DNA from: Cloeon dipterum
Lineage: Eukaryota; Arthropoda; Insecta; Ephemeroptera; Baetidae
Reading direction: 5' to 3'
NCBI RefSeq assembly: GCF_949628265.1
Contig: NC_088789.1
Coordinates: forward strand, 20,143,883 to 20,207,882
Length of the DNA stretch: 64,000 nt
Positions 1 to 64,000 of this stretch are shown piece after piece. How positions within the stretch are numbered: position 1 is the first letter of the stretch; every line of letters begins with the position of its first letter. Both the position numbers and the translations under genes were made by a program. The notes beneath the pieces were generated by a model. It made no database searches, was not told where the DNA came from, and was given only the letters and a program-made list of their open reading frames with translations.

Positions 1-129
1 TTTGTCAGCAGATTATGGGAAAAAATCATCTATTTTGTAATCAGAAAAATACAAATTTCATAAAAAAAATGCAAAAAGATACGGTCAGACAACTCTGCGT
101 CGGCGTGCTGCGGAAAAACAGTAACTCAC

Positions 130-2588
130 AGTTCCTCGAGGGTGTTGAGTCCCTCCATGTCCCCCGTGGCCACATAAGTGATGTTGTTCCCAGTCAGGTC
201 CCTGCAAAGCATAAAATGTAGCGTGTCAATTTCGCTTTCGTAGCATGTTTACCGTGAGCTCAAGAGCTGAAGAGAATTTATTTAATTTAGTCCCCGTGAC
301 CCCGATGCTTTGATAAGAAATGGTGCTAAACATGCAAAACGGGGCGTATATTTATTTTTTTTTCAAACAGAGACGCGACGTGGCTCATCAGTCAATCCTA
401 TTCATTCTGGGTCGTCGAATTTTCATCGAATCATTCGACGTCAGATAAATAATGAGTTTCTAATAATGATAAGGAAATTCCGCATAAAGCCAAGGCTGTC
501 GTAAAACAAGAAATAGGTCAATGCATTTTTAAGAGGGCGATTGCTGTATGATTAATTTTTATTGCGCACCGACTTTTCTGGACCAATCGATCATCAGTGG
601 CGTTTTGCAGGTGCGAGATTCGCCACATCATGACGCAATTAACAACTCTGTTTAGTCTGGGTTGCCGCAAAGCTGCTAAATATTGTACGCGACGTGATTA
701 GAGTTTATGCAATTTTATTATGAATTAAATTTAATCTGCTTTGAGGTCATAAATTATTAGGTCACATGAATCACATACGTTTGCGCGACTGCGTGTGTAG
801 AAACTTATTTACTTGTTTGTAAATGTCACAGACATCAATCTAACAACATGTCATTTTCAGCACAATTTTCTCTAAAAGCAAAAGCTGCTTCATTTTACGG
901 TGAAAATTTGGACGCACGTTAAATATTCATGCATTATTAAAATTCCTGGGAAGGAAAAGTTTCGAGGAGCGCGCACCTTATGGTTCTCTTTAGAGTAGAG
1001 ATCAAACGGGACGAAATTGAATTTGGCAGTTTTGGAATGACGAGGCAATAATTTAATAATTTCAATTTGCTCCTTAAGGAAGCTGCTGCTTCGTCAGGAA
1101 ATTAAGCGTGTAAATCGTTTAACTTTCGTGAGTGCGGGAACTTTTCAAAGACGGAACACTCCTGAGAGTGTTGATAATTTATGACAAAAGTTTATTTTGA
1201 GAAACACGTACGCCGTGTTAAATTTGTATAAGACGCTGTAAACAAACAAGGAAAGCCCCTTTGTGAACTAATTTTTTTCCCTTTGTCACTTACCGAGATC
1301 TCTTTTTAAATAGAATGAGGTTTTTCGACGAATAAGACGACTTTTTAAAGACGATTTTGGGCTAAATTTAGTTTCTAGTTCATTTAGATAGTTTTTAATA
1401 CCAATCTTTCGGTTAATTTTCCTACCATGAAAGTACGTTTTAAGTGGTTGCCATTTTTTATTTTGAAAGAGAAATAATTATTTATTTTGAATGATCATTG
1501 CACAAGCTGGTGCTCTATTATTTTTTTATAGAATTTATCGGAAAAAATGAAATTTTGGTGGGAAAATCGTTAATTTCAGGATTTTAGTAGAGTTTAAGGG
1601 CGATATCGTCGTTTTAAGTGCGGCATGAGTGTTTTTATTAAATTATTCGTTCTCATTTGCCGTCTAATTGTAAGAGAAACTCAACTACAATAAATTGTCA
1701 ATAGTCTTAAAATCCAGACCCTACAATTTAAATTGAGGGCAATCAATTTTCTTTTTCTTTTCTTTTTTTATTTATTGTTAGTTACATTGAGGTAATAGGG
1801 ATTGCACAACACAACATGCTGGGCGATGTTAAATTATTTATTGAAGCTTTGATAGTTACAATGAAAATAGCCATCATTGTTCGAAGTAAGTAAATTAATG
1901 AAAGAGACTGCAAGAGTACTCCACGGTTTAATTGCTCTTTTATGAGCACACACTTGCAATTACGATGAGCAATAACATCGCCGTGTTTTATTTGTGTTTG
2001 CTGTCGTAAAACATGGACTCTAAAATATTTAGTAAAAATAATTGTCAAGCTTGGTAAGCAGAGCAACGAGCAATTTGGATGAAAAAATAAACATTTCATA
2101 GCCCTTTCATCAAAGGCGGCAAAATAAACGCAACCCTTGCAAGATCAAAGGAGGAAAATTGCTATACACTTCGCGAGGCCGCGTGCTCGGCAGACGTCAA
2201 ACGTGCAATCTGCGCAGCGTGCCGAATAAAAAAATAAAAAATAAAATCGTCGGATGTCACACGCGCTGGCCGAGGCGTCGAGGCTGGCATATGCGTGCAT
2301 GGAAAAGGAGGGGCGCCCTTTAAATACATACGTGCCATTCGAAAAGGCCCCCCCGAAACCCCTCTTAAATAAAGGAGAAACTCACAGCTTCTTGACGGCT
2401 GGCACGCGTGCGATGACGGCTGCCGATGGCACGCGGTCCAGGGCGGCGGATCGGCACACGACCTGCTTGCTCTCGGGCTTGCACCTGCAGAGGCCACCGT
2501 CGCACAGGGGGCGGTCGGAGGCGGCTGCGGCGGCCACGGCCGCCGCCAGCACCAGCAGCAGCGGCAGCAGCTTCGGTTCGGCCGCCAT
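130..2588 (-). CDS. N-terminal part of a leucine-rich-repeat protein, probable LGR-type receptor (partial gene)
   Basis: Two coding exons are visible: 2386-2588 (ATG at 2588) and 130-201; the gene continues beyond the left edge. Exon 1 encodes a signal peptide (MAAEPKLLPLLLVLAAAVAA) followed by an LRR N-terminal cap with cysteines spaced C-x4-C-x-C-x8-C. It ends in phase 2 at CT|GTGAGT. Exon 2 is exactly 72 bases, runs from TTTGCAG| to CT|GTGAGT, also phase 2, and encodes one 24-residue repeat (LDLTGNNITYV...GLNTLEEL across the join). Arrays of 72-base phase-2 exons, one repeat each, are typical of leucine-rich-repeat GPCRs, and the cap cysteine spacing equals that of glycoprotein-hormone-receptor ectodomains as I remember them. 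No transmembrane part is in the window, so Slit-like or other LRR proteins remain possible. The intron (202-2385) is 2.2 kb. LRR protein: near certain; LGR: inference. Confidence 0.7.
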
Positions 2589-2599
2589 GCCGAAGGCCT

Positions 2600-3250
2600 A
2601 CGAGTCTAGAGGCTCATGCAGTCGGCGGCGGCGGGCGGACAGCGTCGACGGCCCGCGGTGCTGCTCATCGGAGGAGGCTCCGCCAATAATGGGTCATGGC
2701 TGTCTTCTGTCTAAGTTGCTCGCTCGCCTGCCTGCTCCTTCTCCTACTCTCTCCCCCGGCCCACTCCACTGACTCCACACTCGAATCGCCCGGAGCTAGC
2801 CGAGTGCCCGAGCACCGTGAGCACCGCGAACGCAGCGCACCGGACATAAGAAGGACTAGGGGCAGTCGAACCGCCATATTAGTATCAAGAAATCTTGTTT
2901 TCGCGGCATGAAGGGGTGTTTCTGGTGAAACAACATGGCGGATGCATCTGTCCTTTTCATTCCGTCCTTATGCGGAGAGAGCGGCCGAGCGAGTGTGTGA
3001 GTGAGCGGCGCTGCAAGTGGTCGCGCCCTCGCACCAGCCGACCGCCGCACTTTCTTTCTCTCTCTCGCTCCGCGCTGCTTATTACATCACAATCTCGTCG
3101 CTCTCTGTTTATATAATAATATCTCGTGCCGCCCGTGATGCCTTTTTGCATGCCCGCCACCGCGCCACCCGTTAGCAGAAGCGCGACTCGTCGTATTTCA
3201 TTTACATTTCGCTCTGGATTAAACGCTCCGGCGCTTTAAATTTACATTCA
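2600..3250 (-). promoter_or_regulatory. CpG-rich promoter region of the LRR-protein gene
   Basis: The GC-rich, CpG-dense stretch lies directly upstream of the ATG at 2588 on the minus strand and contrasts with the AT-rich flanks. It holds CT/GA tracts near 3053-3070, an ATGGCGG-containing site near 2935 that resembles the YY1/Pho motif, and a TATA-like stretch near 3108-3120. No transcription start can be assigned from sequence alone. Confidence 0.45.
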
Positions 3251-6200
3251 CTTGCGTGTCGCATTGTTGTGCGTGCTTTGGGTACTTACTGAAAAAATGC
3301 TGCTCTAAACTTGATTCCATATTTAGACACGCAATTATTATTAAACGTGCAAGCACAAAGTTTATTTTAAAGTTCCTGGTGTGTCGGTGAAGTATTCAGA
3401 AACGGTCACCGACATCTCAGGGTCGGAAATATTATTTACCCAAATGAACGAGAGATGATAATGAAAAGAGAATTTTATTTATTTGTAAACATTTTTCCCT
3501 CATAAAATCTATTAAATATTTTTGTTCAAACGCTTTTTAATTCTCATTTCGCAAACTTTATTTGAAACAAGAATTTTCGCTTTTGAAATCCATCTCTGCA
3601 GCACTCAATTAAATTATACGACGCAAAAAATATCACGATGTTTCGCAAATTTGTAAAAGTTATGTTTGGGAATTCCAAACAATCCGATATTTTTGGTCTG
3701 TTTATACGATTTTGACCAGCAAATTTTGTCTTCTTTAAAGAGAGGAACTATGGATTTTTTCTAATTATTTTATACTGTAGAAATTTTGCGAAAAAGTTTG
3801 GGACTATATAGGACAAATATTCATATAAACTAAGAGAGCCAAACATCATAAAAATTGATTGTTCTTACACGGAAGAGCTGTTCCATAGAAAAAAATAGTT
3901 TCTTAACTATCGTTTTAGCTTTTTTTATGTTGTAAAATGCTTTCTATCCCAATTTTAAAATGAGATTGTGTGCACTATAATTAATTCATGAAAGTTTCAA
4001 TTGAATTGAGTCATTATTTAACCAATTATCAGAAACATAATCGTCGTGAACCTTGGTGTAAATAATAGTGCCTTGCGTTAAACCGATCAAGATCCAATGC
4101 CAGTGGCTCTCACAATAAGCTAATTGAATTACCTCTTGTTTGCATTATATTTAATTTAATATTCAAAACCAAACACTCTGCTATCATAATTTTACTGTAT
4201 GTACTATAATTACTCTCCATGAATGAACAAAGAGGTTTTTAATCATTGTTTCAAAGGCAAACATTTCTAAAGCCTCGTTAAATGTATCATTATTTATTTT
4301 CTTATGCTAACATATTTTTTACTCGGTTAATTAACAATGCTGTCATATGAATAAGGTCTAAATTATCATCGCAAAAGTAACTAAATTTTATTCTCCTTCC
4401 TGGATGTTGTTCATCAAAAATTAGATATTATATAGTTAAAATTTTGAAATATTTCTAACTGAAAATAAATAAAAATATATAAAACAATTTAAAAATGGCT
4501 GTAAGCTCCGTTTCGTCTCTCAAGTGGCCTTTAACATGTTTGCCTGATGTCAACAGTTAGTTCGCTTCCGTCTCTTTCGCTCCCAATTCCCAAAAGCTAG
4601 AGTGGTGCCAAACGACCTAGAGCGGGGTTTTGAACTCGCGGGCGTTGAATGGTTTATTTCTGTAACCCACTCGCCCGGCAAGTTGAGCAACTTCATTCAA
4701 GCCCTTGAATTACGCTATCTTGTTGCACCGGCTACTCACATTACTACGTACATTCTATAGTATCGTGATTAATAATAATAACAAAGCCGTTCAGCGTGTG
4801 CCGGGAAATTATCTCCCAAAATTACCTGCAGTCCGATAATAATTGTGCTTGCGTGTTCTGTATCTATCAAACGAGTTATTTAGTGTACGATCACTTTGGA
4901 TAATTGTTATATTTAAAAGAAATTAATAGAAACACAAATAACGTGACACGGTGTAACACGGAATTAAAAAAAATATCATCTCTGCTTGGATTAGTCAGTT
5001 TTTGTTTCTTTTTGCAACAACATTTTTCGTGTAGACACATGCTTGTTTTTATAGAGCGATCGCCTGGTGATATTTCGTCTGAATTAGCTGGAATTGTAAT
5101 TTTAAATAAATAAAGATATTTTTAGTGGTTAAATAAGTGCTTTGAATTTTAGGAGATCAATTTTCTGAGCTTCCAATCGTTAAAGAATGATAAAAAAATG
5201 AGCACGAATCATGCAAATTAAAACCAACTACCCACTTAGAAGCGTTTAAAACCATCTAAATAATCTGATAGTTCATGGAATGTACTTAAATATTTTTTTA
5301 TTCAGGAAATATTTATCTCATGATAATTTATTTTAGGTGCAATTTTTAAGAAATGAAACTTTTGTTCGGGTTGATAGCTATCCTTTCGTGTTCAAACTAC
5401 TTTGGCACACTAAAGAAACTTAGATTGGCCATTTCAAAGCCAGGTTCAACCTTCAAGGCCTGATCCTGACATGACCCTGAGCGTAGAAATTTCGAAATTA
5501 TCGGAAATCTGCGAGCTAAATCTCGTTTAAAATGTTTTCAACCCAAAGAAACTCAAATTTGCTGTCGTATATTAACAAAATAGATAAATTATTAGTTATT
5601 TTCTGCAGACTAAATATATATTTTTTAATGAAAAATGGAATTTTGGCTTAAATGAAAAACAATCGACTATTTTGAAAAAACAAAACTTCTCAAAAATTAA
5701 CAGCCGTATAACTATAAAAGAGTTCAGAAATCCTTTAGTGTTGTGTATATCGGTTCGCTAGAGAAGTGACGGCAAAAGTGTTGTATCAAAGACAATAGGA
5801 GCGAGTAATAATAGACCGTGATTTAATTCACGTGGCCGGCGAGTGATACAAATAATATACCTCGCCCAAAACAAATATATAAATTTTTCGTCCCGGCCAA
5901 TGAGTGTTCTCTCATTTTAGAACGGAGCCGCGCGACACAATAAACAAACATTTTAGTGCGCGGTGTTCTAATTTGCATGCCCTTTGATTGTCGGACTCTC
6001 TAATCACTTCTGTCTTATCTTTCAATTCTCTCTAATGTTTCACATTGTTGATCGACCACTCAAAAGAGTTGTACACAAGATTTGTGAGAAACGAATTTAA
6101 TGGAGCCTTGGCCAAGATTATATTTTGCAAGTTAAAGAAGCAGTTTTAATTAATTTCAGTTTTTTTATGGATAATCACATTTTAATCAGGAAATTCCCTC

Positions 6201-7289
6201 TGGTATTTTATTGACACGTTTCTCAAGATAGGTACACTAGGTGCAGCAAATATTTGCAAAATTTTCTTCTTAGTTGATGCAATTACCTCTCTTGACTCTA
6301 AAATTGTGCTCAACTTGAAAACTATTTCAATATGCCTCTAACGATGCGCAGCCTGCGAAAAATGACATTACGCAAGGGATGTGCATATATTGCAAACTCG
6401 CAGATAAAAATTGTTGTCTATCCATGAATGCAATTATTGCACATTTCCCAACCTCGTTATATTCAACAGAAGCAGAAATATTTCAACAAAGCGCACAGCT
6501 TGTTACAACGAATGATGGAAGCAATGCTCAGCGATGAAGCAATGAATGCAAATTTCCATATAATTTAAAGTAGTTTCCAGCTGATGCATTTTTTATGGAT
6601 TGTAGCTTCTTTCCCTCTCAGTATTCCCAATTGACAACCACGGCAGCAGCACAAAAAATATTGTTGATCCGTTTGAAGCAGGTGAAGCGTAAATGTGTAT
6701 AATGCATCACTTAATTCAGTAAGCAACAATTCAAAATCAAAATTTTGACTTTTCCAATTTTTTTAAATCATTTGTTCTAAATTCGGATACTTTTTACGGT
6801 TTTAAAAGGTTATTTCGGATTTACACAATTTTTCTGATTTTAAAACAATTTAATTGAATAAATATTAACGGACCAATTATTTATTAGTCAAGCGTTCGAA
6901 ATGTAGAGATAAACTTTTATCCAATAAAATATTGAAATTCGACTCTTAAAATAGAATTTATTATTGAAAAATTCAATATTCTTGAGAGGTTAATGAATAA
7001 CAAGTCTTCGACCTCTTTGATTTCCGAGTTATTTAACTAACTTAGACCAGTTTCGACGAATCCAGTTCACTCTATTTCATGAGATAAAAGATATGCGAGT
7101 CAATATACATCATTTTAAACCACCCTCAATTGAAAATCTTTTTAAAAATCTAGATTTTCTATATTTTATTTTAGGAAAAATTAGCTTGAATAAAATGTTA
7201 TTTAGAGCAAGTTCAAATTTTCGATAAAATAGCGACACTGAAATTGCTTCCGCAACAGTACAATATTTTGGAACGAGTTGCCTTGCGGT
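3251..7289. other. AT-rich non-coding stretch
   Basis: No open frame here has splice context or a recognisable protein family. The sequence is AT-rich with many short A/T runs. It separates the minus-strand LRR gene from the plus-strand aquaporin and may hold untranslated exons or distal regulatory DNA of either. Near 5440-5530 there is a weak echo of the dispersed repeat described elsewhere, too degenerate to call. Confidence 0.5.
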
Positions 7290-7900
7290 GTCAATAATAA
7301 TTGGCTCGTGGCAGCAGCGCAAAGGATCGGCGACCGCCCTCGAAGTCGGAGGCAGGTGGTGCACTTTCGCGTGAGAACGTGTGTGCTGTGCATGCATGAA
7401 TGAAACACGATATCGGCGGGTATAAGAAGTAAGAAATAAAAATGCACTTTGGTGACACACTTTCCGATTCGTGGCAGTCGTAGTTTTTCAATTGCACACA
7501 TGCACAGCACAATCAGGAAACTCGCGGACGCTTGTTAAGGGGTATATCTCATGTATGCTTTTTGCCCGGCGCGCGCGTTTCGCTTTCAGCGAGGCGGCGA
7601 CGCCGTCCTTGGAGTGTCTAGCGCCGCGGACGCAGCCCGAGCTAGGCTCCTTTCATTAGCATAAATCAATACCATAGAGAAGCAGCAGCTCTCGCCCGCC
7701 CGCCCGCACATCGCACACGCGAAAAACAAGCTTTGCCGCTGCGGCAGCCGGCGAGCAGAAAAACTGCTCAACGGACACTTTTCTTTCGTTCCGCGCCCGC
7801 ACCGTCTGCTTTTGCTCTTTGCACCTAACAGATTCCAATTTGCAATTCGTATCTCGAGCCTTCCCTGTGGGAAATTTGGACGCGGTTGACTATTTTTTGC
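7290..7900. promoter_or_regulatory. Unassigned GC-rich island, possible promoter or 5' non-coding exon
   Basis: About 600 bases of GC- and CpG-rich sequence stand out from AT-rich surroundings. The open frames inside it on the minus strand show no domain and are what GC-rich DNA gives by chance. It could be a distal promoter or untranslated first exon of the aquaporin gene 5 kb downstream, or a start for an unannotated RNA. No further evidence distinguishes these. Confidence 0.35.
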
Positions 7901-10900
7901 TGAGCTTTCAATCGGCACGGCCGGTGGACTATCAAATAAGCAGAAATCGTGTATTTTAAAGCTTTAAACCCCTCTTAAAATAATGCAAAGAAAACTGCAA
8001 AGAGTAGAGCAATTGTGAAAAACCAAAAAGAACTTAAATTCTCAGGTTGCCTCTCAAATTTGGGAGGAAATCGGCTCAAAAGCTAATCAAGTGGCGAGCT
8101 GTCTCATTATTGAAAAGAAATTTGTCTCGAAATTCGCACACTGTTGGATAAATCGTGACGAGATAGGAACCGAAAATCAAATGTAAAACATAATTGACAA
8201 TATGCCGGTGTAATGTTTCAAGAAATTTTGCAAATTCTGAAATTTAACTGTAGTACCCAGACTTGATTTCACTATTGCACATTTTAGATTTAAACTCTGA
8301 TTCTAAAATCCACAAACAATGAACCGCTTACCATAGCCAAAAACACAAAGTATTCTAATTTTTATGTCTCTTAGGCTTTACATTTAGGGTCTAAAAGGAT
8401 TTTTCCTTTTTTATAAAATAATTTAAAAATATTCCCATTTTTTCACGTCATTGAACTTTTCGGCACTTTTTACCTTTCAATTAACACATAGTAAAAAATT
8501 GACATGTGAATATTCATTTATCAAATCACAGATATTGCAGATAACGAGTACAAACAGTGCGGTGGCGTTGAGTTATCTGTCGAGTATGTACGCGACGCGC
8601 GTCGAGTGAAGAATTGTGAACATATCGATGCGATTAGCCGTTTCCATTTGTCCTTCACGTTGAGAGCACCCTTCAAGATAAAATTACTTTGAACTGCATG
8701 AAGAGCGAATTTACCTATTTGGATTGTCCCGATGTGTACAGGACAAGTGTGTGTTAATTGAAAGTCCAATATAGGTGATAACCAAAGCATAGAACGAATT
8801 AATAATAAAACAATCATTCGATCAAGATAATTTTTTATATAAATTCCTGTTGAGATATGTTTCCCTCAAGCAGAAAAAAATAATAATTTCGGAAAATCAC
8901 AAGGTGTAATAAATGTTGCAACCTCTATGGTTTTGAAATTTAGGCGAGAAAATATTTTATATTCTTGTTTTTCTGAGCTACCAATCGTTGCGAGGCCCTC
9001 ATGCAGTTGTAAGCCACTTGAACCACAATTTAAAACGTCTAAAACTGCCTAAAAGCGTCTAAAAGTCATTGGTGAAAGTGAATAATTTTGTGTTGCATCG
9101 GGCAATTGCTATCGCAGTTTAATATTTTGGGATCTATTTTACCTCGAAATAATTCTATCATTTTTTCACAAAGTCAAAAGCCAGTTTCGCTGGGTTTTTG
9201 AGACATATTTAGAGTCAGTTTTGTTTTTCTGTCCACATGGTCAATAAAAAGAAAATTTTGCTGCTTTATCTAACATTTTAAAATATTCACGAATATTTTC
9301 AACATATTGTAAAAATTCATACCAACAAACGTTTCAAGTTCCAGTGTGTATTCAGGCGAATAAAAGCTTATTCAACTCGAGACGGAGAAGCTATGGGATC
9401 CGTTTTAATCGTTCTTCATCATTAGGAATAATGGATAAACACAGGGGCCGAAATGTTAGCAAATGTCCACATTAAGTGAGGGGCCGGGCCAGCATCAGCA
9501 TACATAGGCAGGCAAAGTTTGTTTGTGCTGGCGTGGTGCAGAATAAACGAGGCTCTCGAGGCTTAATTAAGTAAGCTGAAGCAGCACAGCCGCAATTAAA
9601 GTAAAGGCCGATGCGCGCGCGTAATTAATGCGACCATCTTCCACCCACCCACAAGTCTCATTGTGCGCCGGCAGCCGAGGGTGGCCGGGGGTGCGCGTGG
9701 GCGTCAAACATTTGCATGTTGATGCTGTCACCACCTTCCCTTTCGAAATTAATTTGTTGCCGCGCGCGCTCTGCGCGCAAATCCCTCCGAGCGCGAGAAA
9801 TAATAAGGCTCATGGCTCTCATCTCGATGAGAGCGAAGCAGGTTTGCCGGGATTATATTATTATCCTCGGAATTGACGATTATTGGCCTGATAAAATGCA
9901 ACTCCCTCTCTGTGTAGAGAGGCAAGGTCACGGGGATGTTGAGCACATTTTCTGGAATTTCCTTCCTTCCTCTAATGGAGCCTGTTGAAATCAAGGCTGG
10001 TAAATTGCTTAGTAAGCATGGCCGTCACGTCTCTCTCCTGTTTTCTACGCTTCGACTGGTGTGACAATATTTTTTTCTATACCACCCTTTTGTCGGATTT
10101 TCCTTTGAGAGGTGGAAATTCTCCAGTAAAAAAGGTTCACGCTGGAAATTTAAGACGGAGCAGACCAATATTTTTTTCTTTTCCCTCGTGTTTCTTTTTA
10201 GACTAAAAAATCTGGGCTTCTAACATGCAATTTTTAAACTTTTGAGCAATCGTCAAACCTGTCGTTGTAGAAAACCCCAAAACCAACTAATACATTAAAA
10301 AACGGTCTAAAATTGGTCTAAGGCCACAATAAAACTGTCTTTTGAGAAAATTCGAGGCGCTTTATTTTAATTAGTGAATCGGAAGATAATTTACCGATCC
10401 AACCATTTTTCGTCATCTGGTAACCTTGCTCATTCCATGAAGCGGATAGGAGGGTGTGCGATCTGCTAATTTAATTAATTGCAGCACACTCCCGCAATCA
10501 AGTTCTGATGGGTAATTCAATTTTATTCGCATAGGTACAATTCAATTTCTTGGTTGAGTGCATCGGATGCACGCTTCGTTAATGTTTTCATCAAATCATC
10601 ACAAACAGAACACCGAGTTCCATGTTCCATGCATGCGACCTTGCGATAAATGTACGGACTGATTTATAAATTGAATCAACTAGAAACTTGTAACAGATTT
10701 TCATTTAATTAGAGAGAATAACAATATTTTTTGAATTATGTTAGATTATATCTGTCGAATTTTTCATTGTTTAGCTTTATAACTCTTCTCTCTACCACGT
10801 GCACAAATCTGTCACGGAAAAACTTCAACAATGTTTTTCTGGAATTTCCGGAAATTACTGCCCTTTCCAGCCATCGTAATTGTTTTTATGTCAGATATAA

Positions 10901-12600
10901 GAAAACCAATCTATGGTGCGATTTAAAATATATAGAAAACTGCTGAAATGTTTCCCCTGACAGAGAAAACGTCAATCTTTCGCTTAAAATGTTTTACATA
11001 TCTTATTTTCGCTTACATGGAACGCTCAATATCGTTCTTTATGTCAAATTACCAAAAATTACATTGGAAATTTTTTCATCAGCCTTTATTTAAAAAAAAC
11101 GTGCTAACATTTGGTAATTTGATATGAACACTTGTAAAATATGTAAGAAATTCGATCATCTGGAAAAAACCGGACGGATAAAACTGGAAATCCTGCTTTA
11201 AGAGAGAATCCCATTGAGTTCATTCGGTTTTTTGTTGCGCTCTTCTACCAATGGATTGGATTCATCACTCTATCTACAACAGAAAGTCACGAAAATGGAA
11301 TTTTGCCAATATGAGATCAAATGATACATTATTTACGGAAAATATTAAATTTTTGTTCAAGAAATAATGTTTGAAGTCTAAATAAAGAACAAAAAGTAGC
11401 ATTTTTAATCATTTATTTGCTTTCCTTCTTTTCCTAAACTAGTCAGAGCCTGAATATATTCAAAACCAACCATTGAATTTTAAAAATCAGTCTATTAGTC
11501 TAGAAAAATATTCCTTCTTCAAATTGAATTGAAAATAAATGAAATTATCTGCAGCAAATTGCGATTACGCCTTGCTCGAAGCCACCGCAAATCTCATTGT
11601 GATGGCGTTGACTTATTATTATGAAGTTGCGTTTAACTAGAAAATGTTGCTGCTCACGCCAAGTGACTTTCTGCAAAGTGTATTACGTCGTTCACGCGTC
11701 AGGAACAATTTGCGTACCCTGCAGCTCGAGCGCAAACTGCGCAATTTGCTGCGAGAAGTTGCCCCTTGTGTTTATGGCGACATAGTTCAAAAATTTATGC
11801 AGGAATTTCTCGGAGCAATTAGCTTTCACTAGGGGTTGCCTGAGTTCATTTCCATGTCACGGGGGTGTTGCTGCATTTCAGTAGGAATCACGTCACACAT
11901 GCACGCCCGCGTGGCAAATAATGTGAAAACGCAACGCGTTTGCGTGCGGGAAACTCATTAAAACGAAGGGCACGCACTGCCGCCGGCCTCAATTCACACC
12001 TGGATATTTGCCGTTTTGTCCTTGTTTTTTCTACGGGTGCTTTTCCGAAAATAGAGTTTAGTTTTACCAAACAATTGAATTCGTTTCAATTGCGCAAATT
12101 TTCCTTAAAAAACACGAAAACGAAATAATGAGTTTTCAGAGTTTTCCAATGATTTCTGTTGTAAATTTCGTTGAGTTTGCTTCCTCTAATACCAATTTAA
12201 TCCTCCGACCCATGAATTTTCATCATTTTTAAGATTTCCCAACCGTGGAAAATATGGATGTGGGATTCCACCTTTTAATTGTTTGCAAAAACTGCTGTAA
12301 AAACAATCTTATTAACAGCTGTCCGCCTTTTGTCTAATCCTGAGTTCTCGCTGACCACAGAGAGATTTATTGACACCTTTTCTCACCCCTCGTCTGAAAA
12401 GAGGAAAAATATGATGGAGATTTCATGCACAATATCGGCTCCTCAGGCGGGAGGCGGCAGTCGTCGCCGCCGCTTTTTATCTTTCACTTTGGCCAGCCGC
12501 CGGGGAAAATAATCTTCTTTGTGTGTACAGCAGTTCAGCACACAATCGTCATTCACCCGATGGCCGCTGAAATAAAAACAGTTATATCAGAGCGAAGATA
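7901..12600. other. AT-rich non-coding stretch upstream of the aquaporin
   Basis: No coding exon could be supported. A small GC-richer patch at about 9610-9800 (runs of GCGCGC, C-rich repeats) resembles a minor CpG island but has no coding content. Open frames at 11644-12128 and 12279-12512 match nothing recognisable and lack convincing splice signals. Confidence 0.5.
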
Positions 12601-12664
12601 GAAAGTCGGGACTGCCTTTTTAACCGTTGTTTGTTCCACCCCCGCGAGGAGAGACAAAGGAAAA

Positions 12665-15600
12665 ATGGAGAAAATAGTGCAGCGAGTGACCTCTGTTTGC
12701 CACACGGACCGCGTCTGGCTGCGCGAATTTCTAGCCGAGTTCCTCGGGACGTTTCTCCTCGTCGTAAGTGAACACTATTTTTAATTTATTTCAGCTATTT
12801 AAAAATCAAATCTCATCTCTCTATGTGTCCGCATTTGTCGTTAATGGTTTAATTAACTTCAGATATTCTTCCAAAGTTAGATGAATTATTATAACGTGCT
12901 ACATTAGTTAGGTGGCTGAAGACTGGATTTGACACGTAAATTATTCAATGAAAAGATACTTTTTTTGTATACATAATATCCTGGCAATTTGAGATGAATT
13001 TTCATGAATCGGATAACACGATCAAATTTTGTTTTATGTCGCAGTTATAAAAGTAGAAACAAGTAGTACTGAACAGCAGACAAAAAGTAAATCGATTTTT
13101 TAACAAATTTAATCAAATTTAAATTAAATCAAATATTATCAAATGATATTTGTTTATCTAAGAAAAAAAATTCCATTACGACTCTGGGTAAACTTCGGGC
13201 AAAGAGTCAAGTGCGTGTTGAATTTGACTTTTATCAACTGAGATTCATATTTTATCTTTGTTTGATTGGCAATCTGATCCAGAGAAATGCTTAGATTGTG
13301 AAACTATTAAAAAAAGAGCGATAATAAAAAATTACGCTTGGCATCCCAAACCACTTCATTCTAAAATAAATATTCCATATCGGTAGGTCATTTTGTATTT
13401 TTGACAAAGAAACCGACATGCAGCGTTTAATAGTTTCTCGGAGGTTGAGAAAATTCGCATTCCAGATTAAAGGCAATTATTTTGAAAACAACGAAGGATC
13501 CCATTGAGAATTATTCTGAGAATTTAATACGTACCTAATTGAGCAACATTTGCCTAATACCTCAAAAAATCATAAAAAGACCTGTTTTTTGCCGTCAAAA
13601 CACCCCGAGGGATTATTCTTTTTTGTTCTTTGAGTTCTAGATGCAAGCTAAAACTTAACTTTCGGGAAAATTGCACGACTTTTAAATGTGAATTTAAATT
13701 TTGGAATTCGCGACCACTCGAGGTTGTTTCCATGTTTGATATAAATGAAAAAAGCCTTCATCCTCGTTGTTAAAAAGAATTCGTTGTTTTTAATCCTCGA
13801 CCAGTTTTGACGTCATCAAATACGTCCTTTTCATGAGGTAGTTGAGGCTTGCTCCAAAGACCAAATGCTGACCAATTCACTGATTTCAATTTATTTATTT
13901 CATTAAAAGAAAATGTGAAACTAGTTTATAGGGAACAACTCGGTGGCGCAGTCGGTGCTGAGCAGCGAGAGCGCCGGCCAGTTCGTCTCGGTCAACTTCG
14001 GATACGGCTTCGCGGTGACGATGGGCGTGCTGGTGGCGGGCGGCGTGTCCGGCGGCCACATCAACCCGGCGGTCACCCTCACGTTGGCCCTCGTCGGCAA
14101 GTTTCCGTTCAGGAAGGTGGCGCACTACGTGGTGGCGCAGTACCTGGGCGCCTTCCTCGCGGCAGGCGCCACCTACGTCGTCTATATCGGTACGTTGTGT
14201 TTATTTTCTTTTCATTTGATTTGCACGCGCGCCGCGGGAGCTACGGCTGATTGCATAAAAGCATTAAACCCGCGAATCCGTGGGAGGACTGCTGTGTGCG
14301 TGTGTGACTGCTCTTTTGCGCCATAAAAAGACGCAGGCTCATGCGGGGCTATATTTAGCTCGGTAAATACATTTCAGAGAGAAAAGCTCCTTTTCTACGA
14401 ATTTCACAGTTTCGTTTCTAAAAATAGTTTACTAGAAAATTTTAGTAATTAATAACTTTCAAATTAGGTCCACGGGAACCACACCTTGACAAAAGGGAAT
14501 CTAAAATTACGATTTCAAGTCATTGGATGTTAAACATTTTTCTAGAATTTTGCTTTTAATTCTTGCTTGACTGTGTTATAGTGAAATTATGTTGGCACAA
14601 TTTATATAAAATTACTTGCAGGAAAAGTTGTCTTAATTATTGATTTAGTAAAGGATTTATTTAGGCTTTGATGTGGCTTGAAGAATCTTCTAGTCTAAAC
14701 GAGGGAAAAGTTATGTAAAATGTTTTCATATCACGAATAAAAAATGTATGCTGGTTCTTCCTTTATGAAAGACACAAATTATTTATTTAAAGCAACGAAG
14801 TCAGTTACAATTCATCTGGTGTAATATACTGTTGCTCTTTTTATCACTAGATGTTGAGTTTTTAAAGCCAGAATTTTGATTAAAAGTTGCAAATGATGGT
14901 TTTGGAACCAATTTAAACCATCGCGAACAGTTCCCATCACGATTTCATGAATGCTTGAAAGGTGTATTTTGATTTTAGACACATCAGAGTGCTTCCTAAG
15001 CACCCTGATGGCTTCTAAAGGATCAAATTGCACATATTCTGAAAGCTCTCGACGTGACCGTTCCAACGGTGTGCAGATCGAACTAATGCAGAGCCCTTAA
15101 GGCGTCGTTAAAAGGAGCACACGTGCGAATAAATAATGTCAATCGCTTGAGGGCTGCCCCGACGGTAGGGTTCGATTTCCTACCTATTCTGACTTTTATG
15201 ACCTCAAGGATGACTCCAAGTATTTTTCACCGGCCAAATCCAACCGATCGTGTTATTTTGATTTTTTAATGTTCACCCGAATTTTAAAGACTCTCCATAT
15301 CTCACAAATCAAGAGATTCACCATCCTGAAAATTTCTAGACGTGTTTCATACACTCATCAGGGCAACATTTAATCCTCTACTTACTAATTAATTAAGCTT
15401 TTAAGATTTTCAAAGATAAAAAATTAGCCTAAATTACTCAAATTATAAAAACTCCAAATAATATATATATGCTTTAATTTATAAGTTGATGGCCGTCTAA
15501 ATAGGCAATTTTGGCACAAAGTTCTAGTTTCGTTAGAACTCGAGATAGTCTCATTTTCGTAAGCTCTGGGAAGCTCATTCTCCCAGAGTTCACCTGGATT

Positions 15601-18600
15601 TTCTGGGAAAATGCCAAAAATTTTACTGTCTAACTTGATTAATTCGACACGTCTATAGCACTCTAAAACCTTACTAAATATTCAAAATGTTACTAAATAT
15701 TGCAGACGATATCAAATCTTGGGTGGAAATACTCGAAAAATATGCATTTTGAGTTACATTACACAGAGATAGGCGAATGGAGTACAGAGCAAATCCCCTG
15801 CAGAACGCGAGTTAGGCATTTCCTCGACACGTGTGACGCAGTTGTTGCATAACGAGCAGCTCCCGGTGTGACGCGCGCGCTTTTGTTTCGTTTCTGTTCA
15901 AACGACAGCGATTTGTCCCCTTTCAACGACGCTTATTTGCGTCAACAAACAACAAACGAGCGTGTCTCTTGTTTCTAAATGTGGATGCAGCGTGCAAACA
16001 AAGAATGAAGTGAAATGTGAAGGGTTTATTTTTGTATTGTTCGCAGATGCTATCAATTCGTACGAAGCCGGCAGTAACAGACCAATTATGGGCGACGGAG
16101 CCACGGCCGGCATTTTCGCAACGTATCCGCAAACGTTTCTTAGCGAGGAGGTCGGATTCGCCGATCAGGTAGGTAGCCGAGCTGCTATTTCTGCAGAATA
16201 GTGCTTTCCACGGGTCCAAATTTTCAATCTAGAGCCGTGATATTGTAATGATTTTTTTTTTTATTTTGTTCAATGTAGTGTCGAGAAGCATTTGAGGGCT
16301 GTGAATTATAGACGGATTTTTTTTCCAAAATAGTAGGGTATTTTTAAGTTTATTTATTTGGCAAAATAGTCGGTTTTAGTGCATAATTTGTAGCACAATA
16401 AAGACTTTTATAGTGATAATTTTCATCTCATCTCTTATTTTTTAAAAATTTGTCCACCTAGGGCAATTTTTACTAACGCACTTTCAAATTTAAAGACTTA
16501 CGAAGGAATATCCTACAATATCTAAAAAAAGAGAAAATGAAATTTTATATAAATTGAGTATTTTATTAACCCTTTTGAATCAAGAAAAAAATAAATATAA
16601 CGGACCTTTACTTCCTCATTTTATATATATTTTTTATTTTTCATCTTCAGTTAAAAGTGGTAGTTTTTTATAAAAAAACCTCTATTCCATTTAAAAAGTT
16701 CGTCGCGGTAGCAAAATGAGCCAAAATTAAAATATTCACAAATGTAACTATTTTAAACTCGAAACTAGATCAAAAATATTTTTAGAGTGAAAATGTTCAC
16801 CAAGCATTATGAAATTTTGAAAATATGGACGCTAAAATGATGTTATGAGCCAGATGAAAGCGGCTATTTGGCAGGATAAGACCGCGCGTGTTTAGACAAT
16901 TTCAAGCTGGCTCAAGTGGCGTATAACATATGATTCATATTCATTTGATGGCCGCTAAATTTCATAGCCCTAGCTTATAAGCATTCCCACAAAGAAAGAT
17001 AATTTTAGGGAAAAAAACGAAACGGAATTAAAGTGAAAGAGAAAATTTAAAATTGTTTAGTGTTATATTTTTTATTTTTAAGCAAACAACGCAACAAAAT
17101 TGCTTGAAAAGTGAAACCACGTAAAGCACTACCGCAGAAAAATCACCAAAATAAAAACAAATTTAAAAAAATGCAGGTATTTGGCACAGGAATCTTGCTG
17201 GCCGTGGTGTGCGCGTTGTCCGACCCGAAAAACCGGGTGCCGAAGAGCTTGGCGCCGGTGTTCGTGGGGCTGACGGTGGTGGCGATCGGCATGTCCATGG
17301 GCTTCAACTGCGGCTACCCCATTAATCCGGCCAGGGACCTGGCGCCGCGCTTCTTCACAGCCATCGCCGGCTGGACGTGGCGCGTATTTACGTGAGTCTG
17401 TCTTCAACTAATCCAATCTAAAGTTGCATTATTGTTTGTCACACTACATAGTACACTATCCGCGTGTGCCGTGCAGCCTGCAACTCGCGAGAAATTGTTT
17501 ATTCCTCTTTTAATAGAAGCAGAGTGCTCGCCGCTTGTTCAAAGTATAACTTTTCCCAGCTGTCTGCAAAGTGCCGCAGCTTTTTTACTCTCAAGACATG
17601 CAAATTAATGGAAATTTATTTTTCCTTGTCTGCGGCTTGTTCATTTGTTAAGTGTGCAAACTTTAAATTTCATTTTATTTAATAAAACCTTGCAGGATTT
17701 TCTGCAACAGAAAATGAGTAAAATTTAAATTCTTAAGTTGCTGAATTCGATTTGACTGTTTGGCAAAAGGATTACCTGCAGTGTTGTTTTTATTTCTGGA
17801 AATAAGCAGCCAGTTTAAATAAAGCAGTTTTTGAAGTGAGCGGCTATTCCAATAAAATACACGGTTACAAAATCATTGAAACGTTTTAATTTTGCCTAGT
17901 ATGTCTCCACTATTTATTGATTTGCCCACGTTTCTTTTGCATTGTGCCCTATTCACTTTTTTTATTACCATTAATGTTATTGATTCAGTTGTAAAATAAA
18001 TGAATAATAATTTTTGTGTTGTGCACACAATTAAGACGCTGAAAAACTTGAAAAAAATCTGTGTTTTTTGAGATGTAAAAGTAATCATTTATTGATATAT
18101 TTTCCTCAATTATTTATAAATTTTGCTGGCATTAGTTTCTCCAGACTCTTTTAAACAACTCTTACTTTTACAGTTTTTTAAGCATTGATTTTGACTATGT
18201 AGAACCAATTAATTTATATTATCTTGTAAAATAAATTTTAGACTTCATCTATTCAGTAACCACACTGTTATGTGTGTTTCCAAAAATTTCAATCGTTTGT
18301 CGAAAAACGGACGTTTATTCTTTCTGCTTTTTTCAGAAATAAACGCTCGTGAATAAACCAGAAAGTTGTTACCAAAACTATAAAGAAGAAAAATTTATGC
18401 ATTTGGGCAGGGTTGATGGGCATGGCAAATGTATGGTGCGTGTTTGAACGTCTCAATATTTTTACAGCATAAGAACCTGGAGCTACATTCCACTTGTGGC
18501 GCCTCACGTGGGTGGTCTGTTAGGCGCCCTCATTTACATGTTCTTCATTGAGGCGCACTCACCTCACGACGATCAACTCCCTGTTGCTGCTGACCGAGGT

Positions 18601-18691
18601 AGTAAGAATATTATTAAAAAAATAACAAAAATAATTCCATGATTTTCTTTTTTTTTCAGATTCCAAAGAGATGGAGATTAAACAAGTCTGA
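12665..18691 (+). CDS. Aquaglyceroporin (GLP-type aquaporin), complete, 6 exons, 287 aa
   Basis: A membrane channel for water, glycerol and other small solutes. Exons: 12665-12763, 13925-14189, 16047-16168, 17177-17391, 18468-18598, 18660-18691; phases agree throughout and the stop is TGA. The start MEKIVQRV fits the short cytoplasmic N terminus of the family. Exon 1 gives the first helix (REFLAEFLGTFLLV). Exon 2 must begin at TTT after GAAACTAG to give FIGNNSVAQSVLS. The first NPA box is residues 80-82 (GGHINPAVT) and the second is 212-214 followed by Arg-Asp (NPARD); Asp216 is the aquaglyceroporin hallmark. By alignment with AQP3 from memory, the selectivity filter is Phe62, Gly200, Tyr209, Arg215, the AQP3 set. 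Exon 3 has TAGIFATYP, another AQP3/7/9/10 signature. Length is normal. Classification as a true GLP rather than an insect entomoglyceroporin is strong; the orthologue name is left open. Confidence 0.93.
15140..15740 (+). repeat. Dispersed repeat family, copy 1 (aquaporin intron 2)
   Basis: This copy shares a series of blocks with the copies near 19.3, 25.6 and 46.6 kb. Examples are GACTCCAAG...ACCGATC, TTTCTAGRCRTG, GGCAACATTT and TATCAAATCT near its end. Identity is patchy, so the family is old. The head contains a tRNA-like T-arm (15166-15182), suggesting a tRNA-derived SINE, which is inference. Confidence 0.55.
18599..18659 (+). other. Last aquaglyceroporin intron with tandem in-frame donor sites
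   Basis: The exon-5 end reads CGAG|GTA|GTAAGA. Cutting after 18598 or after 18601 both keep the frame into ATTCCAAAGAG at 18660, giving Arg-Asp-Ser or Arg-Gly-Asn-Ser near the cytoplasmic C terminus. The second donor (GTAAGA) is closer to consensus. Confidence 0.6.
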
Positions 18692-18806
18692 AAATATGCC
18701 AAAACTGCTCAATATTCTTCACTATTTTATATTATGCATATTTACAAAAGGTTTTCTGAAGTACAAATCCATTTGATGAAATCTTTTGTTACATTCCTGG
18801 AGAAAA

Positions 18807-18812
18807 AATAAA
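18807..18812 (+). terminator. Poly(A) signal of the aquaglyceroporin gene
   Basis: AATAAA lies 116 bases after the stop codon on the coding strand, a normal 3' UTR length. Earlier candidates are absent between the stop and this site. Confidence 0.6.
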
Positions 18813-19318
18813 CCTAAAACCCGTGGGAAAATAATGGCGTTTGTTAAATTTATGCCTCCAGATGATATAACTGTTATCCGATCCGTTTGGGTGCCATTGA
18901 TTTGTTGATGCTAATATTTGCAACCTGTTATAGCGAGCATAAATATTGACTCAGCTGTAGGTTGCCTCACAGAAAAGCTAATTTAAAACATATATATGTA
19001 CTATGTTTTTGGAACGAACAACTCCAGGACAGTCTTTTTCAGCTATTAACTGTCTAACTTTTTTTAAATTTAAAATAAAATCATTAAAATTTATTCAAAT
19101 TTAATGAAATTATTTAATCATTTTTCCCCCAGCCTAGCATCTGGTGACCAAAATCCATTTTTAAACCTTCAACCCAGCTTCAACCTTCCAACGACTTTTG
19201 AAATCAATGGAATTTACCACAAAAGATAATTTTTTGTACGCTGTTTTTTTTTATTTGGTTGTAATTGGGGAGTTTCCACGAGATTTTTATGGTCTACTGC
19301 AGTTAATATATTCTTGTC

Positions 19319-19875
19319 TGATCTCAGGTGGTGACTCCAAGCATGTTCCATCGGCAAAAATCAACCGATCATCAATTTTGATTTTATCAGTATTTTTATA
19401 GCTTATCTAAAAATCACGGTTTTCAATCTTTTAGCCTCCACGCATTTCACAAACCAAGAATTTCACCATTTAAAAGTTTCTAGGCATGATCCACGTACTT
19501 AAGGCAACATTTCATCCAATTTTAGTTGAAAGAAATCTAAAAGCAATTTTTTGCTAAATGAAGAATAAAATCTAAAACGAATCAAATTTAGAAGATTAAA
19601 AAATATCTGGTCTAAATTTGAAAGTTGTAGAGGCTATCTAAAAATAAGGATCATTAGAATTTGAGATATTCTCATTTTTGATATCGCCGAGAGACCCACT
19701 CTTCAGATATCATCCTGATTATCCGGAAAAAAGTGAATTACACATTCTCCTAACAAACTTGGTTATTTCTAAACCTCTATTCCACCTTAACAACAAACCA
19801 AAAAGTCAGGATGGTGCTCTACCAACAATTTGAAAGCTGCAAACCATATCAAATCTCTTGTTGAAACTTCCATTG
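19319..19875 (+). repeat. Dispersed repeat family, copy 2
   Basis: It aligns collinearly with copy 1: GGTGACTCCAAGCATG, AACCGATCATCAATTTTGAT, TTTCACAAACCAAGAATTTC, AAGGCAACATTTCATCC and CATATCAAATCT near the end. It lies between the aquaporin poly(A) site and the SNAP-25 3' end and is same-sense with copy 1. Confidence 0.55.
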
Positions 19876-21319
19876 GCAAAAAGTCATCAATTCAAGACTT
19901 ACTGAACTTCATAGCTTCAAGATCTAAATTAATGACACATCCTTGAATTTAGGGTGAATCCGGATTAAAAATTGGCTCTTAATCCCTTCTGAATTAAATT
20001 TCAAAGGCTATGAGTTTCTCTTAAAATTTCTAAGAGGGTTCAACGAATTGGAATAAAAACTATAGCTTTTATTCTATTTGAATCGCACGTGTTTTTTTTC
20101 AAATCGTAACATGGCTATAATTACAATGCGTTTTGATAGAAATTCGAAACAAATCAAGACATAATTTTGCTAAAACAACTGGTATTGAACCAAGCTAATC
20201 CCTTGCTCCGCTTAATCATTAATCAATGTCGTATTTTGAAACATTACGTAAAAATGCAATCTTCGTTAAATTGTGTGTGTTTATCTGAGAAAATATGTAT
20301 GTCTTCTACTAAGGTTCTTATTGTTAGCAGTTAATAAGATTTTTTGGAATATTAGGCAACCCTTATTTCTTGAAATGTGTTAAGGGTGTTATTGATCATA
20401 TGCCATCAAACAGGAAAGGCGAAAGAAATTGCCGAAGCCCGCAGGTCGAGTGTGTATGAAAATCAAATGTGTTATTTTTATGAGGAAATGGGAAGTTTTG
20501 ATATAAGGTACATACAGAGACAGATACAATATATTACTGGTTGGAATCTTACAGCTGAATATTTAATTTGACGACACATGAAGAGAGAAGTTTGTAAAAG
20601 TTTATAATGTGTGTGTTGTTTCTTTTTCTGAACGAACGACCTTAAATCTAATCTAAAATATATATAATCTTCAATGAGGAGAAGAATTATCCCGATCCCT
20701 ACGTATCGTATTTACAAAAGAACTCAGAATTTTCGTCTCGTTATCGATCTTACATGATAATTAAAATTACGTCGAGTAATAATTTAATGTTGTTTAATAT
20801 TAGCAAGTACATGCAGAATCCAGCAGCATGTAGACGAGTGTAATCAAGCATTCGCACCTAATGTTTGAGTAGCTTTAAAAAGAAAAATTTTGGTTCCAAT
20901 TTCGACAAAACTTTATACAGTTCATGGTTTTGGATCCATTCCACATAAATTGCGCAGCAACTCAAATTCAAACAACGTGAGATCGTTTAAAATAACGATT
21001 TTCAGGGCTATCATATTAAAATTTGAATAATGCCACTAAGCACCTTAAATTTCTCTGCTACCGTGGATCTCTGATTCAAACATTTTTATTGCCGGATGAA
21101 ATTGCAATTTTTAATCTTCACTTTCCATCTGATCACCACTAAAGTGGAAGATTATATTGAAGCTTTTTTGATACGATTTTTTGCACGAGTTCTCAGAGTT
21201 CTAAGCCACCAACAGTCATTTCCACAGCAAATAAATTAGTTAATAGAAAGAAGCAACGGGATTTCATTTTTGAGAGGGTCGAATTAGGTGAGACAACCAT
21301 TCACCCAGTCATAAATTCG

Positions 21320-21530
21320 AGAGGTGTGAACCAAAAACAACGCCAGTGACCAATCAGAAAATGGAGCGGTTCTGTTTGGATGAATTAGCGCTGACCTAAC
21401 TAGGATCGAGACAGCAACGCTACAGCGACAGCCAGCGAAAGCGACAAATGCCAATCAGAGAACCACTCGCTTTTCTGATTGGTCATGCCGTCGCACTTTT
21501 TGCTAGGTTCACACGAAAAACCGCTCTGAC
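21320..21530. promoter_or_regulatory. CCAAT-box cluster with inverted repeats
   Basis: ACCAATCAGAAAA at 21349-21361 is repeated exactly in inverse sense at 21471-21483, with a third CCAATCAG at 21451-21458. GTGTGAACC near 21324-21332 is mirrored by GGTTCACAC at 21506-21514. The region is GC-richer than its flanks. CCAATCAG is the NF-Y consensus and also occurs in the KCTD3-like and Pellino/BPNT1 promoter regions, so this may be the promoter of an unannotated transcript, or the remnant of a small inverted-repeat element. Confidence 0.4.
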
Positions 21531-22784
21531 GTTTTCATCAAATTGCCGACCGAGTGATTCAGCTGTTTTACCAATCCAACCCTCAACAATCGATTAGCAC
21601 AGTCAAACATGAAATTCCATAGCTAAAAAGACTTAAAAATGGTGCTGAATGGCGGCTTTGTACACTGACCACTGGTGCAAATAGCAAATTACTCTGTGTA
21701 CATATTTAATATATCCTATCGCATTTGGACTACAATCAAGCAACATGAGTTTTGTATCACTGAACAAATAGCGCCAATTTTTTTAATTTTCATTCCAGCA
21801 ACCAAAGATGAAAATAGTATTTATGTGCTATTAAGTAAGGTTATATATTTTCCCTTGGTGTCTGAATTACAGTTGCAATCTATGACGAAACAAAAACGTT
21901 AAAAAACAATAAACAAAATTAACGGAAAAATGAATTTATTTTCGTAGTACACGTTGAGTATTTTTCTGTCAATTCAAGAGTTGCTATCACATGAATTTAA
22001 AGCAAGCAGCAAACCGGATGATTATATTTACAATTGGCCTTGGTTATTTACTTTTGCTATTTATTATTACATGTTGAGGCGCGTGAGCCAGAAGCTGTTT
22101 GTCTCGAAAGCATAATTTAAACTGAAGGTTAGTCGGTTGGATATGCTTCTGTGTCTTTCATATTTGATTTCATTTTTTTGGTTAATGCTAAAAGAAGAAG
22201 GGGCTAAAATTGCAAAAAGCGTCTTTCCACTCTAGACTTTCTAAGGATATTGACGATCCATAGCGCTACTTTTAACATGACTTCTTGTGACTCACAAAAA
22301 TGCAATCTCAATAACTAATCATTTAACTGTAAGTACAAGAAGTGTAATTAAAATAAGTACAATTGAGTGTGTCTGTGTAAGTGTCTCGTGTTTGTGAGTG
22401 TGAATTGTGTCTGCTTTGTGTGAGAGTGTTTCGGATTCTTCCCTTTCGTTTCAGCTCTGCTTCTTCTTTTTCGTATTGTTTCTACTGCTAGGTTTGATGC
22501 TTTGTACATTCACGTTTCATTTGAATTAGCTTAAAATTTATTATCACCATAAAGTCTAAGTGAAATCTGAAACGCACAAGAACAGAGCACGCAACATGCA
22601 TTATCCGCGGCAGGAAATCAGAACCGAAAATAAGAAATAAATCGGAGGAAACAAAGTGTAAAACGGAAAGCCTGATGAGTGTACGAAACAATAAAAGTGT
22701 CCCTCGTGTTTCTTCTCTGGTGCAGCAACAAGGATAGCAGCAGGAACATGGAGGCAGATGGACAGCACATTCTTTCTTGACTTT

Positions 22785-22850
22785 TTACGTCTTCAGCAGC
22801 TTGTTGGCGCGCTGGTTGGCCACGGCTATTCTTGAATCGTTTGACTCGGC
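22785..22850 (-). CDS. Snap25: SNAP-25 alternative terminal exon 8a (distal, canonical)
   Basis: Acceptor ACTTGCAG|GCCGAGTCA, then 22 codons ending TAA. It encodes [19 protein letters not shown] followed by Lys-Thr-stop, matching the Drosophila Snap25 C terminus. Layers +3 to +8 are Ala, Asn, Ile, Ala, Ala, Leu. It lies 1.3 kb downstream of exon 8b. Confidence 0.95.
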   Translation of the reverse strand, partial: AESNDSRIAVANQRANKLLKT

Positions 22851-25800
22851 CTGCAAGTTTAAATCAGAGTTAGAAATTGGATTTTTAGGCGGAAGTGCAA
22901 AGTGCAAATCTAGCATAGAGTCATATATGCGGCACAAAAGATATCGATGAGGAGGCGGACGATAAACAAATGGCAGTGTTAGTTTAAGATATTGCAAAGT
23001 TTTACAAATTATTCCTTCAACCACCTCTAGCAATTAGTTCCTGTAAGACAAAGACAAAAATACCTAAAAGCTTTAGAATAAAAGCAAATATTTTTTTAAT
23101 TTAGGCAATAATCAAAGGGGGTTTTCAAAATATCAACTATTTTCAATGCTGACTGCTGAGATTTTTAGTTTGAAATAAAATTACTACAACCTCACGGGGG
23201 TTTGATTGCAGTCTTTTCAATTTTAATCAAACACCAAGACGTCTAGTTGATCTGTGACTTTTAATAGAGGAGAAAGCACGGCCCATTTTTTTACTTAAAT
23301 ATTTAATATGAGTATTAACCATGTTTCACATACATTTGAATAATTTAAAAGCATTCTTCGCGACAGGAAAACTCTTAAAATGCAACTCACATTTTTCAAA
23401 ATCAATTAAATTGAGTTCTATCAACGAGAAATCACAAAGAGTTTTATTTTTATTGAACGGATTTTGTAAGTATCAAAGCATCGAATGTTTAAAAATAGGT
23501 TTTAATATGGCATTAACTAATTTAAAATCGAAATTTGAAGCTAGCATTCATTCATTATTAAGGACATAGACTCTACTTGACAAGGTGACGTTTTTTTATT
23601 TTGCGTGAAAGTGCCCGAAGTTTTGACTTAGGCAAGGTAAATTGCTCAATAATGGTCCAGGAAAATGTTTTCAAACTTTCTGAGGTTACTACCAGGTCGT
23701 GTAGCTCAAATTTGGTCACTGGTGAAAAATATGTGAATTTTTATTTAATTCACTCAATTTTCAGACTGCTGATTTATCTAATTTTTAATCAGATTTGAGA
23801 AATTTTTAGTTTTTTTCTATTGTTGACCCTTACAAGTTTTCCTTGAAACGTTAAAAACCATTCACAAATCGAATTGTTTCATTAAATGCTGTCAGTGAAC
23901 TTAATTTCATAGAAAGAAACTAAATTGAGAAACACTGTATTTTTAAATCGAAATTTATATATTTGGTCCTTTTCTTTTAACTCGTATTAATCGCTAACAT
24001 CGTCGAATCAAAAAATTTCTGAAATCTATGCTTGTGCGTTGGAAAATTCAACCACCTGACAAGAAAATACTAGCACATTTCTACAGCTATCCAGAGCTAC
24101 ATGAAGATCAGCAAACTGATCAACAGACCACCTTTTATGCACTTAGAAGTTTTCCCGATTTTTGTGTTAACGCCGCCACAGTCGCTGTGTTGGAATCGGC
24201 CTGAATTTTGTGTTAATAAAACAAAATAATAAATTCATCATGCATTTTGAATAAGTAAAAGGAATTTAATTGGACAGCACGTACCTTACGGTTGATGCGG
24301 TCCACCTGTCTGTTCTGGTTCTCCAGTTCCGAGCCCATGTCGAGGGCCATGTTGCGCAAGTTGCCGATCATTGTGTTGACCTGGCCCATGTTGTCTTCCA
24401 TCTCCTCCTCACGGGCGTCATTGGTAATTCTAAAAAGATTTTCACATTAAAATGAAACCGGATGAATCAGAACAAATAACATGGCTGAATTTTTTATCGT
24501 CTCCTGGTTCTTGTGAAAGGGTTGTTAAAAAATTGATTTTATAGTTAAAAGTAAAATATAATGCGCAAAAAATAACCAATAAATTCTCTTCTAATTATCA
24601 AGCATTTAATGAAAATAAAGAAATATTTTTAACGAAGGAAAAATTATAAAAGTAAGCTGAAAATTGCTTGTAATTTAATTTGCTTACACTGTTATTTATA
24701 CGCATTTATAAAAAGTCATTTTCATAACTTAAATCTCTTTATAAAAGAAATTGGATGATTTTTAGGGTCGACTGACCTTCCAATATATCCGCCCTGAGGT
24801 CCAAGACCGTTGCGGTCGTCCATGACGCGCTGGGGCTGGTTGTTGACCACCTTGCCGTCGTCGTTGCCCTTCCACGTGCCGTCGTCCTCTTTGAAGGAAC
24901 TTGACCTAAAATGAGGCGAGCATCAAAAGAGTGCATTCCGCTGCAAGATATATTCCAATCATGATAGTGCATAATGGAGAGCATGGCGGTGCACTTTTAT
25001 TATGCTTGATAGGCAAAGACTCATTACCAGGCACAGTTAAAAAATGCAATGCTACAAATGGATTTGATCAAAGGCAAATAATTGCTCTTCACGCAAAAAA
25101 TAAATTTCTTTTTGGTGCAGCAACGAGTCATTAAATTTTAAATTGCCACGTGGAACAAATTTATTAATCAAGTTTAATTATGATAATTTTGGCACTAAAG
25201 GAACGCACCAATGTGACACAAACCGATTGAATTTATTCTGCAATAGAACTAATGATGAAAAGTAAATTTTTTATGTACTAATTGTAAGAATGAAAACAGC
25301 TATACCCTATACCTACTTTTTAAATGAAATCGAAGGAAACATAAAATGGAACAAAGTTTAAATATTGCTTTCTTTCTTGGAATAAGTGGTTTTCGTGTTT
25401 TTGCAACTCTATTTTAATTTGTGTAGTCACGAGAATAAGTTATTAAGCGTTGTAATACTTTTTTGCAATTATATTGCAATTTTAACATTTTTACTTGAGC
25501 TCCATCCCATTTTTTGGTATGGTGGCCGAAATAATTACGTTTTTACAAAGGGTCTAAGGTTGGAAAATTGGAATTTGACTTAGTTTGGTTTTAGTTCTGG
25601 ACGATAAAGTGAGGAAATAAAAATTGCAATATAGGTTGATATTGTCCTTCGGAAAATTGTGGGTGGGAGTCACTAACTGAGGTCAGAGAAGACCATCAGA
25701 AGAGTTGAAAAATCGACCCCTGGCGTAAGCGTAGCCTTCTAGCGATTGATATCATTCACAATTCCCCTTTGTAGCCATTTAACTGACACCTTTTAGGCTC

Positions 25801-28800
25801 TGTATCGGTTCGATTTGCAAGATCTGCAAACCGTTGGAACGGCCAAATTGAGAGCTTTCAGAATGTATTCAAACCAACCCTTTAGACGCATTGGTGCTCA
25901 GGGAATTCCCTGATGTGTCCAAAATTTCTCGTGGCTTCACCTTTTATTCTATTTTCTTAACAGTCATCTTGAATTGGCTGGACTTGAAATAATAAAAACA
26001 CACACACACACACACACACGAAATATCTTACTTGTTACAAGGCAACACACAGAGGCCACAGCACTTCTCCATGCCAGTGAGATTTTTCTCAGCTTCCTTC
26101 ATGTCGGCGTTGATCTGGTCCATGCCCTCCTCGATGCGGTCCAGTTGTTCTAGGGAAAAAGTGGCCAAATTAGTCAAAACTCGATCGTCGAGCACCATTT
26201 CAAGCCATGGTGCTTGGCAAGCGGGACAAGCGTTTGGAAAAATACAAGTAGAACACGCACACAGTTAATTTTAATCGAATTATTTGAAAGAAAATGTAAT
26301 AATAGGAAGAGCAATCATCTGGCCAAATGGTAATTCATTTGGTAAGTAAAAACGCCAGCATGATTTCAGTTATAAAAAAAAAAAAACAGAAATGTATTGA
26401 CAAAGAGATCGACACACCAATATTAACACAAATAAGTGAAAAGAAGCCCACAATAGCACCATGATATGTTTCGGTTAGTTTCTGTTAATGTGTGTTAATG
26501 TTTTCGGTTGAGTTCGCGAGATATGTTTTGCACAGCACAACAGGATTTTTTTTGTTTCTTTTGGTCTCTCGTTTCATGACAAGCAACGACCTTTCGGACG
26601 GAAGAGTATATACAGTAGTATTATAGTTTAGACATACTCACCACTCCTGCTTCTATAAAATTTGAACATGTGAACAGAGTATAATCATATATTCAGTGGT
26701 GTTCAGAGTAAGCAGATGAAATATCAATTGCCAAGAGAAGAGAGGAAGAGAGAGAACTCAAAATAGAGCAAATCAATCTTGAACGAATCGATGTGTTTTG
26801 CGAAAATTGAGAGCTAGCAAGCCACGAGGTCAATTTTCGCTTTTGACATTTGCAAAATTGCAGCTGTTCCAAGAGAGGAAGCATGCAGAGAACGAATTAA
26901 TCAAATCTGACTGACGATTTTGAGCCTTGAACACAAAGAAAAACGAAACGTAAATTACCGAACCAAATGTTGTAAAAAAGCAAAGACTCTGCTAGAGAAA
27001 AGTCTACTGAAGATGGAAGAGAAACTGGGAGTGAATTTTGATATATATGGAATATGTGTGTTTCTATTATTTTCCTTCTGTCACTTTTCTTTTGGAAAAG
27101 AGTGCCGGAGCCGATTGGAAATCTGTGAAAGCCGCAGTGGTGAAATGTAGAATGTGAAACTGTCTCGGAGTATATATAGTAATAGTAAATGTGTGTTGCG
27201 ACATCGAACACATACAAGTATCCGATTTACTCTACCAACCAGACTGAGAAAAGGCATGCGACAGACACCACAACATGCCCAGGTCAGGACGTTTGTTTGG
27301 TGCCAGGAGGGAAAGCGAAAAGATTGAGACGATGGACGCAGTCGGAGAACATGGGTGCAGCAGAGGAGGATGGAGAGAGAGAGAGAAAGAGAAAAACAGC
27401 AGCAGAGCATGACATCGTGGGGAGGGACCAGTCTCATCAGAGTCAGCAAGGGGTGCCTCGATCCTGCACGCATGGGGTCAGCGGAAAGAGAGAAAGAAAG
27501 AGACAAGGAGAGCAGACTAGACAACACTCAATCGACCTTTCTGTCTCAGCTGAGTTCCGGTCCACTCCGCCACAGTGCGAGTTTGGCAATTCAAATTTAG
27601 TTCAGTCAGATTAGGTCCATGGCCTCTACATCTAGTCGTTAGCTCGATATTTTGGTTAAATAGCTGACCCGCGCAAAAAGTTATCGCTTTTTTACATTTT
27701 GGTCTTTAGAAGAGAAGAGGTATATATGTATGTAAAAAATTGCAAATATAGATCGTTTGTGAATGGGCTTACCCCCTTGCTCATCCAACATCACTAGGGA
27801 TTTCATGCCGACCTCGTGGCTCTACAACAGCAAAACACATCAGCATGGCACCAGAGACGGGCGGAATCGCGCCCCTTGACTGACGTCGACATTGCAATGG
27901 ACCTCGATAAGTCGGGGGATAAACCAAAGTAAATAAATCGACAGACTTCCATTGAACATGACACCAGAGAGAACGAAACAAGCAAAGGGCGCGCGTTCGA
28001 CGCAATAACTTTTCTTTTCAGCGACCAATTAGCATTTCATTTCAGATCAGAGCCAATGAAGAAGGATGGCGGCGCAACCCTGCAAGATCGATCCATTCCA
28101 ACGAGTGCACAGGAAAGGCATTATTCAAATTTCAGCCGTGCAATCGCCGGCTGACCATAACAATGCTTGCACGGCCGGTCGGTAATAAGAAGGACTGTGA
28201 ATTTTAGACGATTTTTCTCTCTCGAAAAGTGGTTGGCAATCTTAAATTTTGAAACAGTTGATTTCTGATCGTGTCAGATACTTGATCTTTTATTAAATTT
28301 ATCACAACTTTATCCTAAATTAAAAATTAAGAGGATAAGATTTTGAGACTTCTCCTTGTATGAAGGAATTAAAGGTCTAAATCGAATTTTTAAAGCTCAA
28401 AATAGTATTTCTGACTGAGAACATTGAATACAATGGTCAATTCTTGATTATAAGCAATATAACCCAGATATTCGGTTGATTAAGGACATTTTAGCCAATT
28501 TAGAAAGATTTTAAAAATGAACGATTGAAAGCCCAGACAAAAAATTAGACAATCGTCTAAATTTCAAAGCCCCAGTTATATTATATCTAAAGAGAGGCTG
28601 GAGAGAAGAACCGTGAATTAGGTATATATGGTTCCTGACTTGTGATTGCAGTTGTGAGAAGAAATCAGCGTGACGTTCTGCACACCGATCAGAGCAACAA
28701 TCACAGCTCAAGAGCGGACACAAATCCAAGCTCTCGTATTGGTGTGTGAGAATATCCATTGAACATCTTACCACCAAGTAACGAGTTTCACGTAATGTAT

Positions 28801-31800
28801 AATTATGATACACACCAAGATTAATAGAGAGATACCACCTGCTTTTTGCTCAGGAAAGAACAAAACGGTTTGAAAAGACACCACACCAATAGTGAGATAG
28901 AGATAGAGAGAGAACATTGAAATATAATTATACGTATATAATCATCGTGATCCCAGCACGTCTAGATATATATAAAAATTCAATCCAACCAACAGCAAAA
29001 CCAGCGAGAACATTCAGATGTACAGAAATGGCAAAAAAGGTTAGTTTGGTAGTAGTGATGAGTTGCTCACACTTGTCGACGCGATTGCATTTACGTACCT
29101 CCTTGATGGGCCAGATTATGCAATGTCTTTGCACCGGCCTCCTCGCTCTAAGGCAAAAAAATCAAGATAGATTGGTGAAGAAACGACAGGCGTGTAGTGA
29201 TTTAAAATGCTGAACAGAAATAAAAAGAGTTTGAAAAGTACAATGGCACAAATCATAATACGGTGTGTGTTCCGTGTGTAAAAATGCATATCATATCAAC
29301 AACACGAATATATATCAATTATGACATCGCAAAAGACAAATTTTACTGGCGAGTGGCTCGCCGGCACATCCTTTTAAACGTGATCCGACTCGAATCGGCG
29401 GTCGATATGTTTTAAAATTCGTACCAGCATTTACATACTGCAAATCCAATTGCTGGTGTAGCGCTAAGATTACCAAGAAAATAAAGAAGCGGCGGGTAGG
29501 TGCAATTCTCCAGACAGAAGAGAAAGAGAATTTAGATTTCAGTTTGCATGCCCAGCAAAGCCTCAAGCTCGCAGCAAAGATTTTTTAATTTTCACTCTTT
29601 TTAAAAACAGAAAGCGCAATATTTATCATTAAAAGCGGTGTTACGCTAATCAGGGTTTGGGAAACAGATTGTCCACAGGCTTTTTTTACCGGAATTGTCC
29701 AGGAATAACCAGTTTGTGGAATAATTTAACACAATCTTGCTCCCGATTAGGAAGTCTTCGTTTTAAAATTCGTATTAAATGGTATTTTTGCACAAATTTA
29801 AGACGCTAAAAACAGCAAAAAATTAAATAACTGATTTTTTAGAAGTCACTGTTTCAACGGGTATTTTCTTCATTTTCTTCCACTTTGTACAACTCAAAAT
29901 TTAGTTAAATGCAAAATTTCGCGAAAGTGGCTTTTTCTTATCAAATGTTTAAAAACGTTTGAAAAATAGAACTTTTATTCAATAATTACAAATTTAATTG
30001 AAATCTTTTCAGATTTTTATAAATTGGCAAATCCCGGTTTTTTTTCGAAAGAAAAAAATTAACCCATGCAAAAGTTGCAGACGCTGCGCACGCAGAATCC
30101 AAATCATTTCAATAGCAAGTTGGATTTTTATTGAATATTGATGAAAAAGCATTAAGCGTGACTGCTTTGTCTGTTTGGTGGAAAGCAATTTTGGTACGGT
30201 GTTTCGTAGGGAAAGTCGGCGGTGTAATCGCGAGCGCAAACACGAGAGAGGCTTTGCTTTAATTGGAGGAGCGGGGTGACTACTCAAGCCAACAGAAACA
30301 GCGACACATTCAACACTCAACAGCGATGACAATTAATTAGAGGACGTAGAGGATTCCATGGGAGTGGAGGAGATTTAAATATCTGGTTGTGTGTTTTAGC
30401 GGGGACAATTCGTGCCGTGTGTTATGCTGGTGGGTCTCTCATAGTCACGCATGCATGAGAAATAGTACGTAGCGATATAATCATTTTCTACGTCGAACCT
30501 GCGCGAGTGCCCTCGCAGCTTGCCAAAAAGGAAAAGATAGAAAGAATTCTGGCCCCGAGCCAAAGTCCCGGTGAAACGCCTGCCGCTTTTGCAAGCAGAC
30601 AGCACGCCCGGCGCGCGTGACGAGCGGGTTGCATACTCGTTCGAGGGCACTGCGTAGGTCGTCAGTCAGAGATAGAGTGTATTTCCTTAACTATTTTTTA
30701 AGTATTTATTACGGAATATTTCCTGAAATTTTACTCTGGTTTTGGTAAAATTAGTATCATTCTGTAATAATATTTCATAAATTTAATATTTTTAGTTTCC
30801 TGGATCCAGATTTTTCTTTTTTTTTTGTCATTCTTAATAATTTCATTACGACTTCAAATTAATTTTGATCAATCTCTGAATATATCTTGATAGAATTACA
30901 ATTTTCAACATTTTTAGAAATAGAAAGTCTTTTTAATAATAACTAAATTGTATGTCATTTTTACATTATTTATGAATGGAGAGCTTGCAAAGATAATGGC
31001 CGACTGAGACAGTTAGTAGACGGCCTTCATCATTTCCAAAATCTTAATTTTGTTTCCCTTGCAGTAGAAGTAACAGGGAAAATGATTTAAAAATTTTAAC
31101 TTTCAATTGAAAGACTAAAAATAGTTTCCAGCAATTTAATGTAAGAAAATTTTGAAAGTTATTGAAGAGAACACAATATTTTGGTATTATTTTTCAGGAA
31201 GCAGGAATACAATACCGCATTTTATAGTTTAAAAATTTTTCTTGTTCAGGAAATACACTCTAGGTCAGAGAGGAGAGTGAGTGCATGGTTTCAATGCAGA
31301 TTAATGCGCCTCCAATATATATGATGTAGTTTTTGCAAATGTCATCGTCAAACCTGGATAATATTTACAAACGAAACGGAAAAAGACTACGGCGAAGAAT
31401 GTGAAACAATAAAAAAGTTCTGAGTATGTGATTCAAGTTGTATTAATGCTCTATAGAGTGAGAGAAGAGACGAAAGGCATCAAATACCTGGTCTACGAGA
31501 CATTAGTGATGGGTTGGTTCGTTTCGTGGTCTCTCGTCACTAAATAAATTTACGTGTGAGTTGCAATAGTTAAAAAAAATTTATCGGGGAGACGCTAGTC
31601 GAATTATAGTCGTTGTTGATGTTGTTGTTGTAGTGGTGGAGTTGGTGGTGAGTAAAAGAGAGAAAGAGATTAGAGATACAAGTATATTACGTGCTACTTA
31701 CTGTCAACTATAAGGCTTTTCTTGTTTAGCAACTGTAACAGTCTTTAAAAGTTTGGAGAGTATACAAATTTACAGTGTCGTTTTCATGTACTGAGAGAGG

Positions 31801-32507
31801 CACAACATTATTTAAAAGCTTTTCTTTAGGCGTGTGGTTCTCGCTCGCGCTTTAGTGTTCCTTTTAACGCCTCTGTGCAAAACATATCAGCCCCGGCTGA
31901 GTTTAAAAAGATAGAGAGAGCAGAGAGATAGAGAGATGAGTGTGGCCCCTGACGCAGTTCGGTGGTGTGTATTTATGTTCTTTAGACGTTTGTGCGTGTC
32001 GGGATAGGGAGCAAGGACAAGGAGGTCCGAGGAGAACTCACCTCCCTGGTCATCGAGAGCGACCAGAGTTCGAATGCCCGCCTCCTTGCTCTGCACGGCA
32101 GCACGGGAACAAAGAGAAAAAACACGTACAAGATCATAAATAAATCTCTACTACTGGGACGAGAGTTTGTTCGAGATCAAAAATCGGCATCGCGTCGGCT
32201 CAAAGAACACACGCAACAAAGAGTTTGCGGCCACCCTGAGTGAGCCGAAAGGGTGGAGTTGGTTCTCGCCTCAGTCAGGGTGGCGAATTCGAAAAATGAA
32301 AATTTGGACCGTCCGTCTTCAGAGAAGAGAAAACGAACTAAACAAGAGTTTTCTGGAGTTAAAATGCGGAGGGTTGGAATTTATTTACACACAGTCATGC
32401 ACAATCCGCCGGTCGGCAACTGACTGGAGGAAGATTTGCCTGTGAGTCCGAAAAAAGACACGTCGAGGGAGTGGGAAGGAGTTTGAGATAGAGAGAAAAA
32501 CGCGGAC

Positions 32508-32541
<34 letters not shown>

Positions 32542-34140
32542 ATAGAGACAACACTGAAACTCAGAAAAGGTAGCGACATGGCACTAACAAGAGGTTGAAT
32601 CATCGTGTCCACTTTCACTCAAGGACTTCCAACAGTTTTGACACACAGAATGTACAAGTAGGGGGTGGGGGGGTTGAGGAAGGCAGAGTGATTTGATTTT
32701 AAAAGTATCGTATTTTAGAAAAATCGTCGTCGTCGTCGTAGTCGTCGTCGCGTATTTTTTGTGCTGATATATTTTTGCATCATGTATGTCGCATGTTTGT
32801 TTCTCATGTTTTCGGGGATCTTGTAAGTGGTATTATTATTAATTCCAATTTTCGGTTTATTTAGAATCGCACTTTTTAGAATTTTTATACAACAGGATAC
32901 AGAAGAGGAGGAATCACAAAAGAGAGTACGATAATAGAAATAGAGATATAGACATGCTCAGCACACTGAAGGAGGGCAATTACCACTGTCGATCCTTACC
33001 TCTTCCAGAGAAGTACCGTTATTAATAATAGTTAAATTTTAGGAGAATATATAACGCAGAACTATCATTTACGAAAAAGCGCTAAAATCCAAGTAGTGTG
33101 TATAATTTAATAAAGAAGCAATAAGGACAACCGGCTGCAAAAGAGGTGGTATTTTGCTATTTCAACAACGCTCGAATTTCTGTCTTAGTCCCGATTCATG
33201 GGATTCTCGTTTCGGTAGCACGAAGATTTTCCTGTTTTCGTCGAGACAGCGGAGAAATGAATCAATCGTCTGGCGCTTTTCCAACGAGGCCGCTCGTTTG
33301 TTTATGTGCAAGGGAAGAAAATTATTTATTCCCAAGTTTAGCCTTATCGGGCCCGTGATTCATTTCTCCGCAGCCAAAAAGATAATGAAATTCGTCATTA
33401 AACACAAAGAGATTATGCGTAATCAAATGGGCGTGGTGCGCGACACTTACCTCTTCACAGAGAGCCATCATGCGCCGTGTACTTTCCAGCGACTGGAAAA
33501 AAAGAAAAGTCAGCCGTGAGTATTGATGTTCAGACTCAACTGATTATTCATCATCGAAGGAAAAAATTATAAACAAGGGCAGCACAAAACAACAGAAAAC
33601 TTTGGGGTTTTTCGACCCAAAATTTCCTTAAAAATAAATAAAATGAGGAAATTTAACGATTGGAAACTAAAAATTACTTTTTTAACGTAAAGAAATGGAG
33701 TGTCATCATTAATTTTTTTAATAGAAGTCCTAATCAATATATAAACTGTTATTTAATAATTTAAAATTCACAAAAAATCACTTTATTTTTCTATTGCCGC
33801 TCTTTTGCCAAACCATTCAATAAATGAAGTCTTTGTAGCAAAAGAAGACAGTTTTTTGCATCCCAAATGGAGAACATTTGCCAAGTAAAAATTCTCTTGG
33901 AGGACCACCCACGTTCTAAAACAATTCATGCAGCTCTGCTAAGAAAAAAAGGGAGAAGAAAGTCACTGCGTTACGAAAATTAAATTGAAAGGAAGTGTCT
34001 GACCTTCAAGATTCCAGACGCTGTTTAAAATAATTAATTTTTGCACTTACATCATCTGTGACTTGTCCTGCTTTCATCTGCAGCTCCTGCAGCTCCGTCT
34101 TGGGAGGCTCATGGCTTGCTGGTTCCACTGGTGCCGGCAT
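22785..34140 (-). CDS. Snap25: SNAP-25, Qb/Qc SNARE of synaptic exocytosis, 212 aa
   Basis: Neuronal plasma-membrane SNARE that pairs with syntaxin and synaptobrevin to drive vesicle fusion. Constitutive exons, from 5' on the minus strand: 34140-34051 ([20 protein letters not shown]...), 33492-33451 ([14 protein letters not shown]), then one of three exons 4 (32090-32042, 29147-29099, 27821-27773), 26149-26032, 24905-24777, 24429-24285, then one of two terminal exons (24200-24135 or 22850-22785). All phases agree. With exon 4A the Qb helix holds the ionic-layer Gln59; the palmitoylation cysteines are 90, 91, 94 and 98 (CCGLCVLPC); the linker runs to Gly-Arg143; the Qc helix holds ionic-layer Gln181 ([13 protein letters not shown]). 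Length equals Drosophila Snap25. The 5' UTR probably has an intron ending TTTCGCAG just before AGCCTAAAAATG. Identity is certain; the isoform set is read from sequence only. Confidence 0.97.
24135..24200 (-). CDS. Snap25: SNAP-25 alternative terminal exon 8b (proximal)
   Basis: Acceptor AATTCAG|GCCGATTCC, then 22 codons ending TAA. It encodes [19 protein letters not shown] followed by Ser-Ala-stop. It follows Lys191 in phase 0, exactly like exon 8a, and has the same length. Heptad positions for layers +3 to +8 are Ala, Asn, Val, Leu, Ser, Leu. It needs its own poly(A) site; AATAAA motifs on the minus strand occur near 23742 and 23594. Confidence 0.85.
   Translation of the reverse strand, partial: ADSNTATVAALTQKSGKLLSA
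25600..25935 (-). repeat. Dispersed repeat family, partial copy (SNAP-25 intron)
   Basis: The block GAGGTCAGAGAAGACCATCAG followed by AAAAATCGA and TGGCGTAAGCGTAGC matches the 46.6 kb copy. Its reverse complement matches the head of copy 1 (CTATTCTGA...GACCTCA). It lies in the SNAP-25 intron between exons 5 and 6. Confidence 0.5.
25999..26019. repeat. (CA)n microsatellite in SNAP-25 intron
   Basis: An uninterrupted CA dinucleotide run lies just beyond the SNAP-25 exon 5 donor (26031). On the transcript it reads (TG)n, a kind of element known to affect use of nearby splice sites in other genes; any effect here is speculative. Confidence 0.9.
26700..27620. repeat. Purine-rich low-complexity tract between SNAP-25 exons 4C and 5
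   Basis: GA-rich, GAGA-rich sequence dominates, densest at 27370-27400 and 27485-27515. The long open frames on both strands here (27081-27614) come from this composition and match no protein family. Confidence 0.6.
27773..27821 (-). CDS. Snap25: SNAP-25 alternative exon 4C (vertebrate-like form)
   Basis: Acceptor GCTGTTGTAG|, 49 bases, donor |GTAAGC, phase 0 to 1. It encodes [16 protein letters not shown] plus the first base of Glu. LVMLDEQGE across the join is identical to vertebrate SNAP-25 as remembered. Core positions Ser, Gly, Ser, Leu and Gln keep the SNARE heptad. Confidence 0.87.
29099..29147 (-). CDS. Snap25: SNAP-25 alternative exon 4B (divergent form)
   Basis: Acceptor GCCTTAG|, 49 bases, donor |GTACGT, phase 0 to 1. 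It encodes [16 protein letters not shown] plus the first base of Glu. The helix-core positions Ser, Gly, Thr, Leu and Gln fall in the same register as in 4A, while surface positions change to Lys, His, Asn, Ala and His and two acidic residues are lost. The exact length, phase and register argue for a functional exon rather than chance similarity. Confidence 0.85.
32042..32090 (-). CDS. Snap25: SNAP-25 alternative exon 4A (canonical insect form)
   Basis: Acceptor CGTGCAG|, 49 bases, donor |GTGAGT, phase 0 to 1. It encodes [16 protein letters not shown] plus the first base of Glu, matching the Drosophila sequence as I remember it. It covers Qb-helix layers from about -4 to 0, with Gln59 as the ionic layer. 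It is the first of three such exons in transcript order. Confidence 0.93.
32460..32760. repeat. GA and GTC/GTA microsatellites between SNAP-25 exons 3 and 4A
   Basis: A (GA)n run is centred on about 32515-32540, a G-run at 32660-32673, and a (CGT)n tract with one variant unit at 32726-32752. On the transcript strand the GA tract is a long CU-rich pyrimidine tract 370-500 bases upstream of exon 4A, a plausible binding platform for PTB-like splicing regulators (inference). Confidence 0.75.
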
Positions 34141-34199
34141 TTTTAGGCTCTGCGAAACAAAGAATGAAGGGAATAAGACCCACACTCATTCATTGCGTC

Positions 34200-34640
34200 G
34201 GGCGTCATTCATTCATGAACCTACTACGGCTTTGGGCGGCGGCTGTCGAAATCACGCAAAAATGGGGGGTCAAGAGCGCGAGAAGCGAGAATCAGCGGCA
34301 ACGAGGCATTGTGTCTCGCGGATTGTCTGTCAAGCAAATTGGGCGAACGGGGTGGGTGCGAGAGAGTGTCGGTCGCTCTTCGACTAGCTCAACAGCGAGC
34401 AGCGGGTGAGAGGCGTCTGCGCCGCCGTGTTTCGCGCTGCCCGCCATCGATCGTGGCCCTCTTTCCATCAGACACGCCGCCCGCGAAACAAGGGCATGTG
34501 AGGGCGAGGGGGACTTCCCGCCCAAGGTCATCGGGCACCGTCGCGCTGACGTCACAACGCAACGCGATGCAGCCCGCTGCGCTTCACGCGCTGCACTTGA
34601 TTTTGTGGATGTTAATTTTTATTTTCGCTCCAATCACCTG
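34200..34640 (-). promoter_or_regulatory. CpG-rich promoter region of SNAP-25
   Basis: The GC- and CpG-rich block lies immediately 5' of the SNAP-25 start codon on the minus strand, with a CCAATCA box near 34628 and a TGACGTCA (CRE) palindrome at about 34547-34554. The CRE is an exact 8-base match to the CREB consensus. Untranslated first exon(s) probably lie within the block; the open frames here are compositional. Confidence 0.5.
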
Positions 34641-37600
34641 AATCTTTTCTTTTAATTTTAAATGATGTATGTTGGAACCCTAGCTCTCCCAAAATAATTT
34701 GTGCCAAAAAATGCGTTAGGATTTTTTTTTTAAAATTGTACAGAATATAGTTTTATGAATCTTTTCATTAAAAAAATTACTCTTCAAAAGGAAGGTGATC
34801 GACCAAAATGTATTTAATTTTTCTGAAATTCCAAAAATTGCATTACTGATAGGGGCAGGGGCACAAAATTGCGGGTTTTCTTAAAACATCATTTTGCTTC
34901 AAACTTGATTATCTCGGCTTCCAGATATGCAAAAGGAAACCAAAAGAGGAAACCTTACTCCACAAACGAAGTATTTTTTGAGCCTATTATTAACAACCAT
35001 AATAAACGCCAAAATTTTCCCAATAAAAATTAAGGAATTTAATTTAATATAATTTTAAGTATGTATTTCATATTTTTGTGAGCGAATAACACCTGTATAA
35101 AGCTCCGCTCGACACTTGAAAGCGTAGAAAATGAAAAGTGAAGAAAGGAGCGTGAAATGTCAGCGGTGATAGCTAAATTATAAACCACATGAAGAGGCCA
35201 GAGGATGGATGCAAAATTCAGGGCGTCCGCCGCACGCAAAAGCCACCAGATTACCGCCCAGGGAGCTTTAACAATCCCGAAAACGAGCTACTTCAAAAAT
35301 TAAACCGACCCCAAGTTGCAATTAATACGAACAGCGAACAGCACGAAAAACTGGCTCGGCATTCTTCACAAGGGCGTAGATAAATAGAAGCCCTCCAAGT
35401 ACGCGTTTTATTTTTGCTTCGACGGCCTTTGGAGCAATGAGGCCCTCGGGGATTTGGTCAAGATAAGCCAGACGGCAGAATTAAAGCGCGAACACGGCCG
35501 TGACGCTGCACAGATACTCGAGGACATTCACACATAGTACTGTACTGCGCATTTTCTCCGTGGAGAAAGCCATTTTGGTTTCGACCTGACAGTACTTTGC
35601 TGCTCGCACGAAACTGTCCTGAATTGGCCCACTAAACCTCGTCGCGTTTATCTGCCCGTGCCACGCAATATTTCGGGATGCTTGCTTGCTCACGCGATTT
35701 GGATTCGGCATATAGTAAATAAATAGATATCGTATTTTCGAACTTTATTTACCTTTAATAACGCACCGTTGACAGCAGATAAATATTCAGATAATTGGGC
35801 TTGGAATTAACCCTTTCGTATACTCCTAATTTAAGGGTAGTCACTCAAATATGATTACAAAAGTTATTTTAATCAATATTTAATTTTTATGAAGATGAAT
35901 TCCAATTTAACCCGCAATGAAATTTATTAAATAAGGTACATAAATTTTATTTTTCTATGATTCCAAATAAATGTTTAATAGGAAAATAAATCTCTAGCTA
36001 ATATTTAAAAAACACATTTTTTTGAAGAGAGACTAATTAAAAAAATTTATCTGCATTCAAGCACCTATTTGACGGCATGATGTGGAAGAATTGTTTTTTT
36101 ACTATGCCATTACTGGGTGTTTAATCTTGGAAAAAATTCTTCCCGTTTGGATAAATTGCATCGGCAGTGTGACAATTATTGCACGGCTATCGTTTGTTTT
36201 AATCAGGTCATTTGCACGTTTCGAAAATAAAAGTGGTACGGCTCCAGCTGAGGGGGTTGAGGGTGCATTTTCATAGTGCTCTCCGCTTTGTCTTTTCATT
36301 TCATCATGGGCAAACAATGAGCGGACGGGTGCTCCAGCGGCACAATTACTAGACTGAATGCACAGCCGGCGCTTTCGCCATCTCGACATCTCGCAATTAA
36401 AATTTTATAACTGCCTGCACAGCAAGCGGACTCGTGAATTCGGGCACCCTTTTTGCAATCTGAGCGAGACGTAAACTAATTGGGGGCAGCTGCAAACTGG
36501 GCCATGAAATTCTTCTCAGCTCTTTCAATTGCCTGATGCGGGTTGAGAGCCGCCTGTTTTTGCATCCACGCTGGCCCGATGAGAGCACCGAGTCGCTTTT
36601 GTTTTGGAACTGCACCCAGCCGCGAAATTCACCTGGCGTGAGAGACGGAAGTTTAAAAAGGGAGTTATATCTTTTTTGCGAAGCTGAACTGGGAGGCGGT
36701 GTTCAAAAGGTTTGCTGGAAAATCGTTACTACCGAAAAGGGGCTTTGTCGGAGATTTAAATTTTATTTATTACTGTGTAGCTCATCCTTGTTAGGAAATA
36801 AAATATTAAGTAGGGAGACAGTAGACAGTGCTCAAACGCACACAACCATTACAATACATATAGTCATTTAACAAACACATTTTTTCAAATATCTCGAAAA
36901 ATCAAAAGACAATTTATCAGTGATTTTTCGCTTGATTTCAATTCCTCTCTTCTCGATCTATTCGACGATGTGCAAATTATGAGGTAAATAATTTTCCATA
37001 AAGAGCTTGATTAGTATGCAATCTTTGTGGTTAATTTTCTCATAAATTTAAACAGCAGCCTAGGAAAATTTTTAGCCTTTTCAAAATTTCATATAATTAT
37101 TTTAGGAGTGAATTTTTGCAATATTTTAGTACAAATCAACTCAAGGATCAGGCTTAACACATTTTTAGCAAAACGTTTTGAAATTTTCATCATTATACCT
37201 CTTTAAAAAATCTATAACCAATAAAAATGTACGATTTAGAACCTGGGGCGTGTACTCTTGACCCATTTCATACGTTAAGTTGCGAAAAGGGTGATGAAAA
37301 GCGAGCATCACAAAATTAAATACGCACTAGCCGATATGCGACAGCAAAAAGCACTCATTCGACAGGCTGCAGACAATGGCAATTTCCGAAGCTGCGTCAG
37401 CACGCCTGGGCGAACAAAAAGAAGCACTTGTGATTGAACACGGCCCCTGCTCTCATTACCTGGGCAAAAGTGCTCTCGAATTAACGATAAAACTGTTTGT
37501 TTTGCGGGGGCCGCGCGAATTCGGTGCACAAATCAAAGCGATAAGAGGGAAAAGAGTAAAGTGGCCGTCTTATTTGTTGATTGCATTACGGCGGGCGCGA

Positions 37601-40600
37601 GTTTGCATGCACGGCGGCAGATCCAGGCAGGCACCAGCTCCGCCCATGGGTCGATACGCCTGCTGCAGTGCCTCGCACCCCGCACCCCCCGCCCCACGCT
37701 GGCTGGCTGGCTGCTCCGGCCCACCGACCGAACGGCCAAGAGCCCAAAATTAATTCCAACAAGCAGACTGCTCCAGTCTAAGTCTGCTTTCTTTAAATAT
37801 TATTTTTCTCCGTTTGTTTTCCTCAGAGGGTGTGATCCTAACGGGGACGGACGCACCCCTCTCGTTTTGGCAAAATGCCGATTTGTGCATTATTATTTGC
37901 ATTTGTGAGGATGCCACCGCTTCACTTTCCGCCTCGGCCATTTTGCAATTCACTTTTCATAGCGCATTATTTTCCCTTCACCCAGCACGCCAGGTGCAAT
38001 AGGCTGTGAAATGCATATGACCTGCTTTGCATCCAGGCTGAAATAAGTGAATTTTCCACGAGCACTTACGCGTTTAACTCGCAGCTTAATTATTTAATGC
38101 CGGTTAATTTACGCAAAGCACATTTATTACTCATTCCCAGCTAGATAAAAACATAACAGTGCACTAAGTATTCAATACAATAAATTGCACAATTTTTCCA
38201 GGAAAATATTTTTCGTTTAAATTTTCATTTGTGCATCAAATATTTACCCATGACCTTTACTTGAGATGGAGGGAGATGTTACGTCAAAGGCGTGTTGAGA
38301 TGGAATATTTCCAAAAAAAGCGCACGATAAAAATTTTGCTCAGACATGGTGACGATTGGGGACCGTGAATTCATTGGTCAATTTTTTTTAGAAATTTGGA
38401 TATTCCCCAGCAGGCTTGGTGCTATTAACGAGCGGAGCAGGCAGTGGAGGGAAAGAGAGCAAGCGAAATAACACACTCTCATCCCCCCTCCACTCGCAGC
38501 GACAAAACAGCGCACTTTCTCCGCTTTTCTCGCTAACCAGTCAGCTCGAGGGACAAATTGACCGACGCTTCTTCCCCAACCAAATCCACTTAAGCTAAGG
38601 GGATCAGCCTCGTATGTACAGAAGGGAAATATCAACTCAAATTCTCTAGTGCGCTTAAACTTCCCAAGAACTAGAAAATTTAAAAAAAATGATATTTAGC
38701 AAACTGTATAGCAAAATCATATTTTCCCTTGTTTCAATAAACAAATATTCCCTCCTTGAGATTGGTCGTGGACTGCAATATCATGATCTCTAGGTAAAAC
38801 GTAATTTTAAGTCTCATTGTCAGCTGATATTCGATTTTTAATCTCATTTTATTCTTTCTCCAATGCAATTATCTTAAGACGAAATTTATTTTTTTAGTGT
38901 TTTTGTGCGAGAAGTCGTTCTGAAAACTACAGAAATACGTTGGTAAAAAACTGTTTAACAGATTGAATTGAAAATAGAATCCGATGGATGAGGAAGCACC
39001 AGATGGATATTAATCGCCGGTCAATTGAAAGCAATTAGGCCGGCCTTGAGAAGCGATTGAGAAATGGAGACAATTTCCTTTTGAGCACGCGTCCCTATCC
39101 TTCCACATTTCTCCCACGCACACCGGAGATTAATGCCTTCATTTGACGGCACGGTCATCCAAATATTTTATGTAAATTTCATAAGCACCGCATTAACGTT
39201 ATCACAAGTCCCACGACCCGCTGCAATAAGTCAAGTACACCTTTTTTTACTTTTTTGATGAAGGTAACACGCAAAACGGAGAGGCGCTGCTTTGTTGTCT
39301 CTCCAACGCTTTAATCAACGCCGAAAATCGGCGGCAAAGCGAGCTCAATTTACTGCTGAGGGAGGAAACGAGGCCTCGGGCCATCTTCCGCCGCAGAGAT
39401 GATTCGCGTTTCATCACACAAAGCGCGGCGCGCGGAAAACAAGGCTAATAACCGAGATTCCTTGGCGTGGAAGAGCGGGCGTGGGCTGTTGCCAATATCC
39501 TCGCCGCTGGCGAAAAAATTGCCAAGGCAGGCAGGGTTGTGGGAGCCAACCCTCCGGCACAATATTCCAAAGAGATGTGTTTCTATGCCTCAAATTCAAA
39601 AGGAATCTTTTTTATTGCTGCCAAATGTCATACTCCAGAGTCAAAAGTAACTTATGAATCGTGGTATTGGCATGTAGAATGTGTTTCAAAAAAGAAATAT
39701 ACCCATGTATGGTCTTCTTGCCGTTTGACATTTTTTTTGTAAAGGGTTGAAAAAATAAGGAAATCTGAGATTCTTATGTGCCGCATGTGTCTCATTTTTA
39801 AACATGCAACAAAAGTTGAGTTTTCCTAAAAATCTTTAAGCTTAATACTAAAAGGGTTATTTCTAACTTTCATAACTTAAACCTTCCTTTGATCTAGATA
39901 TTATTTAAAAATATTTTTAAGCTGGATAATTGTTCAAAACCTCGGTTTCGTTAAGTATTTCTTAACATTTAAGGAATCTTTCTATAATTTCAGAAACTAT
40001 CACTCTCCTGTTTTTTATTTTATTTTTTAATGAGGATGGCGGCAAAGAATAAAATTGGTATTTCTGATTAAAAATTTTACAAGTTATTGAAAAATTTAAC
40101 TCAAGTTGCAGTTCGTTAAAATCACTGTTGGCTCCCGAGGCACGAGTTAATTAATAATTTAGCAGATTAATTTTAGCACGCACAGATTATATAGTTAAGC
40201 TTGGCAGAGGACATGAAGTAAATAATCTGCCTTGTGCGTCAATGGAGCGGATGGGTTGAATTCTCTGGAGGGAAGCGATTGTAATTCACTGATGGCAACA
40301 AGCGGTCATTTTCTAAAATACGGTCACGTAGCCATTTTTCACAGCTTGATAAACGAGTCTGAGAGATATTTTATATTATTACTGCACGACCGCCACGAAT
40401 CTCTCTTAAGACTATAAGTCACACAAAGCCACAGGCTGGAGTAAATAAATAAACAAACAAAACAAACAAGAGAAACTTGCTGGCAGAAGTTCTCAAGAAT
40501 ATTTTTTGTGCGAACTCTCGCTTTTCGTGGTTGAGGAAATTATGTATGGCTGCATGGTTGCCGCTATAAGCAGAAATAATGCTATTATCAGCGGAATCTG

Positions 40601-42000
40601 GCTCTTTTTACATCATGTCTCGGTTTATCCAATACGGTTTACGGAAATTCATGGCGCCGACTGACATTTATAGTGTCTACGACAATTAAATAAAATATGG
40701 GTCAGCTTACGAGTCAAAACATGTAATGCTCCAGAAATATACCAATTCGTACTGTAGACACGCGAACGTAAAATGAATTTCATATTTTACTACCGCGTTG
40801 TTTTTCATCAAAATAATTTACTGGCCTTTAAAAAGTGAAATAAAATGCATTTGTGAGTACCACTATTTTTTCATAAAACCCGTTATTTTTAAATATAAAA
40901 ATCAATAAAGTAACGGCAATACCACAATAATATCAAAAACATAAATTAAAAGACTTTTAAGTGAAATTAAATTTTATCAAACGTTCATGGATGAAGTTAT
41001 CGTGGTGTTTTATTTTTATTATTAAGAAAATAACAAAATAACAGGAAAAGAATATTGTTGTCTTATCCTAACGTGTCAGACATAGTGATAATTTGTATTT
41101 TTCTTAAACAGAATTAAAAGGACATTTCAATCAGAAATAAAATAATTAAAAATGTCCTTTGTCGTTCACCAATTTTATCCGTGGATGCGGGTAATCTTTG
41201 GAACAGAAGGTGAGCGTATTATTTTAATGAGTTTGTTTGTCTGTGACCTTGCAAGTGGTGCCATCAATTAGGCAGAGAAGAAGGTTAGGTGTCAGCCGAG
41301 TGTAATGTATAAAATTGCCTGGGGTCGTTCCGCACTTTCATCACGAGGAGCGAATGAACGCCCCATTCGCGAGCGAGAAAAAGCAACCCCCGCGACGGCC
41401 GGGGGTGACACTCGCATGCAGCGCACCAGCCGTGGGTCCTTGACCCACAATCATTAATGGTTCCTTGCGTTTGACGTTTCATTAATTACAGCGAACCTTA
41501 GAAAGAAACTGCACTTGGATAAAAAAAATATTTCCTGCTCACCCCGCAATCGATTTTTGCCAAATTTGACACTTGACTTACTTCCTGTACAGACAAATTA
41601 CAATAGTCAATATTTAATATTATTATTAATTGGCAGATGAGTAACAACTGTCACGAGTGCAGGGATAAAAACATCCTGCTTCAAAATCAATCGATAGCCG
41701 TCCGCAAATTCCCCGTGTGGTCTCGAATGACTGTTCTTCTGGGCCGAGACGCACGCCCACATTATTAGCAGCCCGGAAATTTCGCGAATTCCGCACTTTT
41801 CGCAGACCTGCGTTGTTTTTGAGAACTTGCCTGCCTTGAAGAAGATGCAGGTGAAAGTGGTGAGAAGAAGTTTCAGGCTATCCCTCTAAAGGAACTAAGA
41901 GCAATCGGTGGATCCAAGAAGAAAACCAAAAGGGTGAACCCCAGCTCAGATAACGTCGGTCTCACACTGCCGTGAGTTTATCGACTGCAAAGGCAGAACT
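34641..42000. other. Long gene-poor stretch
   Basis: No coding exon could be supported on either strand. GC-richer patches occur at 37330-37750, 38400-38600, 39340-39560 and 41330-41430. The 37.6 kb patch contains CCCCGCCCC, an Sp1/KLF-type box. Open frames in these patches (for example 37376-37753) are alanine-, arginine- and proline-rich with no domain. They may be enhancers or promoters of non-coding RNA. Confidence 0.45.
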
Positions 42001-42009
42001 CCACCCGCC

Positions 42010-42300
42010 ACCGACCTGAATTATCTCCAACTCCTCACTTCTCACTCGTGTTTCAGCCGGCCAATCAGAGGCCGCCATTCGCTCTGTTCAAGGAGGTTTC
42101 TGACCCCTCTTGCGCCAAGTGGGCGATCTGATAGTGATGTAGTATCGCTATCGCTATCAGTGAATTTTGACGTTTAAGTTGAGTCAGCTGCGGGCGAAAA
42201 TAATATAAACAGCGAATGCGTGACACCGAGAAGTATTCCCTTTAAACTCAATGCCCGGAATGTTAAAAGGCTACCCCTCGGCTTGAGGATTTTTTGGTAA
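42010..42300 (+). promoter_or_regulatory. Promoter region of the KCTD3-like gene
   Basis: A CCAATCAG box lies at 42061-42068 in GC-rich sequence. CTGATAGTGAT at 42128-42138 is mirrored by ATCGCTATCAG at 42150-42160 (10 of 11 pairs), with an internal TCGCTA duplication. A 5' UTR intron probably ends at CTTCCAG (42361-42367), 24 bases before the ATG. Confidence 0.45.
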
Positions 42301-42391
42301 AACTAGCATTAATTTATTTTCCTGCAATTTGGGCATCCATTTGAAGCTCTTTATTTCGTGCTTCCAGACGTTCCATACGCAGGACAGCAGA

Positions 42392-45300
42392 ATGGCTGCG
42401 TCTCATAGCTGGTATGGTGGCGATAACATCGTGCATTTAAATGTCGGTGGGACCAGGTTAAGACTTGAAAATGATTATTCCTACGTCACTTTTAAAACGT
42501 CAATTTTTTGCAGGTTCGACACTTCGAAGCAGACTCTCCTTTGCATTCCAGACTCATTCTTCACAGCTCTTTTGAGTGGCAGAATTTCGTCCGTAAAGGA
42601 TGAAAAGGGCTACATTTTTATCGACAGAGACCCAAAACTGTTTTCTATCATTCTCAACTACTTGAGGACCAGGGACATAGACGCCAACAACTGTGATCTG
42701 AGGGCCCTGCGACATGAGGCCGAGTATTACGGCCTTGGTCCCCTGGCCAAGAGGCTCACCCTGTGTGAGGACTTGACCTTGTCCACCTGCGGAGACATCC
42801 TCTTCTACGCACACCTTTATCCACCTTGTAAGTACTTCATAATTAATATTTGTTTATCACTTTTGCTGGCATTAAATCATGCTCTATTTATTCTAAACCA
42901 TTGTTTAAAGATAATCAAACACTTATCATCAAAATAAAATACGTCATTATTTCCAGCTCCTCCTCTGCCTGAGGTGACAAGGACAAGTGAGTCATCGGCC
43001 TCGATCTGCTCCACGACGCCATCTCAGCAGGGTAGACCGCAGGGTAGGGGTTCAGGCGACAGCGGCGTCCGTCCAGGCTCCATCGTGCGCGTTCCGGAGA
43101 ACAGTCCAGCCCTGCACGCCCCTCCACTAACCCACAATTCTACGCATTCCCGCAACTCTTCTCTGGAGCTGAGGATGCCGGCTCCGGCCCAGTCTGTGAC
43201 CAGGTCCAATCAGGATTTGCGCAGCCACGGCCGCGTTTCGCACTCGAGGACGGCATCACTTGACCTGAGACACACAAGGAACTCCTCGGCTGATTTGAAC
43301 AAGCTGTTCAGGAACGACATTGGTCTTGTGTTTGGCCCTCAAGGTTATTTACAATGCTTTTGGAATTTTAAACGTTTAACTTTTCATGAGTCGTGAAATA
43401 TTTTTGAAATTTTTCTTATTTCATGATATTTTCAATTCTATTTTTTCATGGCTTTAGCGCACCAATAATGGAAGAAAAATAATATATGCGGCGTCATATT
43501 TAAGTTATAAATTTCAACCTTCAGGGTGACCCTGAGGATCCCAAATCATCGAGTTTAGTGTCAATTCGACTTTTTGAAGTTCAAGTTTGGATTAAAAAAT
43601 GTAAACAGGTTATCCGAGACACCATATGGGATGATCACTCAGGTATATTGATAGTTGAAATTCCAGAAAAAAAAATTATTTTGTTCGTTACAATAGCATA
43701 TATATCTGGGATGATTAATATTTAAATTCTGGCACTAAATTTATTTGGAGCCTGCAGGGTCAAAAATAAAATTAATGACATTAAGCTTGATGATTTGGTA
43801 CATTTCTTCGTGTTTTCACCTTTAGGGTCAGACTCCAAAGGTTTGAATTGACCTCAAATGGTATTATTTATTTACCCTTAGTATGCATTAGTAAATTTGA
43901 CTAGCAAAAAAGCATATATATTAGGCACATTTTCAATTCAACAGTCGTACACGGCAGAATGACTTTGAGCCAGATTTCAAATTTTAATTGCAACAAAGGT
44001 ATTTTGATTGCAACAATCAAACTCAGGGTACTTGTTGTTTCACGGTCTAAATGTTGATTAAATTTAAATTAAACTTTTTAAAATTTTCCAATTTATTCAT
44101 AATAATTTCTCCTTCCAGCTTCTGGATGGTTTGACCCTTTGAGGGTGCAAATTATCAAAGCGCACCACAACTGGATCGCCGTTGCCTATGCCCACTTCGT
44201 CACTTGCTACAGGTTTTTTGAAAAAAATATTCCTGGATGTCAAAGGATAAATTTTTATTTCAAATTAAGGTTGAAAGATTCAAGTGGCTGGCAGCATTGC
44301 TTCACGAGCCCTCACATCGACATCTGCATCGAGCGAATCGCCATCAACGCCAAAATGGGACAAGGGGGACAAGAGTCAACCTCAAAAATGGTTGCTATCT
44401 CCTACGGCAACCAGGTCAGACTTTGGGGCGTTGGCGAGGACGGATCAAAAACAGACGTTGGTAAGTGAAATAAAATATAAATCTCATGCTTGTAATTGAG
44501 TCTGATTTGTTCCAACAGGCACTTTCAGTTTGCACGTTCGTGTGGAGGTCTTATTTTTCATCGGCAGCCAGCTTGTAGCTCTCTCTCCAACGGGGAAAAT
44601 TGGGGTTTGGCACGCCATGACCCAGCACTGGCAAATCCAGGATGTAGTGCCAATCACTTCATTTGACACGGCAGGCTCTTTCTTGCTCCTCGGATGCGAT
44701 AACGGTGCTATCTACTATATTGGTAATTTTAAATAGCTTACACTCTTGTCTAGACACTAATTTTGTTTATTTTACATGTGGGCCATAGTTACTTTCCCAA
44801 TATATTTTTCTTCTAATTCTCATTTATTTGGGTTGAGAATTGAGTTTTTTTTTCGGCAATTCAACCATTATTAGACAGTTTTTGGCTCTTAAAAAGGGTT
44901 CAATTTTTTCTAAAAAATGTCAGCCAAGCTGATTTTAATCAGTTTTTAGCAGGCTTAATTGGTTAAAATTAGGAAATTAACAAAATAAAATAACTCAAGC
45001 ATGAAACACATGTCCACCTTGAATTTTAAAATTTTAAGACTTATATGTATTTAGAAAAAAATATGAATTTCACATCAACAAGAAAATCTTAAGTGTATCA
45101 GAAGTAAACAACCTATTTTAGCCATAAATTTGAACCACTTTTAAAAAAGCCAATTTATACTTGGCAAAAATTGTGAACATTGCTCTTAAAAGACGTAATT
45201 TGCAGTAAATTTCGTCTATCTTTACTGAATTTTTCTCGGCTTCATTATTTTACATCTCGTAAAAAAATTATCAAGAGAGTAAAGTTACTTTTGACAAAAA

Positions 45301-47497
45301 TAATTTTATTCTTCTCTAAAATTCCGCAACAGACTTCATAGCTTAACAGGAAAATAATCTGTTCAGAAAGAAACCGTCTGAAATCTACAATATACCCGAT
45401 AGCAAATAAAGGTTAACGCTGAGATTTCTTTTCCATCTCTGCTTTGATCCATTTACTGGTAAAAATAAGAATTAAAATATTTTCCATTATTACAGACATG
45501 CAGAAGTTTCCCCTAAGAATGAAGGACAACGATTTGTTAGTGACGGAGCTGTACAGAGACCCTACTAGTGATCCGATCACCGCCATCTCTGTCTACCTGA
45601 CTCCGAAAACAAGTAGTAATGATCGTAAAAGAACTAACTGTGAAATCACTGAGAGTTCTTCCCTCGCAGGCTTGTGCGGAAATTGGATTGAAATCGCCTA
45701 CGGCACGAGCGCAGGTACTGTCCGAGTTATTGTCCAGCACCCCGAGACGGTTGGACACGGCCCGCAACTATTCCAAACATTCACTGTCCATCAGAGCCCA
45801 GTCACAAAAGTATGAAATTGCCACATTAAAGAAATGCAGTATATTCAATGTTTTCTTCCAGGTGACTTTGTCTGAAAAATTCCTGGTGTCCGTCTGCAGC
45901 GAGTATAACCACGTTAGAACCTGGGGAGTAACTCGCTTCCGAGGCATGATTTCTACTCAGCCAGGATCAATGCCCGTTTCCTCATTCAAAATTATCTCTC
46001 TTGAAGAAGTGGAGCCAAACGTCAGCTATGTTGCAGGGAATGATATAGGCATGTATTACCTGATTTTTGTTTAGTTCGTTATTTATTTTTGGTTTTAATA
46101 TTGAAGGCCCTTACGGTGAGCAGGACGATGAGCAAGTTTTCGTGCAAAAGGTTGTATCTGAAACTGACAAACTATTCGTCCGATATGCGTCCACCGGCAA
46201 GAGGTAAGCTTTTCTTCTCATTGAAATTATTTTGATGGGAGCTGTCAATGTAATAGGTTGGGGATTGAGAGATTTGATACTATGGTTTGCCATTTTTAAA
46301 TATTTGTTTGATTTTTTGGTTTTTTAAGCTGCTACAGAGGTGTCGAAATAACTAATAATAATTCTACCTAGAAAATCGGTGTGAAATCTGGTTATACAGG
46401 CATATTGGCATTCACAATTATGAGAATATCTTGAGCTCTATTTTTAATTTTTCCTTAGCAAAAAATTAAATGTCTCATTTTTATGTAACATGCCTCGAAA
46501 TTTTCAGGATGGTGACAATTGCAGTTTTCGAGAAACTACAAAGGGTTAAAGGCTGAAAAGTGGTGTCTTTTGTTTCGTGTAAAAAGTGAGCAAATAAAAA
46601 TTGCATGATCGCTTGATTTTTACCCTTGGAAAATGCGTTGGTTCCCTCCTGAGGTCAGACAAGACCATCAGAATAGGCGAAAAATCGAACCTTGGCGTCA
46701 GGGTAGCTCGCGAGCGATCGATCGATTTTATTAAATTCTGTGCTTAGCAATTTTAACGACGCCTGACAGAATGTGTTATTTGACCCTTTGGAAGCTTTCA
46801 ATGTTAACAGGAACGAGGTTTTGGGCTCAAGATATTCTCATTTTTGTGACTCCTAACTCGTTTCTCCAGATTTCACCCCAGTTTCCCGAAAAATTTCACA
46901 AGATTTCCTGCAAACTTTAATATGTAGACACGTAATTAACTAATACAAAAAAACAAGATAGGAGTTTAGGTAAAAATTTAAAATTGCAAACAGTATCAAA
47001 TCTCACGTGTAAAATACCTAATTAAAAATTGACTCTTTTAATATACAGGGTTTGCGTGATCCGATCGGTTGACAACACGATTATCACTTCATTCTGCGTG
47101 CATGAGTGCGAGGGTTCGAGCAGGATGGGCTCACGGCCACGCCGGTTCATCTTCACGGGACACAGCAACGGAACAATTCAGATGTGGGATCTGACCACCG
47201 CCCTGGACATTGCCGCCAAAGGCGACCAACGTAAGCTTGTCGTAGTCTCAAGAAACTAGAAGCTTTTATTTAAAATGCGCAGCACCAATTGTCGGCGGGC
47301 CGACCCCTGCCGAGCTTTTGCGGCTGCTCGACCAGTGGGACCTGAGCAACAGCCACTGCTCCACGCCTTGCATGTCTCCTGCATCCCTCGCACCTCACAC
47401 GGCAGCCTCGAGAATCAAAGCGGCCAACGTTGCGTTTCTCAACCAGCAAAACGACTCGGCTGGCAGCAGCGGAGGAGACTCCTCTGACGGCAAATAA
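42392..47497 (+). CDS. KCTD3/SHKBP1-family BTB/POZ and WD40-repeat protein, 749 aa (or 734)
   Basis: Orthologue of vertebrate KCTD3/SHKBP1, reported adaptors for HCN channels (KCTD3) and the CIN85/SH3KBP1 system (SHKBP1). Exons: 42392-42456, 42514-42827, 42957-43343, 44119-44212, 44270-44460, 44519-44722, 45496-45809, 45862-46048, 46107-46203, 47049-47230, 47283-47497. The N-terminal BTB domain starts [16 protein letters not shown] and includes [19 protein letters not shown] Ser/Arg-rich linker of about 130 residues follows, then the propeller with near-identical stretches to human KCTD3 ([73 protein letters not shown]). A 45-base segment (45625-45669) may be a tiny intron. The end is shorter than in vertebrates. 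Intron 8 is GC-AG. The ATG gives [16 protein letters not shown]. Confidence 0.94.
46577..47021. repeat. Dispersed repeat family, copy inside a KCTD3-like intron (mosaic orientation)
   Basis: Bases 46577-46720 match copy 1 in reverse complement (AGACAAGACCATCAGAATAG, AAAAATCGAACC, TGGCGTCAGGGTAGC). Bases 46850-47021 match copies 1 and 2 in the direct sense (ATATTCTCATTTTTG, CAGTATCAAATCTCACG). The two halves are thus inverted relative to each other compared with copy 1. The repeat fills most of the 845-base intron before KCTD3-like exon 10. Confidence 0.5.
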
Positions 47498-47659
47498 TAG
47501 GCACGCAGCTACTTGTTATCAGCAGAGCATTCAGGACAAATTATCTTAACACGTCCTGTTTGAGTTGTGGAAATTATGTGATATACCCAGTAGAATAATA
47601 ACATGTTATACGATTTATCTAATTTTGCTTGCACTTCATATTGTTTTTTGCTCTGGGAA

Positions 47660-47665
47660 AATAAA
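47660..47665 (+). terminator. Poly(A) signal of the KCTD3-like gene
   Basis: AATAAA lies 163 bases after the TAA stop and is followed by a T-rich stretch. Confidence 0.55.
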
Positions 47666-49418
47666 GCATCGTTTTATTTCCGCTTTAAATAGTGATTTTA
47701 TTTAATTCTATAAAGTTATTTAAATAGGGCCGGTAATTAAATATGGTCGATTTTCTTCAAAAAAAAAAAGCTTAAAATCAGGACGTTAAGTATAGATCAC
47801 CTTTGCCAAAAATGAATGGACAGTGAAAAATCAGACGGTTATAGAATTAGCTTCAGTTTAGTTTTTGCTCATAGGTGGTGAGCTGCATGGTCAAACTCGG
47901 ACCCTGTGAAAAATGAAATTTTATGTCTGATTATCAAATTCCAATTTTTTCCTGTTCAGCATGTCATTTTGTACCTGGCGCATTCCGATTTTCAAGTTTT
48001 ACTAAAGAATTGGTGCTCTTTGTCCCACCTAAACCTCTAAAAGGTTTTTGTAGTCGTTGAGTATCAAATTTCCGCCGATTCCGCGAAAAATTTTCTGGAA
48101 TAACTAGACTGTGTTGCTGAAAAATTACACCTGCTTAAATTTCTCATAAGACATCCCCGTTGGAATTTTTTTGTATCAGGTTCCGTGCCCCCGAGATAGG
48201 GCCCTGGAAGCAGTGGTCTTTTACTTTTAAGGGACACCCTGTAAAGAGAAAGACTTGTGCAGTATACAATTTTAATCTTTTATTTTAGTTCAGCAATTCA
48301 TCAATTAAGTCATGATACAGTATCTTATATAAAAAGAAAGCACAATGAGCCAGTAGAGAATTTTCAGAAAGTTTAATCATTGCCTTCATCTCTCCTGTAT
48401 ATTAAAACCAGACGTAGTAAGCTCTAATCATGGCAGAGTCAGTTTAAAACTTTTTTCGATTCCGTTTGAAAGGCCCATCCCATGACAAATCATGTACGAA
48501 CCAAGTCGCTATTAAGATTAACAATGAAAAAGTATCTGCGTTTGTTTTTTTTCTGACTAGCAAGTGATTGGAACATGTTACAATTGTTTGAATTATAATA
48601 TTGTGAGTTAAAAGTACTATTGGCAATGATTATTCAAAGAGAGGGACAAAGTATTCGGCAGAAATTGAGAGAAAGAGAAAAACCACCGAAACGACAGCGT
48701 AAGCGCACATTTGTTTCTGTCAAATAAATATACTCATGGCCAACATGATATAGAGATACACAGAAAGCTCTGTTGCTAGAATTAAAAGCCAGGAATATAC
48801 GACAGCAGGCACCTCTTGAAATATTTGATTCCACATTAAGCAGAGATATACATTTTGCAAAATATGAATCCTCTCATCACCTTGATGGAATTAAATGAAA
48901 AAAATATTTGGAAATGTTTATTGTTTTTCCTTTGCCAGTCTTTCAGCATCTAATCAACTTAATTGTTAACAAACAAGTAAAATTTTGGAGGATTAGGTCA
49001 TTGATGCTCTTGAAATATTTGATTGCCACATTACAGTTGTCGGCTGCACTATCATTAAAATGCCATTGACACGTCCTGTCAGCAGACTTTACACAAATTA
49101 AAATCAATGTGTGTTTCGATACACATGAAATGTCCACGGTTGAGAGCTGAAGGCAAAAAATTGGAAAATAATTACAAAAATCAGACCCCGGTTGCATCAC
49201 CACACATTTTGTATATTATTTACACACGCAACAATTATCCAGTGATTGCACACCATCCATCACTTTGATTCAACAGATTTGCGTCTGTCACAATCCATTT
49301 AATTGAAAGTTTCGATTCTTTGGGAAATTCCTCCATGTTTCACCAGTTGGTCCTGCTGAGTTGGATACTCCTTATCTCGTCTAGATCCTTAAACATAATA
49401 TAGCACTCTCCAGTAAGT
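47666..49418. other. Intergenic stretch between convergent genes, with a probable transposon end
   Basis: No coding content is supported. Sequence at 47880-48243 ends in GGGACACCCTGTA (48231-48243), which resembles the ends of many arthropod repetitive elements. Part of 48.25-49.4 kb is expected to be Pellino 3' UTR, because the stop codon at 49419 is on the minus strand and the gene runs leftward. Confidence 0.45.
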
Positions 49419-52400
49419 CTAGTCGACATTGTCTTGGAATATGAGTTTCACGTAGCCGGGCTTCCCCTCCAGCGGAGTCGCGCAAAACGGACACACGGCG
49501 TCAAAGCCGTTCGTGCCATGCGGTATGGCCACGTTCGCCCAGTACCTAAAAAATTGTACATTTAGGCACATTTTGAGATGCAGATTGGATTTCTTACTTG
49601 ACAGTTTTCTCCGAAGACATATGACCGCAGGGGTTAAAGGCATGTGTTGGCTGGCCCTGATCAACGTAGAATGCAGGTTCGATTCCCATGCACAACATGA
49701 CAACAGGACCCGCCTGCGAGCACAGAAGAGGAGCACGTTAGATTTTTCAACTATGATTTAATTTTAAATTAGCGTCGGGGGCCGATTTAACCAGGCGCTA
49801 CAGTTTTTTGGGCGTTCAATTATTCCACGGTTTTCTTTAGTAAAATAAAAACAGGACAGTAATACCTAGTCCAAACCCTGGCTTCAACAGAAATTAAATA
49901 AATTAAGTAATTTCTGGTCTCGTGATGATTAAAAAAGACTACCCATAAATTTTGTGTTATAATTTTTAGTAAAAACATATTATTCAATTGTTTTCAAAGT
50001 CATACAGCGCGACATTTAATGCAACTGCCCTTCACTAATGTGATTACTTCCTTATCTCAGGTTTCAAAAAACCGCAATCTCGGTGAACAATCCAATAATT
50101 GCGCAAGTAAAATATGTCAGTTATATGTATATATACCGTTGATCGACAAGAAGCCTATTTTAGATTCAAGTGTGCTCATTGGGCTAACTTAGATATAATA
50201 TAAATATCAGTTCCAAACTGAGAGCGGAAGAGGCTCAATCAGAAAAAAACAAATGAAACGTGATGTCATTGTTAGCGGCTCCCTCCCAAACATTTACGCA
50301 AAAGGCGAGCTATAAATATTTATTTGAGACAAAACACAAACTGCCGACACGATTTGCAAAAGTTATTTAATACTTGCGGCTGCGTGTTTAGTAGAAAACG
50401 AGTAAAATTTCAAGCAAAGCCCGTGTCAAATTAACAAATAAATGCCAAAAACTAATAAACTTTTCTGGAAAATGAAATTACATATTTTGGCCTTCTAAAC
50501 TAAATTATTCTCATTTAGCTAGATTTATTGTCCTTTTTGCTATTTTTCCAAACTAATTAAAATTATTTTAGCGGGATGAAATTGTTCTTGTTAAAATTAC
50601 TCAAATTATTTGACGAAAGACGAAACAAAAACTGATGAAATTCTACTTCATCTAACAAAACCAATTCTTTTTCTACATGACGAGTTATGTGGAAAAAATT
50701 GATTTTACGATCTTAGGCACGAGTTTAAAACAAAATATATATAATATGTATTCGTGAAACTGACAGTTCAACCATTTCCTTCACAAATGAATTTAAAATT
50801 TTTGAAACCGGTAGAAATTTATGTTAGCCAAACATAGATTAATGAAAATTCTGGCTAAATTTTTAGGTGAACGAGATAAAATCAACTATTTTTGCATTTT
50901 AAACACACATATCCCTGTTTTGACCGATTTATTTATTTCGCTTTTATAAATATTTAACACCACAACTCTCTATGGTGGCCCAATATAGGCCTGAATTTAT
51001 TTTGCTCAAATGAATAAACCAAATAATGACTTAGTCAATAATGACAACAAAATTGGAAATTTCCTAAAGACATGAGGAAATTGTCAGAACGAGGAGAGGA
51101 ATTTCCTCACACATCCAAGGAAAGAATGTTATAAATTCTGAACAACAATTTCAATAATTTAGATTTTCTACGGCCCAAAACACAAACACACCGCTTAAAA
51201 ACATACCGCCTGGCCAAAGCTGAGATTTACGCAGCCCAACTTACTCATATATAAACAAATTAAATCAAATTTCCCTACCTTGGTGCAAAGCGGACACTTG
51301 CGGACGCCGCTGGAGCTCTTGTCCCAGTCGTGGTGTCCTTGGACGTGTCCGCAGTTGAGGTACACGTAGGGCTGCGTGCTCCCCGAGCCGAGATAAATCT
51401 TGTTTCTCGGGATGACCAGGGTGTTGAGGCCGACAGGACACTGCGGGCGGCCGGCGTTGATCTGATCCACCATCTTCTCCAGGTCGGCCTTCGACGGCGA
51501 CTTGGACAGGCCCTCGGCCGACCGCCAGAGCAGCGTGGCGCCGCACAGGTCGATCAGGGTGCCGTCAAGAAGAACATTGTCCTCGTTCTCCACTGGCAGA
51601 CCCTTCTGCTGGGCCGAGCGCGACTCTCGCAAGGTGAAGACGCCGCCGCCGACCGACACCTCGCGCCACAGCCCACCGGGCGTGCTGTCCGCGTCCATCG
51701 AGGTGTCCTCCTCTTCTTGTTCGGTGAACGAGCCCCGAGGGTGCATAATCAGCACGCCGTTCGTGGTCAGACCGTCAATTTCGCCTTTTGATTGCCATTT
51801 AGTAGCTCTTTCCTAAAATTGTTTGAAGGAAGGCAAATTAGAGAAGCTTGAAAAGAGTATTTTACTTTCGGAAAATTCCCTGAAAACCAGTTAAATTCAG
51901 TTTTAGCTTAAAGTTAAGAAAATGTGTGTATTGTCATGTCTTACTTAAAAGTTTTCCTAAGTCTCGTGGAATTTGGAAAAATGATTAGAGCAATTGGGCA
52001 GGTTTCTGAGATGTTTGAAATTGTAATTGTTACAAAATTTTCCTGAGAGCACTAAGTAAGAGGTGATGAGAGATGAGGTCGAAGGTAGACATTGCGCAAT
52101 TGCTGTTTTTAAAGTATTTCAAAATTCCAGGAAAATAACTATGCTAACTTAAAAGAGCAACAACTGTAGCTTTTGTTCAAGTTGAGATATCAACGAGAAA
52201 CTCGCCTTCAACTTACGTTCCCTAACAACATTAGAATTTACAAAAAAGATAATAGTCAGCAAGGGCCCCTATCCATCTTATATAGAAATTCAGATTTTAC
52301 AGGGACTACAGGGAGAAGCCCGTCTTCGACATTTTTGATTAGCTCTTTTAATGTGTATTTCTTTTTTTGCAGACCATGGGTGTCATTTTGTGATCTGTGC

Positions 52401-55004
52401 TGAAAATTTATTTCTCGACCTCGTTCAGAACACATATGTGCTAGACACCTATAAAGCAAAACTCTTTCATTTTTTAACGAAAATAATTGAATGTGTACTA
52501 TCTGAGCGAAACAAAGATATGATAACAAAGATTGATAAAAACTTCTTTCAGTTTCCTGGTGGGGAATTCAAATAGTCATTTCAAACCACAACTATGTCTT
52601 TGTCGTCGCATGTTAGGGAGCAATTGACATTGGCCGATAAAAATATTCTATTTGGATTGCTTTAAATAAATTTGATATTTTATTTATTTACAGGTAGGTG
52701 TTTTTCTCAATAAAAATTATATTTTTCCTGTAAAAGAAAATTTCAAGGAAAATTTTGGAATTTTTCACCCGAATTTGTTACCTATTAAAATTTAAGTCAC
52801 GAACAGTCAAAATCTATGCTTTAAAACTGCAAATGAAAAAATTAATTGTTGAATTACTGTCAGTTAAGTTCATAAAATTGTTTTATAATAATCCAAAAAC
52901 TGATATTAAAAGTCCGGCTTGTCCCTAAAATAATCGTCGATTTTCTACAACACCAAATAGGTCTGAATTAAATCAAAGATAAAAATGAGGTTTCTCTTCA
53001 AGCCGGGGGGTTTTCTTTATGCAGCGGAACAATAATAGATCGTCCGTTAAAAGGATTCAATTAAATTAAATTCGCTTATTTAGCTGCAAGAAAAACCACA
53101 CAGATATGGTTTATCTGCGTTACAAAGCATTCAAACTTGCTCATCAAGAATGAATCACTTTCCTTTGTTCGCAGCATTTTCGTCTTCAATTAAAGAATTA
53201 ATTCGTAAAAATCGCACGGTGGTTTGAGACCCCGACCCAATTATTCTGATGTTTTGAGTTTACAAACGCAATAAGCTTTCAATGACAACTTAACTGATAA
53301 ATACAAATAAAAATGCGACTAATCTTAACGAAACGCCTGAGCTCACGTAGGCTAAAATTAGGGCGTTTGATTCTGCCTCTGTGGTTAATGCACCTGCTGA
53401 AATACGAGGTGCAGGATTTATTGATTGCTGCTGTGCTTGGCTGCCTTCGCCAAGGCCAAGTGACGAAAATCGTCGTGCGGCAACAGGAACAGCTGTCGTG
53501 CGAGACCGGCCTAAAGCCTAAAAGGCACGCAGCACCTTTAAGGCTTCGCTTCCTTTTTCGAATTGACTTTGCATTTTGCATATCGTAACAATGCCCAATC
53601 GGCCAAGACGTAATTTAAATTGTGCGATGCACTGACGTTAATGATGGCTGATATCAAAGTATTTTTATCGGTTAAAATCTATACAGACAAGAAATTCTTC
53701 TACGTTTTAACTTTATTTAATTTTTAGTTTACTTGGTTGAATTTATAAAACGAAAATTTTCAGGGTTGAATTATTTCCGGATAAACTAACTAATATAAGT
53801 GACTGCTTGATTTTAAAAAATGCTTTCGATCAAATATTTTATTTTTATGAAAGTGCTCACGAGTGTCTTAACGTCTTAACTGTGTGCAAGAAATACCAAT
53901 TTTAAAAATTACAGCAACACAAAATGTTGTACAAACTAGGAAAAATTTCCCGGAAACCACTTAATAAACGATTTTTTGTCAAACACTAACATTTTTAGTG
54001 GTTTACAGAGCCTTGAGATCTGGCCACATGTTCAATATTTAATTTAAAATAGTCTTACTTACGCGAATTTTAAACTATCGACGATTTTTAAAAAGGCGGA
54101 TTGAATGAGGGATATTCTATCTAAGCGATTTGAACTGGCAAGTTAATTGTTAGATTTTAATTTGACGCAATCTTGACATTTAATTAAATAATGGAGGTTG
54201 ACTTACCCCTAAAAATATGTTCCTTGAAGAATCAAAGCCAGCGGCGTAAATACGGCACACGCGTGGATTCGACCTTTCAGACAAAATCCGACAGGCAAAT
54301 CTCGATATGGTGCTTTGCATGACACGCTGTTCTCCCGTTTTGTCGCCAGGAATGGTGTCCATCAGAACAAAGTCTATTGGGGGTTCAGAAGAGCGACCAA
54401 TCTGGAAACAAACACTCACAAAATCAAATATCACACGATAAAGAAAAGGTGCGAGATTGTACCTGAAACATGTCAGTCGCTTCATCAGGCATGTACTCGA
54501 CGATGACAGCTTGGTGTCTTGTCAATGTGTACGAGATAGAGTGCTGATCCTTGTCCAGAATAGCCTGGAAAAAAGCACACATGGATTGATGACGGTTTTA
54601 TGAATCTAAAGTAAGCATATTGCGAGCTGCTAAACAAGCCCAAAGTTATTTTAAGCTTGGAGCAAAATTCAGAAACACATACCTGAGAGGAATGAGGAGT
54701 TTTGACGACGTAATGTTTTGATCTTTTGACGCCGTTTGGTTCGGGCCGCTTGAAAAGCATAAATTTGCTTCTTCGCCTGCCGCGGTCGACAGGAGGAAGG
54801 AACCCATTATACCTGCACGCAAAATAAACAATCCGCTCGACGGCAAAAACAATCAATTCTGGCTCACCCTAAAATCACTAATTCACCGTAGAGAGTGACT
54901 CCGGCCGCTTTCTTGGCAGCGTCCGTGGTGGCTGCGTCCTCCGAGGGCCGCTCAGGGTGCGGCCCTGACGACGGCGAGGCAGAGGCAGCTGGAGACGTCG
55001 GCAT
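49419..55004 (-). CDS. Pli: Pellino, E3 ubiquitin ligase of Toll/IL-1 receptor signalling, 446 aa
   Basis: Pellino binds phosphorylated IRAK/Pelle through a cryptic FHA domain and ubiquitinates pathway components through a C-terminal RING-like domain. Exons from 5': 55004-54868, 54812-54683, 54564-54463, 54401-54207, 51812-51279, 49713-49598, 49545-49419; phases agree and the stop is TAG. A stop lies in frame 15 bases before the ATG. Key matches to human PELI1 from memory: YNGFLPP..DRGRRRSKF, LFKRPEPNGVK, DKDQHSISYTLTRHQAV, QSTISRFACRI, RIYAAGFDSSRNIFLG, DGLTTNGVLIMHPRG, IDLCGATLLWR, RPQCPVGLNTL. The RING-like cysteines and histidines are present (YLNCGHVQGHHDW, CPLC, THAFNPCGH, CPFC). A low-complexity Ala/Ser/Pro N terminus precedes the FHA region. 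Length is close to Drosophila and human Pellino. The large intron (51813-54206) holds no recognisable gene. Confidence 0.96.
49714..51278 (-). other. Pellino intron between exons 5 and 6
   Basis: A 1.56-kb AT-rich intron with donor |GTAGGG and acceptor CTCGCAG|. I see no alternative exon or repeat of note in it. Confidence 0.6.
51813..54206 (-). other. Pellino intron between exons 4 and 5
   Basis: A 2.4-kb AT-rich intron with donor |GTAAGT and acceptor AATTTTAG|. Open frames in it (52173-52575, 53279-53588) have no recognisable domain or splice context. A GC-richer patch at 53320-53560 is unexplained. Confidence 0.55.
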
Positions 55005-56330
55005 CTCAAGAGGCCATTAAAGCATCCTGTGAATTTAGAACAATGACAGACGTTTCAGTTTCCACCAAATCTTTGTTTACAGAGCAATTTAGATTAGGAA
55101 ATTTATTCTTCGTCGTGTCTCGGTGGATTAACCTTTGGAGCTACAGATTATGTACTCGTTCCAGACATGCATGAACGAACGTTACATTTTCTTTGGGCAA
55201 AAAGAAGGCAGCTGACGGCAGGTGACGCGCGGCTGCTGCCACACTGCCAATTTACATAACGCTAATTCCGCATTCGCACCTTATTCGCAACTTCTCGTTG
55301 GCGCATTAGGCACAAAACAAACAACGACTCTCGTTATTCGGGCCGCATATTGATCAGGAAGATGACACACATTATCCATGCATCCCTCGCGACGACGTAC
55401 GGACTCTGGAAGAAAAACAAACCCAAATGGTCAAGTGGAGCGGCTCGTTAAACATCAAAAGAGGCCGCCGAGATTGCGCTCACCTCATCTGCTGGTGCTG
55501 TGATTTTTGGTTCGACGCCAAATTTCGGCGTAAATCGCTACAATTATGTTGATGTTTTACTCCTAATGGCTGAGTGAACCAGCTTGACTCGACTGTGGTG
55601 TGGTGTCCGCTACAAGCTCCTTCTCCGTAGTATTGTTTCCATGAGCGAGAAGCAGCGGGCGGCGGGCGGGCGGGCAATGGCATTAGACAGGACCCTGTTT
55701 ACTTATTAGCAGCGGCTGTGAGCAAGTTTATCAGTTACGGACCCACTCGTTCGCAGCGCGTCGAGCACTTTTTCAACCAATCAGAGAACACCAAGAGCAT
55801 GAAAAATATAAACACAGTATGTCTGTTTGGGAAGGTGGGGCAAAATGTGATCAGCACGTCAACAACGAGTAAGTTGGAACTTCTAAGAGAGCACACTGTT
55901 CTCCAGCAAACCAGGACTGAAATTTAAGGAGTGGGGGTGCTTGCTTCTCGCTGCTCGCTCCTCCTTGGTGACAGGGGAGGGGAAATCGCCCATAACACAG
56001 GACCCAAATCGATGCACCAAGCAAAGTTGGAAGAAAACATCAAACATAATTTTTCATGGTTTGGACCTGGTCTCCGGGGAGAAGAATCAAGAACCTGAGG
56101 GCATTGGCTCGCCTAACGTATCATCCTTCTCCTCAGCTCTTTTCTCTAGGAATTCGCCTCACGGCGCTCACTTTGTAGGTCGATTGGGAGTGTGACAAGA
56201 AGCAACCACGATTTTTGTAAGTTTAATAATATTAAATTTATGTAATGCTTTCTCTGTCTGTTTTATGGCATTTTTAAGAATTTTGTTGTCAATGTATTTT
56301 AGCTTTGTCTAATTAAATAAATTTTTTCAG
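55005..56330. promoter_or_regulatory. Shared divergent promoter region of Pellino and BPNT1, with 5' UTR exons
   Basis: On the minus strand, a Pellino 5' UTR intron probably spans 55483 (donor GATGAG|GTGAGC) to 55027 (acceptor ATTCACAG|). On the plus strand, a BPNT1 5' UTR intron probably spans 56217 (donor |GTAAGT) to 56330 (TTTTTTCAG|). Transcription of both genes therefore starts between about 55500 and 56200. The interval is GC-rich around 55600-55760 and has CCAATCAG at 55777-55784. The open frames at 55718-56195 have no domain and are taken as 5' UTR or chance. Confidence 0.5.
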
Positions 56331-56345
56331 CAAACTTGTCGAAAA

Positions 56346-57567
56346 ATGGCACAAAGTGCACCCTTGATTTTGAGGATAATAGCTTCCTCCGTTAGTGCTG
56401 CGAATCAAGCAGGAAAAATAATCCGAGATGTTATGAGCAAAGGAGAGCTTGGAATTGTTGATAAGGTATAATAAAAATTTCTATTAATTTCAAAGTATTA
56501 ATTATTGAGACAAATTTGCAGGGCAAAAATGATTTGCAAACCGAAGCTGACCGTTCTGCTCAGCAGTGCATAGTGAGCTCTTTAAGTTTGCAGTTTCCGT
56601 CAATAAAAATCATTGGCGAAGAAGACCAGAGCAGCAACTCATGCCCAACGCCGCCGGAATGGTTGGTGACTGAAAGTGATCCGAATGTCTTGGGCCTGCA
56701 GTGTCCCAAAGATCTGGAAAACGTTAAAGAGGAAGAGGTATTTAAATTAAATCAGTAAAATTCAATGAAAAATTTAATTTTTCCAGGTCATAGTTTGGGT
56801 TGACCCTTTGGACGGTACATCGGAGTACACGCAAGGTAATTCTATAAAAATTATCAATGTCATATTGAGTATGTAATAAAAAATAAACTTGTAGGTTTGC
56901 TTGACCACGTAACTGTTCTCATCGGAGTTGCTGTTGGTGAAAAAGCTGTCGGCGGTGTGATCCACCAGCCATACTACGAGTACCAAAATTTCGCTAAACC
57001 TGAGTTATCCCCTGGAAGAACGATTTGGGGAATATCTGGCATCGGCACTGGAGGCTTTGACCCTAAAGTTGCCGAGGAGGGAAAGAGGATAATCACCACC
57101 ACAAGGTCACATTCCAATGCTTTGGTTCAGGCTGCGCTGGACGCCATTCAGCCTGACGAAGTTCTTCGTGTTGGCGGTGCCGGACACAAAGTAATTTTTC
57201 CTAATTTAAATTAGGGCTGACTTTAGACCAAACTTGTTTTACTGAATCAGATTGGCAAAACTTCACACCCTCATAAAAATGTATTTTAATAGAACATCTC
57301 ATTTAGGTTATGCTGCTGATGGAGGGAAAAGCACACGCATATGTCTTTGCAAGCGCTGGGTGCAAGAAGTGGGACACCTGCGCTCCCGAAGCGATTTTGA
57401 GCGCTGCTGGCGGCCACCTGACGGACATGCTCGGCAGGCCTTATCAGTATCATGCCAGTGTCCAGCACTTAAACGCCTCAGGGGTCTTGGCAACGGCGCG
57501 CAAAGAAGATCATGCCTGGTACGCCAGTCGAGTTCCAGATTCTGTGCGTGAGAAGCTTTCGTCTTAA
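56346..57567 (+). CDS. BPNT1: 3'(2'),5'-bisphosphate nucleotidase 1 (BPNT1), 313 aa
   Basis: A Mg2+-dependent, Li+-sensitive phosphatase of the inositol monophosphatase superfamily that hydrolyses PAP, the by-product of sulfation, to AMP in the cytosol. Exons: 56346-56465, 56522-56737, 56787-56835, 56895-57190, 57307-57567; all frames join and the stop is TAA. The metal-binding motifs are present: GEED (residues 72-75), WVDPLDGT (116-123) and KKWDTCAPE (247-255) with Trp249-Asp250. [34 protein letters not shown] and ITTTRSHSN also align with human BPNT1 as remembered. Length is close to human (308). There are four very short introns (49-116 bases) and it is divergent from Pellino. Start [15 protein letters not shown] matches the family N terminus. 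Confidence 0.96.
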
Positions 57568-57700
57568 AGATGCGCTGCATTCAATTTATTCCATGGCCGC
57601 TAAGCCAGACAATAGTGAGATTTTTTGACTCAAATGTTGTTATTTTAACCTCCATCCAAATTTTAAATTTGTGTTGTCTGTTCTACAATTCAGAAAAGAC

Positions 57701-57706
57701 AATAAA
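57701..57706 (+). terminator. Poly(A) signal of BPNT1
   Basis: AATAAA lies 134 bases after the stop codon. Confidence 0.55.
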
Positions 57707-58274
57707 AATAGCCCAAAAATTTTGGAATAAATAATTATTTTAATTCACTTTCGTTTCTCTTTTAAAAAAAAGAACTATCATTCCCAGATTACATAGTTGT
57801 TCTTGTATAGAGTTAGAATAATTAACTATATATTTCAAATTAATATGAATTAAGACGTTTTATGAGAATTTTCGAATTTAAGATTGAAAACAAAATTTAA
57901 GTAAAGTAATTCTGAGTGAGATAATTTTTTTAAAACTTGTACTCCCCTCAAAAGTTTGACAATGGGGGCATTGCAATTTTTTTAAAACTTAATTTTAGAA
58001 GACAATTAAATAATTTAACATAAATTCTGAAAGTTGATAAAAATTCCTGTTTCTTCATGCCGAGATTGGAAAGGAGATATCTACATAATCTGTTAACAAT
58101 TTCAAATACTTTGAACGAATCATTAACGATTAATTAAGAATTTTCCGGTCAAAACCCAATGCCCGCAAAGAAAAGTCACTATGTAGACAAAAGCAGACGG
58201 AAGATTAAAATTTCCCGCACGTACTTTCTGATGCCACGCCTAGTCATCGCCAAAAATAATGTTTTTGAATATAT

Positions 58275-58330
58275 ATATTTATCGATAGATATCGTCAGAA
58301 AAAAATATCGATATTTAAAATCGATTTTTA
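58275..58330. promoter_or_regulatory. Tandem DRE palindromes upstream of mRpS15
   Basis: Two exact TATCGATA sites lie at 58280-58287 and 58306-58313, with another ATCGAT at about 58320-58325, 130-180 bases before the mRpS15 ATG. TATCGATA is the DREF-binding DNA replication-related element, common in Drosophila housekeeping and mitochondrial-gene promoters. Confidence 0.6.
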
Positions 58331-58459
58331 TTTGACCATGACTAGCCACGCCCACTTACCAGATGGTGTGCTACTTGCTACATGCGTTCAAAACTGATCA
58401 CAACAACACGTCTCTTTTAAGCTTTTTTTTTTTGGAAAGTTAACTAAACTCGAGACATT

Positions 58460-59421
58460 ATGAGTGTCTCGCTGATTAATTTATTCAAGCGTGTTAACTT
58501 TCGCGAGACGGTAAATGCTCCTAGAAGGCTAACCAATCTGTTAGGTGAGAAATCAGCACAAAATTCGACAGAACAAAAACACTCAATAAATTTCCTTGCT
58601 TTTTCAGAGCTTAGTCAGTGGAGCAGAGGCTTGAAAACAGTGCATTTGGAATGGAAGCGACCCGAAAAGCTGGGGAGCATTCACCCAAAGAACAGCGGTG
58701 ACCTTGAGCCGCTGCCGGAACTGGACAAATCGGAGGTTTTCCAGGAATTCAAAGACGCCGGCATCGACATCGAGAAAATGTCGCAGGAGCAGCGCAAGTT
58801 GTACACTCTGGGCTTTTTACCAGCCATGTACGCTCACCGAACGCAACTGCAGAACGCCCTGAGCAAGGTGCAACGGCACCAGTTCGACACGGACTCCATT
58901 GAAGCCAAAATTGCTCGTGCCACTGTTAACATCAGACGGCTGCAAAATATGCTGGCACAGGAACCCAGGAATAAGAAACAAAAGGTAGAATAAAATTTGA
59001 TTTTGTATTATATTTTATTTATAGCATAAATATTGTTATAGGTGTTTCTCAAAGAATTGATAGATAAGAGGAAAAGTATGCTGAATAAACTGCGAGAGGC
59101 TGATTACAAACGTTTCGAGTGGCTGATTGAACAGCTCAACATAGAATATCGTCCACAACCAGAGTAAGGGTTAAATGAAATTTTACGAGCATCTCACTGA
59201 TGGTTTATTTTAGGAATACAGCTAGAATCACTAGAAAGAACTCGCTGCGGATGCTGACTGAAGAGTATTGCGACAAAGTGAAGAATGATCGATTAGAGGC
59301 GCTCAAGAAAAAGATGCAAGTTGAGAAGGAAAAGTTTGAAATTGAGAAGAAACAAATCCTTGAGTGGATTGAAAAGGAGGAGGCCGCTTGTGAACAGTTA
59401 AAACAGTTGATATCTCAGTGA
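58460..59421 (+). CDS. mRpS15: Mitochondrial ribosomal protein uS15m (mRpS15), 263 aa
   Basis: Small-subunit mitoribosomal protein, orthologue of human MRPS15 and Drosophila bonsai; it binds 12S rRNA. Exons: 58460-58544, 58608-58984, 59042-59163, 59214-59421. Phases join and the stop is TGA. The basic N terminus (MSVSLINLFKRVNFRETV) resembles a mitochondrial import signal. The S15 fold is visible in DSIEAKIARATVNIRRL, then LIDKRKSMLNKLREADYKRF and LIEQLNIEY, matching the human EARI..L...I, RKKMLKNLRNTNYDVFEKI and GIEY segments from memory. The C terminus is a charged helix rich in Lys/Glu. The first intron is 63 bases, in frame and without stops, so its retention would add 21 residues and leave the frame open. 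The short intergenic distance from BPNT1 (about 0.75 kb from its poly(A) signal) carries the DRE sites. Confidence 0.9.
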
Positions 59422-59456
59422 TTTGCACCAAAATTCTGATTGTTTCATTAGGTGTC

Positions 59457-59462
59457 AATAAA
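59457..59462 (+). terminator. Poly(A) signal of mRpS15
   Basis: AATAAA lies 36 bases after the stop codon, giving a very short 3' UTR. Confidence 0.6.
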
Positions 59463-62197
59463 TTAAAGATTAATAATGCTGCGTTTATTTCAAATCTTCT
59501 GTTTGATTAGCTATTGACCATTTTGATAATTGAATGATTTACAAGAGAGGCACTTCACATAGTCAAAATTTGCCTAAAAATCAGTCATAAATGTGTCCAG
59601 GTCGTAAAGCTAGATTTGGGAAAAACTTAAAATTGCGTGTGATTGTGATTTGCTTTGCGACCCGCACGATGAATGTGCATTCCAGGTCGCATACTCGATT
59701 TGAATTCAACAATCTTGGGGTGATTTTGGCAACATACAACATCTTTTTTTGCTCTTTTTATGCCTGTCCGAGGACCGGGAAGGGCGCGCACTGCACTGGC
59801 ACGAATGCTGAAACCCGGGTCCCAATAACACCGCGAACGGATAACCAGGCCGCACAGGGACCCAGCCCACTCAAGGGCCACTTGCCTCCGCACCGAGGAC
59901 TTCATTGAAACGCTAGACATTCGTCCCGTGAAGCCAAATCACGCATGCTGGAAAGGTGAAAACCAGCAAGTAGCGAGTCGGCGCCGGTGCACCTCCTAGC
60001 CCGTTGAGCAATTCGAGACACTAAACTAACCACTTTTTGCCATCTCTGACATTGGGTAGCCAGTATTAGATCTCCGAACTGCTCAAATACCTCCTATATA
60101 TTGCTTTGACACTCCTGAGAATGCCTTAACAATGCGAGCCAATAGGCTGGTTAAACATCTGCTTGAGCCATTTTTTGTTAATTATTTTTATATTTTTCTT
60201 TTCTTTCTTTATAACGTAATTTTTCACGTTTTTAATAACAATTTTAACCTTTATTGCTTTTGCCAGACACAAATTTAAATAATTTAATTAATTTAGTAAA
60301 CCAAGAGCTATGGCAATAATCGCTTTTTAAGTGGGAAAATGCATTCCCTGCCTAAAATTTTTGCCACTCAGCAATTAATTTTGGGATTTCTTTTTGTAGC
60401 ATCCACATTCGAATAAATATTTGCAAAGTGCTTTATGCGCATATCGAGAGTCTACAGCTGAACCCATTAACTGTCTGCCGCCGCACCACTACTCTACTGC
60501 TGCATCACATCTAAACACAGCGTACAGTCTTGCCAAGTATGTGAGTTATATGTATGTTTGTCTGACCCACCAGAGACCAATGTCATTTTCATTTACTTCT
60601 GTTCCAGTAGTCGGCGTCGCGCTGCAGCTCTGTCCGGATCACATCTTTTAAATACAGAAGAAAAAGAAAAGAGATTTTTCTGCTTTGCTCCTCATCATTT
60701 CTTCTCAAGCCTTAAAGCTTGTATAATTTTTGAGGCAAGTATAATTCTCTCCTTTAAATTTGCAATGGAATTTAATTAGATAGCAACTGATCAAGTAAAA
60801 ATTGAAAATCTTTTTACTCTATTTCATATCAGATTTTTAATATTTTAAATAGGGTCTATTAATGTCTAAATGAAGTGATATTTTTAAAGTGAATTATATT
60901 CCAAAGAATTGGTTCAAGGATAATTGATCTCTTTGAACTATTTTATTTAATTATTTTAATTCAGGTCACACAATTTTGAAAAAAATCCCAAATCCACCTA
61001 AAGATTTAATTTTCAATATACATATGTGTATCATATTAATTTTTTATTCTGGTCAAAGTCTTTATTCCAATAGAACTCTTGCAGATAAATTTAGAATTTC
61101 TCAGCACTAAAAAAACTATTTTACATTTTTAAAATGATTTTCGGCATTCATTGCCTTTTTTTTTAAAAAAAATAAATTTTAGCATTATTTGGAACGTTAA
61201 TAGGATTTTTGCTGATAAAATTGCATTTCCATCATTTTAATATTTCAAAATTAATTCCGATGAAATAGCGAAACATATTTAAATTAAACTTTTGTGTATC
61301 TAAATTTTATCTTACTCTTTCCCTCTTTGAACAGCTACACGCTCTGCCTCTGTACCAATAACGCTAATTAACTGATCACGTCATTTAGTGCGAGTGTCGC
61401 CTGTCCAATTAGAATTTGCCCACGTCTCCTAGTCAATTAGCCATCTGCTTTCTCTCAGTAAATGGCGCAAGCACCATCACAAAGCCTTCAACATAAAAGG
61501 ATTTTTTTTAGCAAAAAAGTGGAATTTTTCTTTTGCAGCTTCGTGCGGTGTTTAAAACCTTCGTATTGAGAGCAAAGTCAGAGGAGTAGCCGCGATGAAA
61601 ACGACACCTACACAATGCGGGTAGGCTCTTTGTGAGAGCAAAAGCTATCGAGTTTCGCGGTAAATGGGATGCCAGCGAGCGTCGCGCTAATCAAACAGAT
61701 ACAGACAGAGTGTCTGCGATAATTGCAGACAGAGCAGTGGCGCCATCGCACGCGGGGTGCGCCAAGGTGCATATCCCCCGTTTCGGTGGTGCTCGTTCCC
61801 CGAATTGAACCACTCCTTAACCGGTTGCTCCGCGACCCAGATTCCGCGAAACACTAATTTGTGAGGGAAACACGTATCTTTAGCATATAATTTTCAAAAT
61901 TACTGAATGACAGGATTTGCTTAATGTTTTAAAAACTAGTTTTTTCTTATGACATATACTCACTCAGTGAGGTGGGTTTTAGATTTTGAGGTTGATATTG
62001 CAATGTGAAATTTTTTGCGTCCGAAAACCGACTGTTTCGTGTTAAACTGGTTGCCAAATAATCCACCCTGTTTTCAGCGGTGACCGTGCCCATTTCCAAT
62101 GAAAAACCGGTGTTCCAAATCAGCTGAGCTGAGGCAGAGACGACGGCCAGATGGGCCGTTAATGAGGTAGGCAGGCGGCCACGGCCTCTCAACGGCC
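59463..62197. other. Non-coding stretch with GC-rich patches
   Basis: No coding exon is supported. The patch at 59760-60040 is GC-rich and unlike its flanks, with open frames on both strands and no domain; it could be a transposon remnant. The patch at 61550-61850 is GC-richer and may be the promoter or untranslated exon of the gene starting at 62198. The rest is AT-rich. Confidence 0.4.
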
Positions 62198-62257
62198 ATG
62201 GAGGACGACTGCAGCAGCGAGATCGTCACCGAGGATGTCCCGGAGCGGCGTCACAAG
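62198..62257 (+). CDS. Candidate first coding exon of an unidentified gene
   Basis: A GCC-ATG-G context start is followed by 20 codons (MEDDCSSEIVTEDVPERRHK) and a good donor (AAG|GTGAGC) in phase 0; a TAG lies in frame 30 bases upstream. The surroundings are GC-rich, like the starts of other genes here. The peptide is acidic and not recognisable; the rest of the gene would lie beyond the window's right edge or in unrecognised exons. Function unknown. Confidence 0.4.
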
Positions 62258-63390
62258 GTGAGCTCATCCGCCGAGTCGGGCGGGTTGCATGCCTTTCTTT
62301 TCTAAAGGGGCTAATCGCCTTTGTTTTGGGTCGTGTTTTCCTTTCCCTCGCCTATCGATCGGCAATTAACGTCCATTTCAATGATTAACGGCTTGATTAC
62401 TGCCTCAAACAGTTCTAAATAATGCGTTTCTCTTTAAAAATAAAATTGCTTCTTTAGAAAAAATGCATAATTTAGTTAATTTTTGTGACGCACAAACTTT
62501 GTTGTTATGTTCAGGGTTTAAAGATCCCCTAAATATAAAATTCTCTTGAAATGCCAAATTAATGAAGTTATTGTGTTTCTTTTCTCACTTGACGTTCAAT
62601 TGTTAGACACGAATTATTTCGACGTAATTTTCCTCCAACCTAACCTCCAATTAATGGCAAAAAGTCGAGAAAAGTGAGAAAATCTCAGAGTTTTTTTATG
62701 TTAATAATTTATTACGGTATGCTCATCTTGCCTTTGTTTAAGTACTTTTCGCGCCAATTTGAGTTTTAATTTAAGAGCTGTGCTGAAGAGGGATGTAGAG
62801 AGAGCGTGAGTCGTGCTCAGCACAGAGTGAGGGGGTTGCAACCCATTCTGCTTTTATTGCCGCTAGTTCTCCAGGAGGCATCCAGGCACACAAGCCGGTT
62901 ACCTTGCACACATAAAATGTTGTAACCGCCTCCCGCCGAGCGAGCTCATTTTTTTACTTCAATATTTGTTTGTTTGTAAAAAAAAACTCCTCTACGTGTG
63001 CCTTGCAAAAAAAAAAAACTAAAAGTCACTCAGGAGGGCAAAGAAACGCAGCCTCCTGTTTGCACATCCTGTTGAGCTGCTTGAAAAGATGACACATATT
63101 CTCAACGAGGCTGCTCCTTGAACTTTGCTCACCGAGCTGAGAAAAGAAGCCTGGATTGCGATAGAATTGCGGTGCACTAATGATTATTTCAACAAAAAAA
63201 ACACATTGCGGCACACTTTTTTAATTGGGAGAAAAGTTCAAATAGAGTAATAAAAAGGAAAACATCTGCTACTCTCCGTTTTTTCCTAACAATTCGGCTG
63301 AAAAAATTGGGATGCTGGTGTGCATGGCCAAACTTAGAAAAATTGTTAAAATTGCGGAAGTTTCTGGACTGAGAGGGGTTGTTAGGCGTT
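62258..63390 (+). other. Probable first intron between candidate exons
   Basis: AT-rich non-coding sequence with no recognised exon. A GA/GT-rich patch near 62780-62850 is GC-richer but has no open frame of note. Confidence 0.35.
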
Positions 63391-63526
63391 AAGGGTTGGT
63401 TTGGGTGAGGGGCGGGGCCGGAGCGTATCGATTCAAGCGGCCCTGAAGGCGCCCGCGCACCCCCCACCGCCACCCCTTGCCGCTGGCCGCCCGGTCCTCG
63501 GACACTCTGTCATTGTTGGCCCAACA

Positions 63527-63541
63527 ATGGTCCACTCAAGG
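63527..63541 (+). CDS. Candidate alternative first coding exon
   Basis: ATG GTC CAC TCA AGG is followed by donor |GTGAGT, again in phase 0, at the end of a GC-rich island (63390-63545). Together with the exon at 62198 it could be an alternative start of the same downstream gene. The five codons carry no family information. Confidence 0.25.
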
Positions 63542-64000
63542 GTGAGTACCTGAGCCGCTTCTATTTTCACAACGCACGTTATTTACGTTGCAATCTTGTC
63601 CAGTCAAAAAAATTAATTGAAACAGGCGAGACGTATACACTTTTATTTTATTTTTTTCAAAACTTTTAAAATGTGTTACCCTTCAGAGATGGAATTTTTT
63701 TATATTTTTTTCATTCTCGCGTGGAAATTTAGACATAATTTTCTTTCCGTGACGGAAATTGACCGCATTGATTTTCGTGTGGTGTGCGGCGAGCACTTTA
63801 AAAGTTCCACGCCCTATTTTACTTTAACAGCACCCAAACCACTTAATTCCGAATTTATTTAGACACCGTTGGCTTCCAACCTGATCTGGTTGTTATACGA
63901 GAGATTAAAAATCAGGTGCCGGGCAATAAAGGCGTTTATTACATTGGCAGTAGTGACAGTCTATAAAAACCAACCAACTATTATGACAATGTTATTTTTA
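63542..64000. other. AT-rich non-coding end of the window
   Basis: No exon or repeat can be supported. The 81-codon frame at 63617-63862 is Phe/Lys-rich AT translation with no domain. Confidence 0.4.

What the first reader, a model, noticed from the sequence alone, without database searches (positions are those of the whole stretch)
27773..32090. Three interchangeable 49-base exons encode the centre of the SNAP-25 Qb SNARE helix
Exons 4A, 4B and 4C (32090-32042, 29147-29099, 27821-27773, minus strand) share exact length, phase 0 to 1 and consensus splice sites. Only one included copy (49 bases) keeps the frame into exon 5; none, two or all three break it, so use should be mutually exclusive. 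Core heptad residues stay the same (Ser, Gly, Thr/Ser, Leu, ionic-layer Gln) while surface residues differ: 4A matches the fly form, 4C resembles vertebrates (LVMLDEQGE) and 4B is new ([11 protein letters not shown]). Vertebrates alternate the following exon (5a/5b), not this one. I know of no description of a triplet here, though I cannot search.
Basis: partly seen in the sequence, partly recalled or inferred. Interest (0 to 1): 0.88.

Follow-up and report, generated by a model that had tools for sequence, protein, structure and literature searches.

The report
Ancient three-way exon switch in SNAP-25
A mayfly gene for the nerve-terminal fusion protein SNAP-25 carries three interchangeable 49-base exons, an arrangement shared with other insects, and one of the three rewrites the surface where the calcium sensor synaptotagmin docks in mammals, so splicing could change how release is controlled.

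Summary
The genome is Cloeon dipterum (mayfly): the protein carrying exon 4B is identical to NCBI SNAP25 "isoform X3". Exons 4A, 4B and 4C are each 49 nt with AG/GT borders. Exactly one copy keeps the frame; none, two or three give a stop at residue 61-74. No fourth copy was found in the window.

They are old classes, not a mayfly oddity. 4A and 4C recur letter for letter in other insects; 4B belongs to a faster-changing class seen in insects and crustaceans. A stick insect and a wasp have A, B and C on one protein body; ticks, a spider and a snail also alternate this segment.

New here: this exon encodes rat V48, D51 and E52, where synaptotagmin-1 docks. 4A and 4C keep that face; 4B has lost it but keeps the SNARE core. 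Syt1 in the same genome keeps its side. Best reading: a mutually exclusive splice switch that weakens Syt1 coupling; the functional step is inferred. A second alternative last exon lies at 24200-24135. Six paper searches aimed at exon-4 alternation found no description.

The parts
34051..34140 (-). Snap25 exon 2, coding part from the ATG ([30 protein letters not shown])
   Evidence: sequence and joined translation
33451..33492 (-). Snap25 exon 3, 42 nt, ends in phase 0
   Evidence: tblastn
32042..32090 (-). exon 4[17 protein letters not shown](E); class A
   Evidence: identical peptide in other insects
29099..29147 (-). exon 4[17 protein letters not shown](E); class B, lacks the Syt1-contact residues of rat (V48->H, D51->A, E52->H)
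   Evidence: 100% match to NCBI isoform X3
27773..27821 (-). exon 4[17 protein letters not shown](E); class C
   Evidence: identical peptide in Adelges and Cotesia
26032..26149 (-). Snap25 exon 5, 118 nt, entered in phase 1; one copy only (no 5a/5b pair)
24777..24905 (-). Snap25 exon 6
24285..24429 (-). Snap25 exon 7
22785..22850 (-). Snap25 exon 8, 66 nt with stop, [21 protein letters not shown]
24135..24200 (-). candidate alternative last exon 8', 66 nt with stop, [23 protein letters not shown] acceptor
   Evidence: profile score 25.9 against 1.4 for the next candidate and 12.9 for the best of 60 simulated windows

Best explanation
The three exons are a mutually exclusive exon cluster. Shown: one gene, three open 49-nt exons with splice borders, and a frame that tolerates exactly one. 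Strongly supported: the A, B and C classes are older than the split between mayflies and other winged insects, since a mayfly, a stick insect and a wasp each have all three. Inferred from mammalian data: the swapped segment is the part of the Qb helix on which the synaptotagmin-1 C2B domain docks. 4A and 4C keep that face (hydrophobic at rat positions 44 and 48, acids at 51 and 52), so they should support Syt1-clamped, synchronous release. 4B replaces those residues (A, H, A, H) but keeps the five core layers, so it should form SNARE complexes with weakened Syt1 coupling, for use in cells or vesicles where release is spontaneous, asynchronous, peptidergic or driven by another synaptotagmin. 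The frame rule discards mis-spliced products (inferred: nonsense-mediated decay). What selects the exon is unknown.
For: Frame. Three exons and no fourth in the window. Isoform proteins of Cloeon. In one search every exon-4 peptide tested was closer to one from another body than to its own sibling (35 of 35; two sand-fly species with identical bodies are among them). Of 114 peptides extracted from the 120 listed, 41 keep both the hydrophobic pair 44/48 and both acids 51/52; the other 73 lack the hydrophobic pair and none of the 73 keeps both acids (47 keep neither, 26 one). Core layers kept in 110 of 114 by the stricter rule and 113 of 114 by the looser. Class B has its own signature: A, G or T at 44 in 70 of 73, H at 52 in 45 of 73. 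Mammalian tests: SNAP-25 D51A/E52A/E55A impairs C2B binding although assembly is normal (PMC4878868, passages); V48F lowers Syt1-dependent docking, raises spontaneous release and desynchronises evoked release (PMC10911398, abstract and passages). The genome's Syt1 C2B has the residues matching R281, E295, Y338, R398 and R399.
Against: No RNA reads were available; single-exon use is read from gene models. One older Cloeon model (P0005) joins 4A plus 23 intron bases to 4B in frame, and four similar merged models exist in other insects (P0074, P0088, P0144, P0145); they may be prediction artefacts. My class A and C rules use interface letters; with labels blind to them, 23 were A (21 keep the acids), 21 C (19 keep), 47 B (0 keep), 23 tied. 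E55 is kept in all 73 class-B peptides, so the acidic patch is not wholly gone. Outside the list, intermediates exist: over all 251 peptides 33 keep the hydrophobic pair but not both acids and 3 the reverse. Class B varies much more than its flanks (mean identity 0.61 against 0.92-0.94), which fits weak constraint as well as diversification. A search for RNA pairings that could enforce the choice was inconclusive. Codon-position bias between copies was only partly significant (simulated fractions 0.09, 0.004, 0.04).
Confidence: 0.68

Rival explanations
1. Mutually exclusive cluster is real, but the exchanged surface serves another partner or SNARE assembly speed (for example complexin, tomosyn, Munc18/Munc13 or NSF/SNAP), and Syt1 coupling is not the point.
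For: Position 52 in class B is mostly one residue, H (45 of 73), which suggests a gained feature and not only loss; mammalian V48F and D166Y change partner-SNARE association as well as Syt1 binding (PMC10911398).
Against: The positions that separate class B from A and C coincide with the known Syt1 contact, and the Syt1 side is intact in this genome.
Confidence: 0.2
2. The extra copies act mainly as frame-breaking exons that lower SNAP-25 level through nonsense-mediated decay, their peptides being secondary.
For: Any count other than one gives a stop 341-458 nt before the last junction.
Against: Each copy is open in the frame used, encodes a recognisable core-keeping peptide, and the A and C peptides are unchanged across insect orders, which a pure poison exon does not need.
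Confidence: 0.05
3. 4B is a relaxed, decaying copy with no function of its own.
For: Lowest within-class identity (0.61).
Against: Open frame, intact splice borders, core layers kept in 69 of 73 class-B peptides, own signature at 44 and 52, and presence in insects and crustaceans.
Confidence: 0.05

Closest known systems
Vertebrate Snap25 exon 5a/5b (SNAP-25a/SNAP-25b)
   Same: Same gene family; duplicated exon used one at a time within the first SNARE helix region; PMC2581893 (abstract and passages) calls the variants mutually exclusive.
   Different: Different exon (5, not 4), two copies not three, and that paper states the exon-5 duplication was not described in Drosophila. In this window exon 5 has one copy.
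Mutually exclusive exon clusters of arthropod neural genes such as Dscam1
   Same: Tandem, equal-length homologous exons with frame incompatible with other than one inclusion.
   Different: Three copies only; no docking/selector RNA pairing was demonstrated here. PMC8042237 on Dscam1 was seen only as a search listing.
SNAP-25 mutants of the Syt1 contact (V48F, D166Y, D51A/E52A/E55A)
   Same: 4B changes V48, D51 and E52 naturally.
   Different: 4B is a normal splice form that also changes other positions and keeps E55; its effect is unmeasured.

Membership tests
SNAP-25 (Qb,c SNARE) | Pfam SNAP-25 family match and full-length similarity to annotated SNAP-25 | tested here: met
   PF00835 at 1.2e-22; 100% to NCBI SNAP25 isoform X3 of Cloeon dipterum
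SNAP-25 (Qb,c SNARE) | Layer-0 glutamine and core layers -4 to -1 kept in each exon-4 copy | tested here: met
   S, G, T/S, L, Q in 4A, 4B and 4C; layer numbers anchored to I67 = +4 and Q53 = 0 (recalled)
Mutually exclusive exon cluster | Neighbouring homologous exons of equal length and phase with splice borders | tested here: met
Mutually exclusive exon cluster | Any inclusion count other than one breaks the reading frame | tested here: met
   eight combinations
Mutually exclusive exon cluster | Single-copy inclusion seen in RNA | not testable with these tools
   no reads; gene models with one copy each exist, one merged Cloeon model also exists
Mutually exclusive exon cluster | RNA pairing (docking/selector) that enforces the choice | tested here: inconclusive
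   upstream docking within the range of 15 simulations; downstream docking beyond 15 of 15 by about 1-2 kcal/mol; no second species to check
Vertebrate-type exon 5a/5b alternation | Two copies of exon 5 | tested here: not met
   one exon-5 hit in the window

The most novel reading that the evidence does not exclude
Exon 4 of SNAP-25 is a very old splice switch of protostomes that turns synaptotagmin-1 coupling of the SNARE complex up or down: class A/C forms for clamped, synchronous release and a class-B (or tick and mollusc second) form for Syt1-independent fusion, multiplied in the mayfly by an alternative last exon to six possible proteins. Vertebrates would have lost it and later evolved the exon 5 switch independently.
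Probability: 0.35. Interest if true: 0.9.

Novelty: new variant of a known kind. Interest (0 to 1): 0.77.

Why it matters
The SNAP-25 face that binds synaptotagmin-1 has been probed mainly with engineered or disease mutations in mammals. If 4B does what its sequence suggests, insects have carried a natural, regulated version of that mutation for a very long time, in experimentally tractable species, so the in-vivo role of the contact could be tested by removing one exon. It would also show that protostomes diversify SNAP-25 at a different exon from vertebrates. Isoform models already sit in public databases; what appears undescribed, within the searches, is the arrangement and its link to the Syt1 contact.

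Tried and rejected
The first join used an exon 7 start one base off, which broke all three frames; corrected. Search for paired RNA elements in the introns gave no clear result. Search for a fourth exon 4 in the window: none. Search for alternative N-terminal exons with Daphnia, horseshoe-crab and Lingula N-termini: no convincing hit (the query named bradysia_like there was taken from the Lingula protein P0149). Literature on I44/D51/E55 together: no paper. Recent tandem gene duplication was considered and rejected: the genome search with the first 100 residues gave only exon 2 and exon 5 of this gene. I did not predict a structure.

Rows dropped: 9 of 260 proteins gave no clean exon-4 peptide (P0005, P0074, P0088, P0103, P0111, P0117, P0144, P0145, P0206). 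Lists were capped: 120 of 2341, 120 of 638, 120 of 2620, and the database is clustered at 90%, so isoforms of one species are often hidden.

Full report
What is there. The window lies in a 190-Mb, 10-contig genome. The gene on the minus strand is Snap25. The translated isoform with exon 4B is identical over 212 residues to NCBI 'synaptosomal-associated protein 25 isoform X3 [Cloeon dipterum]', so the organism is that mayfly or a member of its species complex: an older C. dipterum assembly has the 4A and 4C peptides letter for letter but a slightly different N-terminus (P0003, P0004). Coding exons are 34140-34051, 33492-33451, then 4A 32090-32042, 4B 29147-29099, 4C 27821-27773, then 26149-26032, 24905-24777, 24429-24285 and 22850-22785.

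Is it more than chance. Each exon-4 copy is 49 nt with AG before and GT after. One copy gives a 212-residue protein; the five other combinations stop at residue 61, 71 or 74, 341-458 nt before the last junction. A profile of 119 exon-4 peptides, named mayfly proteins excluded, scores the three at 41.1, 40.0 and 38.9; the next of 132 candidates in the window scores -3.4 and 60 simulated windows reach at most 8.2. A half-exon DNA pattern has three genome-wide matches, these three, against three for its reversed control. Between copies 26-30 of 49 bases agree, fewest at third codon positions; the bias is clear for 4A-4C (0.004), weaker for 4B-4C (0.04) and not significant for 4A-4B (0.09). Introns are 1277-2894 nt, so steric exclusion by short introns is unlikely.

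How widespread. Three protein searches gave 260 distinct proteins from capped lists. From 251 a clean exon-4 peptide could be taken. Class [14 protein letters not shown](D/E)QGE and close variants, occurs in insects, ticks, spiders and mites. Class C, SHEVGMK(S/T)LVMLDEQGE and close variants, was seen in named insects (thrips, beetles, butterflies, bees and wasps, aphids, mealybug, cricket, stick insect, flies) and in no named crustacean of these lists. Class B is variable and occurs in insects and in named crustaceans (Daphnia, Artemia, barnacles, crayfish, prawn, crabs). Proteins identical outside exon 4 but with different exon-4 peptides form 19 groups, 3 of which are same-class peptides of different species. 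Within one named species and with the same longest-contig length there are 12 such sets: Cloeon, Arctopsyche, Thrips palmi, Bacillus rossius, Cotesia typhae, Planococcus, Copidosoma, Sitodiplosis, Babylonia, Amblyomma americanum, Dermacentor albipictus and Oedothorax. Bacillus and Copidosoma show all three classes. Every one of 35 peptides tested was closer to a peptide from another body than to its own sibling. Merged gene models hint at the same order elsewhere: A before B in Cotesia congregata, A before C in an aphid and a beetle, B before C in a moth. Mayflies and the rest of the winged insects therefore probably inherited all three. Ticks alternate [17 protein letters not shown] with A(Q/T/S)DAGVKTIVELDKQGE, a spider SKDTGIQTLVALDEQGE with SEDVGVKTLTMLNVQGE, a snail [17 protein letters not shown] with AEDAGIKTIVMLDEQGE. 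Whether those second peptides descend from the same duplication as 4B, or arose separately, is not resolved; 17 residues are too few. A in named crustaceans was not seen in the capped lists. In horseshoe crabs the two types sit on proteins with different bodies.

What the swapped segment does. Rat SNAP-25 reads [17 protein letters not shown] here, positions 39-55. In the literature D51, E52 and E55 are the acidic patch that binds the synaptotagmin-1 C2B domain; the triple alanine mutant impairs binding although assembly is normal (PMC4878868, passages; also PMC9623538, passages). V48 lies in the hydrophobic patch of the primary interface, and V48F lowers Syt1-dependent docking, raises spontaneous release and desynchronises evoked release (PMC10911398, abstract and passages). 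That I44 belongs to the same patch is recalled. 4A reads I44, V48, D51, D52; 4C reads M44, V48, D51, E52; 4B reads A44, H48, A51, H52; all keep E55. Core layers S39, G43, T/S46, L50, Q53 are kept in all three.

Across 114 peptides from the first list, 41 keep both the hydrophobic pair (44, 48) and both acids (51, 52); 73 lack the hydrophobic pair, and none of these keeps both acids. This needs no class labels. With labels made only from other surface positions, 21 of 23 A, 19 of 21 C and 0 of 47 B keep the acids; 23 were tied. Class B is not simply free: position 44 is A, G or T in 70 of 73, position 52 is H in 45 of 73, and core layers hold in 69 of 73. But it varies far more (mean identity 0.61) than class A (1.0), class C (0.90) or its own flanks (0.92-0.94). 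Outside the first list intermediates occur: 33 of all 251 keep the hydrophobic pair but not both acids, 3 the reverse; ticks, for example, carry K at 52.

The partner is intact: tblastn pieces of Syt1 on contig C3 of the same genome read SLRYV, ILEAKN, LNPYYN and SPRRPIAQWH, matching R281, E295, Y338, R398 and R399 (residue numbers from the papers and recall).

Mechanism proposed. One copy is chosen per transcript, other outcomes being removed because they lose the frame (decay itself is inferred). 4A and 4C make Syt1-competent SNAP-25; 4B makes a SNAP-25 that assembles but couples weakly to Syt1. Shown: anatomy, frame, conservation, partner residues. Inferred: single use in RNA, reduced binding, and any effect on release. 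What picks the exon is open; an RNA-pairing scan gave a downstream candidate beyond 15 of 15 simulations by about 1-2 kcal/mol and an upstream one within their range.

A second alternative exon. In intron 7, 24200-24135 encodes [21 protein letters not shown] and a stop, the same 66 nt as exon 8 ([21 protein letters not shown]); 32 of 66 bases agree. It scores 25.9 on a profile of other C-termini, against 1.4 for the next candidate and 12.9 for the best of 60 simulated windows, after first being seen as a weak tblastn hit (E 0.018). Alternative C-termini on otherwise shared bodies are seen in Amblyomma, Babylonia and Daphnia. No fetched mayfly protein has the 8' ending.

Known or new. The vertebrate switch is at exon 5 and was said not to be described in Drosophila (PMC2581893, passages). 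PMC5740500 mentions SNAP-25 only through that paper (passages). Six searches of the held papers aimed at exon-4 alternation or invertebrate SNAP-25 splicing found no description; subscription papers and supplements were not searched. Database isoform names show that annotation pipelines already model these forms.

Noticed in passing
24135-24200 (minus): Candidate alternative last coding exon 8' of Snap25, same 66-nt length as exon 8, with AG acceptor; AATAAA/ATTAAA motifs at 23789-23745.
   Followed up: partly
32019-32041 (minus): An older Cloeon model (P0005) uses a donor 23 nt inside the 4A intron to join 4A to 4B in frame; artefact or rare isoform.
   Followed up: partly
decapod proteins P0179, P0182: Crab and crayfish isoforms carry further exon-4 peptides (TQETGIKTLVELDTQGQ, GQDMGIKTLSNLDDQGK) that fit none of classes A-C; their arrays may be longer.
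   Followed up: no
P0206: A copepod (Eurytemora) protein model contains two SNAP-25-like units end to end.
   Followed up: no
13925-14326 (+), 42287-42937 (+), 51195-51812 (-), 56840-57214 (+), 58448-58993 (+): Neighbouring frames match Pfam MIP (aquaporin), BTB_2, Pellino FHA/RING, and, below curated cut-off, Inositol_P and Ribosomal_S15.
   Followed up: partly
introns around 32540, 31930, 28910, 27390: CT-rich tracts lie near the exon-4 copies; possible polypyrimidine-tract protein sites, not tested.
   Followed up: no
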